Below are positions 1 through 64,000 of a DNA stretch of 64,000 nt, piece after piece. The translations under genes were made by a program, and so were the position numbers. Source of the DNA: Haloterrigena sp. KLK7 (GTDB lineage Archaea > Halobacteriota > Halobacteria > Halobacteriales > Natrialbaceae); NCBI RefSeq assembly GCF_037914945.1, contig NZ_CP149788.1, positions 62,001 to 126,000 of the forward strand, read 5' to 3'. How positions within the stretch are numbered: the first letter of the stretch is position 1; every line of letters begins with the position of its first letter. The notes under the pieces are model-generated. The model did no database searches. It had not been told where the DNA came from and saw nothing but the letters and a program-made list of their open reading frames with translations.

Positions 1-184
1 CGCTCCCGGCCATCAGCTCCTCGACCGCTGCCGAATCGACGAGCAGGGCGGACACGACGAACGACGCGGCGAGCCAGCCGAGCGCGCGACGCCAGCGCCG
101 AAGGTACAGGTGGCCGAACCCAGTGAGGAACACCGCCAGCAGCGCTGCGATCCACGGCCGTTTCTGCGATATCGATCGGCCCAT
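1..184 (-). CDS. Small multi-pass membrane protein, partial (runs off the left edge)
   Basis: Only the first 61 codons lie in the window, reading leftward from an ATG at 184. The protein begins MGRSISQKRPWIAALLAV and continues with the pattern TGFGHLYLRRWRRALGWL, then a second hydrophobic stretch. This basic start followed by a GHLYLRRW motif is familiar from short haloarchaeal membrane proteins that often end in a zinc ribbon (DUF7575-like), a family assignment made from memory. The C-terminal part cannot be seen. The TetR-type operator at 189-202 begins five bases upstream of the ATG, so the gene is probably controlled by the TetR regulator at 1068-1679. Function unknown. Confidence 0.7.
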   Translation of the reverse strand, partial: MGRSISQKRPWIAALLAVFLTGFGHLYLRRWRRALGWLAASFVVSALLVDSAAVEELMAGS

Positions 185-188
185 GTCC

Positions 189-202
189 TGACTAATCAGT
201 CA
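189..202. promoter_or_regulatory. TetR-type operator, copy A
   Basis: TGACTAATCAGTCA reads TGACTGATTAGTCA on the other strand. That matches copy C (1895-1908) at 13 of 14 positions and copy B (1795-1808) at 11 of 14. It sits five bases upstream of the leftward start at 184 and about 140 bases before the rightward VTT gene. All three copies fit TGAYTGAWTRGTCA. Binding by the linked TetR protein is inferred. Confidence 0.6.
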
Positions 203-342
203 GGAGGTAAAAGTCTTCGCGATGCCATCGCTCTCCGTCGAGTACTCGGCGCGCGATGGACGCGAAACGCGGATCCCGAACGCTTCGCCACCGGAACCGG
301 TAGAGGACACCGATCGATACCGGTCCTCCGACCACGACATAC

Positions 343-930
343 ATGCAAACCGAACGCTTACCCGACCGGGCCACGATTCTCCAACCGTCGTTCATGCTCG
401 AGATGCTGATCGCCGCCGTCGCCGGGGGACTCGAGGCCGTCGTCGAGACGGCGACGGGCTGGCCCGGAATGGGGGTTATCTTCGTCTATTCGTTTCTGAT
501 CGCGTTCGTGCTTCCCGGCCCGAGCGAGATCGTGCTGGTCGCGCCGCTCGATCTCGGCCTGCCGTCGTGGGCGCAACTCTCGAGTATCATGCTCGTGAGC
601 GCGATCGGAAAGGCCGCCGGAAGCGTGCTGGCGTTTCATATCGGTCAGGAGGTCAAAGAGGCCGGACCGATAACGCGATGGCTGCGCGAGTCACGGTGGG
701 ATATCCTGAAATGGTCGGAGAAGCGCTCCGTTCAGCTCGCAAAGCAGTACGGGTACGGCGGAATGGCCCTCGCCCTGTCCGTCCCGTTCTTTCCCGACAC
801 GATCTCGATCTACGCGTTCGCCGTCCTCGAAACGGACTACGTGAAATTCGCCGTCGCGACGTTTTTCGGGAGTCTCGGACGTCTCGTCGTCACGGCCGGA
901 TTCGTCGGCGGGCTCTGGACGGTGTTTTGA
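343..930 (+). CDS. VTT/YqaA-type (SNARE-associated, DedA-related) membrane protein
   Basis: A 195-residue integral membrane protein. Hydrophobic segments occur near residues 20-35, 45-65, 80-105 and 150-195. The motif FVLPGPSEIVLVAPLDLGLPSW resembles the re-entrant loop of the VTT fold, with Pro and acidic residues inside a membrane stretch. An amphipathic basic middle (WLRESRWDILKWSEKRS) precedes the sequence GYGGMALALSVPFFPDTISIYAFAV, also typical of YqaA-like proteins. DedA/VTT proteins are linked to lipid scrambling and proton-dependent membrane homeostasis; the role here is not known. A second ATG at 394 (MLEML) may be the true start because the first 17 residues are not family-like. It lies between two TetR operators and faces the regulator gene convergently. 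Confidence 0.75.
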   Translation: MQTERLPDRATILQPSFMLEMLIAAVAGGLEAVVETATGWPGMGVIFVYSFLIAFVLPGPSEIVLVAPLDLGLPSWAQLSSIMLVSAIGKAAGSVLAFHIGQEVKEAGPITRWLRESRWDILKWSEKRSVQLAKQYGYGGMALALSVPFFPDTISIYAFAVLETDYVKFAVATFFGSLGRLVVTAGFVGGLWTVF

Positions 931-1067
931 GCCCGAGCGGTCCGTCTCCGGCGGAACCGTCTCCATACCGGAGCCGTCGACGAAACTGTACCACAGGCCC
1001 CGTTCTCGATAGTCCGAACGCGTGAAAGCGACCCCACCCGACGTGTGTCCGATCGGCGCTCGCCGTT

Positions 1068-1679
1068 TCACTCGTCGACGAGGAGATACTCCCGAACGTA
1101 TCGATCGAACGCGGCACGGCTGTCTTCGAGGACGCCCTCGTCGTCGTTGGTGACGCGAAGCATCATCGTTCCGAGGAAGACGTTTTGGAAGAGCGCCGCC
1201 GTTTGCTGGGGGTCGACCTCCCGAAACACGCCCTGTTCGATCCCCGACCGAATCGTGTGTGCGACGTGTTTTCGGACGAACTGATCGCTCCGGGTGAAGT
1301 ACTCCCGGTAGTCGTCGTCGTGGGCCGCCTGTGAGCGAAGTTCGACGACCGCTTGCGTGAACTCGGTCGGCATTGCGGTGTCGCCGAATCCGAACGTGTG
1401 GTCGACGATTCCCTCGATGTGATCGTCCGCGCCCCCCTCTCCATACGTGGGAATCTGTCCCTCGATCTGATCCAACATAAACTCGAGGAAATCGAGGAGG
1501 AGGTCGTCCTTGCTGTCGTAGTGGTGATACAGCAGCGACTTGCTCTTCGAGAACTCGTCTCCGATCCGCTGGATCGTGAGCTCGCTGTACCCGTGTTCAC
1601 AGAGCGCGGTGTACGTCGCGCTCATGATGGCGCCGCGAGTTCCGCCCGGATCCTCGAGGAACGGTGGTAGTTCTGTCAT
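1068..1679 (-). CDS. TetR/AcrR family transcriptional regulator
   Basis: 203 residues. The N-terminal TetR helix-turn-helix spans about residues 10-60 (TRGAIMSATYTALCEHGYSELTIQRIGDEF, then SKSLLYHHYDSKDDLL, the usual S-x-x-x-Y-x-H-[FY]-x-x-K-x-x-L signature). The C-terminal ligand and dimerisation domain is acidic, 140 residues, with no known ligand. The gene is divergent from the RND exporter at 2038. Two operator-like repeats lie in the gap between them: copy B sits just upstream of this gene's own TATA-like sequence (TTTTTATAG on the minus strand, about 1785-1793). Autoregulation and control of the exporter are the natural reading. Such pairs usually respond to hydrophobic or lipid-like compounds; that part is inference. 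Confidence 0.9.
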   Translation of the reverse strand: MTELPPFLEDPGGTRGAIMSATYTALCEHGYSELTIQRIGDEFSKSKSLLYHHYDSKDDLLLDFLEFMLDQIEGQIPTYGEGGADDHIEGIVDHTFGFGDTAMPTEFTQAVVELRSQAAHDDDYREYFTRSDQFVRKHVAHTIRSGIEQGVFREVDPQQTAALFQNVFLGTMMLRVTNDDEGVLEDSRAAFDRYVREYLLVDE

Positions 1680-1794
1680 CGTGATCGCTTCCGAGCTCCG
1701 CCCGCTTTACCGACGGCGACCTGATGTCGGTTCCGATTCGATTCCGTGATACCCGCCATGCTGAATACCGTATACCACTACCAGCTATAAAAAT

Positions 1795-1808
1795 TGATTG
1801 AATGGTCA
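1795..1808. promoter_or_regulatory. TetR-type operator, copy B
   Basis: TGATTGAATGGTCA matches the complement of copy C at 12 of 14 positions and lies exactly 100 bases before it. It abuts the minus-strand TATA-like element (1785-1793) of the tetR gene, so it is placed for autorepression. Confidence 0.55.
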
Positions 1809-1880
1809 GTCTCTGACGGCGACGATATATCTCTATCTATAGCCACTGAAGCGTGATATGGCTGCCCGAAGAGAGAAAGT

Positions 1881-1908
1881 ATATAAGTACTAATTGACTA
1901 TTCAGTCA
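1881..1908 (+). promoter_or_regulatory. Exporter promoter: TATA box plus TetR-type operator, copy C
   Basis: TATATAAG (1881-1888) is a good archaeal TATA box. TGACTATTCAGTCA (1895-1908) lies between it and the expected transcription start near 1910, the classical place for a repressor to block initiation. The operator matches copies A and B. Confidence 0.65.
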
Positions 1909-1912
1909 GTAC

Positions 1913-2041
1913 ATGACAGCGGAACTGAGACGGGCGACCGAGACGACACCGACCGGCCGTATCCGGGGGTACTCCTCGCCCAGTAGAGCGTCGAGCATTG
2001 CGAACGATACCGCGGGAGACGGAGGTCGATCCGGTAGATGA
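1913..2041 (+). CDS. Possible 42-aa leader ORF coupled to the exporter gene
   Basis: The ATG at 1913 lies 25-30 bases after the TATA box, where a leaderless mRNA would begin. The frame runs 42 codons and its TGA overlaps the exporter ATG as ATGA (2038-2041). GGAGGT at 2021-2026 is correctly spaced to serve as ribosome binding site for the exporter. The peptide (begins MTAELRRATETTP) resembles no protein I know and may be only a transcribed leader. The precise ATGA junction is the reason to list it. Confidence 0.25.
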   Translation: MTAELRRATETTPTGRIRGYSSPSRASSIANDTAGDGGRSGR

Positions 2042-5000
2042 GTTGGATCGACCGGATCGCCGAGACGGTCACAAACTACAGCCGGCCCGTGATCGCCGTC
2101 ATGCTCGTGCTCACGGTTATCGCGGGCGCCGGTGCCGGAATGGTCGAGCAGTCCTCGTCGCTCGATCAGTTCCAGAGCGACACCGAGGAAGCGCAGAAAA
2201 TGGAGTACGTCGAGGCGAACTTCTCGACCGGTCAGGAGAACACGTCGGCGGCGCAAGTGATCGTCAGGGGTGAGAACGTCCTCGCACAGGAGTCGATGGT
2301 CGAGACGCTCCGGTTGCAACAGTCGTTCCGGGAGAACGAGACGATCAACCGGACGCTCGTCGACGACCAGCCGACGGTCGGCGCGGCGAACCTCATCGCG
2401 ATCTCGTCGATCACCGGCGACCAACAGCGCGAACTCGAGGCGACGGCCGCGGAATTCGAGGAACTGAACGCGACCGTTCGGGAGGAACGCGCCGCGCTGG
2501 AACAGCGGAGCGACGAACTGAACGCGACCCAACGGGACCTCCGTACGGCCCTCGAGACGCTGCGGGAGGACCCCTCGGCATCGCCGCGCGCACAGTTCGA
2601 TGCGGTCGACGAGAACTCGTCGGTCGACCTGAACGAGACGCAGTACGCGACGTTCAACGAGTCGGCACAGCTGCTCCGGAACGCCGAGGACGAGTCGCAG
2701 GCCGAAGAGGCCTACCGGCTCGGCACCCAGGGCGTGCTCGCCGACGAGTACGAGGCCCTCGAGCAGCGCAGTGCGGACCTCGAGTCGCAGGCCGCGCGAC
2801 TGGAGGAACTCGGCGCCGAACTGGAGGACCAACGGGCGGCCCTCGAGAACGCCTCGTCCCCGACACTGGAAGAACAGATCGACGCGCTCGAGTCGATGAA
2901 CGCCACGGAGTACGAACGCGCGCTCGGTGCCGTGCTGGGCGAGGACGCGTCCGGCCAGCTGAGCGGACTGGCGTTCATGCCGACGGGCTACGAAGCGGGA
3001 TCGACGAGCGCGAACGCGACGATGCTGCTGGTCACCCACCAGAGCGAGGGCGGTGGCGGTCAGGGTGGAACGGTCTCCGACGAACTCGTCGACGCGCAAC
3101 TGGCGATGCAGTCCATCGCGAACGACGAGTTCGGGGCCGACGGATCCGACGTCATCGTCTTCGGCGGCGGCATCATGGGCGAGGAGATCAACAACTCGAT
3201 GGGCGACAGCTTGGCGATCGTCGGCCCCCTCGCGCTGTTGTTCGTCGTCGTCGCCCTGATCGTCGCGTACCGCGATCTGCTTGACATCCTGCTGGGCCTG
3301 TTCGGGATCGCCGTCGTCCTCGTCTGGACGTTCGGCTTTATGGGCTGGGCCGGGATCGACTTCAACCAGATGTTCATCGCGGTCCCGGTGTTGCTGATCG
3401 GGCTCTCGATCGACTACGCGATCCACATCTTCATGCGCCACCGCGAGCAGCGCCAGGAGGGCGGTGCGTACGGCGACGACGATACTCGCGGGTCGATGCG
3501 GGTCGCGCTGGCCGGCGTCGGCATCGCGCTCATTCTGGTGACCGCGACGACGGCCATCGGGTTCCTCTCGAACATGACGAGTCCGGTGCCACCGATTCAG
3601 GACTTCGGCATCGTGAGCGCGGTCGGGATCACGGTCGCCCTACTCGTGTTCGCCGTTCTGGTGCCGGCGCTGAAAGTCGAACTCGACGGCTTCCTCGAGA
3701 ACCACGGATACGATCGGAAGAAGCGCGCGTTCGGGACTGGCGGTGGCCGGTTCAGCCAGCTCCTCTCCACCGGTTCGACGGCGGCGCGACGGATGCCGCT
3801 CGTCATCATCCTCGTCGCCGTCCTCGTGAGCGCTGGCGGAGCGTACGGCGCGACGCAGGTCGACACCAGCTTCAATCAGGAGGACTTCATCGCCGAGGAC
3901 CCGCCGGAGTGGACGAACGACCTCCCCGAACCGTTCAAGCCGGGCGACTACTCGATGAAGGAGAACCTCGAGTTCGTCAACCAGCACTTCGTTCGGGAGG
4001 ACTCCCAGGCGCAGATCCTCGTCGAGGGGAACGTGACCGATCCGGAGACGTTACAGCGGCTCGAGGCGGCCGAGAACGAGACGGCCGCCAGCGACGTCGC
4101 CGTCACCCTCTCGAGCGGCGAGGCCGACGTCCAGAGTCCCCTCCGGACGATGCGGCAGGTCGCCGACCGGAACGAGTCGTTCAACGCGACGTTCACCGCG
4201 GCCGATACCGACGGCGACGGCGTGCCCGATCGGAACGTCGAACAGGTGTACGACGAACTGTTCGAAACCGCCCCCAATGAAGCGGGAGCGGTCATCCACC
4301 AGACGGAGGATGGCGACTACGAGGCCGTTCGAATGGTCGTTTCGACGAGCGGCACCGCGGCCATGAGCGACGTCACGACCGAGATGCGATCCATCGCGGA
4401 CGGGATCGACGGGAACGGCCTCGAGGCCACCGCGACCGGTCAGACGATCCTGTTCGACATCGTTCAGGAGCAGCTGATGGACACGGTCATCGAGAGCCTG
4501 CTGATCACCCTCGTGGCCGTCTTCGCCTTCCTGATGGTCGCCTACCGGCTTACCAAGGGAAGCGCGACCCTCGGTGCGGTGACGCTGCTCCCGGTCGTGT
4601 TCAGTGTCTCGTGGATCCTCGGGACGATGTACCTGCTCGAGATCCCGTTCAACGTCATGACGGGGATGATCACGAGCCTCACCGTCGGGCTCGGCGTCGC
4701 CTACAGCATCCACATGAGCGAGCGCTACAGCCTCGAGCTGGAACGGACCGGGTCGGTCTGGGAGGCGATGTCCCGGACGGTCACCGGCACCGGCGGCGCG
4801 CTGCTCGGCAGTGCCGCGACGACCGTCGGTGGCTTCGGCGTGCTCGCCTTCGCCATCCTCCCGCCGCTCCAGCAGTTCGGGATCATCACCGGGATGACGA
4901 TCGTCTACGCGTTCCTCGCGAGCGTGCTCGTCCTCCCGAGTCTGCTCGTGGTCTGGACGAAGTACTTCGGCCCGGACGTCTCGTTCGACGCGCCGAGTAG

Positions 5001-5070
5001 TTCGCCCGCGCCTACGGCCAGCGACGGCGGGCAACCGACGGACGGGTCGGAGTCACGAACGAAGAAGTAA
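2038..5070 (+). CDS. RND superfamily / MMPL-type exporter
   Basis: A 1010-residue membrane transporter with the duplicated RND layout: TM1 at about residues 17-35, a large extracytoplasmic loop (about 36-380), a TM cluster (about 390-550), TM7 near 586-610, a second loop (about 615-810) and a final TM cluster (about 815-965). The first loop is rich in Glu, Gln and Leu heptads, suggesting a coiled coil. The TM4-like motif is GLSIDYAIH in the first half and GLGVAYSIH in the second, so the proton-relay Asp is seen only in the first repeat. Such MMPL/HpnN-like proteins export lipids or hydrophobic compounds using the proton gradient; the substrate is unknown. Control by the divergent TetR is likely. 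A GGAGGT site lies 11 bases upstream of the ATG. Confidence 0.9.
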   Translation: MSWIDRIAETVTNYSRPVIAVMLVLTVIAGAGAGMVEQSSSLDQFQSDTEEAQKMEYVEANFSTGQENTSAAQVIVRGENVLAQESMVETLRLQQSFRENETINRTLVDDQPTVGAANLIAISSITGDQQRELEATAAEFEELNATVREERAALEQRSDELNATQRDLRTALETLREDPSASPRAQFDAVDENSSVDLNETQYATFNESAQLLRNAEDESQAEEAYRLGTQGVLADEYEALEQRSADLESQAARLEELGAELEDQRAALENASSPTLEEQIDALESMNATEYERALGAVLGEDASGQLSGLAFMPTGYEAGSTSANATMLLVTHQSEGGGGQGGTVSDELVDAQLAMQSIANDEFGADGSDVIVFGGGIMGEEINNSMGDSLAIVGPLALLFVVVALIVAYRDLLDILLGLFGIAVVLVWTFGFMGWAGIDFNQMFIAVPVLLIGLSIDYAIHIFMRHREQRQEGGAYGDDDTRGSMRVALAGVGIALILVTATTAIGFLSNMTSPVPPIQDFGIVSAVGITVALLVFAVLVPALKVELDGFLENHGYDRKKRAFGTGGGRFSQLLSTGSTAARRMPLVIILVAVLVSAGGAYGATQVDTSFNQEDFIAEDPPEWTNDLPEPFKPGDYSMKENLEFVNQHFVREDSQAQILVEGNVTDPETLQRLEAAENETAASDVAVTLSSGEADVQSPLRTMRQVADRNESFNATFTAADTDGDGVPDRNVEQVYDELFETAPNEAGAVIHQTEDGDYEAVRMVVSTSGTAAMSDVTTEMRSIADGIDGNGLEATATGQTILFDIVQEQLMDTVIESLLITLVAVFAFLMVAYRLTKGSATLGAVTLLPVVFSVSWILGTMYLLEIPFNVMTGMITSLTVGLGVAYSIHMSERYSLELERTGSVWEAMSRTVTGTGGALLGSAATTVGGFGVLAFAILPPLQQFGIITGMTIVYAFLASVLVLPSLLVVWTKYFGPDVSFDAPSSSPAPTASDGGQPTDGSESRTKK

Positions 5071-5169
5071 CGTCCGGCCCGTACTGACGAGGAGCACTCT
5101 CCTCGGTTTCCGACCGGGAAACGACGTACTCGGGAGACTCTCCCAGTGATCGTGTCTCCGTTAGATCGG

Positions 5170-5274
5170 TCACTCGGACTCGTGTTCTTCTATCGCGATC
5201 TCGGCGGCACGGTTCTGGAGCCATTCGTCGTCTTTCACTAGTGCGATAACGAAGTCCGTATCGACGTAGATCAC
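5170..5274 (-). pseudogene. Truncated PIN-domain toxin (VapC-type), N-terminal fragment
   Basis: Starts at GTG 5274, seven bases after the antitoxin stop, and reads M/V-IYVDTDFVIALVKDDEWL, the typical first strand and first catalytic Asp (D5) of PIN ribonucleases. A TGA ends it after 34 residues, whereas VapC toxins have about 120-140. No other frame downstream restores PIN sequence with the remaining acidic residues, so the toxin appears inactivated by deletion rather than by a simple frameshift. Confidence 0.7.
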
Positions 5275-5280
5275 CGATAG

Positions 5281-5532
5281 TTACTCGGTCACTTCGTCTA
5301 TGGCGTCTTCTCGAGCGGCCTCACGCGACTCTCGTTTGATCTGCTCGACAGATTTGTCGTCGAAGGCGTCACCGACAGCGTCACGGAGCCCTTCGATCGG
5401 GTCATCTTTGAGTGGAATCAGTTCGACCCTGTCCTCGAGTTCGACGACACGGTAGCGATCGCCGTGTTTCTCCCGGATCTCGTTGGGGATGACGATTCGT
5501 CCCCGATCGTCCGCCTCCACCGTGTTACTCAT
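5281..5532 (-). CDS. AbrB/MazE/SpoVT family DNA-binding antitoxin
   Basis: 83 residues. The N-terminal half (MSNTVEADDRGRIVIPNEIREKHGDRYRVVELEDRVELIPL) is a swapped-hairpin AbrB domain with the conserved D-x-x-G-R-[IV]-x-[IL]-P core. The acidic tail (from about residue 45) is the part that would neutralise a toxin. In haloarchaea this type is normally followed by a VapC-like PIN RNase, and here the remnant of one follows after a 6-base gap. The protein is probably an orphan antitoxin that can still autoregulate its promoter. Confidence 0.85.
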   Translation of the reverse strand: MSNTVEADDRGRIVIPNEIREKHGDRYRVVELEDRVELIPLKDDPIEGLRDAVGDAFDDKSVEQIKRESREAAREDAIDEVTE

Positions 5533-5691
5533 CGTATTTATACCACTCCGGGAATAGTCAAAAAACCTCCACGAGATCTATTTCCTTCCCCGCCGTCTCT
5601 CGACGAGACATCTTCGATCGGAGACGGTCGCTCGAGCGTACGAACGGCGATCGAAAACGCGAAATCTTGATATCTCACGGCTCGCCAGTTC

Positions 5692-6450
5692 GTGGCGTAT
5701 GCCCCGGCGAAGATCACTCGGTTCTCGATTCTCGGTATCGAAGCGATGCGTACGCCGCGGTGGTCGCTCGTGACGCACTCAGAGCAGTCCGACGAGGACG
5801 TCAAGGACGTCGTCCAGCGCTACTGGAACGGGCGCGCCGACGCCTACGACGACGACGGAATCTCGGGCGTCCACGACGCCGAGCAGCGCGAGGCGTGGCT
5901 GTCGGTGCTCCGGACCTGGACCGGCGAGCCGTCGCGACGCGTGCTCGACCTCGGCTGTGGAACGGGCACGGTCTCGCTGCTGCTGGCGGAACTGGGGCAC
6001 GACGTCACGGGCGTCGACCTGTCGCCCCGAATGCTCGAGCGCGCTCGAGCGAAGGCGCGGGAGGCGGACCGCTCGATCGAGTTCCGCACCGGGGACGCCG
6101 AGGCGGTAGCGGTGCCCGATAACGCCTACGACGTGGTGACGGCGCGCCATCTCATCTGGACGCTGCCGAACCCCTCGAACGCGCTGCGGGAGTGGCGCCG
6201 AGTCGTCCGACCCGGCGGGCGCATCGTCCTCGTCGAGGGCTACTGGGACTTCCCCCAGCCGTGGGAGGAGTACCGCGAGATCCACGACGACCTGCCGCTG
6301 TATCACGGTCGCCCGCCCGAGGCGCTGGTCGATTTCGTCGCGGACCACGGCCTCGAGGAGATCGAACACGAATCGCTGACGGAGCCGGTCCTCTGGGGGG
6401 AGGAGCCGGAGCAGGACCTGTATATCGTGGGCATCGACGTTCCCGAGTAA
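5692..6450 (+). CDS. Class I SAM-dependent methyltransferase
   Basis: 252 residues in the longest frame. The Rossmann core has motif I VLDLGCGTGTVSLLL, motif II VTGVDLSPRMLERAR and motif III-like FRTGDAEAVAVPDNAYDVVTARHLIWTLPNP, ending with RPGGRIVLVEGYW. The family acts on small molecules or lipids; the substrate cannot be told. Start choice is open: a TATA-like TTGATATC near 5667 favours the ATG at 5692, but conserved sequence begins only around the GTG at 5770 (THSEQSDEDVKDVVQRYW), so an N-terminal overextension of 26 residues is possible. It converges on the ABC operon that follows, with 34 bases between them. Confidence 0.85.
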   Translation: MAYAPAKITRFSILGIEAMRTPRWSLVTHSEQSDEDVKDVVQRYWNGRADAYDDDGISGVHDAEQREAWLSVLRTWTGEPSRRVLDLGCGTGTVSLLLAELGHDVTGVDLSPRMLERARAKAREADRSIEFRTGDAEAVAVPDNAYDVVTARHLIWTLPNPSNALREWRRVVRPGGRIVLVEGYWDFPQPWEEYREIHDDLPLYHGRPPEALVDFVADHGLEEIEHESLTEPVLWGEEPEQDLYIVGIDVPE

Positions 6451-6484
6451 CGACGGCCGCCGAGACCGCGGTCGATCCCTCGAG

Positions 6485-8029
6485 TCACTCGCCGTTCAGG
6501 GAGACCGACTCGAGCCCGTACGCCGACTCCGTCGGATGGGGCTCGTAGCCGCGGACGGCAGTCGCGGTCGCGATGACGTTCGTGTAGTTCGTTATCACCG
6601 CGATCGGCACTTCGTCCGCGATGATCGACTGGACCTCGTGATATCGCTCCCGCCGCGCCTCGGTGTCCTCGAGTTCCCGCGCCTCCTCGAGCAGCGCATC
6701 GACGCGGTCGTTCTCGTACCCGTGGTGTAGCGACGCCGCCGTCGAGTGGACCAGCTGCGTGAGCCGGTCGGGATCGGGGTACCAGAGGGTCCCCCACGAC
6801 GTGAAGTACGCGTCGAACGAGCCCCGGCCGGCTCGGTCGACCATCGCACTGTACTCGAGGACCGTCACGTCGAACTCGATCCCGACGGCGGCGAGGTGGT
6901 CCTGCATCACTTCGGCGATGAGCGGGAGGCTCCTGGCGTCGTAGGTGAGACACTCGACGGAGAGGGACGTCCCGTCGCGGGTTCGCGGCCCGTCGGCGCC
7001 GCCAGTCCAGCCGGCCTCGGCGAGCAGCTCCCGGGCCCGGTCCGGGTCGTACGGATTCGGCTCGAGATCCGGATTCGCCCACGCCGTGATCGACGGCGAA
7101 AACGGACTGACGGCGGGATCGCTGACGCCGTCGAGGAGCGACTCGGCGATCTCGCCGCGATCGATCGCGAGGGAGACCGCCCGTCGAACGCGGTCGTCGT
7201 CGAACGGTTCCGAGTCGGTATCGAACGTGAGGAACCGTATCCGCGGCACCGCCGGCGTGTAGACGTCGATTCCGTCGGTCGACTCGAGCGAGTCGACCGT
7301 CTCGTGGGGGAGGATCCGCGCCATCTCGAGCTCGCCGCTCTCGAGTTTCATCCGACGCGTCTGATCGTCGGCGACGACCTCGTAGCGGACGGACTCGAGG
7401 GCGGGCGACTGCCCGTAGTAGTCGTCGTTGCGGACGGTTCGAACCTCGGTCTCGGGATCCAGCGAGTCGACGGCGAACGGGCCGGTGGCGTACAGGTCGG
7501 CGACCGACCCGTCCGCGTCGACGGCGTCGGGACTGAGGATCACCGCTTCGTTGCGCGAGAGATGTGCCGGCAACGGAGCGAACGGCGTCGACGTCGTCAC
7601 GGCGACAGTGGTCTCGTCGACCGCCTCGATGGTTTCGATCGGAACGTCCGCGAACGCGGTCGCGTCGGCGGTCCGGCGCAGCGAGTCGACGACGGCCGCC
7701 GCGTCGACGTCGGTGTCGTCGTGAAACGTGACGTCCTCCCGGAGCCGGAACTCCCACCGCCGATCGTCGAGTCGCTCCCACTCGGTCGCCAGTTCGGGGG
7801 CCGGCTCGGCGTCGTGATCGACGCCCAGCAGCGCCTCCGTGATTCCGAGCCGTCGAAGGATGCTCCCGCCGTCGAGGGGATCCCGGGTCGGTTTCCACGG
7901 GCTGCCGATTCTGAATTCGGCGGTATCGGCGTCGCTCGAGAGACAGCCGGCGACGGCGAGCGTCGCGGCTCCGAGCGTCGTTTGCAGCGCGGTTCGGCGA
8001 TCCATCGTGCGGTGACCGTCGCGTGTCAT
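6485..8029 (-). CDS. ABC transporter substrate-binding lipoprotein, peptide/nickel family (SBP_bac_5)
   Basis: 514 residues, last gene of a four-gene leftward operon. The leader MDRRTALQTTLGAATLAVAGC has a twin-arginine pair and a lipobox Cys, so the mature protein is exported folded and lipid-anchored outside. The body has cluster C binding-protein features (ELATEWERLDDRRWEFRLREDVTFHD, then ATGPFAVDSLDPETEV and VRRAVSLAIDRGEIAESLL). The motif GSPWKPTRDPLDGGSILRRLGITEALL recalls NikA/CntA-like metal or metallophore binders more than DppA, so nickel is a candidate ligand (inference). The ATG at 8029 overlaps the ATPase stop as ATGA, which decides this start although a second Met nine codons in begins the signal peptide. 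Confidence 0.88.
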   Translation of the reverse strand: MTRDGHRTMDRRTALQTTLGAATLAVAGCLSSDADTAEFRIGSPWKPTRDPLDGGSILRRLGITEALLGVDHDAEPAPELATEWERLDDRRWEFRLREDVTFHDDTDVDAAAVVDSLRRTADATAFADVPIETIEAVDETTVAVTTSTPFAPLPAHLSRNEAVILSPDAVDADGSVADLYATGPFAVDSLDPETEVRTVRNDDYYGQSPALESVRYEVVADDQTRRMKLESGELEMARILPHETVDSLESTDGIDVYTPAVPRIRFLTFDTDSEPFDDDRVRRAVSLAIDRGEIAESLLDGVSDPAVSPFSPSITAWANPDLEPNPYDPDRARELLAEAGWTGGADGPRTRDGTSLSVECLTYDARSLPLIAEVMQDHLAAVGIEFDVTVLEYSAMVDRAGRGSFDAYFTSWGTLWYPDPDRLTQLVHSTAASLHHGYENDRVDALLEEARELEDTEARRERYHEVQSIIADEVPIAVITNYTNVIATATAVRGYEPHPTESAYGLESVSLNGE

Positions 8030-10431
8030 CGTTCTGGAAGGTCGTCGGTGTCCTCGGTGGTCTCAGAGCGCGATTCCTCGGCGGTGTCGGCCGTGCTCGA
8101 GTCGGCGTCTCGTCGCTCACCGGTCGACCGCGACCGATCCGCGTCGGCTGCCAGCTCGTCCGCGTACAGACAGCGCGACCGTGAATCGGTGTCGTCGGCG
8201 GGCTCCAGCGACGGCTCGACTCGCGAACAGTCCTCGGTGGCGAGCGGACAGCGCGGGTGGAAGGCACAGCCCGACGGCGGCTCGGCGGGGCTCGGCGGCT
8301 CACCGGCGAGCGTTTCGTCGCGTCGGTCCGCGTCCGTCCCGTCGTTCCGTATCCCGCGATCGTCCGGGACCGCGTCCAGCAGCGCACTCGTATACGGATG
8401 CGTCGGCGTCGAGAGCGTCGAGCGAGCGGGGCCGGTCTCGACGAGCCGCCCGCAGTACATCACGGCGACCCGATCCGCGACGTGGCGGACGACCTCGAGG
8501 TCGTGCGAGACGAACAGCGTCGCGAGCCCGAGCTCGTCTCGCACGTCGGCGAGCAGGTTCAGTATCGTCGCCTGGGTCGAGACGTCGAGCGCGGCCGTCG
8601 GCTCGTCCACCACGAGCACGGACGGGTCCAGCGCGATCGCTCGCGCGATCGCGACGCGCTGGCGCTGCCCGCCCGATAGTTGATTCGGATACCGGTCTCC
8701 ACACTCGGGCGGGAGCCCGACCAACGCGAGCAGTTCCGCGACGCGGTCGGTCCGCCGCGACTTCGACCATCCCGCCTCGAGTAGCGGTTCGGCGATCGAC
8801 TGGGCCACCGTCCGCTTCGGATTCAAGCTCGCGCCTGGATGCTGAAACACGACGCCGATCTCGGCCAGTTGCGCGCTCGTCCGCTCGTCGACGCCGCCGA
8901 CCCGCCGGCCGTGAAGACTGACGGTCCCCTCGTCGGGCACCTCGAGGCCCGCGATCAGCCGCGCGAGCGTCGACTTGCCGCAGCCGCTCTCGCCGACCAG
9001 GCCGACGGTCTCTCCGGGGCGAAGCTCGAGCGAGACGCCCCTGACGGCCGGAATCCGATCGTCGGTGCCGAGGAGTCGGTCGACGAGCGCGTCCGAACGG
9101 CGGAACGACTTCGCGACCGACTCGAGTTCGACGATCGGCTCGTTCGTCCGCCTCGATTCGTCGTCCGGACTCGAGTCGTCTGGCTCGAGCGACGGAGCGG
9201 CTCCCGGCTCGTCGACCGCTCGCGAGTCGCCCGTCGCGGTCGCGGGGGAGGCGGCCGTCCCGCCGTCGACGGCCACTGCTGCGGGCGTGTCTGACTCGTC
9301 CGGCGCGTTCGGTTCGTGCGGTGCGTTCGAAGCGTCCGAGGCGTTCGATTCGGTCGACCCACCGGTCTCCGTCTCCCCGACCGTTCGCCGAGCGTCCGTC
9401 GCCTCGAGCGACGCGTCGCGGGCTTCGGGCACGCCGCATCGAACCGTTCGATCCGGGCCGACCGAGACGACGGGCGGATCCCGCTCGCGACAGTCGTCGA
9501 CCGCGAACGGACAGCGATCGGCGAACGCACAGCCCGCTGACGGCGCGGTACCGTCCGACGGCACCCCTTCGATCGTGGGGAGCCGCGATCCGGGGTCCGC
9601 GCGGCTCGGGAGGCACTCGAGCAACGCCTTCGTGTACGGATGCGCGGGGTTCGATCGGAGCTCGTCGACCGGCCCTCGCTCGACGACGACGCCGTCGTAC
9701 ATGACGACGACCCGATCGCACAGCGCTGAGACGACGTCGAAGTCGTGACTGATTACCAGCATGCCCATTTCGCGCGTCTCGTTGAGTTCGGCCAGCCGCT
9801 CGAGGACGGCCGCCTGCGTCGTCGCGTCCAGGGCGGTCGTCGGCTCGTCGGCGATCAACACCGACGGCCGGCGGGCGAGCGCGATCGCGAGCATCGCCCG
9901 CTGGCGCATGCCGCCGCTGAACTGGTGCGGATAGGCGTCGATCCGTTCGCTCGGACGGGGGATGCCGACGGTCTCCATGAGCTCGAGGACGTCCGACCGG
10001 AGCTCCGTCGATCGGAGCCGGGAGCTCGTCCCGAGCGCGAGCTCCCTGAGGAACGGTTGCCGGTCCGGGTCGCGGTGGACCCGCAGCGCCTCGGCGATCT
10101 GTTCGCCGACCGGGTACACCGGGTTCAGCGTCGTCGAGGGATCCTGAAAGACCATTGCGAGCTCCCGTCCGCGGAGCCGCCGGAGCGTCCGATCGTCGGC
10201 CGTCGTCAGCTCCCGGTCGCCGTAGCGAATGCTGCCGTCGGTGATCTCGCCCGGCGACTCGAGGCGAACGATCGATCGCGCGGTGGCCGACTTCCCGCAG
10301 CCGCTCTCGCCGACCAGCCCGACGACTTCGCCGGGTGCGATTTCGAACGATGCGCCGCTGACCGCGTGGACCGTTTCGGAACAGGTCCGGAATCGGACGT
10401 GGAGGTTCTCGATCTCGAGTGGGTCGGTCAT
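8026..10431 (-). CDS. Fused double ATPase of a peptide/nickel-type ABC transporter (DppD-DppF fusion)
   Basis: 801 residues with two complete ABC domains. The first has Walker A GLVGESGCGKSATARSI, signature FSGGMRQRAMLAIALA and Walker B LIADEPTTALD. The second has GLVGESGCGKSTLARLI, LSGGQRQRVAIARAIA and LVVDEPTAALD. Each is followed by the oligopeptide-family C-terminal segment with Cys residues (CAFADRCPFAVDDCRE; CAFHPRCPLATEDCSR), which in DppD/OppD relatives can hold an iron-sulfur cluster. A low-complexity Ser/Asp/Glu linker of roughly 120 residues joins the halves. The start MTDPLEIENL at 10431 lies 2 bases after the permease stop. The open frame continues upstream to 11352, but only as a shadow of the permease gene. 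One chain would supply both nucleotide-binding sites. Confidence 0.9.
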   Translation of the reverse strand: MTDPLEIENLHVRFRTCSETVHAVSGASFEIAPGEVVGLVGESGCGKSATARSIVRLESPGEITDGSIRYGDRELTTADDRTLRRLRGRELAMVFQDPSTTLNPVYPVGEQIAEALRVHRDPDRQPFLRELALGTSSRLRSTELRSDVLELMETVGIPRPSERIDAYPHQFSGGMRQRAMLAIALARRPSVLIADEPTTALDATTQAAVLERLAELNETREMGMLVISHDFDVVSALCDRVVVMYDGVVVERGPVDELRSNPAHPYTKALLECLPSRADPGSRLPTIEGVPSDGTAPSAGCAFADRCPFAVDDCRERDPPVVSVGPDRTVRCGVPEARDASLEATDARRTVGETETGGSTESNASDASNAPHEPNAPDESDTPAAVAVDGGTAASPATATGDSRAVDEPGAAPSLEPDDSSPDDESRRTNEPIVELESVAKSFRRSDALVDRLLGTDDRIPAVRGVSLELRPGETVGLVGESGCGKSTLARLIAGLEVPDEGTVSLHGRRVGGVDERTSAQLAEIGVVFQHPGASLNPKRTVAQSIAEPLLEAGWSKSRRTDRVAELLALVGLPPECGDRYPNQLSGGQRQRVAIARAIALDPSVLVVDEPTAALDVSTQATILNLLADVRDELGLATLFVSHDLEVVRHVADRVAVMYCGRLVETGPARSTLSTPTHPYTSALLDAVPDDRGIRNDGTDADRRDETLAGEPPSPAEPPSGCAFHPRCPLATEDCSRVEPSLEPADDTDSRSRCLYADELAADADRSRSTGERRDADSSTADTAEESRSETTEDTDDLPER

Positions 10432-10433
10432 AG

Positions 10434-11342
10434 TCAGGTCCGCCTCCGTCGGCGGTCGTCGAGGTGGTCGGGATCCAGCACGTCTCGCAGCCCGTCGCCG
10501 AGCAGGTTGAAGCCGACGACGGTCAGCATGATCGCGACGCCGGGCGCGGTGACGAGCCACGGCGCCGATCGCAGGTAACTCCGTCCGTCGGCGATCATCG
10601 AGCCCCACTCGGCCGTCGGGGGCTGGGCGCCCAGACCGAGGTAGGAGAGCCCGGCGGCCGCCAGCACGACGGTCCCGAGGTTGAGCGTCGCGAGGACCGC
10701 CACCGGGCTCGCGACGTGTGGCAGCAGGTGCCGGCGGACGAGCCGGCGCCGCGGCGTCCCGTAGAGTCTCGCGGACTGCACGAACGGTCGCTCCGTGATC
10801 GAGAGGGCGCTCCCTCGAACGACCCGCGCGTACGACGCCCAGCCGACGATCGAGAGCGCGACGACGACGTTTCGCAGGCTCGGCCCGAGGACGCCCGCGA
10901 CCACGAGCGCGAGCACGAGCCCGGGGAACGCGAGCTGGACGTCGACGAGTCGCATCAGGGCGGCGTCGACGACGCGTCCGCCCGTCGCGGCGAGCAGGCC
11001 GATCGCCGTCCCGATCGCGAGGCGAACGGCCGTCGCCCCGAGCGCCAGCGCGAGCGAGATGCGAGCCCCGTAGGCGAGTCGGGTCGCCACGTCGCGGCCG
11101 AGCGCGTCGGTACCGAGCGGATGTGCGATCGACGGCCCCTGAAGCCGGGCCTCGAGCGCTTGCGCCGTCGGATCGTACGGCGACACCACTGGACCGACGA
11201 GGGCGACGGCCGCGAGCAGCCCCACGAGGGCGCCGCCCAGCCGAATCTGGGCGTTCGTCCGCGGGAGGAGCCGCCGCCCCCGCTCGAGGAAGCCGGCCGG
11301 ATCCGTGCTCGAGGGACTCGAACCGGTGGTCCGATCGCTCAC
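10434..11342 (-). CDS. ABC transporter permease, DppC/NikC type
   Basis: 302 residues from a GTG at 11342 that overlaps the upstream permease stop (GTGA). TM1 lies near residues 30-50 (IRLGGALVGLLAAVALVGPVV), followed by the DppC family motif HPLGTDALGRDVATRLAYGARISL, then four or five more TM segments and the EAA-like loop around SARLYGTPRRRLVRRHLLPHV. It should pair with the DppB-type protein encoded just before it to form the membrane channel. Confidence 0.9.
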   Translation of the reverse strand: MSDRTTGSSPSSTDPAGFLERGRRLLPRTNAQIRLGGALVGLLAAVALVGPVVSPYDPTAQALEARLQGPSIAHPLGTDALGRDVATRLAYGARISLALALGATAVRLAIGTAIGLLAATGGRVVDAALMRLVDVQLAFPGLVLALVVAGVLGPSLRNVVVALSIVGWASYARVVRGSALSITERPFVQSARLYGTPRRRLVRRHLLPHVASPVAVLATLNLGTVVLAAAGLSYLGLGAQPPTAEWGSMIADGRSYLRSAPWLVTAPGVAIMLTVVGFNLLGDGLRDVLDPDHLDDRRRRRT

Positions 11343-12289
11343 GGTTGCTCACCTCCGCGCCCGCGGTCGATGCGCGGGTCGAGCGCGACGTACGCGAGGT
11401 CGACGAGCTGGTTGGTTACGACGAACACGGCCGCCGTCACCAGCACGACGCCCTGCACGACCGGGTAGTCCCTGGCGAAGACGGCGTCGACGAGCAGGGT
11501 CCCCAGTCCGGGGCGCTGGAAGACGGCTTCGACGATCACGGCGCCGTTGATCACGGTCCCGAACTGGAGTCCGACGATCGTCACGACCGGGACGAGGGCG
11601 TTCCGGAGCGCGTGCTTGTACACCACGAGCCGCTCGCGGACGCCCTTCGACCGCGCGGTATCGACGTACTCGGCCTCGAGGACCTCGAGCATCGACGTCC
11701 GGACGAGCCGCGTGACGATCGCGGCCATCCCGGTGCCGAGCGTGATCGCGGGCAACACGAGATGACCGAGGGTCCCCGCGCCGCCGACGGGCGTCAGGCC
11801 GAGCCACAGCGAGCAGACGAGCAACAGCAGGTACCCGAGCCAGAAGTTCGGCATCGAGACGCCGATCAGCGCGGCGATCTGTCCGGTCCGATCGATCCAC
11901 GTGTCCCGGTGGACGGCGCTCATCACGCCCACCGGAACGGCGATCAGCACCGAGACGGCCGTCGCCGCCAGCGCGAGCTCGAGCGTGTTCGGCAGCCGTG
12001 CGAGCACCAGCGAGGTCACGGGTTCGGACTGGTAGTACGAGGTCCCGAGATCCCCCTGTACCGCGTCGGTGAGCCACGAGACGTACTGGACGTGAAAGGG
12101 GTCGTCCAGTCCGTGTTCGGCGCGGAAGGCCGCAACTTCGGACGCCGACGGTGGGCTCTGCCGTCGCTCTCGGAGGATCGTGTACGCCGGGTCCCCCGGC
12201 GTGAGGAACACGAATCCGTACGTGATCAGCGAGACGCCGACCATCACGACCGACAGGGAGCCGAGTCGAGCGAGGAGGGAGCGGATCAT
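11339..12289 (-). CDS. ABC transporter permease, DppB/NikB type
   Basis: 316 residues from the ATG at 12289. The start MIRSLLARLGSLSVVMVGVSLITYGFVFLTPGDPA is the hallmark of the family. The external loop (GLDDPFHVQYVSWLTDAVQGDLGTSYY) and the EAA loop (DTARSKGVRERLVVYKHALRNALVPVV) are intact. An in-frame extension to 12427 exists but is not family-like. This is the first gene of the operon: all four genes are joined by overlaps or a 2-base gap, in the order permease, permease, fused ATPase, binding protein. The last position of the binding protein is unusual, since it normally leads. Confidence 0.9.
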   Translation of the reverse strand: MIRSLLARLGSLSVVMVGVSLITYGFVFLTPGDPAYTILRERRQSPPSASEVAAFRAEHGLDDPFHVQYVSWLTDAVQGDLGTSYYQSEPVTSLVLARLPNTLELALAATAVSVLIAVPVGVMSAVHRDTWIDRTGQIAALIGVSMPNFWLGYLLLLVCSLWLGLTPVGGAGTLGHLVLPAITLGTGMAAIVTRLVRTSMLEVLEAEYVDTARSKGVRERLVVYKHALRNALVPVVTIVGLQFGTVINGAVIVEAVFQRPGLGTLLVDAVFARDYPVVQGVVLVTAAVFVVTNQLVDLAYVALDPRIDRGRGGEQP

Positions 12290-12662
12290 TTCGGTGCCAG
12301 GGGCGAACGGGTCGTCGCACTCGCGCGTTCGCTCTCGAGCGATCGATGCGGTCGCTGCACCGGCGATACCCTCGCGCTCGACCGGCACACCGGTCGGCGG
12401 GACGGCCGACTCCGGGGACCGTCCCATCTCTCGACACGGTCGACCCAGGACGACCCGGAGCGGGACCCGTCACCCGTCGTCCGGTCGATATCGAGCGGTG
12501 CGTTCATACAACTTTGTTTGAAGTACTGAAGGTTTGGTTGTAAAGATGCAGGTTTCGCTGCGACCGCGCTACTCGTCTCGGCGACTCGGGGGAGGCCGGT
12601 TCGGTATCGATCAGGCTGCCCGAACGTGCGTCTCCGTCGTCGACGGCGGGCGATCCCCTCGG
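12290..12662. other. Promoter region of the peptide/nickel-type ABC operon
   Basis: About 370 bases without a convincing gene. A minus-strand frame from ATG 12506 ends as ATGA on the permease start (12286-12289), but it is Arg/Ser-rich nonsense-like sequence and I do not call it. The inverted arms TACAAC (12507-12512) and GTTGTA (12537-12542) enclose 24 AT-richer bases and may be a regulator site. Whether this belongs to a metal-responsive operator cannot be decided here. Confidence 0.35.
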
Positions 12663-13724
12663 TCACTCCTCTTCACCACCGTCTGCTTCGATACCTGTTC
12701 TGGACCGTTCGGTGCGATCGCGGCTCCGTCTCGAGAGCATCGGAACGGACCAGTCTAGCGTCAATTTTCGGAAGCCCAACGCGGCGACGTAGACGCCGAT
12801 CGCCGCGACGACGATCGAGCCGCCGGCGGCGATGGCGTAGGCGTACGAGATCGTCACGCCGACGACCGCCGCGAACTCGGCGGCGAGTATCGCGAGGAGG
12901 ATCGACCGCTTGAAGCTCCGGGCGACGAGCGCCGCGGTCGCGACCGGCACGACGAGCATCGCCACGACCAGGATGACGCCCATGATCTGCATCGCGCTGA
13001 CGACGACGAACGCCGTGAGAACGACCGTGAGGCGTTTGTAGCGCCGGACGCCCATTCGCGCCGCTTGAGCGGCCGTCGCGTCGAACGTGACGTACAACAG
13101 CGGCCGGTACGCCAGCGAGACGGCGCCGCCGACGAGCAGGCACATGAGGACGAGCAGTCCGACGTCCGCCTTCGAGACGGTCGCCAGACTCCCGAACAGG
13201 TAGGCGTCGATCCCGACGGCGATCCCGCCGTCCGTCGCCGTGATGAGAATGCTCCCCATCGCGAAGCCGCCGGTCAGCACGATCGCCAGCGACGTATCGC
13301 TGTCCGCGCCGGCGCGCTCGATTAACAACTCGACGAGCAGGGCCGTGACGACTGCCACCGCGAAGGCGGTGAGCAGCGGCGACAGCGACAGCGAGAACGT
13401 CGCGTTGACGAACAGCCCGACGGCGACGCCCGCGAAGGCGGTGTGGGCGAGCGTGTCGCCGATCATCGCGAGCTCCCGATGCACGAGGAACGTCCCGACG
13501 AGCGGCCCGATAACGGCGATGCACACGGCACCGAGGTACGCCCGCTGCATGTAGGGGTAACTGAGCATCGACGCGCCGAGGAGGTCGGCGAGGCCGTCCA
13601 TCGCCGCGCCGTAGACGTTCTCGAGGAGCCACTCGAAGAGATCGAACGCGACGCCGAGGAGCCACGCGACCGTCGCCGCGCTCTCTGTCGTCGCTTCGGG
13701 AACGGAGAGAGTTCGTGCGCTCAT
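12663..13724 (-). CDS. znuB: Zinc/manganese-type ABC transporter permease (ZnuB family)
   Basis: 353 residues from ATG 13724, 2 bases after the ATPase stop. Eight or nine hydrophobic segments run through the chain. The ABC-3 family motif HRELAMIGDTLAHTAFAGVAVGL lies near residues 80-105. The C-terminus is charged (RRSRDRTERSRTGIEADGGEEE). It forms the membrane part of a metal-uptake ABC transporter with the ATPase at 13727-14500 and the His-rich binding protein at 14715-15788. Family alternatives are zinc, manganese or iron; zinc is favoured by the binding protein and the nearby CobW gene. Confidence 0.9.
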   Translation of the reverse strand: MSARTLSVPEATTESAATVAWLLGVAFDLFEWLLENVYGAAMDGLADLLGASMLSYPYMQRAYLGAVCIAVIGPLVGTFLVHRELAMIGDTLAHTAFAGVAVGLFVNATFSLSLSPLLTAFAVAVVTALLVELLIERAGADSDTSLAIVLTGGFAMGSILITATDGGIAVGIDAYLFGSLATVSKADVGLLVLMCLLVGGAVSLAYRPLLYVTFDATAAQAARMGVRRYKRLTVVLTAFVVVSAMQIMGVILVVAMLVVPVATAALVARSFKRSILLAILAAEFAAVVGVTISYAYAIAAGGSIVVAAIGVYVAALGFRKLTLDWSVPMLSRRSRDRTERSRTGIEADGGEEE

Positions 13725-13726
13725 AG

Positions 13727-14500
13727 TCAGTGATCGTGGTGGACGACGTGCTGGTCGGTCCCGTACGCTTCCGAGAGGGCGTCGGTCGCGACGAACTCTG
13801 TCGGGTCGCCGTCGAAGTACAGCCGGCGGTTGAGACACGCGATCTCGGTCGCGTACGTCGTGACGACGCCGATATCGTGTTCGACGAGGACGATCGTCAG
13901 CCCGGACGCGTTCAGGTCACTGAGGAGCGTGTAGAACGCCTCCCGCGACTCCGCGTCCACGCCGACGGTCGGTTCGTCGAGTATCAGGAGGTCCGCCTCG
14001 GAGGCCAGCGCGCGGGCGATGAACACGCGCTGTCGCTGTCCGCCGGAGAGCCGGCCGATGCGACGCGACGCGAGGTCCGCGATTCCGACACGCGTTATCG
14101 CCTCGTCGATCGCCCGGCGATCCGCCTTCGAGAACCGACCGACGAGCCGGTGTGGGTACCGGCCCATCGCGACGACCTCGCGAACCGTTATCGGCACGTC
14201 CCGGGCCGTCTCGGTGGCGTTCTGTGCGACGTATCCGATCCGCTCGCCCGCGTCGAACTCGTGTGCGCGCTCGCCGAAGAGCCGCACCGATCCCGCGTCC
14301 GGGCGCTCGAGGCCGAGCAGCAGATCGATGAGCGTGCTCTTGCCGCTCCCGTTGGGCCCGACCAGTCCGAGAAATGACCCCGGTTCGACGTCGATCGAGA
14401 CGTCCTCGAGGACCGGTCGCTCGCCGTATCCGAACGTGACGCCGTCGACGCTGACGACCGGCGCCGTCGCGTCTCGTTCCGTCGTCGATGCGGTCGTCAT
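13727..14500 (-). CDS. znuC: Zinc-type ABC transporter ATP-binding protein (ZnuC family)
   Basis: 257 residues. Walker A GLVGPNGSGKSTLIDLLLG, Q-loop GYVAQNATE, signature LSGGQRQRVFIARALA, Walker B LLILDEPTVGVD and switch His VLVEHDIGVV are all intact. The C-terminus is a short His tail (DQHVVHHDH), often seen in zinc-uptake ATPases. The start MTTASTTERD at 14500 overlaps the DUF7511 stop as ATGA. Longer in-frame extensions overlap that gene and are not used. Confidence 0.92.
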   Translation of the reverse strand: MTTASTTERDATAPVVSVDGVTFGYGERPVLEDVSIDVEPGSFLGLVGPNGSGKSTLIDLLLGLERPDAGSVRLFGERAHEFDAGERIGYVAQNATETARDVPITVREVVAMGRYPHRLVGRFSKADRRAIDEAITRVGIADLASRRIGRLSGGQRQRVFIARALASEADLLILDEPTVGVDAESREAFYTLLSDLNASGLTIVLVEHDIGVVTTYATEIACLNRRLYFDGDPTEFVATDALSEAYGTDQHVVHHDH

Positions 14501-14718
14501 CGCATCGCCTCCGGGTCGACGAACGCGTCCCCGTGGGCCGTTATCCAGGTCGTCGTCCGGTAGGGGGCGGCCACGTCCGGCGGATAGATCGTACAGACCG
14601 GCCGCTCGGCGGGACCGACGACGACCGACAGCAGTTCGGAGCGAGACGGACCGGGCGCTCCCGGTTCCGCCGAGCCGGACCACTCGGGTTCGGGGTCGGT
14701 CGATGTCTGATCGCTCAT
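14497..14718 (-). CDS. DUF7511-type small haloarchaeal protein inside the zinc operon
   Basis: 73 residues, beginning MSDQTSTDPEPEW. The core LSVVVGPAERPVCTIYPPDVAAPYRTTTWITAHGDAFVDPEAMR is the pattern of a short haloarchaeal family of unknown function (DUF7511, by memory). It overlaps both neighbours by ATGA junctions (the znuA stop at 14715-14717 and the znuC start at 14500), so it must be co-translated with the transporter. It has one Cys and one His and no membrane segment; a cytoplasmic accessory or sensory role in metal uptake is only a guess. Confidence 0.8.
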   Translation of the reverse strand: MSDQTSTDPEPEWSGSAEPGAPGPSRSELLSVVVGPAERPVCTIYPPDVAAPYRTTTWITAHGDAFVDPEAMR

Positions 14719-15788
14719 CTCGCGTCGAGCGCCTCCGTCAGCGTCTCGAGGTTGACGTTCTCCATGATCTCGACGTACCCCCAGTCCTCGTCGGCCCACG
14801 CCTGCGTCTGGCCAGGAATCGGCGTCAGCGGGAGGATATCCGTCGCGTCCGTCTCCTCGACGAGTTGCTCGGCCGCCGTCTGCGATTCCAGCGGGTCGAC
14901 GCAGACGTACTCGAGGTCGTGCTCCGCGATGATCTCTTGTGCTCGCTCGATATCCGCCGGGGTCGGCCGGCTGTCGGGTGCCAGCCCAGTCAACGTCTCG
15001 ACCTCGAAGTCATAGCGGTGACCGAGATACCGGTACGCGTCGTGGCCGGCGACGAGCACGACGTCCGTGGACGCGTCCGCGAGCGTCGACCGGAACGTCT
15101 CGTCGAGTTCCTCGAGTCTGGCGCGGTACTCGTCGGCGTTGTCGACGTACGCGTCCTCGTTGGACTCGTCGACGGCGACGAACCCGTCGCGGATGGCCTC
15201 GACGGCCGTCATCGCGCGCGTCGGATCGAGCCAGAAGTGCGGATCGGCGCCGGCGTGATCGTGGTCGTGGTCACCTCCGTCGTCGGCGTGCGCTTCCTCG
15301 TGGTCGTGATCGCGGCTCTCGTTGCCCCCCTGTTCGTTCTCGTGGTCGTGACCGGCATGCTCCTCGTGATTGCGTTCGTCGTGCTCGTCCGTCTCGCCGT
15401 CATCCCGGCCGGCGTCGAGGCGGTCGACGCTCGCGCCGGCGCTGACGAGCCGAACGTCGGCGTCGTCGTCCTCGAGGCTCTCCGCGAGGTCGTCGGCCCA
15501 GGGCTGGAAGCCCTCGGCCACGCGGACGAAGAGATCTGACTCGAGGATCGTTCCCTGGATCCGCGGCCCCGGTTCCCAGCCGTGGCCGTGCTTGCCGACG
15601 GGGACCAGCGTCTCCGCCGTCGCGGTGTCGCCCGCGACCGCGCTCGCGAAGTCACCGAAGACGAAAAACGAGGATTGAGCCACCGTCCCCGCGTTCTCGG
15701 TCGACTCCGACACACACCCCGCGATCGTCCCGACTGCGGCGGCTCCGAACCCCAACTCGATGAATCGTCGACGGCTCTGTCGTGCCAT
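14715..15788 (-). CDS. znuA: Zinc-binding lipoprotein of the ZnuA/TroA family
   Basis: 357 residues. The Tat lipoprotein signal is MARQSRRRFIELGFGAAAVGTIAGC. The cluster A-I binding-protein fold has metal-ligand candidates in GKHGHGWEPGPR (about residues 66-70), in DPHFWLDPT and in AGHDAYRYLGHRY. Between them is a long loop rich in His, Asp and Glu (about residues 130-180), typical of zinc rather than manganese binders. It leads the operon znuA-DUF7511-znuC-znuB with ATGA overlaps. The upstream 60 bases are AT-rich with TTATTATC as a probable TATA region. Confidence 0.92.
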   Translation of the reverse strand: MARQSRRRFIELGFGAAAVGTIAGCVSESTENAGTVAQSSFFVFGDFASAVAGDTATAETLVPVGKHGHGWEPGPRIQGTILESDLFVRVAEGFQPWADDLAESLEDDDADVRLVSAGASVDRLDAGRDDGETDEHDERNHEEHAGHDHENEQGGNESRDHDHEEAHADDGGDHDHDHAGADPHFWLDPTRAMTAVEAIRDGFVAVDESNEDAYVDNADEYRARLEELDETFRSTLADASTDVVLVAGHDAYRYLGHRYDFEVETLTGLAPDSRPTPADIERAQEIIAEHDLEYVCVDPLESQTAAEQLVEETDATDILPLTPIPGQTQAWADEDWGYVEIMENVNLETLTEALDAR

Positions 15789-16170
15789 GTATTGCTAGAG
15801 CTATCGGAGTAGATAATAAGAATTGTGATTTAGAGTATAGGGTTTAATAATATGGGCCGCAGTCATACCATGCGATCCGATACCGAGCGACAGCGAACGA
15901 GCGCAGTCCCGCGGTCACGCTTCTCAGAACCGCTCCCATCGAATGCATCGCGGAACGCGCTCGAGTACCGTCTGGATCAGACGGCAGTCGAACGGCGGAC
16001 TAGTCTCGAAGAAATCGTGAACAGCGACGCGACTCGAGGCAGCCCTTCGATCGAGTCAAGGACGGCCGTAACGGATTCTCGTACGCGTCCCACTCACGAT
16101 CGTTCTCGTCGTCTCGCCGGCCCCGAGCCCGCCGCTCGGGACGGTGACCGGAAGCGGTTCGTCGCCCATT
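15789..16170. other. Intergenic region between znuA and the CobW gene
   Basis: About 380 bases. The first 60 hold the znuA promoter, including GTTTAATAAT (15842-15851), a decamer that recurs upstream of the CobW gene. A rightward open frame from 15852 is rich in Arg, Ser and Thr, has no family features and runs into the CobW gene antisense, so I do not call it. The rest shows nothing I can name. Confidence 0.4.
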
Positions 16171-17388
16171 TCAGTCGTCGGCGAGCGCCAGTTCGCGCTG
16201 TTCGTCGACACCGAAGGGATCCGGGTACTGACTCCAATCGTCGTCCATCTCCCCGTCGGTCAGGAGGCAGTCCTCGAGCCGATCGATGAGGCCCGCCTCG
16301 TCGAACTCGCGGCCGATGAACACGAGTTCGGTCCCGCGGTCGCCCCACTCCTCGTCCCAGTCGTCCTCGATACCGGGTCGTGCGGCGAAGTACTGCTCCC
16401 GTTCGGCTTCCGGGAGCGTCGCGATCCACGTCCCGCTCGGGCCGGCCCGGACTGACTGTCCGGCCTTGTCCATCCCCATCGCGACGTCCTCTCGCCCGGC
16501 CGACCAGAAGAACCCCTTCGCACGGATGACGCCGTCCGGGAGGTCGGCGAGCAGGTGGGAGATCCGTTCCGGGTGAAACGGTCTGTCGGCCTCGAAGACG
16601 AACGATTCGACGCCGTGTTCGACAGCGGCGGCGTCGTGATGGTGTCCGCCCTGGAGTTCGCGTTTCCAGCCGGCCGACTGACTCGCGCGCTGGAAGTCGA
16701 ATCGACCCGTGTTCAGGATCTCGTCCGGATCGACGTTTCCGTGCTCCGTTCGGATGATATCCGCACGCGGCTGGAGCGCGCGGAGCACGGCCTCCATTTC
16801 GTCGAGGGCCTCGTCGGGAACGAGATCGCACTTGTTCAACAGGAGGACGTCACAGAACTCGATCTGGTCCATCAGGGCCGCCTCCGGAACCCGGTTCCCC
16901 TGCGGCTCGACGGCGGCGTCGGTGAGCGCCTGCCCCGAATCGAACCCCTGCCAGAAGCCGTAGGCGTCGACGACGCTGACCATCGTATCGAGTTCGTAGA
17001 CGCCGGTCGGATCGAACGACGCGTCTTCGAACCCTCGAGCGAACGTCTGCGCGACCGGGATCGGTTCGCTGATCCCGGACGATTCGACGAGCAGGTAATC
17101 GAAGTCTCGGGTCTCCGCCAGTCGACCGACCTCCTCGAGCATGTCGCCGCGGAGACGACAGCAGATACAACCGTTCGAGAGTTCGATGATGTCCTCCTCG
17201 TTCTGTGAGAGGTCCGACTCGCGCTCGACGAGTTCGGCGTCGACGTTGACTTCGCCCATATCGTTGACGACGACGGCGGTATTCAGCTCCCTGTTGGCGT
17301 TCAAAACGCGGTTGAGCGTCGTCGTTTTCCCCGCGCCGAGGCTCCCGCTCAGAACCGTCACCGGAATCGGTTTCGTGTTCGATGGCAC
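16171..17388 (-). CDS. CobW/ZNG1-type G3E GTPase, putative metal chaperone
   Basis: 405 residues. Walker A is GSLGAGKTTTLNRVL (about residues 14-28). The metal site ELSNGCICCRLRGDM has the CxCC motif diagnostic of the COG0523/CobW group. Then come the ESSGISEP switch, the GTP-specificity LLNKCDLV and the C-terminal CobW_C domain (GVIRAKGFFWSAGREDVAMGMDKAG). A His cluster (GGHHHDAAAVEHG) follows the G domain. COG0523 proteins insert zinc or cobalt into client enzymes under metal shortage. The position beside the zinc transporter operon supports zinc. It has its own promoter region and shares the GTTTAATAAT sequence with znuA. Confidence 0.9.
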   Translation of the reverse strand: MPSNTKPIPVTVLSGSLGAGKTTTLNRVLNANRELNTAVVVNDMGEVNVDAELVERESDLSQNEEDIIELSNGCICCRLRGDMLEEVGRLAETRDFDYLLVESSGISEPIPVAQTFARGFEDASFDPTGVYELDTMVSVVDAYGFWQGFDSGQALTDAAVEPQGNRVPEAALMDQIEFCDVLLLNKCDLVPDEALDEMEAVLRALQPRADIIRTEHGNVDPDEILNTGRFDFQRASQSAGWKRELQGGHHHDAAAVEHGVESFVFEADRPFHPERISHLLADLPDGVIRAKGFFWSAGREDVAMGMDKAGQSVRAGPSGTWIATLPEAEREQYFAARPGIEDDWDEEWGDRGTELVFIGREFDEAGLIDRLEDCLLTDGEMDDDWSQYPDPFGVDEQRELALADD

Positions 17389-18192
17389 ACATGGATTATT
17401 AAACTGCTACACTAAAATAGTAACTATTAGCCCTACGTGAGGTATTACTAGCTCAAATTAATAACTAAGACGCTTCTCTTAGTTCCCCGTCTCGTAGTCT
17501 CCCGCCTTCCGAATCGTGTTCAGTCACTCGAGACCGTCGCGGATCGAACGCGGCTACAGTGGTCGCAGCAATGGTACCAGCGACGTCGCTGGAGTCCCCC
17601 TCGAGAAGTTCGAATCGACGGGCAACTCCATGCGCTGTTATCCAGTACGACTATCTCTATGTCTGATAGCTGTGGTAACAGGCGGAATACCTGATATACG
17701 CAATGCGGTATGGAAACTCGTGCTACTGCCGTCGAGTGTCGATCGAATCACGTTGCGATCAACGACGCCGTACTCTCACTCGACGCGGTCTGTGGCTATC
17801 TACTACTGCTGGCCTGAAACGGTATATTCCACCCTATACAGTCGTATTCAACGTGGCTGCGCACTCGACGGTTCTCGGCTATTCAGTCGCGAAGGGTGAA
17901 GTCTGTTTACACGTGGATGGAGGTTCTCGGAGAGAGAACCGAGACGGTATCGCATAGTCACTCTATACTACTGGAAACATACTTGTCAGCGTAGGACTCA
18001 TCCTCACTCCGATACACTAACTGCAGATGTGTGTGATAAAATTTGAACTTCGTTATCACACTCCATGCGATACGGAGAGTACGGTCTGGTTCGGGAATGC
18101 AATGGAAGCTGAAACCGAAACGGTAGCTGTCAATTCCCATCGACTGGGACCGGATCGGTACCTTTGAATCGACTGGGTACCCCTATCCGACT
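17389..18192. other. Long AT-richer intergenic region before hemH
   Basis: About 800 bases. The left end carries the CobW-gene promoter (GTTTAATAAT on the minus strand at 17395-17404) and a perfect inverted repeat at 17463-17484. Open frames on both strands (17516-17899 rightward; 17958-18140 leftward) have mixed codon use, lower GC and no recognisable motif. It may be decayed foreign DNA. The hemH promoter should lie at the right end. Confidence 0.4.
17463..17484. repeat. Perfect inverted repeat, 8-bp arms, upstream of the CobW gene
   Basis: AACTAAGA, six bases CGCTTC, then TCTTAGTT. It is about 75 bases upstream of the CobW-gene start and has no run of T after it, so an operator is more likely than a terminator. 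Confidence 0.45.
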
Positions 18193-19257
18193 ATGGCAAC
18201 TGGGATCGCTGTCCTCAATTTCGGCGAACCATCGGAACCGGCACGGGATGCCGTCGTGGACTATCTCGAGCGGATCTTCCTCGCGAACATGGAGATCGAA
18301 GGAGACACCACGCCGGACGCCGCCCGCGAACGGGCCCACGAACTGGCAGAGCGTCGCGTCCCCGCGTTGATCGAAGAGTACGAAGCGATCGGCGGCTCGC
18401 CGTTAAACGCTCACGCCGAGAAGCAGGCCCGACTGCTCGAGTCCGAACTCGCGAACCGCGGCTACGACGTGACGACGTACAACGGGTTCCAGTTCACCGA
18501 GCCCTTCGTGGAGGACGCGGCAGCGGCCGCGTTCGACGACGGCGTGTCGCAGCTCATCGGACTCCCGCTCTATCCCCTCTGTGGCCCGTCGACGACGGTT
18601 CAGGCCCTCGAGGACCTCTCTGCGGCCGTCGACGACCAGGGCTGGGACCCGGACTACCACGAGATCACGGGCTGGCACACGCACTCGGCGTACCTGCGAG
18701 TGCGCGCCGACGCGATCCGCGACGCGCTCGAGCGCTACGGCCTCGAACTGGGCAGCGACACCCGACTCGTGTTCTCGGCCCACGGCACACCGAAGTACTA
18801 TCTCGAGGAGGGAAGCCGGTACGCGCAGTACGTCGAGGAATACACGGAAATCATCGGTCGAATGCTCGGCTCACCCGGCTACGAACTCGGCTACCAGAAC
18901 CACGAGAACCGCGACGTCGAGTGGACGGAGCCCGACGTCGAGTCCGTCGTCGAGGACCTCGACGCCGAACGCATCGTCGTCGACCCCGTCAGCTTCATGC
19001 ACGAACAGAGCGAGACGCTCTCCGAACTCGATATCGAACTCCGCGAGGAGGCCGAAGCGCAGGGAACGGAGTTCTTCCGGGTGCCGGTTCCCTACGACGA
19101 CTCCCGCTTCATCGAACTCCTGGCCGACCTCGTCGAGCCCTTCGTCGCCGACTTCGATCCGGAGTACTACGGGTTCCAGTCGTGTACGTGCCGGGACAGT
19201 CCGACCGCGATGTGCCTCAACGCCCGACGGAACGAGTCGGCAGCGCGGGACGAGTGA
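18193..19257 (+). CDS. hemH: Ferrochelatase (coproporphyrin-type, HemH/CpfC)
   Basis: 354 residues. It starts at the conserved first strand TGIAVLNFGEPSEPARD and contains GGSPLNAHAEKQ, then the metal-insertion His in LVFSAHGTPKYYLEEGS. The second half has VDPVSFMHEQSETLSELD, which supplies the catalytic Glu. The C-terminus QSCTCRDSPTAMCLNARR has three Cys, suggesting the [2Fe-2S] ligation known in several ferrochelatases. It inserts ferrous iron into a porphyrin in the last steps of heme synthesis. The hemG/Y gene follows 8 bases later and hemE lies 3 kb away, so this is a partial bacterial-type heme set, not the siroheme route common in archaea. Confidence 0.92.
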   Translation: MATGIAVLNFGEPSEPARDAVVDYLERIFLANMEIEGDTTPDAARERAHELAERRVPALIEEYEAIGGSPLNAHAEKQARLLESELANRGYDVTTYNGFQFTEPFVEDAAAAAFDDGVSQLIGLPLYPLCGPSTTVQALEDLSAAVDDQGWDPDYHEITGWHTHSAYLRVRADAIRDALERYGLELGSDTRLVFSAHGTPKYYLEEGSRYAQYVEEYTEIIGRMLGSPGYELGYQNHENRDVEWTEPDVESVVEDLDAERIVVDPVSFMHEQSETLSELDIELREEAEAQGTEFFRVPVPYDDSRFIELLADLVEPFVADFDPEYYGFQSCTCRDSPTAMCLNARRNESAARDE

Positions 19258-19265
19258 CTCGCAGG

Positions 19266-20546
19266 ATGCGTATCGGAATCGTCGGAGCGGGAATTACGGG
19301 GCTCACGCTCACGCATTCGCTCGCCGAACGAGGCGTCGACAGCGTCACCTACGAAGCCGCCGCCGACCCAGGCGGTGTCATCGACTCCCGAGTCGTCGAT
19401 GGCCGCGTCGTCGAGGTCGGACCCCAGCGCCTGCGACTCACCGAGCCGATCGCGGAATTGGTCGACGCGGTCGAGCTGCGGGGCGACCTCGTCGCGGCCG
19501 CCGACTCGCTCCCGCTGTACGTCTACAGCGGCGGGCGACTTCGGCGCGTCCCGCGGTCGCTGCGCGGGTTTCTCGAAACGGATCTCCTCTCCTGGCCCGC
19601 GAAGCTTCGCGTTCTCGCGGAGCCGTTGACCGGGGATGCAAAGCCCGACGAGTCCGTCGCGGACGTGTTCACCCGAAAGTTCGGACGGGAGGCCTACGAC
19701 AACCTCGTCGGTCCGATTCTCGGCGGGACGTTCGGCTCCGACCCGGCCGAGATGCCCGCACGACACGCGCTCGAGCCGATTTTCGAACTCGAGCGACGCG
19801 AGGGGAACTTGCTCGTGCCCGCCGCCAAACGGCTCCTCGGCTCGAGCGAGTCGCCGCCCCCGGCCTCGTTCGAGGGCGGATTACAGCAGCTCCCGCTGGC
19901 GCTCGCGGACGCACACGACGACCGGATTCGGTTCGAAACGCCGGTCCGATCGATACGCGAAGCGGAGGACGAGGTCGCCGTCACGACGGCCGACGGCGAC
20001 GTCGAGCGATTCGACCAGGTGGTCCTGACGACGCCAGCGGGCCAGACGGCGGACCTGCTCCGAGAGCACGTCCCGCGGACGGCGGCGGCGCTCGACGAAC
20101 TCACCTACAACCCGCTCGCGCTCGTGCATCTCGTCTCGGACGCTGACGCGACCGGATTCGGGTATCAGGTTCGACGCGGCGAACCGCTCCGAACCCTCGG
20201 CGTGTCCTGGAACGCGAGCCTGTTCGACCGCGACGGCGTCTACACGGCCTTCCTCGGCGGCATGAACGACGGCGAGATTCTCGATCGAGACGGCGCGGAA
20301 ATCGGACGGATCGCGACTCGAGAGTTCGAGCGCGTACTGGGCGCCGAGGCCGACGTCTTGCACGTCGAAACGCTCCCGGCGGCGTTTCCGGCGTACGATT
20401 CGTCGTGGAGCGCACTCGACCGGATGCAGCTCCCCGAGCGGATCCACCTCGCGACGAACTACACGGCCCGAATGGGGGTTCCCGCTCGCGTTCGCGAAGC
20501 GAACCGCCTCGCGGAGACGTTCGCAGACGGTGGCGGCAACAGCTGA
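19266..20546 (+). CDS. hemG: Protoporphyrinogen/coproporphyrinogen oxidase (HemY/HemG-type, FAD amine-oxidase fold)
   Basis: 426 residues from ATG 19266. The FAD-binding start MRIGIVGAGITGLTLTHSLAERG has a full GxGxxG, then YEAAADPGGVIDSRVVDGRVVEVGPQRL (the PPOX-type second FAD motif) and the end ERIHLATNYTARMGVPARVREANRLAETF. It oxidises the porphyrinogen ring so that the adjacent ferrochelatase can insert iron. With a HemH of this type, coproporphyrinogen III is as likely a substrate as protoporphyrinogen IX (inference). The open frame runs further upstream, but that part is a shadow of hemH. Confidence 0.88.
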   Translation: MRIGIVGAGITGLTLTHSLAERGVDSVTYEAAADPGGVIDSRVVDGRVVEVGPQRLRLTEPIAELVDAVELRGDLVAAADSLPLYVYSGGRLRRVPRSLRGFLETDLLSWPAKLRVLAEPLTGDAKPDESVADVFTRKFGREAYDNLVGPILGGTFGSDPAEMPARHALEPIFELERREGNLLVPAAKRLLGSSESPPPASFEGGLQQLPLALADAHDDRIRFETPVRSIREAEDEVAVTTADGDVERFDQVVLTTPAGQTADLLREHVPRTAAALDELTYNPLALVHLVSDADATGFGYQVRRGEPLRTLGVSWNASLFDRDGVYTAFLGGMNDGEILDRDGAEIGRIATREFERVLGAEADVLHVETLPAAFPAYDSSWSALDRMQLPERIHLATNYTARMGVPARVREANRLAETFADGGGNS

Positions 20547-20776
20547 GTGCGACTCGGTTTCGCTACCCGCTGTCTTCGTCCGGGAACGGAACCGATCTAT
20601 CCTCGCGGTTTTCGCGGTCTCGACGAACACCGTTCCAGTACGAGTACCGGTTCGCTGCCGTCGATCGTCGATGCGCCGTCGAACTCGTCGCGACGACCTT
20701 TGCGCGAGCACGGCGACGTTTCACTGTGGCCCGCCGAGTCCGGCGCTACTATGTCGCTGGCAGCGGACGCGTGCGT

Positions 20777-21448
20777 ATGGACGTTGGCCTCACCGTCGGC
20801 GAGTCGATCGAGCGAACGGAGCGAACGATCGAGGGGTTCGACCTCGCGGAGCTGTCGATCGGCGAAGGGAGCGATCCGAACGAGATCGACGCGGACCGAC
20901 TCGAGTCGATTCTCGCCGACGCGGACGCGGATCTCTGCGTTCACTTGCCGTTCGAGCAGGTCGTAGCGACGCCGGTGCCCGAACTCAACGACGCGATCGT
21001 CGATTATCTGGCGCGGCTGCTCGAGTGGGCCGGCGCAGCGGACGCGAGGAAGGCCGTGCTTCACGGAACGGCTCGGAATCCGCACGATACGGACCTCCGA
21101 CCGCTCTTCGCCGACCAGCTCGACGCGATCGGAACGGCCGCCGCCGACGCCGGCGTGGAGCTCGTCGTCGAGAACGTCGGCCATCAGAAGCGCGGGCTGC
21201 CGCTTTCGGTGCTGGGCGATCTCGCGGACGAAACGGGGACCGCCGTCTGTTTCGACATCGGACACGCGTACATGGAAGACGGCGACGAGGGCGTCGATCG
21301 ATTTCTCTCGGAGTACGGCGACCTCGTCTCGCACCTCCACGTCCACGACGCTCGGAGCCGCGGTGACACTCACCTCCCGCTCGGCGCCGGCGAAATCGAC
21401 TACGGCGTCGTCCGGAAGTACCCCGTGATTCGGAGATATCGAGATTGA
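20777..21448 (+). CDS. Sugar phosphate isomerase/epimerase-like TIM barrel (AP endonuclease 2 family)
   Basis: 223 residues from ATG 20777. Family features are ADADLCVHLPFEQ (strand 2), LHGTARNP, VELVVENVGHQKRGLP (the Glu metal ligand), AVCFDIGHAYM (Asp and His ligands) and SHLHVHDARSRGDTHLPLGAGEIDYGVV. The last helix and strand that normally carry the final Glu are missing: after the DYGVV segment the chain ends with RKYPVIRRYRD, so the C-terminus looks truncated or replaced. It lies between heme genes; a decayed second copy of the same family is at 24656-24850. Substrate unknown. Confidence 0.8.
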   Translation: MDVGLTVGESIERTERTIEGFDLAELSIGEGSDPNEIDADRLESILADADADLCVHLPFEQVVATPVPELNDAIVDYLARLLEWAGAADARKAVLHGTARNPHDTDLRPLFADQLDAIGTAAADAGVELVVENVGHQKRGLPLSVLGDLADETGTAVCFDIGHAYMEDGDEGVDRFLSEYGDLVSHLHVHDARSRGDTHLPLGAGEIDYGVVRKYPVIRRYRD

Positions 21449-21834
21449 ATCCCGAGACATATCCGCTTTCTATCCATTTCTCTGCGGTAGATGCGAGCGA
21501 TCCATCACCCGTCATATATCGGGATATTATCAGTATTCATTACAACCATACGTATGTAATGATTATACGGGCGGAAGAATTCCGCTCCTCTCGAGGGAGC
21601 CCGAAGTGAAATGTACCGTATGATTCAGACTCGAGTATCCATATCAGTTCAACGATCTCCCGCGCAGTCGCTCCGGTCGCCTCGAGATCGGGTCGATCGG
21701 AGCCGCGATGCTCCACCGCAATGACCCAGTCCAATTCTCAGGGCCGCGGTAGTCCTCGTTCCGGAGATCGACGACGGTGTCAGTTCCCGTTCCCGCGGAC
21801 TCGACCTGACGGACGCTTTTCGACCCGGAATACG
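21449..21834. other. Intergenic region with a doubtful small frame
   Basis: About 385 bases. A leftward frame at 21540-21734 (64 codons, begins MDWVIAVEHRGSDRPD) has reasonable codon use in its first half but no recognised relatives. It could be a remnant and is not called as a gene. Confidence 0.3.
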
Positions 21835-22215
21835 TTACTCTCCTTCGCGGGGATGACTCGTTTCGAAAACGTCGAGAACGTCTGAGACGAGTTCACAGTG
21901 GTAGTATCGGATCGTCTCACCGTGTGCGTCGTACTCGATCACTCCCTGGTCCTCGAGCGGTGGCAAATGCTGGTGATGGAGTTCGATCGCCAGCGTTTCG
22001 GCGCTGACGCTATCGTCCGAGGCCGATAACTCGTCGACCAGTCGGTCGAACCGGACCCAGTCGTCGTCCACCGTCTCGAGTAGCGAGACGATCGCTCGTC
22101 GTCGGGTGTTCGCGAGGAGTCCAATGATCGCGTCTCTCTCACAGGTACATTGCTCGATACCGTTCTCGTCGGTGATTGAACACGAGGTCATGTGGTCCGT
22201 CGAGTCAACTATCAT
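21835..22215 (-). CDS. DUF7344-type winged-helix protein
   Basis: 126 residues. The core RDAIIGLLANTRRRAIVSLLETVDDDWVRFDRLVDEL, then LAIELHHQHLPPLEDQGVIEYDAHGETIRYY, is the pattern of a haloarchaeal winged-helix family (DUF7344) in which LHHxHLPxLxxxGVIxYD forms the recognition helix and wing. It is probably a transcription regulator; target unknown. A Cys pair (EQCTCERD) precedes the domain. It stands alone, leftward, upstream of the UspA genes. Confidence 0.8.
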   Translation of the reverse strand: MIVDSTDHMTSCSITDENGIEQCTCERDAIIGLLANTRRRAIVSLLETVDDDWVRFDRLVDELSASDDSVSAETLAIELHHQHLPPLEDQGVIEYDAHGETIRYYHCELVSDVLDVFETSHPREGE

Positions 22216-22450
22216 CGTACGGCCTCAAGTATCTAGACCGTATTCCTACTGTCTGACACGAATTGATTTATCTGAGTGTCTCGTGAACTGATATCGGAAC
22301 GCGACGCAGAGCCGTCGAACGACGTGCACTGCCCGGATCGCAATCGATCGCTGACACCGCTACCGTCGCACGCGATCCGGCGAGACGGTGGGCAGGCTAT
22401 CCGTCGCAACGTCGGACTCGAGAAGGGGGTTCGGTATCGGCGACGTCCGA

Positions 22451-22601
22451 TCAGCCGTGGCTGCTGATAACGATCTGATCGACGTCGTTCTCCTCGGCGA
22501 ACTCGACGATGTGCCGGATCGGTTCGCCGACGACGGTTGCGGTCGTAATCGTCGGCGATCACCCGTGCGGTCTCGAACAGCGTCTCGGCCCCAGCGTCCA
22601 T
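22451..22601 (-). pseudogene. Universal stress protein (UspA) remnant, frameshifted
   Basis: On the minus strand, MDAGAETLFETARVIADDYD continues in another frame as ATVVGEPIRHIVEFAEENDV, then DQIVISSHG and a stop. That is the middle of a UspA domain. The N-terminal strand and the C-terminal nucleotide-binding Gly motif are missing, and one frameshift splits the remainder. It lies head to head with the intact UspA at 22667. Confidence 0.7.
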
Positions 22602-22666
22602 CGTCTCGCAGACGGCCCGTTCGAACCCGCGACCTATACGGACGGCGATCCGACGTACGGTCGCAC

Positions 22667-23116
22667 ATGTACTCCGACATCTTGCTCGCGACCGACGGAA
22701 GCGAGTGTGCGCGCGAAGCCACGGTTCACGCGATCGACCTCGCGAAGACGTACGACGCGACGCTTCACGTACTCTACGTGATCGAAACCCGGATCGGATA
22801 CGATACCGGCGTCGTCGATCCGACGACGATCGAGGAGGATCTCCGCGCCGAAGGCGAAGCCGTGCTCGAGGACGTCGCTGCCGAGAGTCGGGCGACGGAC
22901 GTCCCGTTCGTCAGTCGCCTCCGGACGGGCGTCCCCGAACCAGAGATCGCGGACTACGTCGACGCGGAGGGTATCGATCTCGTCGTTCTCGGTGAACGCG
23001 GCAAGTCGACGTTCAAAACGATTCTGCTAGGCAGCACGAGCGAGGCACTCGTCCGTGACCTCTCGATCCCCGTCGTTCTGGTGTCGGCCGACGAGACCGA
23101 GACGAAAGATGCGTAG
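22667..23116 (+). CDS. Universal stress protein, UspA family
   Basis: 149 residues from ATG 22667. The start MYSDILLATDGSECAREATVHAIDLAKTY is the usual first strand and helix. The ATP-binding motif G-x2-G-x9-G-[ST] is seen in GERGKSTFKTILLGSTSEALV, followed by DLSIPVVLVSADE. It is a cytoplasmic nucleotide-binding stress or regulatory protein. The longer open frame to 22388 overlaps the decayed UspA on the other strand and is not used. Confidence 0.88.
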   Translation: MYSDILLATDGSECAREATVHAIDLAKTYDATLHVLYVIETRIGYDTGVVDPTTIEEDLRAEGEAVLEDVAAESRATDVPFVSRLRTGVPEPEIADYVDAEGIDLVVLGERGKSTFKTILLGSTSEALVRDLSIPVVLVSADETETKDA

Positions 23117-23609
23117 TCGGACGCGGATGGATCATCGTCCACCGCCGCAGACAATACTGTCGCAATAGCCCTATTGTAGAGAGTACGCTCCTCGAGGAGC
23201 TGAATCATCTTCAGCACGAACGAGTTAACCGACGGATACAGCCGTGTACGGTCGAGGTAATTCGACATTGGGACGCCGTACGGTGTAGCTACTAGCGGCG
23301 AGTGTCAGTAGAAGTCCCGTTGCGCTCTGGCGTCCCGGTAATCGCTAGTTGTGGTCGCGGTCGTCCCCAGTCGCAAACCGCTTTCAGACTCCGTCCGATA
23401 CCGATCTCTGTCTTCGAAGACTAGTCCTTTTGCGATCGGACGGACCGCCGACGGATTCGGACACGTGGTTGGATCGTGGTCGGTGTTACGAGAAACTCCC
23501 GACGATAGCTGCAGTGAAGTGCACTCGACCGAGCAGTTCTCGGAGTGCGTCTCGCATGGAACGACACGGATCGAATGGGTTTCCCGCTCGCGCTCTCGGA
23601 GCGACCGGT
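23117..23609. other. Intergenic region between UspA and hemE
   Basis: About 490 bases with no gene I can support. A leftward frame ending at 22954 (begins MSNYLDRTRLYPSVNSF at 23268) overlaps the UspA gene; its first 35 residues look protein-like but I recognise no family. It could be a transposase or other remnant. Confidence 0.35.
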
Positions 23610-24623
23610 CTAGTCCCACTCCCAGTTTTTCGCGGTCTCGACGAACGCGGTGACCGACTCGATGGGCGTCTCCTTGTTCACTCCGTGGCCGAGGTTGCAG
23701 ATGTACCCCTGCGGCCCGGCGGACTCGATCAGCTTCGCGGTCCGATTTCGGACCGTCTCGGAGTCGGCGAACAGGATCGTCGGATCGAGATTGCCCTGAA
23801 CGGGAATCGTCCCGAGTTCCTCTCGCGCACGCCCCATGTCGACGGTCCAGTCCAGCGAGACGGCGTCGGAACCGGCCGTTCGGAGCTGATCGAGTCGACC
23901 GCCCATCCCGCGGACGAACAGGATCGTCGGCGCGTCGACCGCGGAGAGAATCCGCTGGTGGAGCGGGAGCACGTACTCCTCGTAGTCCTGCGGCGGGAGG
24001 ACGCTCGCGTAGGTGTCGAACAACTGGACGACGTCCGCCCCGTGGTCGACCTGCAGTCGAAGATACTCCGTCACGACGTCCGCGAACCGCTCGAGGAGGC
24101 GCTCGAACGCGGCCGGCTGTTCGGCGCGGAACCGACGGATCGCCCCGTTCCGGTGGTCGACGCCGCCGGCGACGGCGTACGACGCGAGCGTAAACGGACC
24201 GCCGGCGAATCCGATAACGGCGTCCGTATCGGCGACCGACTCGGACAACCGGTCGAGCAGGTCGGACACGAACTCCAGTTCCGTCTCGACGTCGCGGTGG
24301 GTGGACGGCACGTCGTCGGGGCCGTCGACCGGGTTCTCGACGACCGGACCGACGCCGGACTCGACGCGGTAGTGGAACCCGAGCGGCTCGAGACACGTGA
24401 GAATATCGGAGAACATCACGACGCCGTCGACGTCGTACCGCTCGTACGGCTGCAGCGTGATCGTCTCGGCGATCTCCGGCGTTTCGATCGCCTCGCGGAA
24501 CGAGTGCGTGTTTCGGATCTCCCGGTACTCCGGGAGATGCCGTCCGGCCTGGCGCATCATCCAAACCGGCGGCCGTTCGGTGCGTTCGCCCCGCGCCGCT
24601 CGAACGAGGAGTGGTGTGGTCAT
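23610..24623 (-). CDS. hemE: Uroporphyrinogen decarboxylase
   Basis: 337 residues. The family start RPPVWMMRQAGRHLPEYREI holds the substrate-binding Arg residues. GVVMFSDILTCLEPLG carries the catalytic Asp, and FAGGPFTLASYAVAGG, QLFDTYASVLPPQDYEEYVLP, SLDWTVDMG and YICNLGHGVNKETPIE are all conserved. It converts uroporphyrinogen III to coproporphyrinogen III in the cytoplasm, the step before the HemG/HemH pair at 18.2-20.5 kb. The gene reads toward them and is single. Its presence argues for a classical or coproporphyrin-dependent heme branch in this organism. Confidence 0.93.
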   Translation of the reverse strand: MTTPLLVRAARGERTERPPVWMMRQAGRHLPEYREIRNTHSFREAIETPEIAETITLQPYERYDVDGVVMFSDILTCLEPLGFHYRVESGVGPVVENPVDGPDDVPSTHRDVETELEFVSDLLDRLSESVADTDAVIGFAGGPFTLASYAVAGGVDHRNGAIRRFRAEQPAAFERLLERFADVVTEYLRLQVDHGADVVQLFDTYASVLPPQDYEEYVLPLHQRILSAVDAPTILFVRGMGGRLDQLRTAGSDAVSLDWTVDMGRAREELGTIPVQGNLDPTILFADSETVRNRTAKLIESAGPQGYICNLGHGVNKETPIESVTAFVETAKNWEWD

Positions 24624-24655
24624 ACTCGGACGTCGCCCACCGAGTAAAGAGTAGT

Positions 24656-24850
24656 TTCGGTTGTCATCCGCCGGATCGATTGGGGAGGGACGCGACCCCG
24701 CCGAGATCGATACGGATCGCCTCGAGACCGTCCTCGACGACGCGGACGCCCGACCTCCGTGTCCACCTCCCGTTCGAGCAGGTCGCAGTCACGGCGGTGC
24801 CCGTGATCAGCGACGCGTACCGTCGGCTCCCAGCGCCTCCCCGTTCCGGA
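24656..24850 (+). pseudogene. Decayed second copy of the sugar isomerase-like TIM barrel
   Basis: Plus-strand sequence reads SIGEGRDPAEIDTDRLETVLDDADA, then shifts frame to DLRVHLPFEQVAVTAVPVISDAY. The intact gene at 20777 has SIGEGSDPNEIDADRLESILADADADLCVHLPFEQVVATPVPELNDA. Start codon, first strand and the last two thirds are gone and at least one frameshift is present. It lies between hemE and a UspA gene. Confidence 0.75.
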
Positions 24851-24908
24851 CGGAGACGCACTCGTTCCGCTCCTGTTTCCGCGGGGAATAGGTTTAAGTC
24901 CTGTTCAC

Positions 24909-24923
24909 TGTATCAATGATACA
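24909..24923. promoter_or_regulatory. Palindrome TGTATCA-A-TGATACA at the UspA start
   Basis: A perfect 7-bp inverted repeat around one base, ending on the A of the UspA ATG at 24923. A TATA-like GGTTTAAG lies about 20 bases upstream, so the palindrome overlaps the expected transcription start. It is a likely repressor site. Confidence 0.5.
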
Positions 24924-25366
24924 TGGGACTTGAAACGGTCTTTCTCGCCTGTAAACCCGGCGATGAAGGATTGGGTTCGAAACTCGCAGAGACAGTAGTC
25001 GATATCGCAAAGCCGGCGAACGCCCGCGTGGAAGTCGCACAGGTGTTCACGGACGAAGAGTACGAGAACACCACGACGAGTCTCGGTCTGGACGACGAAA
25101 CCGAGATCGCTCCCGAACGGATCGCGAATCAACACGGAACGTTTCGGACCATCGTCGATCGGTTCGACTCCGAGGGTCTCGAGTACGACGTGAGCACCTC
25201 CATCGGGCCGCACGCGAACACCATCGTCGAACTCGCGGCTGACGCGGACCTCCTCGTTATCGCCGGCGACAAGCGATCGCCGGCCGGAAAAGCCATCTTC
25301 GGGTCGACGACACAGGAGGTACTGCTCTCGGCTCCTTGCCCGGTGGTGTTCGTCCGGCGGGAGTGA
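24923..25366 (+). CDS. Universal stress protein, UspA family
   Basis: 147 residues. It starts MGLETVFLACKPGDEGLGSKLAETVVDIAKP, a diverged UspA first strand in which the usual ATDGS loop is replaced. The C-terminal part AADADLLVIAGDKRSPAGKAIFGSTTQEVLLSAPCPVVFVRRE keeps the GxGST-like phosphate motif and the closing strand. The mRNA is probably leaderless, with the palindrome at 24909-24923 as operator. Ligand binding is uncertain because the first Gly of the ATP motif is altered. Confidence 0.85.
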   Translation: MGLETVFLACKPGDEGLGSKLAETVVDIAKPANARVEVAQVFTDEEYENTTTSLGLDDETEIAPERIANQHGTFRTIVDRFDSEGLEYDVSTSIGPHANTIVELAADADLLVIAGDKRSPAGKAIFGSTTQEVLLSAPCPVVFVRRE

Positions 25367-25607
25367 GTCCGAAGCGACGCACCGTGACCTCGATTCAGCG
25401 TTTCTTTTGCCCGACTCGTGGTGGAGGTTGGCGGCGACTGCGCCAGAAAGCGACGTCCCTGCTCCCGTCGCATCGGAGAGCGGGCCATTTGTTCGTCCTA
25501 CCGAAGCCGAACTAGTCGCGGTCTCGCCGGACCGGTGGCCGTATCTGTATTCCATATCGCCTGCCTCGAGCGTGTGGGAATCCGAACGCGTTCGCGGGCC
25601 TGCGACG

Positions 25608-26747
25608 TCAATTGTCGTGTTCAGTGAACGCCTCGCCGGCGTCTTCTGCCATCTCCTTGGCTTCGATATGCGAATACGATTTCCGAACGACCTCCTCACT
25701 GTTGTCCAGAAGTCGAGCCGCAGCGGTGAATCCGCGCTGGCGAACCATCACTTCCCCGGCGCCGCGACGTCCCCCGTGTGGAGCGAGATACCCGTGCTTT
25801 CCCTCGAGTTCGAGATCCGCGTCCGCACAGAGTCTGCGCATGATCCGGCGAGCGCCGTCGGTGTTGATTGAGGGAGGTGCGATGTCGTGGCCACGCAGCG
25901 CTTCGAACACCTCGGTTTGGCCCGTGAGATCATCGACGAACGTCTCGACTTCGTCCGTCGTCCAACCGTGTTCGGCTCGCAACTCGGTCCGAAGCGTTTC
26001 GTAAAGCGAAGGCAGGTGAAACGTCGGAAACACCGGCCACTCGTCGCTCGCGGGATCGAGCAATCTTCGATATCGTCGCATAGGGTTTACAGCTTGCTCC
26101 GTCAGCGATCGATCGGACCAGTCCTGCTTCTTTGCGAGGACGGTCATCTTCCGGTCTTCGAGAGAGACGTCGCCCCACCGGAGCCCGTTCCGACGGTCGT
26201 CCTTTGGATCCGCGAAGATTTCCCCGCCGCGGACGCCGGAGTAACAGAGGATGTAGACGAGGGCTCGGTCGCGGAACGCTTTGATCGCGCCGAACCCCTT
26301 CTCGTCAGCGGCGTCGTGGGCGCGCTCGTCGACGTGGCGCGTGATCAGGAGTCGGTGTTCGTCGGTCCAGGCCTGCTGATCGCCCGATCGACGGCCGTCG
26401 TTCTCGGGAAGGGGCTCCTTCGCGAGGTTTCGCTGCGCGTAGTTCGCCTCGAGGAGCCCCTCGCGAACGCACCAGCCGATGTACGCGCTCACCTGCGCGT
26501 AGTACGTCCGGATCGTCCCCGGTGTGAGATCGCGAGTGGTGAGTTCGCGGGCATATCGACGGAACGTCCGCTCGTCGATCTCGTCGAACGTCGTGCCGGA
26601 TTGCGCGTCCGCTTCGAGCCACCCGAGGAAGTCCTCGACGCAGCGCTCGAGGTTCCGCCGGTAGTTGCCGCTGTCTGCGCCGCCCTTCGACTTCGATTGG
26701 AGGAAGTCCTCGAGCGGGTCACCGACCGGCATCGGTTCGGAACTCAC
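25608..26747 (-). CDS. Tyrosine recombinase/integrase (XerC/D-like phage integrase)
   Basis: 379 residues from a GTG at 26747. The N-terminal SAM-like core-binding domain (about residues 10-115: DFLQSKSKGGADSGNYRRNLERCVEDFLGWL, then LTPGTIRTYYAQVSAYIGWCVREGLL) is followed by the catalytic domain. The first Arg is in YILCYSGVRGGEIF, His and Arg in LAPHGGRRGAGEVMV and the nucleophile Tyr in VVRKSYSHIEA. All catalytic positions appear present. It cuts and rejoins DNA at specific sites. No other mobile-element genes and no tRNA lie beside it, so it may be a remnant integrase or a stand-alone recombinase. Its promoter carries a palindrome also found at 44.65 kb. Confidence 0.88.
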   Translation of the reverse strand: MSSEPMPVGDPLEDFLQSKSKGGADSGNYRRNLERCVEDFLGWLEADAQSGTTFDEIDERTFRRYARELTTRDLTPGTIRTYYAQVSAYIGWCVREGLLEANYAQRNLAKEPLPENDGRRSGDQQAWTDEHRLLITRHVDERAHDAADEKGFGAIKAFRDRALVYILCYSGVRGGEIFADPKDDRRNGLRWGDVSLEDRKMTVLAKKQDWSDRSLTEQAVNPMRRYRRLLDPASDEWPVFPTFHLPSLYETLRTELRAEHGWTTDEVETFVDDLTGQTEVFEALRGHDIAPPSINTDGARRIMRRLCADADLELEGKHGYLAPHGGRRGAGEVMVRQRGFTAAARLLDNSEEVVRKSYSHIEAKEMAEDAGEAFTEHDN

Positions 26748-26811
26748 GCTCGATCACCGTCCCGCCTCCTGTTCCAGTTCATCGTTCGTGATCCAGAGAT
26801 GGAGCGAACTC

Positions 26812-26840
26812 TTATAAAACCACACTAATCAAGTGTGTTC
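26812..26840 (-). promoter_or_regulatory. Integrase promoter with palindromic element
   Basis: On the minus strand TTTTATAA (26812-26819) is a TATA box. Directly upstream is CACACT-TGATT-AGTGTG (26821-26837), an inverted repeat. TAATCAAGTGTGTTC (26826-26840) recurs exactly at 44672-44686 inside a larger palindrome. It could be an operator or a recombinase-binding arm. Confidence 0.5.
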
Positions 26841-27634
26841 GAAGAAGATAACTACTCCACGGAGATCGGATGACGAATACGGCACACGAATGCGTTCTGG
26901 ATCACGGATCGTGTGCAGGGTTATCCAACGTCCCCTCGACGCGATATTGCTATCTTCGATGCGCGTTCCGTTCATCTGCGAGCCCATCTGGATGCACCGC
27001 ACGAAAAGGTGAACCGGGAACATGCCGGCCGTACGTCGGCGTCTGTCCCTTACTGTGTGACCCTCAAACGACCGATCGGAACGATAGCGTTTGCGGGCCA
27101 CCTTGTCTCCTGTCCGAAAGCCGGCCAGGATTATTACAGGAGTACGGGTGTAAACGGCCCGTATGCCGTAGTCGATGCCAGTTGTTCTCAGTTCGCCACG
27201 GGACGAGATGCGTGGCAACGCTGAACTCGTCCGTCCCGTTTCTCACCGGATTCGCTGAACAGCGACTGAACGTCGTTAGCGGGAGAACAAATTGGGACGA
27301 ACGGCCTCTTTAGCGAGATGCGAAACAGAGTTCTATCCACGCGGCTCCAGATGGGTTAGAAACCCTCTTGGGATTCCGCCAATGAAAGAAAATACTGAGA
27401 TCCTATTTTCGATCATGGGGAAAACCAATGAAGTATCCTCGAGGAGGGGTGAAGAGAGTAGATATCCCCGTCTCCGCCCCCAACGGATTAGCGAGAAGCG
27501 AATTCCGACTGAGCTACTGACCCTCGGAATCCTCGAGAGAGCGAACCGCGGGCCTCCCGAGTGAGTCGTTCAGACGGACTCAAGCAGTCACAGCGGAGAA
27601 ACAATTATAATAATTCGGATTGTGAGAATTGAGC
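26841..27634. other. Intergenic region, no supported gene
   Basis: About 790 bases of lower GC. Open frames exist on both strands (for example 26913-27224 rightward), but their Cys- and Arg-rich translations have no family features. The right end holds the promoter of the next UspA gene (TTATAATAATT at about 27605). Confidence 0.35.
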
Positions 27635-28063
27635 ATGGTAATCGTTGCAGCAGTCGACCGTTCGGAGCGAGCGCCAGCCGTTCTCGACCAGGCGGCCACC
27701 TTAGCCGACCAGTTCGGAGAGTCCCTACACGTCATCCACGTGATGACGCGATCAGAGGCTATCGACGCCGAAACCACGGGCATCAGCAAGGACGAGGGCG
27801 TCGAGATATCGGAGTTGCGCGCAGTTGCTGCAGGCGTAGTGACGGACCTGCTCGAGGATCATCCCGTCTCGGTCGAAACGACGGAAATCGGACGGATCGG
27901 GGATCCGGCGGACGAAATCATCGAGTACGCGGAGGACCACGATGCGCGGTACATCGTTGTCGGTCCCCGGCGGCGGTCGCAAACGGGGAAGATGCTCTTC
28001 GGGAGCGTCGCTCAGTCCATCCTTCTCAACACGAACCGGCCGGTCGTGTCCGTGTTGGGCTAG
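27635..28063 (+). CDS. Universal stress protein, UspA family
   Basis: 142 residues from ATG 27635 (an in-frame TTG six bases earlier is unlikely). MVIVAAVDRSERAPAVLDQAATLADQFGESLHVIHVM is the standard start. The C-terminal half is GDPADEIIEYAEDHDARYIVVGPRRRSQTGKMLFGSVAQSILLNTNRPVVSVLG, with the phosphate-binding GS. A TATA-like AT-rich stretch lies 25-30 bases upstream, so the mRNA is probably leaderless. UspA-like proteins often accompany TRAP transporters, and one begins 600 bases downstream. Confidence 0.88.
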   Translation: MVIVAAVDRSERAPAVLDQAATLADQFGESLHVIHVMTRSEAIDAETTGISKDEGVEISELRAVAAGVVTDLLEDHPVSVETTEIGRIGDPADEIIEYAEDHDARYIVVGPRRRSQTGKMLFGSVAQSILLNTNRPVVSVLG

Positions 28064-28661
28064 CGAGCGAACCGGAGTACGGTCCGTAGCGATCTCTCGT
28101 GCGCTTCGACACCGGTCGGGGACCGATCGCGGCGTGTATCGCGACAGAGTGCAGGATCGACTGCTCGGGTGAACCCGTAGATCGGTTGATGTGCGAGCGT
28201 CGCTGACCGATGCTGACACCGTCTGGCTTCTCATCTCGCGAAGGCAAATAACCGGTATGGTGCGAACGAGTCTGTCGGCCTCTTTCGGGTCATAGTCGCT
28301 AGAGAGGCTCTCAATACGCCACCTATTCGGCCGGTTTCTCGCCGAAGAGTCCTAGCGCTTCATCGGGAGTGACTCCTAGCGCCGGTTGGCTATTCCGTTC
28401 TATACGCGTGCACGGAAAAGCGGACCATCGATACCCCTCGTATTCGATGGTATGCTCCTCTTCGTTACCCACTCGGGGACGCTCCGTTACCCACTCGAGC
28501 GTTAATGCGAGGTCTGATTCCTCGCTAGCAGGGGGTGCAGCTGATCCCGATACGCTCCGATCAGTTCGACTCGCTTGTACAATCAGCCTGCTAATGAATT
28601 AGAACGAGGTAATCCCCCCAATCTTTATGCATAATTAGCTTCTTGTGTAGTATGGGATACC
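28064..28661. other. Intergenic region upstream of the TRAP operon
   Basis: About 600 bases. On the minus strand an open frame ending at 28323 and reaching back to about 28590 has no ATG. It reads EHTIEYEGYRWSAFPCTRIE and similar protein-like sequence, so it may be a gene fragment. The TRAP promoter (TTTATGCATAATTAG near 28622-28636) is at the right end. Confidence 0.35.
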
Positions 28662-29675
28662 ATGGCAGAACAAGGACGGAGACCGCTATTGAAAGCTATC
28701 GGTGGCACTGCAACGCTCGGTATCAGCGCTCTCGCCGGCTGTATCGGCGATGGGGCGTCCGGGGACACCTTCCAGATCGCTGCGACGTTCAACCAAGATC
28801 ACCCGCAAGTACAACTCCTCGAGCGATGGGGAGAGAACGTCTCGAACGAGACCGACGGAAGCCTGAGCATCGAGTACGTGAGCCTCGGCGGAGAGGAAGA
28901 TCACATAAGCGCCACGTCCTCCGGGAGTATCGCTGGCCACGGCGTCGCGATGACGGCGCTCACCCAGTCGTACGGTACCGAGTACGGGTTCCTGGAAGCG
29001 CCGTTCGTCGCCGAGGACTGGGAGCACTTTCAGGCGCTCATGGACGAGTACGTCTACGGCGACGGCGGGTTCAACGATCAACTGATAAACGACGCCAACC
29101 AGCGAATCCTGGGGTCGGCGTTCCGCGGGCTTCGAGGAACGACCGCGAACAAAGAAGTGAGCGAGCCGTCCGATATCGAGGGCATCAAGATGCGACTCCC
29201 CGAGTTCGAGACGTGGGTCAACAGCTGGGAAGAGATCGGCGCCCAGGCGACGCCCGTTCCGTACGACGAACTGTACCAGGCCCTTCAGACGGGCGTCGTG
29301 TCGTCCTCCGAGGGACCGATCGCACAGTTCGTGGATTCCAGCCTGTACGAGGTGCAAACGCACTTCTCGCAGACCGATCATCTCCTCCAGACGCAGAATT
29401 GGGTGATCAACGAGGATCGGTGGCAGAGTCTGGACGAAAGCGAGCAGGAAGCGATGCAGACGGCGCTCGACGAAGCGATCGAGTGGGGCAACGAGGAGAC
29501 TCGGTCCCAAGCGGAGGAGCTCTACCAGATGGTACAAGACGAGCACGACGTAACGGTCGTCTCCAGTGATGATGTCGACCAAGACGCGTTCCGGAGCGCC
29601 GCGGAGCCGCAGTTAGAAGCGTTCTTCAGCGACCGCTGGGAGCCGAGCCTGGAAGACGTGCAGTCGTTAGCCTAA
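28662..29675 (+). CDS. TRAP transporter substrate-binding lipoprotein (DctP family)
   Basis: 337 residues. The signal MAEQGRRPLLKAIGGTATLGISALAGC has an RR pair and lipobox Cys. The DctP fold shows TFNQDHPQVQLLERWGENVSNETDGSLSIEY, then LRGTTANKEVSEPSDIEGIKMRLPEFETWVNSWEEIGAQATPVPYDELYQALQTGVV, where the Arg of KMRLPE is the residue that binds the substrate carboxylate. It captures an organic acid outside the cell for the DctQM membrane pair that follows. Given the acid-sugar genes downstream, the ligand is probably a sugar acid (inference). Confidence 0.92.
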   Translation: MAEQGRRPLLKAIGGTATLGISALAGCIGDGASGDTFQIAATFNQDHPQVQLLERWGENVSNETDGSLSIEYVSLGGEEDHISATSSGSIAGHGVAMTALTQSYGTEYGFLEAPFVAEDWEHFQALMDEYVYGDGGFNDQLINDANQRILGSAFRGLRGTTANKEVSEPSDIEGIKMRLPEFETWVNSWEEIGAQATPVPYDELYQALQTGVVSSSEGPIAQFVDSSLYEVQTHFSQTDHLLQTQNWVINEDRWQSLDESEQEAMQTALDEAIEWGNEETRSQAEELYQMVQDEHDVTVVSSDDVDQDAFRSAAEPQLEAFFSDRWEPSLEDVQSLA

Positions 29676-29702
29676 CGTGGATGAACGTGAATAGAGAACA
29701 CC

Positions 29703-30254
29703 ATGACTAGCATACGAGATATAGTCACCCTGAATTCCGCGATGTCTGCCGGTCCCCTGATGGACAGGATAGAACAGCTGCTGGGCGGCCTCGGGAAGCT
29801 CACCCTGGCGACGATGGGAGTGATCGTCGGGCTACAGATACTCTTCCGATTCGTTCCGGTGAGTTTCCCGAGCGTTTGGACGACTGAAGTCGCTCGATAC
29901 CTGCTCGTATTCATGACGCTAACCGGCGTTCCGTACGCGATGCGACGTGAAAATCACATCTCGGTACGACCGCTGCTGCGGATGGTCTCCGATTCGATTC
30001 GGAACCTCATGATCACGCTCTCGAACGTCCTGGTCGTCGTGATGTGCTCGATCGTGGTGCTATCCGGGTTCACCATCCTGGAGCGAACGATGTTGCAGTC
30101 GCTCCCGACGGTCGGCTGGCTGAAGGTCGGATACTTGATGATCTACCTCATCGCCGTGTTCGGCCTCTGCATCGTGTTCATCTTCGAGCAGACGGCGCGG
30201 ATCTGGACCGGCGAAGCCACGGAGCCGGACGTCCGGGTGGTCAACGATGACTGA
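29703..30254 (+). CDS. TRAP transporter small permease (DctQ family)
   Basis: 183 residues with four predicted TM segments (about 30-55, 70-90, 110-135, 145-170). The family pattern FRFVPVSFPSVWTTEVARYLLVFMTLTGVPYAMRRENHISV contains the conserved W-[TS]-x-E-[VI]-[AS]-R-Y and the charged R-x-x-x-H segment. It lies 27 bases after DctP and overlaps the DctM start by 8 bases. Confidence 0.92.
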   Translation: MTSIRDIVTLNSAMSAGPLMDRIEQLLGGLGKLTLATMGVIVGLQILFRFVPVSFPSVWTTEVARYLLVFMTLTGVPYAMRRENHISVRPLLRMVSDSIRNLMITLSNVLVVVMCSIVVLSGFTILERTMLQSLPTVGWLKVGYLMIYLIAVFGLCIVFIFEQTARIWTGEATEPDVRVVNDD

Positions 30255-31551
30255 TCCGCTAGTGCTGGCCATGCTGTTCGTCGTGCCGTTGCTAGTCATG
30301 TACGTGTTCGGCGTTCACGTCGCGTTCGCACTCGGATTAGTCTCCGCGCTGGTAATGTTGCTCGGCGTCGGTCCGACGTGGACCGTCGAGACGTTCGCGA
30401 ATCAGATGTACAGCTCGCTAAACAGCTTCACGCTGCTCGCGATTCCGTTCTTCCTGTTCGCGGGGCGGATGATGAACTCGATCGGCCTGACGGACGACAT
30501 CTTCGACTTCGCCGAAGCGCTCGTTCGTCCGCTCCCCGGCGGGCTCGGCCACGTGAACGTCGTGGTGAGTATCATCTTCTCCGGGATGAGCGGCGCGGCA
30601 GTGGCGGACGCCGCCGGGCTCGGGTCCATCGAGTACGAAGCGATGACCAGCCGCGGGTACGACGGTCCGACCGCGGCCGGAATCACCGGCGCGTCCTCGA
30701 CCATCGGCCCGATCATCCCGCCGAGTATTCCGATCATCGTCTACGGTGTGACCGCGCAGGTCTCGATCGGGGCCCTCTTCCTCGCCGGGATCCTCCCCGG
30801 CCTAGTGATGGGCCTCGGCCTCATGGCGTTCATCACCGTCGGCGCGCTGAGGAGCGGCACGGCGACCGTAGAGGCGTTCAGCCTCCGCGAACTCTTCGAG
30901 ACGAGCATTCGGGCGCTGCCCGGCCTCATCGCGCCGGCGATCATCATCGGCGGCATCGCGACCGGTCTGTTCACCCCGACCGAGGCGGCCGCCGTCGCCG
31001 GAATCTACGCGGTTGTGCTGGGCGGGCTCTACTACCGAAACTTAGATCCGAGCAAGCTCTGGTCCATCCTCGGCGACACGTTCGAGGACACCGCCGTGCT
31101 GACGCTCATCATCGCGTTCGCAAACATCTACGGGTTCGTCCTCACCATCTCGGGCCTGCCGACGGTTCTCACCGAGCAGCTCCTGACTATCTCGTCGGAG
31201 CCGACGATCCTGCTCCTCCTGTTCGCCCTGTTCTTCCTGATCCTCGGCACGTTCATGGAGACCATCGCGATCATCATGATCGTCGTTCCGATCGTCGCCC
31301 CGATACTTCCACAGATCGGCATCGATCCGATCCACTTCGGTATCGTGATGATGGTCGCCCTGATGATCGGACTCATCTCGCCGCCGTTCGGCGTCGTGCT
31401 CTTCGCACTGGAACGCGTCACCGATCTGGATATCGAGGATATCATCAAGGGGATCATCCCGTACTACATTCCGTTGCTCGGGGCCCTGGTACTGCTGATC
31501 CTCTTCCCCTCGATCGTCCTCACCGTCCCTCGCTACTTAGGTCTCGCGTAA
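30247..31551 (+). CDS. TRAP transporter large permease (DctM family)
   Basis: 434 residues with 11-12 TM segments. Family motifs are LLAIPFFLFAGRMMNS, IFSGMSGAAVADAAGLGSIEYEAM, GITGASSTIGPIIPPSIPIIVYG and AVAGIYAVVLGG. It uses the sodium or proton gradient to import the acid presented by DctP. Its start at 30247 lies within the end of dctQ, so the two are translationally coupled. It is the last gene of the transporter operon and is followed by a convergent aldolase gene. Confidence 0.93.
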   Translation: MTDPLVLAMLFVVPLLVMYVFGVHVAFALGLVSALVMLLGVGPTWTVETFANQMYSSLNSFTLLAIPFFLFAGRMMNSIGLTDDIFDFAEALVRPLPGGLGHVNVVVSIIFSGMSGAAVADAAGLGSIEYEAMTSRGYDGPTAAGITGASSTIGPIIPPSIPIIVYGVTAQVSIGALFLAGILPGLVMGLGLMAFITVGALRSGTATVEAFSLRELFETSIRALPGLIAPAIIIGGIATGLFTPTEAAAVAGIYAVVLGGLYYRNLDPSKLWSILGDTFEDTAVLTLIIAFANIYGFVLTISGLPTVLTEQLLTISSEPTILLLLFALFFLILGTFMETIAIIMIVVPIVAPILPQIGIDPIHFGIVMMVALMIGLISPPFGVVLFALERVTDLDIEDIIKGIIPYYIPLLGALVLLILFPSIVLTVPRYLGLA

Positions 31552-31690
31552 CACCTCTTTTGCCTTCCAGCGGTTCAGTCACCTACTCGCGCGGCGTTCT
31601 CGAATTCGTCACGCACCGATCGCTCGAGGAGAAAGAGCACTCGAAAACGCGCCCAGACCGAGCGACCGGAGGATCCGGACTTGACTTCGA

Positions 31691-32452
31691 TCAGTTATCG
31701 ACGAGGTCCTCGAACTCCGCTCGCGCCGCGTCGCTACCCGACGAGAGGTAGGCGATATCGGCGCCGGCTATCAGGAAGTCGATGCCCGCATCGGTCCAGC
31801 GGTGGATGCTCTCGCGGTCGGTGGCCAACATCCCGACGGCCTTGTCGTGGTTCCGTGCCGTCGTTACTATTGAGTCCAACGCGGACTCGAACCGCTCGTC
31901 CTCCCACTGACCGAAGACGCCGAGCGACGCCGAGAGGTCTCCGTGACCGACGATGACCGCGTCGACGCCGTCGACGGAGACGATGTCCGCCGCGTTTTCC
32001 ACGCCACGTTCCGTTTCGATCTGGAGGATCGTGACCAACTCGTCGTCGGCCGTTTCGAAATACTCCTCGAAGGTGCGGCCGTAATCGGACGCTCGAGCGG
32101 GCGCGACACCGCGGGTTCCCTCCGGCGGGTATCGCATCGCGTCGACGGCTCGCTCCGCCTGCTCGGCGGTTTCGATCATCGGAATCATGAGCCCCGCGAC
32201 GCCGAGGTCGAGGACGCGCTTGATCCAGGCCGAGTCGTTCAACGGGACGCGGACGATAGGCGCCGCGTCGCGGTGAACTGCCCGGAGCAGATTGCCGACC
32301 GTCTCCAGTCCCATGTCGGTGTGTTCCGTATCGATAACGACGAAATCGAATCCCTCGGAACAGATTTCAGCGACGGCCGGATGACCGATCGAGATCCAGT
32401 TCCCCGTCGCGGGTTCGCCCGGCTGAAACAACTGCCGTGTATCGTCCGTCAT
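31691..32452 (-). CDS. HpcH/HpaI-family aldolase (2-keto-3-deoxy-acid type)
   Basis: 253 residues from ATG 32452; a TTTTTAATC TATA-like element lies upstream on the minus strand. It has the class II pyruvate aldolase barrel: WISIGHPAVAEICSEGFDFVVIDTEHTDM (catalytic His and Asp region), PIVRVPLNDSAWIKRVLDLGVAGLMIPMIETAEQAERAV, TILQIETERGVENAADI (metal-binding Glu) and DAVIVGHGDLSASLG (metal-binding Asp). Such enzymes cleave 2-keto-3-deoxy sugar acids into pyruvate and an aldehyde. It reads against the transporter and is part of the acid-sugar island. Exact substrate unknown. Confidence 0.88.
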   Translation of the reverse strand: MTDDTRQLFQPGEPATGNWISIGHPAVAEICSEGFDFVVIDTEHTDMGLETVGNLLRAVHRDAAPIVRVPLNDSAWIKRVLDLGVAGLMIPMIETAEQAERAVDAMRYPPEGTRGVAPARASDYGRTFEEYFETADDELVTILQIETERGVENAADIVSVDGVDAVIVGHGDLSASLGVFGQWEDERFESALDSIVTTARNHDKAVGMLATDRESIHRWTDAGIDFLIAGADIAYLSSGSDAARAEFEDLVDN

Positions 32453-32697
32453 AGGTACACGAAACGACACCCGCGATTAAAAACTTGCTGCCCGGAGGGC
32501 TCTCCGCGGGATCCTCTCGGCTCCAGGGTGCCAGATATCGGGTCGACCGCGACTCGCCGGTCCGTGCTCGGTCGCCAGTATCGCTCTCCTCGAATATCGT
32601 ACCCGTCCGCAGCGGAGTTGCGTGCTCCGAACCGTTTCTCCGCCAGTAGCGGCGGCGGCACACTTATATAGGTGGGTGAACAACTACCACAGGAATC

Positions 32698-33486
32698 ATG
32701 CCCGATTGGTTAGCGGATGATGTAGCGGTAGTTACTGGCGGCTCGAGCGGTAACGGACGAGCGATCAGCCTGACGCTGGCAGAGCACGGTGCGAACGTCG
32801 TCGTCGCCGACCTGCAGTCGGACCCCCGCGGCGGCGGTACCCCGACGCACGAGAAAATTCAGCAAGAGTACGGCCAGGAAGCGGCCTACGTCGAATGCAA
32901 CGTCGCCAACGTTTCGGACCTTCGAGAAGCGATCGCCGCCGCCGACGAGCTCGGTGGCGTCTCGATCATGGTCAACAACGCCGGCATCACGCACAGCAAC
33001 GAGTTCCTCGAGACGACCGAGGAGGACTTCGACCGGATCATGGATATCAACGTCAAAGGCGTGTTCTTCGGCGCTCAGGCGGCTGCCGAGAGCATGATCG
33101 AAGCGGGACGGAGCGGCTCGATCATCAACATGTCCAGCGTCACGTCGTTTATCGGCCGCGGCGACGGCGTGCGGTACTCCACGTCGAAAGGCGCGGTCGA
33201 ATCGATGACGTACGCGCTGGCGGACCGACTCGGTCCCGAGGGCATTCGCGTGAACTCGATCCACCCGAGCATGATCGAGACGCCCATGACGGAGGACGAC
33301 CTCGAGCTGATCGACAACGAATCGTCCGAGAAACACGAGCAAGCGACGCCGCTCGGTCGGATCGGCCAGCCACAGGACGTGGCGGACACCGCGCTGTACC
33401 TCGCCAGCCCGCTCGCGAGCTTCATCAACGGCGAGAAGATGGTCGTCGACGGCGGCGTCACGACCACGATGGGCGGCGGCTACTAA
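32698..33486 (+). CDS. Short-chain dehydrogenase/reductase
   Basis: 262 residues. The cofactor site is VAVVTGGSSGNGRAISLTLAEHG (TGxxxGxG), then VNNAGITHS, and catalytic Ser in INMSSVTSF with YSTSK (Tyr and Lys). The end is ASFINGEKMVVDGGVTTTMGGGY. It is an NAD(P)-dependent alcohol or polyol oxidoreductase. CTTATATAGG at about 32661-32670 gives a TATA box 28-37 bases before the ATG, so the mRNA is nearly leaderless. In the island it could oxidise the sugar to its lactone or acid, or handle a downstream keto acid; which one is not evident. Confidence 0.9.
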   Translation: MPDWLADDVAVVTGGSSGNGRAISLTLAEHGANVVVADLQSDPRGGGTPTHEKIQQEYGQEAAYVECNVANVSDLREAIAAADELGGVSIMVNNAGITHSNEFLETTEEDFDRIMDINVKGVFFGAQAAAESMIEAGRSGSIINMSSVTSFIGRGDGVRYSTSKGAVESMTYALADRLGPEGIRVNSIHPSMIETPMTEDDLELIDNESSEKHEQATPLGRIGQPQDVADTALYLASPLASFINGEKMVVDGGVTTTMGGGY

Positions 33487-33863
33487 CGATCAGTTGACCG
33501 GTCACACGCGACGAACGCTGTGTAGCGCCACCGCTGAGTACAAGACGGGTCCGTACGCGGAACGGTACTGACGAGACTGCGGTGGCGCCAACAGTGTCCG
33601 GAGTCCGACGATAGCCTCGTCCTCGAGCAGAAGCGGTTCGGCGAGAACAGTATTTTTCGGCCGGCGGTGATTCCGCCGCCGTTCGGCTCTCGATCGTGGC
33701 TCGGCTAGCCGTGTAATTGACGACCGTCACAGCCGCCGGGAAAAGCTGAATCGGTTCTGAACGCGGCCGTTCACTGGTCGCGAGAACACGCCGTCGCGCT
33801 ACTCACCGTCAGCGGCAATCGGTGGCAGTTCGCGTCAGCGGTTCCGAACCTGCAGATCGCTCG
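33487..33863. other. Intergenic region, no supported gene
   Basis: About 375 bases between the convergent SDR and VOC genes. Open frames are Arg/Ser-rich shadows. I see no repeat or structured RNA in it. Confidence 0.4.
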
Positions 33864-34289
33864 CTACGCTCGCTCATCGACGGGACGCGGATCTTCGACG
33901 ATTTGCATGGGGAGCGGCGTGTCGTGATAATCGAGCGTGGTGATCTTCCAGTCGATCCCGTCTCGGATCTCGTCGACGAAACCGTATCCCAGCACCTCGA
34001 GTTCCGCCCGGCGCCGTTCGATATCGTCGACCTCGAACGCGATGTGGAAGAAGCCGGGACCGTGCTCCTGGAGGTGCTCGTAGTGCCACCCGCGCTCGGC
34101 GGTCGGAGACGTGAACTCGATGATGGTCTCGCCGATCGAGTAGAGCGCGACCTCGCAGTGGTCGTCCTCGAAGTGGACCTTTTGAATCCGATCCATGCCG
34201 AAGTCGTCCTCGAACACAGCCGTGTACTCGTCTATCTCCTTCTCGACGCCGCCGATAAGTATCGCTATGTGATGGATTCGCTCGAACAC
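33864..34289 (-). CDS. VOC superfamily protein (glyoxalase / methylmalonyl-CoA epimerase-like)
   Basis: 141 residues. The paired beta-alpha-beta-beta-beta modules are FERIHHIAILIGGVEKEIDEYTAVFEDDFGM and GPGFFHIAFEVDDIERRRAELEVLGYGFVDE. Metal-ligand candidates are His in IHHIAI, Glu in IIEFTSP, His in FFHIAF and Glu in MQIVEDP, as in epimerases and dioxygenases of the superfamily. It is cytoplasmic; the substrate is perhaps a keto acid of the island. It diverges from the duplicated-domain gene at 34434. Confidence 0.85.
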   Translation of the reverse strand: MFERIHHIAILIGGVEKEIDEYTAVFEDDFGMDRIQKVHFEDDHCEVALYSIGETIIEFTSPTAERGWHYEHLQEHGPGFFHIAFEVDDIERRRAELEVLGYGFVDEIRDGIDWKITTLDYHDTPLPMQIVEDPRPVDERA

Positions 34290-34433
34290 ACCGAAGAGTG
34301 CGTTCCTCGGTCACAAATAACTTTTCCCGCGGTAACTCCACGCACGAGACGTTCACAGGTGGGGGATGCTAAACTAGCAAATATTTCATCTACCCAAATA
34401 TTTTTATAATTTCGGAACGGCGTATGAACCACG

Positions 34434-35240
34434 ATGCCAAGAGACATCCGACTAGTCGATAGCATCACCCAGCCGAAGGAATCGCGAGGGTCGGTCATCG
34501 TCGCCGGCAGCCACGGCGGCATCTCGTCGGGACGATACGCGGCACAGCTCGGGCTCACCGGGATCGTCTTCAACAACGCCGGTGTGGGGAAAGACGACGC
34601 CGGGATCGAATCGCTCTCCTACCTCGAGGAGCTCGGTCTGCCGGCCGCGACGATCGACAACCAGAGCGCGCGAATCGGCGACGGCGTGGATATGGCTCGA
34701 GGCGGCGAGATCAGCCACGTCAACGCCGTCGCCGAAGACTGCGGTTGCGAAGTCGGCCAGTCCGCCCTCGAGTGCGCGGCGACGATGCACGACGCGGGCG
34801 TCGAACCCGTACAGGAAGACGTCGGAAGCGAGATGACCCAGGCGAGGGTCGACGACGGCGAGGTGCCGGTCTGGACCCTGGATTCGATCGGATTGATCTC
34901 CGACGAACACGAGGGGGCGATCACGGTCACCGGAAGCCACGGCGAGCGCCTCGCCGGCGAGTTCGACTCCTACATCCAAGCCGACGTCGCGGGAATCACG
35001 CTCTTCGACGCGGGCGTCGGCAAAGATGACGCCGGCATCGGCCGACTTCGAACGATGAACGAACGGGGGATTCCCGCCGCGACCGTCGACGTCGAGTCGG
35101 CGCGAATCGGCGATTCGAAATCGGCCCTCGACGGCGGCGTTCTCAGCCACGTCAACGACGTCGCCTCGGACCTCGGAATCGAACCCGGCGACAGCTGTTC
35201 GAGCTTCGTCGAAACCGTTCGCGCGTCCGAGCGGCAGTGA
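34434..35240 (+). CDS. Internally duplicated protein of unknown function in the acid-sugar island
   Basis: 268 residues made of two similar halves, about residues 8-110 and 149-253. Both share GSHG near their start, [FN]xAGVGKDDAGI, G[LI]PAAT[IV], SARIGD and [IL]SHVN. The linker (111-148) has Cys, His and Glu residues. No transmembrane or signal sequence. I do not recognise a named family; the repeated nucleotide-like GSHG and AGxGKDxAG motifs suggest phosphate or sugar binding, but that is inference. TTTTTATAATT (about 34402-34412) is its TATA region. The RuBisCO-like gene follows after 73 bases, so it probably leads the operon with that gene and the DUF1537 kinase. Confidence 0.8.
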   Translation: MPRDIRLVDSITQPKESRGSVIVAGSHGGISSGRYAAQLGLTGIVFNNAGVGKDDAGIESLSYLEELGLPAATIDNQSARIGDGVDMARGGEISHVNAVAEDCGCEVGQSALECAATMHDAGVEPVQEDVGSEMTQARVDDGEVPVWTLDSIGLISDEHEGAITVTGSHGERLAGEFDSYIQADVAGITLFDAGVGKDDAGIGRLRTMNERGIPAATVDVESARIGDSKSALDGGVLSHVNDVASDLGIEPGDSCSSFVETVRASERQ

Positions 35241-35313
35241 CTCCTGGGTGGAAGTACGGACCAGCGGACGCTGAGCCAGGGATCGAGCGATCAGCCATCT
35301 AACAACTGAGTAC

Positions 35314-36579
35314 ATGTCACGGATACGCGCAACATACCGAATCGAAACGCCCTACGAACCCGAGCACGCGGCCGAGGCGATCGCGAACGAGCAGTCCTCC
35401 GGGACGTTCGTCGAGGTCTCGACCGAAACGGACGGCCTCACCGAACGACACGGTGCGACGGTCGAATCGATCACCGAACTCGACGTCGTGGACGAACCGA
35501 CCCTTCCGGGCTCCGCTTCGCCCGCCGGCGCCGCGGAGTCGCCGACGTACACGCGAGCGGAGGTCGTCCTCTCGTACCCCGTCGAGAACATCGGGACGTC
35601 GCTGCAGAATCTCATGACGTTAGTCGCGGGGAACCTCTTCGTGTTGAAGGAGCTGTCCGGCGTTCGGCTGGTTGACCTCTCCCTGCCCGAGGAGTTCGCA
35701 GCCGCGCAGCCGGGACCGCAGTTCGGCATCGATGGGACCCGCGAACTCGTCGGCGTTCGGGACCGGCCGATCATCGGAAGCATCATCAAGCCCAGCGTCG
35801 GCCTCTCTCCGGAGGAGACCGGCGACATCGTCGAGACGCTCGTCGAGGCTGGCGTCGACTTCATCAAGGACGACGAACTCATCGCCAGTCCGCCCTACTC
35901 TCGAGTCGAAGACCGCATCGCGGAAGTAATGGACGCGATCCACCGCCACGAAGCGGAGACCGGGAAAACGGTGATGTACGCCTGTAACGTCACCGGCGAC
36001 ATCGACGAAATGCTGGAGCGACACGACGCGGTGAAGGAGGCCGGCGGCAACTGCCTCATGGTGAGCCTCCGAAGCGTCGGTCTCGCCGGCGTCCAGAAAC
36101 TCCGCGAGGAGTCTGAGCTTCCGATCCACGGGCATCGAAACGGATGGGGTGCGCTCTCCCGGTGTCCCCAACTGGGTTTCAGCTACGAGGCGTGGCAGAA
36201 ATTCTGGCGACTCGCCGGCGTCGATCACCTGCACGTGAGCGGCATCCGAAACAAGTTCACGGAATCGGACGAATCGGTCGTCTCTTCCGCCACGGAGTGC
36301 CAGACGCCGATCGCGTCCGACGACGACACGGTGATGCCCGTGTTTTCCTCGGCCCAGTGGGCCGGACAGGCGCACGACACCTACGAGTCCGTCGGAAACA
36401 CCGATCTCATGTACCTGGCGGGCGGGGGCATCCACGGCCACCCCGACGGGCCTCGAGCGGGCGTCGCTCACCTCAAGCAAGGATGGGAGGCCGCGATGCA
36501 GGGTATTCCGCTCGAAGAATACGCAGAGACGCACGAAGAACTACGAACGGCAATCGACTACTACGGAGACAATGACTGA
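35314..36579 (+). CDS. RuBisCO-like protein (large-subunit family, form IV), candidate acid-sugar-phosphate enzyme
   Basis: 421 residues. The alpha/beta barrel keeps many RuBisCO positions: K159 in GSIIKPSVGLSP (catalytic Lys), the carbamate-site cluster K185-D-D-E188 in VDFIKDDE, HGHRNGWGALSR, HLHVSGIRNKF (loop-6 region with Lys), VFSSAQWAG and AGGGIHGHPDG. The spacing and the changes in these motifs (HGHRNG, FSSAQW) place it with the RuBisCO-like proteins, not true carboxylases. RuBisCO-like enzymes paired with DUF1537 kinases act on 3-oxo-isoapionate 4-phosphate in bacterial D-apiose/D-apionate catabolism, as decarboxylase (OiaX) or transcarboxylase/hydrolase (OiaT). Its stop overlaps the kinase start by 8 bases. 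Confidence 0.9.
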   Translation: MSRIRATYRIETPYEPEHAAEAIANEQSSGTFVEVSTETDGLTERHGATVESITELDVVDEPTLPGSASPAGAAESPTYTRAEVVLSYPVENIGTSLQNLMTLVAGNLFVLKELSGVRLVDLSLPEEFAAAQPGPQFGIDGTRELVGVRDRPIIGSIIKPSVGLSPEETGDIVETLVEAGVDFIKDDELIASPPYSRVEDRIAEVMDAIHRHEAETGKTVMYACNVTGDIDEMLERHDAVKEAGGNCLMVSLRSVGLAGVQKLREESELPIHGHRNGWGALSRCPQLGFSYEAWQKFWRLAGVDHLHVSGIRNKFTESDESVVSSATECQTPIASDDDTVMPVFSSAQWAGQAHDTYESVGNTDLMYLAGGGIHGHPDGPRAGVAHLKQGWEAAMQGIPLEEYAETHEELRTAIDYYGDND

Positions 36580-37963
36580 CGACGAACTACTGCTGACGTT
36601 CTACGGAGACGACTTCACGGGATCGACCGACGCGCTAGAGGGATTGGCCGACAACGGCGTTCGAGCCGTCCTCTTCATGACACCCCCGACCGCGGAGGAC
36701 CTGGAGCGCTTCGATGACCTCGACGCTGTCGGCGTCGCCGGTGTAAGCCGGACGATGACGCCGGAAGAGATGGAATCGGAACTGCAGCCGGTTTTCGAAG
36801 CGCTCGCCGAATTGGACGCTCCGATCGTCCACTACAAGGTCTGCTCGACGTTCGATTCCTCGCCGGAGGTCGGGAGCATCGGGACCGCGATCGACATCGC
36901 CCAAGACGTGTATGACTCGCCGTTCGTTCCCGTGTCTCAGGGAACGGAGGTCCCGCACGGACGCTACGTCGCGTTTTCGAACCTCTTTGCGGAACAGGGA
37001 GGGGAGGTGTACCGGATCGATCGCCACCCGACCATGCGCGACCATCCGGTCACCCCGATGCACGAGAGCGACCTCCGGCGCCACCTCGGAGAGCAGACGA
37101 GTCGCCCGATCGGCCGCGTCGACCAACGGTTCCTCGACGACTACGAGGCCGCCGAGGCGGAACTCACGGAGACGATTCGCGAGGACGAAATCGTCGTCCT
37201 CGACGCGCTGAACACGGACCACCTCGATACGATCGGACGCCTCCTGTGGACCCGCGCGACCGACGCGTCGGGCCCGCTGTTCGCGGTCGGCTCCTCTGGC
37301 CTCGAGCATCACGCCCTCGTCAGTCACTGGGACGAGACCGGCGAGATCGATCGGGACGCGACGTACTTCGAGAAGCGGGAACCGGCGGACAACATCGCCG
37401 TCATGTCCGGTAGCGCCTCCGAAGAGACGGCGGCGCAGATCGACTGGGCGAACGAACACGGGTTCCGCCTCGTTTCGATCGACACCGAGCGTCTGGTCGA
37501 CCCGGACGAGAAGAGCGACGCGCGGGCCGCCGCAGTCGAGGAGGCCCTCGCTGTACTGGACGACGGCGAGAGCGTCGTTCTCTACTCCGCCCGCGGTCCG
37601 GACGATCCCGCTATCGACGCCACGCGGGCGGCGTTCGAGGAACACGGTACGGAGGAGAGCCTCGAATCGTATCTGGGGCGCCAGCAGGGGATTATGTTCC
37701 GCGAGATCCTCGAGCGATCGGGCGTGACGCGCGCCTGCGTCGCCGGCGGGGACACGAGCAGCCACGTGATCTCAGAACTGGACCTCGACGCACTCGAGGC
37801 GATCGCACCGGTCGCACCCGGTGGACCGCTGTGCCGAGCCCACTCGACGACGGAATTCGATGGTCTAGAACTCGCGCTTAAGGGAGGGCAAGTCGCCACG
37901 AGGAACGACGAATTCGATTACTTCGGGGTCGTTCAGCAGGGCGGAATAGACCGGACCGACTGA
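36572..37963 (+). CDS. Four-carbon acid sugar kinase family protein (DUF1537; OtnK/OiaK-like)
   Basis: 463 residues. The N-terminal domain starts LLLTFYGDDFTGSTDALEGL (the conserved DDFTG motif) and contains HYKVCSTFDSSPEVGSIG. The C-terminal nucleotide-binding domain has VAGGDTSSHVI and APGGPLCRA, ending LALKGGQVATRNDEFDYFG. The family phosphorylates C4-C5 sugar acids with ATP. Translational overlap with the RuBisCO-like gene mirrors the OiaK-OiaX/OiaT pairing of D-apionate catabolism, where the kinase makes 3-oxo-isoapionate 4-phosphate. Erythronate or threonate are alternative substrates of the family, but those pathways do not use a RuBisCO-like partner. Confidence 0.9.
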   Translation: MTDDELLLTFYGDDFTGSTDALEGLADNGVRAVLFMTPPTAEDLERFDDLDAVGVAGVSRTMTPEEMESELQPVFEALAELDAPIVHYKVCSTFDSSPEVGSIGTAIDIAQDVYDSPFVPVSQGTEVPHGRYVAFSNLFAEQGGEVYRIDRHPTMRDHPVTPMHESDLRRHLGEQTSRPIGRVDQRFLDDYEAAEAELTETIREDEIVVLDALNTDHLDTIGRLLWTRATDASGPLFAVGSSGLEHHALVSHWDETGEIDRDATYFEKREPADNIAVMSGSASEETAAQIDWANEHGFRLVSIDTERLVDPDEKSDARAAAVEEALAVLDDGESVVLYSARGPDDPAIDATRAAFEEHGTEESLESYLGRQQGIMFREILERSGVTRACVAGGDTSSHVISELDLDALEAIAPVAPGGPLCRAHSTTEFDGLELALKGGQVATRNDEFDYFGVVQQGGIDRTD

Positions 37964-38093
37964 GAACTCCAGTTGTATCGACTGTGATGACGTCCCTCTC
38001 GCCGGCGAACGAATAGACGCGATTCGAGTTCTCTCGCCCTCCGAACGCGGTATGCTGTACTAGATTTAAATGACTGCAACGTGTGGATTACCT

Positions 38094-38936
38094 ATGTCCA
38101 CCGTCCCATCGAGAAGGCTGGCTAGTGGCGATCAGATTCCCGTAATCGGCGCTGGCACGTGGGATCTAGCCGGAGAGACAGTCAAGGAGTCGGTCCGCTG
38201 TGCTCTGGACACCGGGTACACCCACGTGGATACCGCCGAAGGGTACGAGAACGAAACCGAAATCGGCGAGGTACTCGCGGAGTACGACCGCGACGAGGTA
38301 TTTCTCACATCGAAGGTCCTCCCGAAGCACCTCAATTACGGGTCAGTCCTCGAGTCGTGTCGAGACTCGATTCGAAGACTCGGCGTCGAATACCTCGATC
38401 TCTATCTCATCCACTGGCCGAATCCGGCGATCTCAGTTCGGGAGACGTGGAACGCGATGGAACGACTCGTCGAGGAGGGATACGTGGAAAATATCGGTGT
38501 CTCCAACTTCTCGGCGTACCAGCTGTCGGCGGTCCAGCACATCGCCGACGTCCCCGTCGCGGTCAACCAGATCGAGTACAACCCCCTTTACGCCCGATCG
38601 GAACTGCTCGAGTACTGTCGCGACACCGATGTCGTCGTCGAGGCCGCTGCCCCGTTCGGCAGAGGAAAAGCCTTCGACCATCGAACCGTTCGAGACGTCG
38701 CCGAGAAACACGACAGGTCTCCCGCGCAGGTCGCGCTCCGGTGGGCGATCGAGAAAGACGTCGTCGTCCTCCCGAAGTCCAGTTCGCCGGACCACATCCG
38801 GTCGAATTTCGACCTGTTCGACTGGGAACTCGACGCAACGGACCACGAGAAACTCGACGGGATCGAAGAGTCTGACCCCGCTTACGACTCCGGTGCCCGG
38901 GACTGGACGAGAGATACCTACGGGATTCCGAAATAA
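38094..38936 (+). CDS. Aldo/keto reductase
   Basis: 280 residues. The catalytic tetrad is visible: Asp and Tyr in HVDTAEGYENETEIG, Lys in FLTSKVLP and His in LYLIHWPNP. Also present are IGVSNFSAYQL, AVNQIEYNPL and the NAD(P)H-binding VVVLPKSSSPDHIRSN. ATG 38094 is chosen because TTTAAA at 38065-38070 sits 24-29 bases upstream, which suits a leaderless mRNA; an in-frame ATG at 38070 overlaps the TATA box. It probably reduces a sugar-derived aldehyde or ketone such as glycolaldehyde, erythrulose or the starting aldose (inference). Confidence 0.9.
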   Translation: MSTVPSRRLASGDQIPVIGAGTWDLAGETVKESVRCALDTGYTHVDTAEGYENETEIGEVLAEYDRDEVFLTSKVLPKHLNYGSVLESCRDSIRRLGVEYLDLYLIHWPNPAISVRETWNAMERLVEEGYVENIGVSNFSAYQLSAVQHIADVPVAVNQIEYNPLYARSELLEYCRDTDVVVEAAAPFGRGKAFDHRTVRDVAEKHDRSPAQVALRWAIEKDVVVLPKSSSPDHIRSNFDLFDWELDATDHEKLDGIEESDPAYDSGARDWTRDTYGIPK

Positions 38937-39046
38937 GCGATCGGAGACGGTCGGGGAGGATCTCTCGTGAACGGACGGCAACTGCGACGAGAACAGTCTG
39001 GAATAAAATCACTATTTTTTATACTGCGTTTGCGTTACTCTGTACC

Positions 39047-40798
39047 ATGAGGAATGTGAAGATCGTTTGCACACTCGGACCTGCGTCGAACGACGGGGAG
39101 ACGATCCGAGAACTCGTCACAGCCGGCATGTCCGTTGCGCGGCTGAACGCGAGCCATGGGTCCCGTGAGGATCACGCGGAACTAATCGACCGCATTCGCA
39201 CGGTCGACGAGGAGCGAGCGGGATCCGTTGCGGTCATGCTCGACATGCAAGGGCCGGAGATTCGGACTGCACCGCTGGCCGAGGGTGAGACGGTGACGCT
39301 GGAGGCCGGCTCCGAGGTCCGGTTCGTCGAGGGAACGGAGGCGACTCCGGAGACCATCGGCCTCTCACTGTCGATCGACACCGTCGAACCGGGCGATCGC
39401 ATCCTGCTGGATGACGGACTCATCGAGACGACCGTCCTGGAAAACGACGGTAACGCGGTTCGCGCACGGGTCGACACCGGGGGCGATTTGGGCGGCCGGA
39501 AGGGCGTGAATATCCCCGGCGTTGATCTCGATCTCGACATCGTCACCGAATCCGATCGCGAGGTCCTCGAGCTGGCCGCCGAGAAGGACGTCGACTTCGT
39601 CGCGGCGAGTTTCGTCCGCGACGCCGAAGACGTCTACGAGGTCAGCGAAGTGCTCGAGGAGCAGGGCGTCGATATTCCGATCATCGCGAAGATCGAACGC
39701 ACCGGTGCGGTGGAGAACTTGGACGAGATCATTGACGCTGCCTACGGCGCGATGGTCGCTCGCGGGGATCTGGGTGTGGAGTGTCCGATGGAGGACGTCC
39801 CGATGGTCCAGAAACGAATCATTCGGAAGTGCCGCGAGGAGGGGTCACCGGTGATCACGGCCACGGAGATGCTCGACTCGATGGTTCACGCCCGGCGGCC
39901 GACCCGCGCCGAGGCCTCGGACGTCGCGAACGCCGTCCTCGACGGCACCGACGCGGTGATGCTGTCAGCTGAGACCGCCATCGGCGACCACCCCGTCGCC
40001 GTCGTCGATGCCATGGACAGAATCATCCGCCAGGTCGAAAAGTCCGACGAGTATGCCGAGTTACTCGAGCAGCGCATCCCAGCGGCAGGTGAAGCGCAGA
40101 CGGACGCGCTGGCTCGCTCGGCGCGGTTCCTGGCGCGGGACATCGGTGCAGACGCGGTCGTCGCCGCGACAGAATCCGGCTATACAGCGCTAAAGACGGC
40201 GAAGTATCGGCCGGACGTGCCAGTCGTCGCCTCGACGCCGAGTCAGGAAGTACGCCGCCGACTCGCACTGACATGGGGGGTAACGCCACTGTATGCGCCC
40301 GTGTCGGGCCAGGGTGCCGATGCTGTCGTCGAGAAGGCAGTCCAAGCGGCACTGAACGCCGGCGCTGCTGAAAGCGGAGACACCGTCATCGTTCTCTGTG
40401 GGATGATGACTGATCTCGAGGGAACGAACACGACGAACATGCTCAAAGTCCACGTCGCGGCCGAGGCGCTGACGACCGGGCGGGTCATCGTCGAGGGTCG
40501 AGTCACTAACTCCGTCACTCGCCTCTCGGACGGTGACCTTTCGAATGTCGCAGACGGGTCAATCCTCGCGCTGCCCGCCGACTTTGATGGAGAGTTCACC
40601 GGTGACACGAGCCTCATTGATGGGATTATCAGCGCCGAACAAGCGATGACCAGCTATCCGGCAATGGTTGCACGAGAGTTAGAAATTCCGATGATTACTG
40701 GTGCGGACGTACAGGACATCGGTGATGGAAATACCGTTACGCTTGACGCCGAACGCGGCATCGTATACAGTGGAGACATCCTAGAAGATACTCGATAA
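39047..40798 (+). CDS. pyk: Pyruvate kinase with C-terminal PEP-utilising-type domain
   Basis: 583 residues. The start [38 protein letters not shown] is the family signature; the active-site region is [36 protein letters not shown] and [43 protein letters not shown]. Beyond residue 470 is the extra domain ([35 protein letters not shown]) related to the swivelling PEP-utiliser domain, normal in haloarchaeal Pyk. It converts PEP and ADP to pyruvate and ATP. TTTTTTATAC about 25-35 bases upstream of the ATG indicates a leaderless mRNA. The last quarter uses more A/T-ending codons than the neighbours. Its place beside enolase in a sugar-acid island is unusual. Confidence 0.95.
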
Positions 40799-40842
40799 AT
40801 AGACATATACAGTTGGAGAGCACTGGTAACAGTGAGAACAGT

Positions 40843-42096
40843 ATGGTGATTGCCGACATTCAACTCCGGCGTATCCTCGATTCCCGAGGGAATCCAACAG
40901 TTGAGGCAGACGTTGTGACCGAAAACGGTGGCTTCGGCCGCGCCGCGGCACCGAGCGGTGCCAGCACGGGCGAGTACGAGGCCGTCGAGCGACCGCCGAG
41001 CGAGGCGATCGCCGCGGCCCGCGAACGCGTCGTTCCCCGACTCGTGGGCGAGGCCGACGCGGGGAACCAGCGCGAGGTCGACGCCATTCTCCACGCCGCC
41101 GACGGGACCGACGACTTCTCGGAGATCGGTGCCAACAGCGCGGTCGCCATCTCGATGGCCGCCGCGAAGGCCGGTGCCGACGTGCTCGGCGCGCCGCTGT
41201 TCCAGCATCTCGGCGGCGCGTTCCGCGGCGAGAACTTCCCGATCCCGCTCGGGAACGTCATCGGCGGCGGCGAACACGCCGCCGACGCGACCGACATTCA
41301 GGAGTTCCTCGTCGCGCCCGTCGGCGCACCCAGCGTCGAGGACGCCGTCTTCGCCAACGCCACCGTCCACGGCACCGTCGCCGACCTGCTCGAGGAACGC
41401 GACGTCCCCTGCGGCAAGGGCGACGAGGGCGCGTGGGCACCGTCGATCGACGACAGCGAGGCCTTCGAGATCGTCGACGAAGCGGTCTCGACCGTCCAGG
41501 ACGAGGTCGGATTCGAAGTGAAGTTCGGTCTCGACGTCGCCGGCGCGGAGCTGTACGACGGCGACTCCGGCACCTACGAGTACAGCGATCGGAGCCGCGA
41601 CACCGACGAGCAGATCGAGTACATCGCGGACCTCGTTCGCGAGTACGATCTGGTCTACGTCGAGGACCCCCTCGACGAGGACGACTACGACGCCTTCGCC
41701 GACCTCACCGACGAGGTCGGCAGCGCGGCGCGGAACGCCGCGGGCAGTGCGAGCGGGCAGCGCCCGCGAGCAGACGAGACGCTGATCTGCGGTGACGACC
41801 TGTTCGTCACCAACACCGGCCGGCTCCGTGAGGGGATCGATCGGGGCGCGGCCAACAGCATCCTGATCAAGCCCAACCAGATCGGAACGCTAACCGACGC
41901 CTTCGACGCGATCGAACTCGCGACGGAGCACGGCTACGACTCGGTCATCTCCCACCGCTCGGGCGAGACCGAGGACGCGACCATCGCACACCTCGCCGTC
42001 GCGACCGACGCCCCCTACATCAAGACGGGTGCCGTCGGCGGCGAGCGAACCGCCAAGCTCAACGAGCTCATCAGAATCGCAGACGACGCAGTATAA
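40843..42096 (+). CDS. eno: Enolase
   Basis: 417 residues from ATG 40843. Conserved regions are [39 protein letters not shown], the metal ligands in [31 protein letters not shown] and [12 protein letters not shown], catalytic Lys in [20 protein letters not shown], and [22 protein letters not shown] short Ala/Gly/Ser-rich insert ([17 protein letters not shown]) interrupts the segment before GDDLF; haloarchaeal enolases vary here. It interconverts 2-phosphoglycerate and PEP. It lies 44 bases after pyk, so the two probably form a unit that takes 2-phosphoglycerate to pyruvate; the only missing link from 3-phosphoglycerate would be a mutase. Confidence 0.95.
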
Positions 42097-42244
42097 TCAG
42101 ACACTCTGCGGCGGAAATAACCCCATTCTCATACGTATACTCGAGAAGTATATCGGGGACTGATCCATCGGCTTTTTCGCGACGGATTTCAATCAGTGAA
42201 CTCGAGGTATGGCTCGTCGCCTCGACGGCGAGCGAGCGTCGTTC

Positions 42245-43084
42245 CTACGCCACTTCGGACGCGACTTCCTCGAGTTTTTCCTCGGAAAACACCCGGTCTT
42301 TCCAGTCGGACCTGAAGATATCCTCTTCGGTCTCGTCGATGATCGCCTGTGCGCCGTCGGAGAACGGGAAATCGGTGAATCCGAACACGATCCCCAGCTC
42401 GACCCGAAAGTGTCCGAAGAGGAAATCTCTCGCTGCCTGTTCGGGAACGCCCTGTTCAACCACGTGATCGTACGCTTCTCGGACGGCGTACAGACACGAA
42501 CCGAGCACCATTTCGACGAGCGCTGGCTCCAGCAAGAACATCTGCTCCGTCGTCAGCTCGTGGGCGCGGCGGACCGGCGCGTAGATGTCGCGTGCGAGGG
42601 CCTCACCGCGCTCGTAGTCCTCGTCGGGGCCCTGATGGAGGGCGCAGACGATGTCCTGTTCTTCTCGACCCTGGCCGCCGAACCAGTCCGGATCTTCGCG
42701 GCTCAAATCCGAACTCGCATCGATGATCGACGGGTGCGCGGGGTGGGTGATGAAGTAGGAGATATCGTCCCGCTCGGAGAGCGCGTCGGCGTACGCCGCC
42801 GCGGGGTCGAGGAGGACGACCATCGTTCCGCTGTCGATCTTCGGGACGATGTCTTCGGAAATCGGCCCGATGAGGTCGTCCGGAACCGCCATGACGACGA
42901 TCTCGGCGCCGTCGAGCGCCTGCGATTCGTCGACCGCGGAGACGCCTCGCTCAGCGAGTCTCTCTCGGCCCTCTTCGCTCGGTTCTACGTACCGCACGTC
43001 GTATCTGGCGTTATCCTTGAGGCGGTCGGTGATCCTGCAGCCCATCTTTCCGCCGGCTCCCAGAAGAGCGACTCGAGTGGTCAT
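42245..43084 (-). CDS. NAD(P)-dependent dehydrogenase with PGDH-type C-terminus, resembling D-apionate oxidoisomerase (ApnO)
   Basis: 279 residues from ATG 43084. The N-terminal Rossmann motif is RVALLGAGGKMGCRITDRL; then VVMAVPDDLIGPISEDIVPKI, SGTMVVLLDPAAAYADALSERDDISYFITHPAHP, and a helical C-terminal part (TTEQMFLLEPALVEMVLGSCLYAVREAYD, then ARDFLFGHFRVELGIVFG). The combination GAGGKMG, THPxHP and MxxLEPxL matches my memory of ApnO, which oxidises and isomerises D-apionate to 3-oxo-isoapionate; relatives include other 6-phosphogluconate-dehydrogenase-like oxidoreductases. It would feed the DUF1537 kinase. It is transcribed opposite to enolase and divergent from the IclR gene. Confidence 0.82.
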   Translation of the reverse strand: MTTRVALLGAGGKMGCRITDRLKDNARYDVRYVEPSEEGRERLAERGVSAVDESQALDGAEIVVMAVPDDLIGPISEDIVPKIDSGTMVVLLDPAAAYADALSERDDISYFITHPAHPSIIDASSDLSREDPDWFGGQGREEQDIVCALHQGPDEDYERGEALARDIYAPVRRAHELTTEQMFLLEPALVEMVLGSCLYAVREAYDHVVEQGVPEQAARDFLFGHFRVELGIVFGFTDFPFSDGAQAIIDETEEDIFRSDWKDRVFSEEKLEEVASEVA

Positions 43085-43532
43085 GCTTACTGATCCATAT
43101 CCACCAACTCCGCCCGGCGGGTTAAACATTGCTGCTACGGCGCGAGTACGGCGAATTAGCGAGAGACGATGCCGTCGTCCGGAGGATATCGTCGACGGTG
43201 TCCCTCGCAGAAGTCGACGGAGGCTCCGCGAGACGGCTTTTCGCGAGTAACGAGAAATATGCCGCGCGGTGTTCCAACGTGGAATATTGGGGCGATACGG
43301 ACCAACAGACGTGTAGCAGTCCGCTTTCCTCCTCGCTAACCGCACTTCGGTCCGGGGATCGGGTATCGGATACACCCCGCTTCGACGGCGATCGTGAACC
43401 GGACAATTTCGGGCGACTCGGGCCGGTAGTGCCGACGTGTTCGTCCTGAGATGAAAACTACTCGAGCGGATGATAGGTATAACTGCGGAGAATTACCCGA
43501 AGTATTTTGCCGGTAGAAGCTAGAGATCGACT
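43085..43532. other. Divergent promoter region between the ApnO-like gene and the IclR gene
   Basis: About 450 bases. Open frames are shadows without motifs. It must hold promoters in both directions (GTTTAACC near 43120 on the minus strand; AGTATTTTGCC near 43500 on the plus strand) and presumably IclR operators, but I cannot point to a convincing palindrome. Confidence 0.4.
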
Positions 43533-44306
43533 ATGGACGAAGATCTTAGCGAGAGGCGAACAGTACAGGCGACGGAGACAGCGTTCGACATCGTGGAATA
43601 CCTCCAGGCGGAGAACGGAGCGAAACTCCACGAGATCGCGGACGCGTTGGACCTGGCGAACAGCACGGTGTACCACCACCTGAACACCCTCCTCAAGCGG
43701 AGGTACGTCACTAGAGACGGCGACATGTACTATCCCGGTCTGGAGTTCCTCAACGTCGGAGGATGGGTTCGCGACCGACGAAGAGTAAATCGCCTGTCCG
43801 AGTCGTTCGTCAAAGCGCTCGCGGAGGAAACCGGCGAACAAGTGCAGTTCATCGCCGAGGAGAACGGGTTCGGCTATCACGTGTACACGGCGACCGGCGA
43901 ACACGCGACGTCGATCGACAGCCGGTCGGGGAAACGAATCTACCTCCACGCGAACGCGGCGGGGAAGGCGATTATCGCCTACGATTCCGAGGAGCGTATC
44001 GACGAAATTATCGACACGGTGGGACTGCCCGCACTCACCGAACACACGATCACGGATCGGGAAGAGCTGATAACCGAACTCGAGCAGGTCCGCGAACAAG
44101 GGTATGCCTACAACTGGGAGGAGCACGTCGAAGGATACTGCGGAATCGCGGTTCCCATACGGCCGGAGGACGAGGTACTGGGAGCGCTCGCGCTCGGCGG
44201 GCCGATCGAACGCATCAAGAACGAACAATCGAAGGAAGCGTTGACGCAGCGACTGCGGGAAACAGGCAACGAGTTCGAACTAGAACTCAAGTTCCCCGAC
44301 TTGTAG
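43533..44306 (+). CDS. IclR family transcriptional regulator, probable regulator of the acid-sugar island
   Basis: 257 residues. The N-terminal winged helix (about residues 10-70) is TVQATETAFDIVEYLQAENGAKLHEIADALDLANSTVYHHLNTLLKRRYVTRDGDMYYPG. The C-terminal IclR effector domain has QVQFIAEENGFGYHVY, RSGKRIYLHANAAGKAIIAY and EEHVEGYCGIAVPIRPEDEVLGALALGGP. IclR/KdgR proteins commonly sense sugar acids or aromatic acids and control catabolic genes next to them. It closes the island at its right end, divergent from the ApnO-like gene. Confidence 0.92.
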   Translation: MDEDLSERRTVQATETAFDIVEYLQAENGAKLHEIADALDLANSTVYHHLNTLLKRRYVTRDGDMYYPGLEFLNVGGWVRDRRRVNRLSESFVKALAEETGEQVQFIAEENGFGYHVYTATGEHATSIDSRSGKRIYLHANAAGKAIIAYDSEERIDEIIDTVGLPALTEHTITDREELITELEQVREQGYAYNWEEHVEGYCGIAVPIRPEDEVLGALALGGPIERIKNEQSKEALTQRLRETGNEFELELKFPDL

Positions 44307-45082
44307 TCGACTCCAACGACCGGTTTCAACTCGTAAGACCGAAACCACCGCTTCGCTCGACCGATGGTTTACAGCCATACATTCGTAAACATCAGGTGCG
44401 AGGATGAACACCTGTCTACCTATCGAACGGCCGTTCGAAACGAATTCGTCTCGAGTGACTCGAGTATCCGCTCTCGACGCAGCGCTCGCGGTTCCGACGG
44501 GAGGTGGCGCTCTCGCCCTTCGACTCCCAGCGAACCACTCGAGCAGGACGTCGACTGGTATCGGCCGGAATTCGCGCACGAGTACCTCATAGAGGTCGTC
44601 TCCGACCGAAATCATCGATCGAGATTCCCAGAGGGGACGGACCCACGCGAGATCACACTTGATTATCGAAGTAATCAAGTGTGTTCTGCCGAACATCTCA
44701 TTCGGTCGAATTCGGCAAATAGAAATCCGTGTACGGGAAAGACGACCATCGATAAACCATATTCAGCTATATCAAAGTCGAAGGCACTGGAAGTCGAGAC
44801 TACAACGGGTTTAACGGGCCTGTGATGCGCGGTCTCGGACGAATTAGTGATCGGAAACTGTTTCAGATCGGCTTTCAAACGCCTCTTCCTATCGCACTAC
44901 CAACTATATCGACCATTGCCTGAGGCTGTCGGCAGTGTCGCCACCGAGCAATTCCTCCAGGGTTTGGTTGTAACGATTCATGCCGTCTGTGTCGGTTCGG
45001 AAGTGGAACTTGGCACTGCTTCAGGACAGAATCGCTGGTCACTACAATCGGTTGATCAGATTCAGCGGCTCTCGAGACGCCC
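44307..45082. other. Intergenic region, no supported gene
   Basis: About 775 bases of mixed codon use. Several open frames (such as 44364-44825) show no family features. It contains the large palindrome at 44654-44683. Near 44920-45005 on the minus strand a 25-codon frame (MNRYNQTLEELLGGDTADSL) looks protein-like and may be a gene scrap. Confidence 0.35.
44654..44686. repeat. 12-bp inverted repeat with 6-bp spacer, sharing an arm with the integrase promoter
   Basis: CACACTTGATTA (44654-44665), TCGAAG, TAATCAAGTGTG (44672-44683), a perfect palindrome of arms. The right arm plus TTC is identical over 15 bases to 26826-26840. Arms of 11-12 bp around a 6-8 bp centre are the layout of tyrosine-recombinase core sites, but an operator or hairpin is also possible. 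Confidence 0.55.
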
Positions 45083-45505
45083 TCAGAGCTTGCCGAGTTC
45101 CCGCATGAGGTCGACCAATTCACGCGCTGACTCGATTTTCTCTCGTCGCACCTGCTCTTCAAAGCACGGCTCGTCCAGCGACTCGAAGGCGTTAATGGCC
45201 CGGTCGAGGTTCTGAATTCTGGGGACCAGCGACTGTCCGGTCTCGTAGTCGACTTCACGCTCTCGAATCTGGCCGATCAGCTGCAACCGCTGCCGGCGGA
45301 GATAGGAGAGCACTTCGCGGATGCGTTCGCGCTCTGTCTCCTGTCGGTGGTCCCGGTCGGCGACCTCGAAGTAGAACTCGCGGAGGGGGACGGTCTCGTC
45401 TTCGATTCGGACCGTCTCCGGAATCGAACTGCCGATGGTTCCGCTGGACTGGTACACCTGTTCCAGCAATTCCACACGCTGCTGTTCGTTCATTCGTTGC
45501 GTCAT
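45083..45505 (-). CDS. DUF5788-type haloarchaeal protein
   Basis: 140 residues, soluble, strongly helical and charged: RVELLEQVYQSSGTIGSSIPETVRIEDETVPLREFYFEV, then a helical hairpin RERIREVLSYLRRQRLQLIGQIREREVDYETGQSL and NLDRAINAFESLDEP. The pattern SIPE-x-[IV]-x-[IVL]-x-x-x-x-[IV]-x-L-R-x-F-x-F-E is that of DUF5788. Function unknown. It is divergent from the DUF7351-type regulator at 45613, with about 107 bases between them. Confidence 0.8.
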   Translation of the reverse strand: MTQRMNEQQRVELLEQVYQSSGTIGSSIPETVRIEDETVPLREFYFEVADRDHRQETERERIREVLSYLRRQRLQLIGQIREREVDYETGQSLVPRIQNLDRAINAFESLDEPCFEEQVRREKIESARELVDLMRELGKL

Positions 45506-45612
45506 TATCTGTTCGAAACGTCACGCGGTTGGAAGATAGGTATTCCGAGCAACGAATTGCTCTTAAAATATTGTCATCAACGTTTAAGATGGCGGAAGTG
45601 TAGCTCTGAACG

Positions 45613-46452
45613 ATGGATTCGGACGAGTTCTTCGACCTTCTGAGCAACTCGACTCGGATCGACATCCTCCAAACGTTGGCGAACGCATACGAAGAGACGC
45701 CGGCTGACCCGTGGCTCGAATACAACGAACTCCGCACGACCGTCGGCGTCCGCGACAACGGGAACTTCAACTATCATCTCGACCGAATGGGCGAGCTGCT
45801 CGTGAAGGGGCCAGCGGGATATCGTCTCTCGCGCATCGGCATGGCGATCCTCTCGACGGTCGCCTCCGGCGTCTTCGACCCCGACTGGAAGTGGGGGCCA
45901 GTCGACGCACCCGGTGACTGCCAGTACTGTAGCGATCCCGTCCAACTCGTCTACGAAGACGGGAATCTCTGGCTCACCTGCGGGACCGACAGCCACACTA
46001 TCCCGCTATCGGTGCCGCCGAGTGTCCTCGACTCCCATCCGGACGACGCTGTGGTCGAACAGGTCGCCGTGCTGCAGAACCAGTGGAGTGCGCTGACCCG
46101 ACGAGGAATCTGTGCGGAATGTTACGGACACGTCGACGGCGATATCCGGTACGGCGGTGCACGCGAGGATCATTACCACTATCACGGGGAGTGCCACCGC
46201 TGTGGTTTCCACCACGGCGTTCCCGTCGGCCTGTTCGTCCTCGGCCATCCCACCGTTCGGGCCTTCTACCACGAGCGCGGGGTCGACATCCGGACAACGC
46301 CGTTCTGGACACTCGACTACTGTGAACCCGGGAGCGAGACGGTGCTATCTACAGACTCTCTCCGTCTCCGAATCGACGTAACTCACGACGACGACGAACT
46401 CCCCGTCACACTCGACCGGGACGGCACTGTCGTCTCGACAGACGACCCGTAG
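45613..46452 (+). CDS. ArsR-like HTH protein with zinc-ribbon-type C-terminus (DUF7351-like)
   Basis: 279 residues. The N-terminal winged helix (about 1-75) is FFDLLSNSTRIDILQTLANAY, then YNELRTTVGVRDNGNFNYHLDRMGELLVKGPAGYRLSRIG. The C-terminal part has paired Cys: CQYCSDPVQLVYEDGNLWLTCG, then GICAECYGHVDG and CHRCGFHHGVPVGLFVLGHPTVRAFYHERGVDI. This architecture is common in haloarchaeal regulators of unknown signal. A TATA-like element lies about 30 bases upstream. Confidence 0.85.
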   Translation: MDSDEFFDLLSNSTRIDILQTLANAYEETPADPWLEYNELRTTVGVRDNGNFNYHLDRMGELLVKGPAGYRLSRIGMAILSTVASGVFDPDWKWGPVDAPGDCQYCSDPVQLVYEDGNLWLTCGTDSHTIPLSVPPSVLDSHPDDAVVEQVAVLQNQWSALTRRGICAECYGHVDGDIRYGGAREDHYHYHGECHRCGFHHGVPVGLFVLGHPTVRAFYHERGVDIRTTPFWTLDYCEPGSETVLSTDSLRLRIDVTHDDDELPVTLDRDGTVVSTDDP

Positions 46453-46651
46453 CATGTCCCGGTCCGTGTCTATCCCTCGGTCAAACGCTCTTACGTTCTC
46501 GCTCTGGTTCACGAGCGTTGTTTAATCCGATGAGTCTGAATGAGGCAGACAGTGGTTGGAGAGATTTTGATGAGGTGGGCGGAACAGGCCGGCGACACCG
46601 GACCCGACGATCACGACGCCGTGCACGGGCGTGGCCGTGCAGTTGTCTCCT

Positions 46652-47011
46652 TCATTCGGTGTATCGCTCGATCAGGTCACGGAGTCGGTCCGCCGACAGC
46701 GCGCCGGTGTGCTGTTCGACCTGCTCGCCGTCCGCGAAGAGGACCAGCGTCGGGACACCGCGAACGCCGTAGGCGCTCGCGAGCTGCTGATGTTCGTCAA
46801 CGTCGACCTTCGCGATCACGGCATCAGTTTCATCGGCCAGTCCCTCGAGGACGGGTTCGAGCATCTGACAGGGGCCACACCAGTCGGCGTAGAAGTCCAC
46901 GAGGACGACGTCGTACTCCGCAGTGACGTCCTCGAGGTGGTCGTCGCTCTCCACGGAGAGCGGTTCGTCGATTGACTGCCCGGAAGTGCTGCCGTGTGCA
47001 TCAGTTGCCAT
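46652..47011 (-). CDS. trxA: Thioredoxin
   Basis: 119 residues from ATG 47011. The core VVLVDFYADWCGPCQMLEPVLEGLADE holds the WCGPC redox site, followed by VAKVDVDEHQQLASAYGVRGVPTLVLFADGEQV with the cis-Pro. An acidic N-terminal extension of about 30 residues is typical of halophiles. It reduces protein disulfides in the cytoplasm. TTTAAA (47037-47042) is the TATA box of a nearly leaderless mRNA, and the perfect palindrome TATTGTACAATA lies 11 bases upstream of it. The longer in-frame extension to 47200 is ignored because it crosses the promoter. Confidence 0.93.
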   Translation of the reverse strand: MATDAHGSTSGQSIDEPLSVESDDHLEDVTAEYDVVLVDFYADWCGPCQMLEPVLEGLADETDAVIAKVDVDEHQQLASAYGVRGVPTLVLFADGEQVEQHTGALSADRLRDLIERYTE

Positions 47012-47036
47012 CGCGTCTCCGTACGGGGCGACAGCG

Positions 47037-47065
47037 TTTAAAGGTGTTGTGTGTATTGTACAATA
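47037..47065 (-). promoter_or_regulatory. Thioredoxin promoter with TATTGTACAATA operator
   Basis: TATA box TTTAAA at 47037-47042; perfect 12-bp palindrome TATTGTACAATA at 47054-47065, upstream of the TATA box in the direction of transcription. The gap is 11 bases, identical to the arrangement before the HTH gene at 53050. Confidence 0.65.
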
Positions 47066-47245
47066 TAGGAACGGAAGTGAGGTGTGATTAGCAGATCCGA
47101 GGGATCGGCGTTCCCAGGGGCGATCGTATAGGAATTCTATGGAGGGTCTACAGCTTCGGTTGCCCGAACGCGTCCCGCTGTCGAAACAATTAGCGCGCAA
47201 GCCCAGTGATCAGATGTGTGCAGTTTCTGACTGCTGGCGCCCCGT

Positions 47246-47983
47246 TCACTCGGCTCTCTCCACCGAGGACGGCACAGTGAACCGCGCGAAATATCCGACT
47301 CGAGTACTGACGTGGTCCTCGAACTGGAATCCCTGTCGTTCGGCGCGTCGTCGGAGCGTCTCGAGCGTGACGAAATGCGGGTCGGGAAGCGATTCCCCGA
47401 CGACGAGTCGGCCGCCCGGTTTCAGCACTCGCTCGAGTTCAGCGAGCGCCCGCTCCTGCTCCGGAATTTCGCCGAGAACGAGGACCAGATACGCGGCGTC
47501 GAACCTGTCGTCCGGATACGGCAGTTGCCGTCCATCGCCGCGTATCGGTTCGACGTTCCGGTGGCCGTGCCGTCTCGTCCGCGCTCGGAGGTGCTCGGCC
47601 ATCGCCTGCTGGACGTCGGCGGCGTGGACCGTCCCGTTCGGCTCGATCGCCTGCGCGATCGTCCCCGTGTAGTACCCGGTCCCCGGCCCGAGTTCGAGGA
47701 TCCGTTCTCCGGGCCGTGGATCGAGGAGATCTCGGAGTCGCGAGCGCGTGATGACCGGCCGAGGGAGATCGATCCAGCGGCGCTGCGAGTACGGGCAGGG
47801 CGACGGGTGCGATCGCCACCAGAGCGCGTATCCGATTCCGGCGAGCACGGCCAGACCGAGCAGGGACGCGGCTACTCGAGACGTGCGTCGAGAGATCATC
47901 GGGAACGAGTTCACCTCGGATAGGCTAAGGTCTTCTCCCGAAGCGATACGCAGACGAACGCTCTCACCGTCGGCTGCTGCCAT
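47246..47983 (-). CDS. Membrane-anchored class I SAM-dependent methyltransferase
   Basis: 245 residues from ATG 47983. A TM anchor (RVAASLLGLAVLAGIGYALWW, about residues 33-53) precedes the catalytic domain: motif I ERILELGPGTGYYTGTI, then VHAADVQQAMAEHLRARTR, DDRFDAAYLVLVLGEIPEQERALAELERVLKPGGRLVVGE. The HPSPCPYSQRRWIDLPRP linker is usual in the related UbiE/menaquinone-type group. Substrate unknown. A start at 47899 (MISRRTS) would still keep the anchor. The promoter carries inverted TATTGT and ACAATA arms, so it may belong with the thioredoxin regulon. Confidence 0.85.
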   Translation of the reverse strand: MAAADGESVRLRIASGEDLSLSEVNSFPMISRRTSRVAASLLGLAVLAGIGYALWWRSHPSPCPYSQRRWIDLPRPVITRSRLRDLLDPRPGERILELGPGTGYYTGTIAQAIEPNGTVHAADVQQAMAEHLRARTRRHGHRNVEPIRGDGRQLPYPDDRFDAAYLVLVLGEIPEQERALAELERVLKPGGRLVVGESLPDPHFVTLETLRRRAERQGFQFEDHVSTRVGYFARFTVPSSVERAE

Positions 47984-48004
47984 GGCCGTGACTTTCCTTT
48001 AGAC

Positions 48005-48025
48005 TATTGTACTATATTCACAATA
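48005..48025 (-). promoter_or_regulatory. Inverted TATTGT...ACAATA arms around the methyltransferase TATA region
   Basis: TATTGT (48005-48010) and ACAATA (48020-48025) flank a TATA-like GAATATAG on the minus strand. The same half-sites form the contiguous palindrome at 47054-47065 and the one at 53098-53109, here separated by nine bases. Confidence 0.45.
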
Positions 48026-48144
48026 CTCCCTAAACGTGTCATTCGGGTCTGACGAGGCGTATCGATCCTCGCGTGAAGGACACGGCTGTAGCAGTCGGGT
48101 CATGTAGCACTCGTCCGGAACGCCCATAGCGTCACCGACGATCG

Positions 48145-48396
48145 TTACGGCTCGTCGTCGGACTGCCGCCACTCGAGAAGCGGTGTATCCGGATTCTCCC
48201 GGCCGGAGATGCCACAGATACCGGCGTCGGCTCCCGCCTGTTCGACGCCGTCGGCGATGCGACCGATCTGCCAGTCGACGTAGTGGCCCGCTTCCGACTC
48301 GTGGTCGTCGAGAGCGACGCGCGCACGACCCAGATTCGCGAACGACTCACGGAACTCGCAGTCGCGACACTCGATCACGACGTCTGCCTCGCCCAT
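48145..48396 (-). CDS. DUF7542-type small haloarchaeal protein
   Basis: 83 residues from ATG 48396. It starts MGEADVVIECRDCEFRESFANLGRARVALDDHESEAGH, with a Cys pair (CRDC) and later two His in the DHESEAGH segment, which together resemble a small zinc finger. It continues VDWQIGRIADGVEQAGADAGICGISGRENPDTPLLEW. The family (DUF7542, by memory) is confined to haloarchaea and has no known function. It stands alone, leftward. Confidence 0.8.
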   Translation of the reverse strand: MGEADVVIECRDCEFRESFANLGRARVALDDHESEAGHYVDWQIGRIADGVEQAGADAGICGISGRENPDTPLLEWRQSDDEP

Positions 48397-48456
48397 ACGG
48401 ATCGGTTGACGCAAAGCATCGAAAACCCTCCGATCGGCGGTTGCAACCCGACGGCA

Positions 48457-48702
48457 CTACTCGAGATCGCCCTGTGTACCCCCGGCGAGCCAGGCCGCAC
48501 AGTTGTTCGGTCCCAGCTCGAGTGCCGTCGCCTCGGACTCGTCTTCGGGCGGCTCCGTTCCCGTGTCGATTTCGATCGCGTGCCCGTAGTTCGGCGGTTT
48601 CTCGAGCGCGTTCTCGGCCAACCGGTGCACGAACTCGTCTTCCTCGAGTCCGGGTTCGATTTCCGCTGGCCACCGGTCGAACGCCGCCTGTGCGTCGTCG
48701 AG
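48457..48702 (-). pseudogene. C-terminal fragment of a larger gene, possibly an MBL-fold hydrolase
   Basis: The minus strand reads DDAQAAFDRWPAEIEPGLEEDEFVHRLAENALEKPPNYGHAIEIDTG, then ELGPNNCAAWLAGGTQGDLE and stop. Codon use is normal for this genome but there is no start codon and the frame upstream is unrelated. The KPPNY...I-x-[IV]-N/D-T-G tail resembles the end of haloarchaeal metallo-beta-lactamase-fold proteins, an assignment made from memory and uncertain. Confidence 0.5.
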
Positions 48703-48885
48703 GAGGTGTGCGCGTCATATCCTCCGTGAAGATCTCGCGGAGCTTCGGGCCCACCCGCCGTGTACTCTCCGCAGATTCGGCTTCGCCGGATCGACCACGA
48801 ATCGCCCGCCGAAACCGCGTTCACGCTCATCTGCGCCGAGTGCGAACCGCCGTGTCGGATCATCCCTCCCGTTCGTGCTTCGGAT

Positions 48886-50079
48886 TTACGCATTGTACTC
48901 CCACGAGTCGGTGTACGCACCGTAGAGCCGGCGGAGCATTCCGGCGTCGGCGACCAGTTCGAGCGCGGTCGACGGTCGCCCCGCGACGCGTCGCATCACG
49001 GTCGCGGGCCGGCGAGTGATGTCGTCGATCGTCAGCCCCTCGAGGGCCTCCGCGACGGACGCCAGGAGCGCGGGGTCCTCGTGTTCGACCCACGCGCCGC
49101 GCATCAGCCGAGCGAGTCGGTACTCGGACCGCATCCGGTCGTACAGCTTCCGCGGGTAGGCCGTCTCGTCTCCGCTCGCGATCAGTGTCGCAGCGAGGTA
49201 CGCCGATCTGATCCCCTGACAGATCCCCTCGCCCTGATACCGGTTTGCGATCCCGGCCGCGTCGCCGACGAGAAACACGTTCGTCTCGGGATCGTAGACG
49301 CGGTCGGGATCGAGGCTCGGACCCTTCGGGATGGTAGCGATATTCACGTCCGCCCGGTCCGGGACCGGAAACGAGTTCCGCTCGGCGGCGGCCTCGAGCG
49401 CGGCGTAGTAGTCGTCGGGCCGCCGGTCGCCCGCCCAGCCGATGCCGACGTTCGCGTGACGATCCGATTTCGGGAACGCCCACGCGTAGCCGACGTATCC
49501 CTCGAAGAAGATCCGCGGTCGATTCCGATACGCCGAGAAATCGCCCTCGACCGTCGCGTTGAGGGCGACCATGTCACCGGTGTACTCGCGCGTGTCCCCG
49601 TTCGCCTTGAGCGTCAGGGACGGCTGGCCCGATGCGTCGACGACGTAGTCATACGACTCTATAATGCCGGCGTACTCGTCAGTCGAGACCGATCGCCCAG
49701 TCCGAAACTCGACGCCTCTGGTCTCCAGTTCCGCTGCCCACCGCCGTTCGACGACGGATCGCTCGCAGACGTATCCCGGCTCGCAGCGAACGTTCGATTT
49801 CGCGAGCGGCCGGACGTCGTGCGATCGATCGGTCCCCTCGTACACGCGGAGCTGGAAGCCGTCGACGTCGTTGACGAATCCGTTTTCGGGCGTCTTCGCG
49901 AGCGGTATCAGCGTCGTATCGTTGATCGCCTCGCCGCAGTCGACGCGCTTCTCGTCGTACTCCTGCCGTTCGTAGACGGTCACCCGATCGAGATCCGCGG
50001 TTCGGAGCAGTCCCGTCGCCGCCGCGAGCCCGGAGACGGAGCCGCCGAGTACCGCCGCAGTCGACTGGTCGTCGTTCAT
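48886..50079 (-). CDS. FAD-dependent oxidoreductase of the geranylgeranyl reductase family
   Basis: 397 residues from ATG 50079. The FAD motif AAVLGGSVSGLAAATGLL is followed by VTVYERQEYDEKRVDCGEAIND (the GGR-type Cys-Gly-Glu segment), VCERSVVERRWAAELETRGVEFRTG, YDYVVDASGQPS, RIFFEGYVGYAWAFPKSDRHANVGIGW (the YxWxFP motif diagnostic of GGR) and NVFLVGDAAGIANRYQGEGI. Such enzymes reduce double bonds of isoprenoid chains of archaeal lipids or quinones at the membrane. Substrate not determined. It is monocistronic as far as can be seen, and the open frame upstream of 50079 is a shadow. Confidence 0.88.
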   Translation of the reverse strand: MNDDQSTAAVLGGSVSGLAAATGLLRTADLDRVTVYERQEYDEKRVDCGEAINDTTLIPLAKTPENGFVNDVDGFQLRVYEGTDRSHDVRPLAKSNVRCEPGYVCERSVVERRWAAELETRGVEFRTGRSVSTDEYAGIIESYDYVVDASGQPSLTLKANGDTREYTGDMVALNATVEGDFSAYRNRPRIFFEGYVGYAWAFPKSDRHANVGIGWAGDRRPDDYYAALEAAAERNSFPVPDRADVNIATIPKGPSLDPDRVYDPETNVFLVGDAAGIANRYQGEGICQGIRSAYLAATLIASGDETAYPRKLYDRMRSEYRLARLMRGAWVEHEDPALLASVAEALEGLTIDDITRRPATVMRRVAGRPSTALELVADAGMLRRLYGAYTDSWEYNA

Positions 50080-50417
50080 CGCTGTGCTGTCCCCGTCCGA
50101 AACCGACCGCGTCGACGCTAAAGAGAGTACCCGATACACCACCGGTCCGGGACAGTCACGGCGCGCTGCAAGTCTCGTTCCTCGAGTGGCTCTCGCAGGA
50201 CTGGACGGGATCGAGTCGCCACGGTCACGGCTCATTGACGACCCGTGCGCCGCGAGGTGTCGACGTCGGAATCCGGAAGCGATTTTCGAGATGGACCCAA
50301 TACTGTACACGATGACGTTGCCTATCGACCCCACCCGGATCGATCCGGACGACGCCAGTGTTAAACAGCGGCGCTCGTTTTCGCGACCGACGTCGGCAAC
50401 GTCGGCGCCCTGATAGG
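50080..50417. other. Intergenic region, no supported gene
   Basis: About 340 bases upstream of the flavoprotein gene, with its promoter at the left end. No motif or repeat stands out. Confidence 0.4.
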
Positions 50418-50600
50418 CTACTGAACCTCTATCACGAACTCCTCGAGGACGAGCACGTCGAGACCCATCCCATAGAAGTCCTCGATCGCTTGGGTCGGCG
50501 TCCGAACGACCGGTTCGGCGTGATCGTTGAACGAGGTGTTGAGGACGACCGGCACGCCGGTGAGGTCCGTGAACTCGGAGAGCTATCGTTCGTCGACTCG
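50418..50600 (-). pseudogene. C-terminal remnant of a NodU/CmcH-type carbamoyltransferase
   Basis: The minus strand reads SLSEFTDLTGVPVVLNTSFNDHAEPVVRTPTQAIEDFYGMGLDVLVLEEFVIEVQ before a TAG at 50418. This is the ending of the carbamoyltransferase C-terminal domain (VLNTSFN, then EP[IV]V-x-[TS]-P). The intact enzyme has about 550-600 residues; here only about 55 remain with no start codon. It is a deletion remnant. Confidence 0.75.
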
Positions 50601-50709
50601 TCCCTGCCGATTGATTCCGAACCCTTCCCGAACACGCTGACCGAACCCGATCGGTGACAGTCACGAATACGAAAGGTATTCTTGCCACTCGGGACGTCCC
50701 TAGAGATGC

Positions 50710-51273
50710 ATGCAGGAACCTTTCGGCCAACGCGGTCGCTTCGCCGCAGGTGCCGTCCTCCTCGCCGTTCTGGCCGGACTCGTGTTGTGGGCGGGCGCGG
50801 TTCCCTCCGACCTGATGGAGAGCGGTCATCCGAACGAAGTCGAGGTGACACCGAACCGTGACGCCTACGTGGGCGAGCAGGTCGCCCTCGGCGGTCGAGT
50901 CGTCGACACGGACCCCGTCGTTATCGCGACTCGCGCCAGCGGCTACGGCAGGTTCACCCTCGTAAACGCGAACGAGGGGCTCCAGAACTCGGACGTGTCT
51001 CTCGAGCGGGGCGATCACGTGACCGCGTTCGGTACCCTCGAGGACGAGTCGACCCTCGTCGTCGACCGAACGACGGTCGGCGACGCGGCCGGGACGAGGT
51101 ACATGCTCCTCGTCTCGTTCGTCGGCGGATTGTGGGTCGTCAGCCGGTTCGTCCGCGACTGGCGGTTCGATTGGAGCCGGCTCGCGTTCGTCCGACGGGA
51201 CGGTCCGCTTTCGCTCCGAGACGTGCTCCCCGGGACTCGAGGGGACGCAAGCGGTGGTGATCGCGGTGACTGA
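50710..51273 (+). CDS. Membrane-anchored protein with OB-like middle domain, function unknown
   Basis: 187 residues. TM1 is at about 11-30 (FAAGAVLLAVLAGLVLWAGAV) and a second TM at about 130-148 (YMLLVSFVGGLWVVSRFV). The extracellular middle (EVEVTPNRDAYVGEQVALGGRVVDTDPVVI, then FTLVNANEGLQNSDVSLERGDHVTAFGTLEDESTLVVDRTTV) resembles a small beta-barrel of the OB type, as in CcmE-like or NfeD-like modules, but no residue identifies a ligand. The short cytoplasmic tail is basic. It overlaps the following membrane hydrolase gene by 8 bases, so both are co-translated. Confidence 0.78.
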   Translation: MQEPFGQRGRFAAGAVLLAVLAGLVLWAGAVPSDLMESGHPNEVEVTPNRDAYVGEQVALGGRVVDTDPVVIATRASGYGRFTLVNANEGLQNSDVSLERGDHVTAFGTLEDESTLVVDRTTVGDAAGTRYMLLVSFVGGLWVVSRFVRDWRFDWSRLAFVRRDGPLSLRDVLPGTRGDASGGDRGD

Positions 51274-51784
51274 CGTCCTCACGCACGTCATCGTCGGGTA
51301 CGTCATCGGAACGCTCCTCTCGATTCGATACGAGCGGCTGCGACGAGCGCACGTAACGCTCGTGATGGTCGGCGCGCTCTCGCCCGACTTCACGAAGATC
51401 GACCTCGTGCTCCCGGACGAGTTCGTCGGGTACCTGCTCGGCATCCCCTTCTCGTGGGCGCCGCTACACGTTCTCGGTGGGACGATCGTCGTGACGCTCT
51501 TCGGATCGCTCCTGTTCGCACCCGAGTACCGGCGAGACATAATCGTGCTCGTCGCGATCGGTGCGGCCTCACACCACGTCCTCGATCTGGCGCTCATGAC
51601 GCCGACGGGATACTCCTACGCTGTGTTCTGGCCGCTAACCGAGTACCGACTGCCGTCGGGCGGGCTCTACATGAGTTCCGACCGCTGGCCGGCGCTCGTT
51701 TCCGGACTGTGCGCGGTACTCGTCTGGGCAGTCGAGCGGAGGCTCAGTGTGCGACGAGACGCGCGTTCAGCGTCGCTCGACTGA
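51266..51784 (+). CDS. YdjM/LexA-regulated-type membrane-bound metal-dependent hydrolase
   Basis: 172 residues from a GTG at 51266 (V-TDVLTHVIVGYVIGTLLS). Four or five TM segments hold the family's metal-binding residues: His in LTHVIVGY, Asp in LSPDFTKID, His in APLHVLGGT, and the pair in ASHHVLDLALMTPTGYSYAVFWPLTEYRL. The family (COG1988) is common in haloarchaea; its substrate is not established. Start choice rests on homolog-like MTDVLTH; a GTG 12 bases earlier is possible. Confidence 0.85.
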   Translation: MTDVLTHVIVGYVIGTLLSIRYERLRRAHVTLVMVGALSPDFTKIDLVLPDEFVGYLLGIPFSWAPLHVLGGTIVVTLFGSLLFAPEYRRDIIVLVAIGAASHHVLDLALMTPTGYSYAVFWPLTEYRLPSGGLYMSSDRWPALVSGLCAVLVWAVERRLSVRRDARSASLD

Positions 51785-52006
51785 ATGGAGGCTCGAGAAT
51801 CCGTGCGTCCAGCGGAATCAACTTCGATCGAACTCAGTGGGAACTGGTTTAGTACTCAGTGTCGCGAAATTGCAGTATTACACCGTTCATCGGCCAAATT
51901 TTGGCTAAAACCAGAGTTCCACGGACGAGCCTACGACTCCAGTCGTAGGTCGGGTCGGACGATCTGAACGACGCCGTCGAAAGCCGCGCTCTCCTCGAGG
52001 TCGGTG

Positions 52007-52342
52007 CTAGCGGTCGACGCGACCCCAGCCGTTCATCCCGTCGTCGACCGACTTCGCGTCGAATCCGTGCTCGCGGAGGAACTCCGCGGCCCGCGCCGAC
52101 GTGACGCCGGCGACGCAGACGACCGCGATCTCCGTGTCTTTCGGGAGCTCGTCCAGGTGCTCCTCGAGCGTCGAGTAGTCGTATTCCAGCAGTTCGTCGT
52201 AGACCGGGATGTTCGTGCTCCCGTCGATCCGCCGCTCTTCGTAGTCGTCTTCGCTCCTGACGTCGAGAACGAAGAGATCCTTCGCATCGTCCTCGTCGAT
52301 ACGTCGAGCGACCTCCGCCGGATAGAGATTAGTATTGTCCAT
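52007..52342 (-). CDS. Rhodanese-like sulfurtransferase
   Basis: 111 residues from ATG 52342. Rhodanese domain: LYPAEVARRIDEDDAKDLFVLDVRSEDDYEERRIDGSTNIPVYDELLEYDYSTLEEHLDEL, then the active-site loop VVCVAGVTSARAAEFL (Cys in CVAGVTS) and GMNGWGRV. It transfers sulfane sulfur between donors and thiols. It lies just downstream of a Cys-containing HTH regulator and near a broken TauE/SafE exporter, a grouping typical of persulfide and sulfur-oxidation loci. The mRNA is probably leaderless. Confidence 0.9.
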   Translation of the reverse strand: MDNTNLYPAEVARRIDEDDAKDLFVLDVRSEDDYEERRIDGSTNIPVYDELLEYDYSTLEEHLDELPKDTEIAVVCVAGVTSARAAEFLREHGFDAKSVDDGMNGWGRVDR

Positions 52343-52642
52343 TTCACCCAATAATACACGATTACGATTCTTAAGTTCGTCGGTCGAATCCGGATTCCAC
52401 GGCTCGAGCGACCACGGGACGATTCATCTGCTCAGTGGGTCGGAATGGGCCGGACTACGCCCTAACACAGCCATTCATCGTCCTGCCGAACAGCGACGGA
52501 GACGCCGATAGCGACGGTGACGGTGATTCGACTACGAACCGCTGAGTGGTAGGGAGGCTTCTGTCGGTGAGACGACCTCGAGAACGGCTCGAAGAGAGTG
52601 AGAGTAGAACGAGAGCGAGAGCGAGTATCGGCCGGTAGACGA

Positions 52643-53050
52643 TTAGCTCTGGGTGGGAATCTCGGTGTCGGCCTCGGCGTGTTCGTACTTGTCCTCGAAC
52701 TCCTGGATGAGTTGGCCTATCTTCGCGTACCAGTCGTTGAGCGTCCGCTGCATGTCGTTTGCAATCTGGGTTGGGTCCGTCGGATAGTAAACGTGATAGT
52801 AGCCGCCCTGGTCGTAGTTGATCTGCTCCTTCTGGATGAATCCGCTCTTGAGCAACCGCTGGATCGATCGGTACGCGGTCGAGCGCTCGCGGTCGACCTG
52901 CTCGGCGACCTCGTCGATCGTCAACGCTTCCTCGCTCTCGACCATCACGCGGAAACAGTCCTTGTCGAGTTGCTTGAGCCCGTGGATACATTCCAGCAGC
53001 CCCTCGCACTCCATGTCCTGCTGTAGTTGCTCCGCCATTGAGTCAGCCAT
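52643..53050 (-). CDS. TrmB/MarR-type HTH regulator with N-terminal cysteines, candidate thiol/sulfur sensor
   Basis: 135 residues from ATG 53050 (a second Met four codons later is possible). C15, C21 and C32 lie in MECEGLLECIHGLKQLDKDC. The winged helix is FRVMVESEEALTIDEVAEQVDRERSTAYRSIQRLLKSGFIQKEQINYDQGGYYHVYYP, followed by a helical dimerisation tail. Haloarchaeal TrmB-like one-domain regulators with a reactive Cys include the oxidative-stress sensor OxsR of Haloferax; similarity to it is inferred from size and layout only. The promoter has TATTGTGCAATT placed like the palindrome of the thioredoxin gene, suggesting autoregulation and a shared regulon. Confidence 0.85.
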   Translation of the reverse strand: MADSMAEQLQQDMECEGLLECIHGLKQLDKDCFRVMVESEEALTIDEVAEQVDRERSTAYRSIQRLLKSGFIQKEQINYDQGGYYHVYYPTDPTQIANDMQRTLNDWYAKIGQLIQEFEDKYEHAEADTEIPTQS

Positions 53051-53080
53051 GTTACTATCGCGTGATAGGGGCCGTGCCGG

Positions 53081-53109
53081 TATAAGGGTTGTGTGAATAT
53101 TGTGCAATT
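53081..53109 (-). promoter_or_regulatory. HTH-gene promoter with TATTGTGCAATT operator
   Basis: TATA box CTTATA on the minus strand (53081-53086) and TATTGTGCAATT at 53098-53109, matching the thioredoxin palindrome at 10 of 12 positions with the same 11-base gap. GTTGTGTG also precedes both copies on the plus strand. Confidence 0.6.
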
Positions 53110-53149
53110 CCAATGAGCTGGCACTGAAACGGATTCAGCGGCGTCAATG

Positions 53150-53631
53150 ACGTCAGTCCGTGGACATCGCAGCCGAGTTCGACTCGGTTCGCATCGTCCG
53201 ACCGGACTGTAGATCACGGCGCCGCTGACCCCGAACGCAGAGAGCAGGATAAGGGCGAAGCGTCGAAGGCCTCGATCCCGAAGTAGTCGCCGGCCTGCTG
53301 GAACGCCACGGTGATCGACCCGCCGAGGGACATCAGTTCGAAGTAGACCATGATGACGTCTCCGTCGACGATGTTGGTCGCGGCCGAGCCGACCCGGGTG
53401 CCCACGTACTCCCCGCGAGCAGCGCCGCGACGGTCGAGAGGTCGACGCCGCCGTTGAGCCCGTAGATGAACGCGCCGAACCCGCCCGAGAAGACGATCTC
53501 GAACAGGTTAGTCCCGACCGCCACCGGGACGGGGCCCCGATGAGGTAGCACATCGAGGGCATCCGGATGAAGCCGCCGACACCCAGAAAGCCCGACAGCA
53601 GCCCCGTCACCTCTTCGATGCCGAGGATCAC
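53150..53631 (-). pseudogene. Sulfite exporter TauE/SafE family gene, truncated and frameshifted
   Basis: Minus-strand frames read in turn ILGIEEVTGLLSGFLGVGGFIRMPSM, CYLIGAP; then VPVAVGTNLFEIVFSGGFGAFIYGLNGGVDLSTVAALLA; then VGTRVGSAATNIVDGDVIMVYFELMS; then RRFALILLSAFGVSGAVIYSP. These are consecutive parts of one TauE/SafE transporter, needing at least three frameshifts. The N-terminal membrane segments are absent and one Gly of the GVGGG motif is lost. It lies upstream of the HTH regulator and rhodanese, where intact relatives export sulfite or sulfoacetate-like anions. Confidence 0.85.
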
Positions 53632-53832
53632 TCACAGCGAGACCTAGATCCCGCCCGCGATCGTCTGTTCGTCCCACCGGACCGGACAGTCTGAACCGGC
53701 TCCGACCACCCCACTCGCTCCGAACGCGGACGGGTTCGTACTGAAGGGACACCGATTCGTTCTGAAACCGTCCGCCGAGTTGCTCGTTCGAGGAAAGCTT
53801 GAATAGATGTCACGTGATCGATAGCACCAGGC

Positions 53833-54672
53833 ATGGAGATCACACGCGACGAATCGATGCGACGACTCGAGGAGACGGTATCGAACGACGAGCCGATCAT
53901 CGGCGCCGGAGCCGGGACCGGGATGTCGGCGAAGTTCGCCGAGCGCGGCGGCGTCGACCTGCTGATCATCTACAACTCGGGCCGGTACCGGATGAACGGC
54001 CGCGGCTCGCTGGCGGGCCTGCTGCCCTACGGCGACGCCAACGAGATCGTGGTCGACATGGGGCGACAGGTGCTGCCGGTCGTGGAGGACACGCCGGTAC
54101 TGGCGGGGGTCAACGGAACCGATCCCTTCCGGCAGATGGACGTCTTCATCGAGGATCTCAAGCGCCGCGGGTTCTCCGGCGTCCAGAACTTCCCCACTGT
54201 CGGGCTCATCGACGAGGACAGCCAGTTCCGCCGGAACCTCGAGGAGACGGGGATGGGTTACGACAAGGAAGTCGAGATGATCCGGGAGGCCGCCGAGCAG
54301 GACATGCTTACGTGTCCGTACGTCTTCACCGAGGAGCAGGCCCGCGAGATGACCGAGGCCGGTGCGGACGTGATCGTCTCGCACATGGGGCTGACGACGT
54401 CAGGTGACATCGGCGCCGAAACGGCGCTGGACCTCGACGCGGCGGCCGACCGGGTGCAGGCCCACCACGACGCCGCCAAAGACGTGAACGAAGACGTGCT
54501 CGTCATCTGTCACGGCGGCCCGATCGCCTGGCCGGACGACGCCGAATACGTCCTCAACAACACGGAGGGCGTCGTCGGCTTCTTCGGTGCGTCCAGCCTC
54601 GAGCGGCTGCCGACCGAGGAGGCCATCGAGAACCAGGCCCGCGAGTTCAAATCGATCGAGTTCCGACCGTGA
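53833..54672 (+). CDS. Phosphoenolpyruvate-hydrolase-like TIM barrel protein
   Basis: 279 residues. Conserved features are IIGAGAGTGMSAKFAERGGVDLLIIYNSGRYRMNGRGSLAGLLPYGDAN, VLAGVNGTDPF, GFSGVQNFPTVGLIDG/E, TCPYVFTEEQAREMTEAGADVIVSHMGLTTSG and VLVICHGGPIAWPDDAEYVL. This matches the PEP_hydrolase family (PF09370-type), whose reaction in most members is not proven. The following cupin and Tm-1-like genes overlap in an ATGA/GTGA chain. In plants the same barrel is the C-terminal half of the Tm-1 protein. The mRNA is probably short-leadered, with a TATA-like TTGAATAG about 30 bases upstream. Confidence 0.88.
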   Translation: MEITRDESMRRLEETVSNDEPIIGAGAGTGMSAKFAERGGVDLLIIYNSGRYRMNGRGSLAGLLPYGDANEIVVDMGRQVLPVVEDTPVLAGVNGTDPFRQMDVFIEDLKRRGFSGVQNFPTVGLIDEDSQFRRNLEETGMGYDKEVEMIREAAEQDMLTCPYVFTEEQAREMTEAGADVIVSHMGLTTSGDIGAETALDLDAAADRVQAHHDAAKDVNEDVLVICHGGPIAWPDDAEYVLNNTEGVVGFFGASSLERLPTEEAIENQAREFKSIEFRP

Positions 54673-55106
54673 CGGGGACGCACTTCGTCGAACCGGACGA
54701 CGTCGAGAGCCTGGCGTTCGACTGGGGCGTCCTCAAGTGGCTGCACACCCCCGACGTCACCGGCGGCGACCGCTTCAGCGCGGGCGTCGTGAAACTCGAG
54801 CCGGGAACGGGCCACGAGCGACACACGCACCCCGAGAGCGACGAGATCCTCTACGTCCTGCGCGGAGAGGGGAGACAGGAGGTCGGCGAGGAGACCCGCG
54901 AGATCACGGCCGGCGAACTGGTGTTCGTTCCGGAGGGTGTCGAACACGGGACGGTGAACACCGGCTGGGAGCCGCTGCTCCTCCTCGCGGTCTACGCGCC
55001 GCCGGGACCGGAAGCCGAACTGCGGGAGCTGCCGGAGTGTGAGGTCGTCCCCGCCGGCGAACTGCCGACCGCGGAAAACGACACCCCGAGTGAATCAGAC
55101 CCATGA
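54669..55106 (+). CDS. Cupin-domain protein
   Basis: 145 residues from a GTG at 54669 that overlaps the preceding stop (GTGA). The single cupin barrel has motif 1 GHERHTHPESDEILYVLRGEG (metal ligands His, His, Glu) and motif 2 TAGELVFVPEGVEHGTVNTG (His). The C-terminal tail is acidic. A metal-dependent sugar or small-acid isomerase or a ligand-binding role is possible. Its place between a PEP-hydrolase-like gene and a Tm-1-like gene, with overlaps on both sides, means all three products are probably used together. Confidence 0.88.
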   Translation: MTGTHFVEPDDVESLAFDWGVLKWLHTPDVTGGDRFSAGVVKLEPGTGHERHTHPESDEILYVLRGEGRQEVGEETREITAGELVFVPEGVEHGTVNTGWEPLLLLAVYAPPGPEAELRELPECEVVPAGELPTAENDTPSESDP

Positions 55107-56323
55107 GCGTCGTCATTATCGGGACGTTGGACACGAAAGCGGAGGAGATCGGCTTCGCCAGGGACGTTCTCGAAGCCCAGGGCGTCGATGTCCACGTCGT
55201 CGACGCGGGCGTGATGGGCGAGCCGGGGTTCGAGCCGGAGACGTCCGCGAGCGAAGTCGCCGACGCAGCGGGGACGACCCTCGAGCACCTCCGCGAGGAG
55301 GCCGATCGCGGCGAGGCGATAGAGGCGATGGGGGAGGGCGCGACCGAAATCGCTCAGCGACTCCACGAGGAGGGCATCCTCGACGGCGTCCTCGGATTGG
55401 GCGGGTCTGGCAACACCTCGATCGCGACGGCGGCCATGCGGGCGCTGCCCGTCGGCGTGCCGAAGGTTATGGTTTCGACGATGGCGTCGGGCGATACGGA
55501 ACCGTACGTCGGGGCCCGGGACGTCACGATGATGTACTCGGTCGCGGATATCGAGGGGTTGAACCAGCTCTCACGGCGGATCATCTCCAACGCCGCGTTG
55601 GCGATGGTAGGGATGGTCGCGAACGACCCCGACGTCGATGTCGAAGATCGGCCGACGATCGCCGTGACGATGTTCGGCGTCACGACGCCCTGTGTACAGG
55701 CGGCTCGCGAGCGACTCGAGGACAGAGGCTACGAGGTGATCGTCTTCCACGCGACCGGGACCGGCGGGCGCGCGATGGAGTCGCTCGTCGAGGAGGGCGT
55801 CATCGACGGCGTACTCGACGTCACGACGACCGAATGGGCCGACGAACTGGTCGGCGGCGTCTTGAGCGCCGGTTCGGACCGACTCGAGGCGGCGGGGGAC
55901 GAGGGGATCCCGCAGGTCGTCTCAACGGGCGCGCTCGACATGGTCAACTTCGGGCCGCGTGATTCGGTCCCTGAGGAGTTCGACGGACGACAGTTCCACG
56001 TCCACAATCCGCAGGTAACGCTCATGCGGACGACGCCCGAAGAGAACGCCGAACTCGGGGAGATCATCGCCGAGAAACTCAACGCTGCGACCGAACCCAC
56101 CGCGCTCGCCCTCCCCCTCGAGGGCGTCTCGGCGCTCGACGTCGAGGGCGAGGACTTCCACGACCCCGAGGCCGACGCGGCGCTGTTCGACGCGCTGCGG
56201 TCGTCGCTCGACGACGACGTCGAACTCCTCGAGGTAGAGACCGACGTCAACGACGAGGCCTTCGCGGAGAAACTGGTGGAGACGCTCGACGGGTATATGC
56301 AAGATGCCGGACGGGCCCCGTGA
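55103..56323 (+). CDS. Tm-1-like ATP-binding domain protein (UPF0261 family)
   Basis: 406 residues from ATG 55103 (ATGA overlap with the cupin). Features are SVVIIGTLDTKAEEIGFARDVLEAQGVDVHVVDAGVMGEP, then ILDGVLGLGGSGNTSIATAAMRALPVGVPKVMVSTMASGDTEPYVGARDVTMMYSVADIEGLN, and MFGVTTPCVQAARERLEDRGYEVIVFHATGTGGRAMESLV. These match UPF0261, the N-terminal half of the tomato mosaic virus resistance protein Tm-1. The bacterial and archaeal members are metabolic proteins of unsettled function. It is the last gene of the three-gene operon. Confidence 0.9.
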   Translation: MSVVIIGTLDTKAEEIGFARDVLEAQGVDVHVVDAGVMGEPGFEPETSASEVADAAGTTLEHLREEADRGEAIEAMGEGATEIAQRLHEEGILDGVLGLGGSGNTSIATAAMRALPVGVPKVMVSTMASGDTEPYVGARDVTMMYSVADIEGLNQLSRRIISNAALAMVGMVANDPDVDVEDRPTIAVTMFGVTTPCVQAARERLEDRGYEVIVFHATGTGGRAMESLVEEGVIDGVLDVTTTEWADELVGGVLSAGSDRLEAAGDEGIPQVVSTGALDMVNFGPRDSVPEEFDGRQFHVHNPQVTLMRTTPEENAELGEIIAEKLNAATEPTALALPLEGVSALDVEGEDFHDPEADAALFDALRSSLDDDVELLEVETDVNDEAFAEKLVETLDGYMQDAGRAP

Positions 56324-56714
56324 CGCCAATCGCGGATCGACCGCGTACCACCATCGGCCGCTCGTGGGTGGCCGGCATCATTCTGGTTGATTTGCCGCCT
56401 CGAGAAGCCGTTCATCTGCCTCGGCCAACGCGACTCTTCGCAAAAGTGAACGTATTCGGACGAGACGCGCGTCAATCGGGACGGTTTGTGATTCCGATAT
56501 TGAGAGTATCGTTACTCGTGGAGAAACCGGCAATTGACCCCGTATACCAGAGCGTGCGCTTCTCGCCGGGCCGTAGAGTAACTTGCACTTCGGGGAGATT
56601 GCCACCACCGCCACCGGACCTCGACTCTTGAGGGGGCAACGGACGTCTATATCGATGGTTCAGTCGAGGCGTTCATACTCACTCTTTCGCGGACCGATCG
56701 ACCGACAACATTTC
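56324..56714. other. Intergenic region, no supported gene
   Basis: About 390 bases. The open frames lack family features. The right end leads into the iron-box promoter at 56715-56765. Confidence 0.4.
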
Positions 56715-56765
56715 TTAGGCTCGCCTAACAATCGGTGATTTTATTATATTTTAGGCCAGCCTAAA
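56715..56765 (+). promoter_or_regulatory. Twin DtxR/SirR-type iron boxes around a TATA box
   Basis: TTAGGCTCGCCTAA (56715-56728) and TTTAGGCCAGCCTAAA (56750-56765) are nearly perfect palindromes of the DtxR/IdeR consensus TTAGGYNNRCCTAA. TTATTATATT (56741-56750) between them is the TATA region. An iron-bound DtxR-type repressor such as haloarchaeal Idr1/SirR would shut this promoter when iron is plentiful. Confidence 0.8.
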
Positions 56766-56768
56766 GTC

Positions 56769-56837
56769 ATGATGAGAGATGAGATGAGACGCGTTCGCCG
56801 ACGCGGATACCAACTGATAACGGAGGGAGACGAATGA
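56769..56837 (+). CDS. Possible 22-aa leader peptide coupled to the binding-protein gene
   Basis: ATG 56769 lies about 25 bases from the TATA region, where the transcript should begin. The frame (MMRDEMRRVRRRGYQLITEG..) ends with TGA overlapping the next ATG as ATGA. GGAGGG before that junction can serve as ribosome binding site. The peptide is basic, unlike haloarchaeal proteins generally. It may be only a leader. Confidence 0.25.
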   Translation: MMRDEMRRVRRRGYQLITEGDE

Positions 56838-58015
56838 GAAACACCGACGACAGCACGACCGGGACGCCGACACGGCGAGACGCGCTAAAGTACGGCGGTG
56901 CCCTCGTGACCAGTTCCGCTGTGGCGGGCTGTTCGGAGCTCGTCGGACAGAGCGATAACGGGGACGGCCAATCCGACGGCGCCTATTCGGTGACGATGGC
57001 CCCGATAGGGGAGGTGTCGTTCGATTCGCCGCCGGAGAGCATCTTCACGCGGCTCACCCACCACGCCGGCATGGCGTTCGCTCTCGGACGCGGCGACGAC
57101 GTCAACGCGATGCACGCGCCCGAGTACTACGACCAGCTGTGGAATCAGTTCACTGAACGGCTCCCCGGCGTCACGCTTGACTGGACGGGCTTGTACTCGT
57201 CCTGGGATCCGAGTAAGGAGAAACTCTACGACCTTAACAGCGACGTCCACCTCGCCGATCCGGCGAGCGTGAACGCTCTCGACAGCAAGAACCTGTCGGA
57301 CGTCGAGGAGATTCGGGATACCGTCGCCCCGTGGTTCGGGAACAAGTTCAGCGACAGACACGACGAGCCGCCGGCCGAGTGGGCCGACCGTTACGAGTAT
57401 TACACGCTCTGGGAGATGTTCGAGAAGGTCGCTCAGGTCTTCCGCGAGGAGGAGCGGTACGAGGCGCTCGCGGAGATACACGCGAACCTACTGGAGACAA
57501 TCGAGGAGAATCTCCCACCCGAGCAGGATCGCCCGACTGCGGTGCTGGCGGGGATGAGCGACATCGATAGCATCTACGTCTACACGCTGGACACCCCCGG
57601 ATTCCTGACGGCGCACGTACGCCCGCTCAGCCCGGTCGGCGCGCTGAGCGACAACATCTCCTCCGGGGACAGGGTCGATATGGAAGTCCTGCTCGAGGCC
57701 GATCCCGACGTGATCTTCTCGCTGGGCGGGCTACACCCCGAAACCGATATGATCAGGATTCGATCGTCGCTGCGAGATCATGCCGCCGGACAGAAGCTCT
57801 CCGCGGTCCAAAACGGGCGCGTCTATCCGCAGGGCGCCCGCTACCAGGGCCCGATCCTGAACCTATTCCAGTTGGAGATGACCGCGAAACAACTGTACCC
57901 CGACGTCTTCGGCGAGTGGCCGACGTACACCGAGGGGCCGTATCCGGAGATTCCCGACGACGAACAACTGTTCGATCGTCAGCGGGTTGCGGAGATCATC
58001 ACGGGTGATCGGTGA
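56834..58015 (+). CDS. Iron-siderophore/cobalamin-type ABC substrate-binding lipoprotein
   Basis: 393 residues. The signal TPTRRDALKYGGALVTSSAVAGC has the twin Arg and lipobox. The fold is of the BtuF/FecB/FepB kind, with two domains joined by a long helix: VSFDSPPESIFTRLTHHAGMAFALGRGDDV, then EVLLEADPDVIFSLGGLHPETDMIRIRSSLRDHAAGQKLSAVQNGRVYPQGARYQGPILNLFQLEMTAKQLYPDVFGEWP. It binds a ferric chelate outside the cell. The twin iron boxes upstream confirm iron control. No permease or ATPase gene is next to it, so it must work with a transporter encoded elsewhere. Confidence 0.9.
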   Translation: MRNTDDSTTGTPTRRDALKYGGALVTSSAVAGCSELVGQSDNGDGQSDGAYSVTMAPIGEVSFDSPPESIFTRLTHHAGMAFALGRGDDVNAMHAPEYYDQLWNQFTERLPGVTLDWTGLYSSWDPSKEKLYDLNSDVHLADPASVNALDSKNLSDVEEIRDTVAPWFGNKFSDRHDEPPAEWADRYEYYTLWEMFEKVAQVFREEERYEALAEIHANLLETIEENLPPEQDRPTAVLAGMSDIDSIYVYTLDTPGFLTAHVRPLSPVGALSDNISSGDRVDMEVLLEADPDVIFSLGGLHPETDMIRIRSSLRDHAAGQKLSAVQNGRVYPQGARYQGPILNLFQLEMTAKQLYPDVFGEWPTYTEGPYPEIPDDEQLFDRQRVAEIITGDR

Positions 58016-58189
58016 ATGCGCGCTCGAGAGTGGGCGATCGCCGGCGCGTTCCGCGAGCCGGAAGCGTACGACATCCCCGATCTACCGCCGTGGCGCGTTT
58101 GCCGAACCGAGTGCGGCGGACTGGCGTTCGCCGACGAGGAGAACGAGCCGTTCATCGCTGCCGACCATCCGGTCGCGGTCAGACGCTGA
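58016..58189 (+). CDS. 57-aa protein directly behind the siderophore-binding gene
   Basis: The ATG follows the preceding TGA without a gap (TGAATG), so the gene is translated from the iron-controlled mRNA. It reads MRAREWAIAGAFREPEAYD, then IPDLPPWRVCRTECGGLAF, then ADEENEPFIAAD and VAVRR. A CxxxC (CRTEC) could bind metal. Codon use is typical of the genome (GC third positions, acidic). I do not know a named family. Too short for usual gene-finder cut-offs. Confidence 0.65.
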   Translation: MRAREWAIAGAFREPEAYDIPDLPPWRVCRTECGGLAFADEENEPFIAADHPVAVRR

Positions 58190-58480
58190 CGAACGCCACG
58201 ATGACGCTACCGGTGATACGACACACCGATTGCCGTCTCCGAACGAGAAACCGATAGCTGCTTCCACGCGGAGACCGTTGCGAGGGTGATTCGTTCCTCG
58301 AGTACGCGCTTTCGAGAAGTTCGCCAGCGGGACCGCCTCCATGAGAACCATATCTTATATTCATATCTAAGAATCTAATGTTTGTATCATAGATACGGGG
58401 GTTAGAAGGTGACCGAGAGGGCAAGCGAATAAAGGGATACCAGCGTAAGCGACCTCGCAGTGCCCGAATACCACTTCCAA

Positions 58481-58705
58481 TTACGCCTCGCCGTCGAATT
58501 CTATCCGTAGCTGTAGCGATGTCACGCGACTACTGACAGTCTGCGTAATGCGAGCGCGCCAGATGTCACGCGTCCCGTCAGCTGTCTCAATAGCGCCCGT
58601 AAGCCGTTCGACGCTGCGGTTGGCATCCGGATCGTTCGGCGTCACTCGCACGCGACGACGTTCGCCAGTGACGACGAGGCTTCGCTCGTCACGTCGGAAC
58701 GTCAT
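58481..58705 (-). CDS. Hypothetical small basic/acidic protein
   Basis: 74 residues from ATG 58705 (MTFRRDERSLVVTGERRRVRVTPNDPDANRSVERLTGAIETADG, ending LQLRIEFDGEA). The minus strand has AGATTTAAGG at about 58740-58749, giving a TATA box about 35-45 bases upstream, so alternative starts at 58735 or 58753 are also possible. Codon use is looser than in neighbours. No family recognised; alternating charged and hydrophobic residues suggest a small beta-rich fold. Confidence 0.45.
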   Translation of the reverse strand: MTFRRDERSLVVTGERRRVRVTPNDPDANRSVERLTGAIETADGTRDIWRARITQTVSSRVTSLQLRIEFDGEA

Positions 58706-58753
58706 CTTCGAAAATGCCGATACGGGTCCGCCCATCCGCCTTAAATCTACCAA

Positions 58754-59584
58754 TACGCATATTCGGGTGATTTCGGTCCCCGACGATCATTGTTCCGGTT
58801 CAAGGCGTCCGACAGCGATCGCCGTGCCGGACCTACGCCGGCGGCCGCGAGGCAGCACTGGCCTTCAGCTCACTGAAATCGATTGGAATGAACACCATCG
58901 GTGCATCCTTTCACTTGTATCCGGCATCACCGGACACTATTGATTAGCGATTATTCTTCAATAAGGTCCAAATACCATTAATAGTGTATAAACCATATTT
59001 ATTTACATCCATATGATTGTAAAACGCGTCTTGTTTTCAGAGGGTTAGTAGAACTAGTATTCTCGTGAGTGCCTTCCGATGATAGCGGATGGATCGGACA
59101 AGAGCTATTTTCTCGACCCTAATCATACTGAGATCTTAATATTTAAACAGTGTCTGTTCAGTATTCGTAGCCTCAGATCGTCGATATTTCGAGTGATTCC
59201 TATCCCATTTAATGCCGCGAGGATTGATTCGATCGATCGATTCCGCAATTCGTCCGGTAACACCGGACGTTTAACGTTACCAATACTCGAATAGGGTGCC
59301 TCGATGACAGTCACTACATGCTGTATGCGCTCCGTCGGACTCAAGCGTCGACTTTCAACTCAGCTATACGGCCGGATGGTTGGTACCGAGGAAATCGCTA
59401 CTGGTGGGTCTGTGTCGGTCAGAAATTTCATTCACCGGTCCCACAGCTTCGCCAGGCTGGTACTCGCTTCATCCCCACGGAACCGCGTCGTTCGCAACGA
59501 GTTGACCGTAAGACCATTCCCATGTTACCAACTGCCGAAATCTTTATTAGATATGATAGCAGAACACAGAATTAGAACTATACA
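58754..59584. other. AT-rich intergenic region before the sugar ABC transporter
   Basis: About 830 bases, notably lower in GC than the rest. TTTACA (59002-59007) and TGTAAA (59018-59023) form an inverted repeat. Frames at 59079-59294 (plus) and 59123-59344 (minus) lack recognisable motifs; the minus frame (LPDELRNRSIESILAALNG) looks somewhat protein-like and could be a regulator remnant. The ABC transporter promoter (ATCTTTATTAGATATG at about 59540) is at the right end. Confidence 0.4.
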
Positions 59585-60349
59585 ATGGCGACTGACTCTG
59601 ATTCCGGCGAACCACTGTTGAGAATGGAAGACATCCACAAGTGGTACGGTTCGGTTCACGCGCTGAAGGGTGTCGATCTACACGTGTACCCGGGCGAAAT
59701 CCTCGGACTCCTCGGCGACAACGGCGCCGGGAAGTCGACGCTGATCGAGATGATCGCCGGCGTTCACGAACCGACGGAAGGCGATGTCTTCTGGAAGGAC
59801 GAGCGTACAGAAATCACGTCAGTCGATGATGCCCGAGATCTGAACATCGAGACGGTCTTTCAGGACCAGGCGGTCGTCGAGAGCCGGAGCGTCGCACAGA
59901 ACGTCTTTCTCGGCCGGGAGCTGACCACGGGTGTTGGACCAGTTCAAGTACTGGACAAACAGCGGATGCGCGAGGAAGCAGAGACCGTAACGCAGAGTCT
60001 TGGCCTTGATATCGCCTCGCCTGAACAGGAGGTCCGATTCTGTTCCGGCGGAGAGAAACAGGGCGTCGCCATCGCTCGAGCGATGTACTTCGACGCGGAG
60101 CTCGTTATTCTGGACGAGCCGACGACCGCGCTCGCCATCTCCGGTGTTCGCAAAGTCCTCGACTTCATCGAGCAGTTAGCGGAGTCCGGGACGGCCGTGA
60201 TTTTCATCTCGCACAACTTACCCCACGCCTACGACGTTTGCGACCGATTTGTCGTGTTCTCTCGGGGCGACAAGGTCGGCGACGTCATGAAGGAGGAGAC
60301 TAATATCGACGAATTGGAGAACATGCAAGCGGGGCTTCCCGACGAGTGA
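59585..60349 (+). CDS. Sugar ABC transporter ATP-binding protein, single-domain CUT2 type
   Basis: 254 residues with one ABC domain. Walker A is GLLGDNGAGKSTLIEMIAG, the Q-loop is VFQDQAVVESRSVAQNVFLGRE (the family-specific NxFLGRE), the signature is CSGGEKQGVAIARA, Walker B LVILDEPTTALAIS and switch His FISHNLPHAYDVCDR. Bacterial RbsA-type ATPases carry two domains in about 500 residues; the single-domain form here must act as a homodimer. Cytoplasmic, energises the permease at 61829-62842. It has its own promoter. Confidence 0.92.
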   Translation: MATDSDSGEPLLRMEDIHKWYGSVHALKGVDLHVYPGEILGLLGDNGAGKSTLIEMIAGVHEPTEGDVFWKDERTEITSVDDARDLNIETVFQDQAVVESRSVAQNVFLGRELTTGVGPVQVLDKQRMREEAETVTQSLGLDIASPEQEVRFCSGGEKQGVAIARAMYFDAELVILDEPTTALAISGVRKVLDFIEQLAESGTAVIFISHNLPHAYDVCDRFVVFSRGDKVGDVMKEETNIDELENMQAGLPDE

Positions 60350-60533
60350 ACCGCCTCAAGGTCAAACGGTTCGAGACGCCAAAAGTGTCTTGTCATGAGG
60401 CAGAACCAACGGTTTCGCAGACCTTACTGAACTCGTTCTGCTCAGTCGTTAATATGTTTAGTTTCTTAATAAATAATATATTAATAAATAGGAAAGGTTT
60501 TTACCCTCTTGCCTGAATCCGTCAAACGGATCC

Positions 60534-61658
60534 ATGGCAGATGATAGCAATGTGCGAGTAGAGAGACGCGACCTCTTGAAAGGTATCGGTACGGCGGGTG
60601 TAGCAGGGGTAGCCGGCTGTCTAGGCGGCGACAGTGGCGACGAACCATACTACCCTCATACAATCTGGGGAATGTACGGCGCCTGGGAGGAAGCCTACGT
60701 TCAGGGCGGCGAGTTCTATGCGGAGGACCATGGGTACGACTTCGAAAATCAGAACACCCAAGGAAACGACGACGAGCAGATCTCGCACATCCAGAATTTC
60801 AGGCAGCAGCAGGCTGACGGCATCCTCGTTGGACCCGTCTCCGCGACCGCACCCGTGGGCCAAGTCGAAGCCGCGGTCGACGACGACATCCCAGTCATCG
60901 CCGCGAACTCGGACATCGAGACAGATGCGCTCACGATGAGTGTCTACATCGGGAACGAGCCTGCCTGCGAGGAGTTGGGCGCGGAGATCGTCGACTACCT
61001 CAATACGGAAGTCGAATCTGACGGAACCGTTCTCAACCTCCAAGGCGACCTTGGAATGAGCATCGGTGTTGAACGAGAACAGGGCTTCAAGAACGCCGTC
61101 GAGGGACAGGACGGTATCAACGTCCACGACGTCAGCGCCAACTTTAGCCGCGAAGAGGCCCAAGAGAACACGTACTCCTTGCTCCAGTCCGAAGATGGGG
61201 AGATCGACGCAATCTTCGCTGCCAATAGCGAAATGGCGATCGGCGCCGCAAACGCCCTCGACACGTACGGGATGGACCCCGGGAACGTGTTTATTGCGTC
61301 CATGGACGGCAGTCCGGCACTGATCGACCATATGGACGAGGGATGGGTCCAGCGCGGCTTCTCGCAGCCGACCCAGTACTACCTCCCGATCGCGATGTAC
61401 TACCTGGAACAGGTCCGAACAGAGGGCGAGGACGCGCTGCCCGAAGTCGGCGATGAGGTCACCACCGACGATCTCGAGATCACCGGCGAGGAGCACATGG
61501 GAACGGATATCTGGACGGAACAGGACTGGGCACCGGCCGAAGTTCAGGAACGGCACGGCCATCGTTGGTTCCAGACGAACGGACGACTGTTGACGCCCGA
61601 TAACTACAACGACTCTGCCAACTGGGGCGTCATCTTCGCCGATGAAGCGGGCGACTGA
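60534..61658 (+). CDS. Sugar ABC transporter substrate-binding lipoprotein (RbsB/periplasmic-binding-protein 4 type)
   Basis: 374 residues. The signal VRVERRDLLKGIGTAGVAGVAGC has the Tat RR and lipobox. The fold shows TIWGMYGAWEEAYVQGGEFYAEDHGYDFENQNTQGNDDEQISHIQNFRQQQADGILVGPVSATAPVGQVEAAVDDDIPVIAANSDIE, the standard first domain of CUT2 binding proteins, then GVEREQGFKNAVEGQ and AIFAANSEMAIGAANALDTYGM. The Asn, Asp and Arg residues in these loops normally bind a monosaccharide. A very AT-rich promoter (AATAAATAATATATTAATAAATAGG) lies 25-80 bases upstream, separate from the ATPase gene. Confidence 0.92.
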   Translation: MADDSNVRVERRDLLKGIGTAGVAGVAGCLGGDSGDEPYYPHTIWGMYGAWEEAYVQGGEFYAEDHGYDFENQNTQGNDDEQISHIQNFRQQQADGILVGPVSATAPVGQVEAAVDDDIPVIAANSDIETDALTMSVYIGNEPACEELGAEIVDYLNTEVESDGTVLNLQGDLGMSIGVEREQGFKNAVEGQDGINVHDVSANFSREEAQENTYSLLQSEDGEIDAIFAANSEMAIGAANALDTYGMDPGNVFIASMDGSPALIDHMDEGWVQRGFSQPTQYYLPIAMYYLEQVRTEGEDALPEVGDEVTTDDLEITGEEHMGTDIWTEQDWAPAEVQERHGHRWFQTNGRLLTPDNYNDSANWGVIFADEAGD

Positions 61659-61828
61659 GTCCTGAAGGGAGGCGAAGCCACTAGGGATCGGCACAGGTCG
61701 ACTCAAGACCGGTATCTCGGTCTGCGTCTTGTTGCCAGTTATATGATGGTCCCGTTCAGTGTGTGTCCAACCCACACATATGATAACATTTATTTATGAT
61801 GGTCTGGATCGCTTACTCAGGATCCGAG

Positions 61829-62842
61829 ATGCAACTAGATTTGAAAGTGATCAGCGGACTATCAGATGGAGAGGCATCGGCCCGGACGAAATTGTTCCTC
61901 GTAGATAACTTCATCTGGGTACTGCTGGTGCTAACAACGCTGATGTTCGGCGCAATCAACGGGCCGCAGTTCTTTAACCTCTCGAACCTTCAGTTCATCG
62001 TCTTTTCGAGCGTGATGCTCAGCTTTCTGGTCATGGCGGAGGGAATCTGTCTCCTGAGCGGGAACTTCGATCTCTCGGTCGGTCAGGCCGCGGGTTTCGC
62101 AGGAATGTTCAACGCGATGTTGCTGACGAGCTGGGCGCCGTGGATGCCATGGTATCTCGGCGTTGCGACGATCCTCTTCGTCGGCGCCGTGATCGGCGCG
62201 ACGAACGGGTTCCTCATTGCGTACATGGATCTCAATCCGTTCCTAGTGACACTCGGGACGTTCTTCATCCTCCAGTACGCGACGCTCGAGATCAGCCTCA
62301 ACCCGATCAGCGGGCTCGCGGATGCGTACCTCGCGCTCGGGGGCGACACGGTCGCCGGCGTCCCGATCGCTATCTTCCTGCTCGTCGTCGCGGCCGTCCT
62401 CCTGCACGTCCTGCTTCGTCACACGCGGTTCGGGAGTAACGTCTACTCCGTCGGCGGCGATCCGGAAGCGTCCAGCCGCGTCGGGATCAGCACGACGCGG
62501 ACGGTCTTCCTCGTCTTCGTTCTCTCCGGAATGCTAAGCGCGTTCTCGGGGCTCCTTTACACCGGGTTCCTCTACTCGGCGACGCCGGGAATGGCCGACG
62601 GGGCGTTGTTCATGGCGTTCGCCGGCGCGGTCATCGGCGGTGCGAGCCTCTCGGGAGGCCGCGGATCGATCGTCAACATGATCGGCGGTGCACTGCTCAT
62701 TGGGGTCTTCGACGCCGGGCTCGTGCAGACCGGTCTGAGCGGGAACCAGGTCAACATCTTCTTCGGGGTGCTGGTGATCGTCGCGATCATCATCAACCGC
62801 TACCGCGAACAGAAGCGAGACGACCTGCTGACGCCGAGCTGA
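61829..62842 (+). CDS. Sugar ABC transporter permease (RbsC/CUT2 type)
   Basis: 337 residues from ATG 61829 (MQLDLKVISGLSDGEA); an in-frame ATG at 61796 overlaps the probable promoter (ACATTTATTTATG). Eight to ten TM segments. Family motifs are LVMAEGICLLSGNFDLSVGQAAGFAGMFNAML, IGATNGFLIAYMDLNPFLVTLGTFFILQYATLEIS, NVYSVGGDPEASSRVGISTTRTVFLVFVLSGMLSAFSGLLYTGF and AVIGGASLSGGRGSIVNMIGGALLIGVFDAGL. It imports a monosaccharide with the two preceding gene products; rhamnose is a candidate because a rhamnosidase gene follows. Confidence 0.92.
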   Translation: MQLDLKVISGLSDGEASARTKLFLVDNFIWVLLVLTTLMFGAINGPQFFNLSNLQFIVFSSVMLSFLVMAEGICLLSGNFDLSVGQAAGFAGMFNAMLLTSWAPWMPWYLGVATILFVGAVIGATNGFLIAYMDLNPFLVTLGTFFILQYATLEISLNPISGLADAYLALGGDTVAGVPIAIFLLVVAAVLLHVLLRHTRFGSNVYSVGGDPEASSRVGISTTRTVFLVFVLSGMLSAFSGLLYTGFLYSATPGMADGALFMAFAGAVIGGASLSGGRGSIVNMIGGALLIGVFDAGLVQTGLSGNQVNIFFGVLVIVAIIINRYREQKRDDLLTPS

Positions 62843-63172
62843 TCGATCTCGAGCGGTTTTCGCGGTTCGGCCTCACAGTAGGACGATTACGCTGTGACGA
62901 TCCCTGTCTCTGACGTGCTGTTCCCGGACGAACACGCGACGAGCGCCACGACGGATATCAGATTCTGGCGGTGAGGAATTCGTCGTCTCCACCGGCAGAG
63001 GGCCGGTCTGGAACCTTCGGTTATCGATTTTGAGTGCGTTCTGGTAGTTGGATTTTCCCGAAATCTCGTATTTATCCGCTTTCGGATGTTCTCAATTGTT
63101 GAATCGGTGGGCCACGTTATTATCAGACTGCATTGTTAGTAACCCACACTTGGTATGTGATGCCAAGTATCG
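62843..63172. other. Intergenic region before the rhamnosidase gene
   Basis: About 330 bases. GTTATTATC near 63115 is a possible TATA element for the rhamnosidase gene. No other feature seen. Confidence 0.4.
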
Positions 63173-64000
63173 ATGCAGCAATCCCCGAACGGTAGGGAGA
63201 ACGGGCTGTACGACAGCGAGTGGACCATGAGTGATGGATACGACGAATCGACGACAGCAGAATCGCACGCGACAGACGAGAACGGATACATCGATCGACG
63301 GGAGTACCTGCGATACACGGGCGCCCTTGCAGGCGCCTCAGTAGTCGCCGGCACTGGTGTGCAGACGGCTGCGGCCGGCGGCAGCGGGCCAACCGAGAAC
63401 GGGTCGATCGCCCCAGCGGACCTTCGAGTCGAGTACGCTGAGGAGCCGAACACGGTGCTTCCCGCGGACGGTGACTCCGACGACGGGGAACTCGAGGACC
63501 TGCGGTTCTCTTGGGAGGTAGCCGGACCGCGAGGTGTCGCCCAGTCCGCGTACCGAATCCGCGTCGCGGAGGAGAGCACCCCGCTCGAAAGTGGCGAGGA
63601 TCTCGTCTGGGACAGCGGCGTGGTCGAGTCGACGCAATCGACCCACGTCCCGTACGACGGCGAGCCGCTCAAGGCCGACACGACCTACTACTGGAGCGTC
63701 CGGCTCTGGGACGGCGACGAGGCCAGTGACTGGAGCGAAGCGACTCGGTTCGTGACGGCGTTGCCCGACGACGAGCACTGGGAGGGCGAGTGGATCGGCC
63801 CCGACTATGGCGAGTGGGACGAAGACGACCCGATCGACTACGATTTCCTCGAAGAGGGCGACTACGACGACCGTCCCGAACCGCTTCTCCGCCGTGAGTT
63901 CGACCTTGAGAGGGACGTCGTCGAAGCGCGCATCCACATCAGCGGCCTGGGATGCTACGAGTTGTACATTAACGGTGAACGCGTCGGGGACCGCGTCCTC
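63173..64000 (+). CDS. Secreted alpha-L-rhamnosidase (GH78 type), N-terminal part, runs off the right edge
   Basis: 276 codons visible from ATG 63173; ATG 63227 (MSDGYDES) is an alternative. A Tat-type signal (IDRREYLRYTGALAGASVVAGTGVQTAAA, no lipobox Cys) directs export. It is followed by the fibronectin-like N-domain of bacterial alpha-L-rhamnosidases: APADLRVEYAEEPNTVLPADG, LRFSWEVAGPRGVAQSAYRIRVAEE, VWDSGVVESTQSTHVPYDGEPLKADTTYYWSVRLWDGD, SEATRFVTAL, then EGEWIGPDYGE and LRREFDLERDVVEARIHISGLGCYELYINGERVGDRVL. The catalytic barrel lies outside the window. It releases L-rhamnose from plant-type glycans outside the cell, probably for the CUT2 transporter beside it. Confidence 0.9.
   Translation, partial: MQQSPNGRENGLYDSEWTMSDGYDESTTAESHATDENGYIDRREYLRYTGALAGASVVAGTGVQTAAAGGSGPTENGSIAPADLRVEYAEEPNTVLPADGDSDDGELEDLRFSWEVAGPRGVAQSAYRIRVAEESTPLESGEDLVWDSGVVESTQSTHVPYDGEPLKADTTYYWSVRLWDGDEASDWSEATRFVTALPDDEHWEGEWIGPDYGEWDEDDPIDYDFLEEGDYDDRPEPLLRREFDLERDVVEARIHISGLGCYELYINGERVGDRVL

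Follow-up and report, generated by a model that had tools for sequence, protein, structure and literature searches.

A duplicated DUF1805-like protein encoded beside RuBisCO-like and kinase genes in Haloterrigena sp. KLK7 is probably an enzyme of sugar-like acid degradation

The operon and its haloarchaeal counterparts

The stretch of Haloterrigena sp. KLK7 DNA analyzed here (64,000 nucleotides in full; hereafter the window) carries an open reading frame for a 268-residue protein built of two similar units (Table 1). This tandem gene leads an operon with the genes for a RuBisCO-like protein and a kinase, a reading offered in the preliminary description and borne out by the gene order in the window: the RuBisCO-like gene starts 73 bp downstream of the tandem gene and is itself overlapped by 8 bp by the kinase gene. 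The TATA-like element TTTTATAA lies upstream at a spacing that, as expected, fits a leaderless haloarchaeal transcript.

Table 1. Features at and around the tandem gene, in window positions; motif rows are in residues of the tandem protein.
Feature	Position	Strand	Remarks
TRAP transporter DctP-DctQ-DctM	28662..31551	+	DctP by family scan; DctQ and DctM by position and by eye
HpcH/HpaI-type aldolase	31691..32470	-	upstream
SDR dehydrogenase	32698..33486	+	upstream; conserved neighbor in both haloarchaeal contexts
VOC/glyoxalase-fold protein	33864..34289	-	divergent; conserved neighbor in two haloarchaeal contexts
TATA-box-like element TTTTATAA	34402..34409	+	~25 bp upstream of the tandem-gene ATG, by eye
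Tandem DUF1805-like protein, 268 aa	34434..35240	+	main subject
First repeat unit, about residues 5-120	34446..34793	+	
First-unit motifs	GSHG 25-28; DAG-type 48-50; SARIGD 78-83; SHVN 94-97		DAG-type motif is here NAG
Second repeat unit, about residues 145-267	34866..35234	+	
Second-unit motifs	GSHG 167-170; DAG 192-194; SARIGD 222-227; SHVN 238-241		
RuBisCO-like protein	35314..36579	+	best NCBIfam model OiaX
DUF1537-type acid-sugar kinase	36572..37963	+	best NCBIfam model OiaK
Aldo-keto reductase	38070..38936	+	downstream
Pyruvate kinase and enolase	39047..42096	+	second genomic copies; names by eye
PGDH_C (PF16896) dehydrogenase	42245..43375	-	downstream
IclR-family regulator	43533..44306	+	downstream

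The cluster resembles the D-apionate/3-oxo-isoapionate pathway (OiaK, OiaX, ApnO) in that OiaX and OiaK are the best models for the RuBisCO-like protein and the kinase, and in that it includes a PGDH_C dehydrogenase, which we take to be similar to the D-apionate oxidoisomerase ApnO. However, the RuBisCO-like protein (515.6 bits against OiaX) and the kinase (441.4 bits against OiaK) both fall below the equivalog cut-off of 700, and the substrate is only putative. The K-D-D-E metal motif is retained in the RuBisCO-like protein, as judged by eye. To our knowledge, the tandem protein has not been described as a member of this pathway.

The window, which lies on contig C2, also holds an additional gene each for pyruvate kinase (80% identical to its counterpart on contig C1) and enolase (93%). 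These extra copies are consistent with a pathway product at the level of phosphoglycerate. They were not found beside the operon in L165 and L166, relatives with the same context, and thus may be a local addition. Elsewhere in the window, genes for a PEP-hydrolase-like protein (PF09370), a cupin and a UPF0261 protein stand side by side, with ABC transporter genes after them, some of these named by eye (53833-56320 and 59585-62839); this is probably a second small-molecule catabolic cluster. Genes for a CobW-type GTPase, ferrochelatase and uroporphyrinogen decarboxylase form a heme-synthesis neighborhood at 16174-24623.

In three further haloarchaea (L162-L164, the last with its tandem gene seen by tblastn as L007), the tandem gene is accompanied by VOC, SDR and TRAP genes, and genes for pyruvate-dehydrogenase-type E1alpha and E1beta subunits take the place of the RuBisCO-like protein and the kinase. 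E2 genes are present in L162 and L163, with E3 close by. When the SDR of this context was compared with the window genome, the window SDR was the best of 26 matches (266 bits; next 161), and the corresponding comparison of the VOC protein returned the window VOC (137 bits; next 32), so that the two partners in L162-L164 correspond to those in the window. In unannotated loci, genes were called by simple ORF scripts and several were named by eye.

The internal repeat and its kinship with DUF1805

That the protein consists of two tandem copies of one domain, as originally proposed, is confirmed by comparison of its halves. Self-comparison by BLASTP revealed a significant repeat, with 48 of 97 residues identical (49%; E 5e-23), and the Smith-Waterman score between the halves was 220, where 1000 shuffles scored 34 on average (sd 6) and at most 63. 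All of the motifs named in the preliminary description do occur twice, but not at the constant offset of 141 residues given there: the offset is 142 at GSHG (S26/S168) and shifts to 144 from AGVGKDD on (A49/A193, I81/I225 and N97/N241), because of a two-residue insertion. Nor is the domain as short as the ~100 residues first estimated; the repeat unit spans ~120-125 residues, from an 'xxDSxT' strand (residue ~5 or ~145) to a last helix (ending at ~120 or ~267).

Residue conservation was read from an alignment of 81 family sequences (A2). S26, S168, N97, N241, D150 and H169 were each present in all 81 sequences, D192 in 80 and H27 in 74, while position 48 of the first unit, Asn in the window protein, was Asp in 77 of the 81. 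A matching set of Ser, His, Asp and Asn, carried by the motifs Ser-His-Gly, Asp-Ala-Gly, Ile-Gly-Asp and Ser-x-x-Asn, is conserved family-wide in both halves, and A49/A193 and I81/I225 were also among the residues kept across both units.

The AlphaFold model of the full protein had a pLDDT of 93.7 and a pTM of 0.91, and the first unit modeled alone (126 aa; pLDDT 93.5) is predicted to fold independently. Foldseek searches of the PDB with the full and single-unit models returned no entry at E 0.001 and no close whole-domain match. The full model matched 1qw2 best (probability 0.95, E 0.14, 58 columns), an entry that ranked 30 for the single-unit model and was also recovered with an archaeal DUF1805 profile. 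This entry is TA1206 of Thermoplasma acidophilum, a member of DUF1805 (PF08827), which also occurs in Bacillus subtilis and methanogens. PF08827 was matched by 69 of the 81 family members at E<=1 (best 1.4e-7); the window protein itself scored 13.5 bits, below the gathering cut-off of 29.5. Alignment with 12 archaeal DUF1805 proteins by hhalign gave probabilities of 96.7-96.8% (E 4e-10 and 2e-10). Judging from these profile comparisons, each unit shares homology with DUF1805 over its C-terminal ~65 residues.

The invariant Asn of an S-x-x-N motif is common to both families. Whereas the window family is a fused tandem, however, a DUF1805 protein has one unit only, of ~100 residues, and lacks the GSHGG-helix; inspection of the alignments by eye shows, as the main difference, a strand-turn-helix insertion that bears GSHGG. 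DUF1805 proteins form tetrameric assemblies, according to the Pfam description. The preliminary description had called the protein unrecognized. This stands to the extent that the tandem protein is not covered by any model in Pfam, NCBIfam or the PDB, that a PHROGs search gave no match, and that the protein, the family and the unit profile, each searched against PDB sequences, found no significant match; even so, a relationship of each unit to DUF1805 can be detected. The profile searches led to no family of characterized function, and a literature search brought up no work on DUF1805, TA1206 or the pathway in haloarchaea, nor biochemical results for any member of the family.

Several other resemblances were considered and set aside. 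Matches to IMS (Y-family DNA polymerase, PF00817) in 57 of 81 members (best E 1.7e-6) were local only, as were those to pol eta/IV in structure and sequence searches, and we draw no function from them; a remote fold resemblance is possible. A DUF1805 alignment (A4) also matches IMS locally (best E 0.0036). Foldseek matches to LarE, MppP and transaminases had low TM-scores and, for most, large rmsd.

Family distribution and bacterial gene contexts

Relatives of the tandem protein are carried by at least 337 stretches of the genome collection, and the family spans haloarchaea, Proteobacteria, Actinobacteria, Poribacteria and Latescibacteria. Within the haloarchaeal order, they were found in 8 of 293 genomes, with the query counted and one being a weak partial match. 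Relatives also occur on plasmids of Rhizobium, Ponticoccus, Aminobacter, Methylovirgula and Rhodococcus, and where these are annotated, all are named hypothetical protein. A tree built from the two units of 30 proteins separates all N-terminal from all C-terminal units by one branch (present in 100% of bootstrap trees; support 96/99), placing a single duplication before the spread of the family. By this unit phylogeny, the tandem family is the product of one old duplication.

A profile search for single-domain relatives, which had been suggested at the outset, turned up one: a 134-residue protein from a Proteobacteria genome (L161:9953-10354). It has a full unit with GSHGG, NDAG, SARIGE and SHAN motifs, but only one such unit rather than a tandem. 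Its gene is flanked by P450-like and CoA-transferase-like genes (named by eye). The unit fell between the N- and C-terminal groups in the tree on a long branch, given which it may be either an ancestral form or a fragment.

A single group of acetolactate-synthase-like ThDP enzymes dominates the bacterial contexts. Its genes lay near the tandem gene, within the stretch taken, in 56 of 80 loci, a phylogenetically uneven set that includes about 15 from Achromobacter, and were often directly downstream. Identity among the members compared was 56-86% between phyla. The group (loci L015-L094) is rare and scores far under the NCBIfam cut-offs. In one sample of 299 Proteobacteria genomes, with a cut-off of our choosing (E 1e-150), it was present in a single genome, which also carries the tandem gene; in the same sample, the tandem gene was found in three genomes and the single-unit form in one. 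In six loci, the place of the ThDP gene is taken by KdgD-like, FMN-dehydrogenase-like and/or HbpS-like genes, and KdgD-like and galactarate-dehydratase-like sugar-acid enzymes are among the other bacterial neighbors. The Rhizobium, Aminobacter and Rhodococcus relatives lie in CoA-thioester or aromatic catabolic clusters without orthologues of the ThDP enzyme or RuBisCO-like protein. We dismissed a need for the bacterial ThDP enzyme in the window genome, where the best match is 34% identical.

Candidate functions of the tandem protein

The theme common to these loci is the catabolism of imported hydroxylated carboxylic acids. Since the tandem gene lies beside enzymes that cut C-C bonds in many microbes, its product is probably a missing enzyme of pathways that degrade sugar-like acids. 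The earlier proposal of a pathway enzyme thus draws its support from genome context, and we consider it quite likely that the tandem protein acts as an enzyme on metabolites of the pathway.

We propose that the tandem protein would be a soluble enzyme, from a duplicated branch of the DUF1805 superfamily, that helps to degrade hydroxylated (sugar-like) carboxylic acids taken up by the cell. Together with the SDR, and with the VOC protein in haloarchaea, it would make up a front end that oxidizes and rearranges the imported acid, yielding a keto acid of the 2-hydroxy-3-oxo (acetohydroxyacid) type or a related one. A C-C bond of this product would then be split by exchangeable modules: the OiaK-like kinase and OiaX-like RuBisCO-like protein in the window, the E1/E2/E3 complex in other haloarchaea, and the acetolactate-synthase-like ThDP enzyme in bacteria. 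The step of the tandem protein itself would most likely be an acid-base-catalyzed isomerization or epimerization of the keto acid in which the GSHGG loop, at the start of the helix, holds the carboxylate, and could take place either in two equivalent sites, one per unit, or in one site at the pseudo-twofold interface. The two ligand sites or pseudo-twofold active site put forward in the preliminary description would agree with the retention of identical polar residues in both units throughout the history of the family. Assignment of the protein as an isomerase or epimerase, predicted like the other functions considered here from sequence, structural models and gene neighborhood, is tentative.

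The 3-oxo-isoapionate of the D-apionate pathway is itself a 2-hydroxy-3-oxo acid of the acetohydroxyacid type, and such acids could also be cleaved by ThDP enzymes of the acetolactate-synthase-like and acetoin-dehydrogenase-like kinds. RuBisCO-like proteins of D-apiose pathways decarboxylate or transcarboxylate/hydrolyse 3-oxo-isoapionate-4-phosphate (PMC6302742). This overlap in substrate type suggests that the back ends are interchangeable on a shared type of intermediate and that the tandem protein may belong to the front end that makes it. However, ApnO-like dehydrogenases are described as performing oxidation and isomerization alone, and since one such enzyme lies in the window operon, an extra isomerase may be unnecessary here. 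The fullest version of this idea, in which the tandem protein carries out an undescribed rearrangement to a common 2-hydroxy-3-oxo acid that feeds three unrelated, interchangeable back ends, is improbable as a whole.

Alternatively, and as the main rival to isomerization or epimerization, the tandem protein may be a serine hydrolase such as a lactonase. In this scheme the SDR would oxidize a sugar-like substrate to a lactone, which the tandem protein would open at its A/T-G-S-H-G-G turn with S26/S168 as nucleophile, ahead of the ApnO-like enzyme, the kinase and the RuBisCO-like protein. The order strand-AGSHGG-helix-strand-NDAG resembles the nucleophile elbow of alpha/beta-hydrolases (Sm-x-Nu-x-Sm; AGSHG in unit 1 and TGSHG in unit 2), both serines are invariant, the unit profile weakly matches two hydrolases of this fold at GxSxGG (E 3.6e-5 and 7.7e-4), and 6 of 81 members weakly match Abhydrolase_6. 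However, the resemblance is short, covering GxSxGG and the next strand, and Foldseek gave no fold match over the domain, with no whole-domain alpha/beta-hydrolase among the matches listed for the full and single-unit models. Furthermore, no Ser-His-Asp triad could be assigned from sequence, and the domain is kin to DUF1805, which is without the serine motif. Although the window SDR passes the NCBIfam cut-off for 'glucose 1-dehydrogenase' (271 versus 215 bits), as might suit lactone formation, that subfamily is very broad. We regard a lactonase as rather unlikely.

A non-catalytic role, in ligand binding, assembly or regulation as a partner of whichever enzyme cleaves the C-C bond (ThDP, E1 or RuBisCO-like), would fit the frequency with which the tandem gene adjoins a ThDP enzyme gene, its association with three unrelated cleaving enzymes, and the small size of DUF1805 proteins, which are without assigned function. 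The cleaving enzymes differ in fold, however, so that a subunit common to all of them is unlikely; both units strictly conserve the polar motif set, and the tandem gene is also found without any such partner, so we give this role little credence. The recurrent sugar-acid context leaves the reaction type unfixed, and the side chains available (Asp, His, Ser and Asn) could equally suit a dehydration, a lyase reaction or a rearrangement of the carboxyl group. Such a step is similarly doubtful, as known dehydratases and aldolases are already present in many loci (HpcH here, and KdgD-like and galactarate-dehydratase-like enzymes elsewhere).

If the rearrangement to a shared intermediate is correct, it would be the first function assigned in the DUF1805 superfamily. 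The family offers a clean example of two equivalent units maintained side by side since one old duplication, and it occurs across archaea and several bacterial phyla, tied to pathways of RuBisCO-like and ThDP enzymes. The reaction of the tandem protein would name a step in the breakdown of plant-type sugar acids, give DUF1805 a functional anchor, and point to the substrate of a rare ThDP group.
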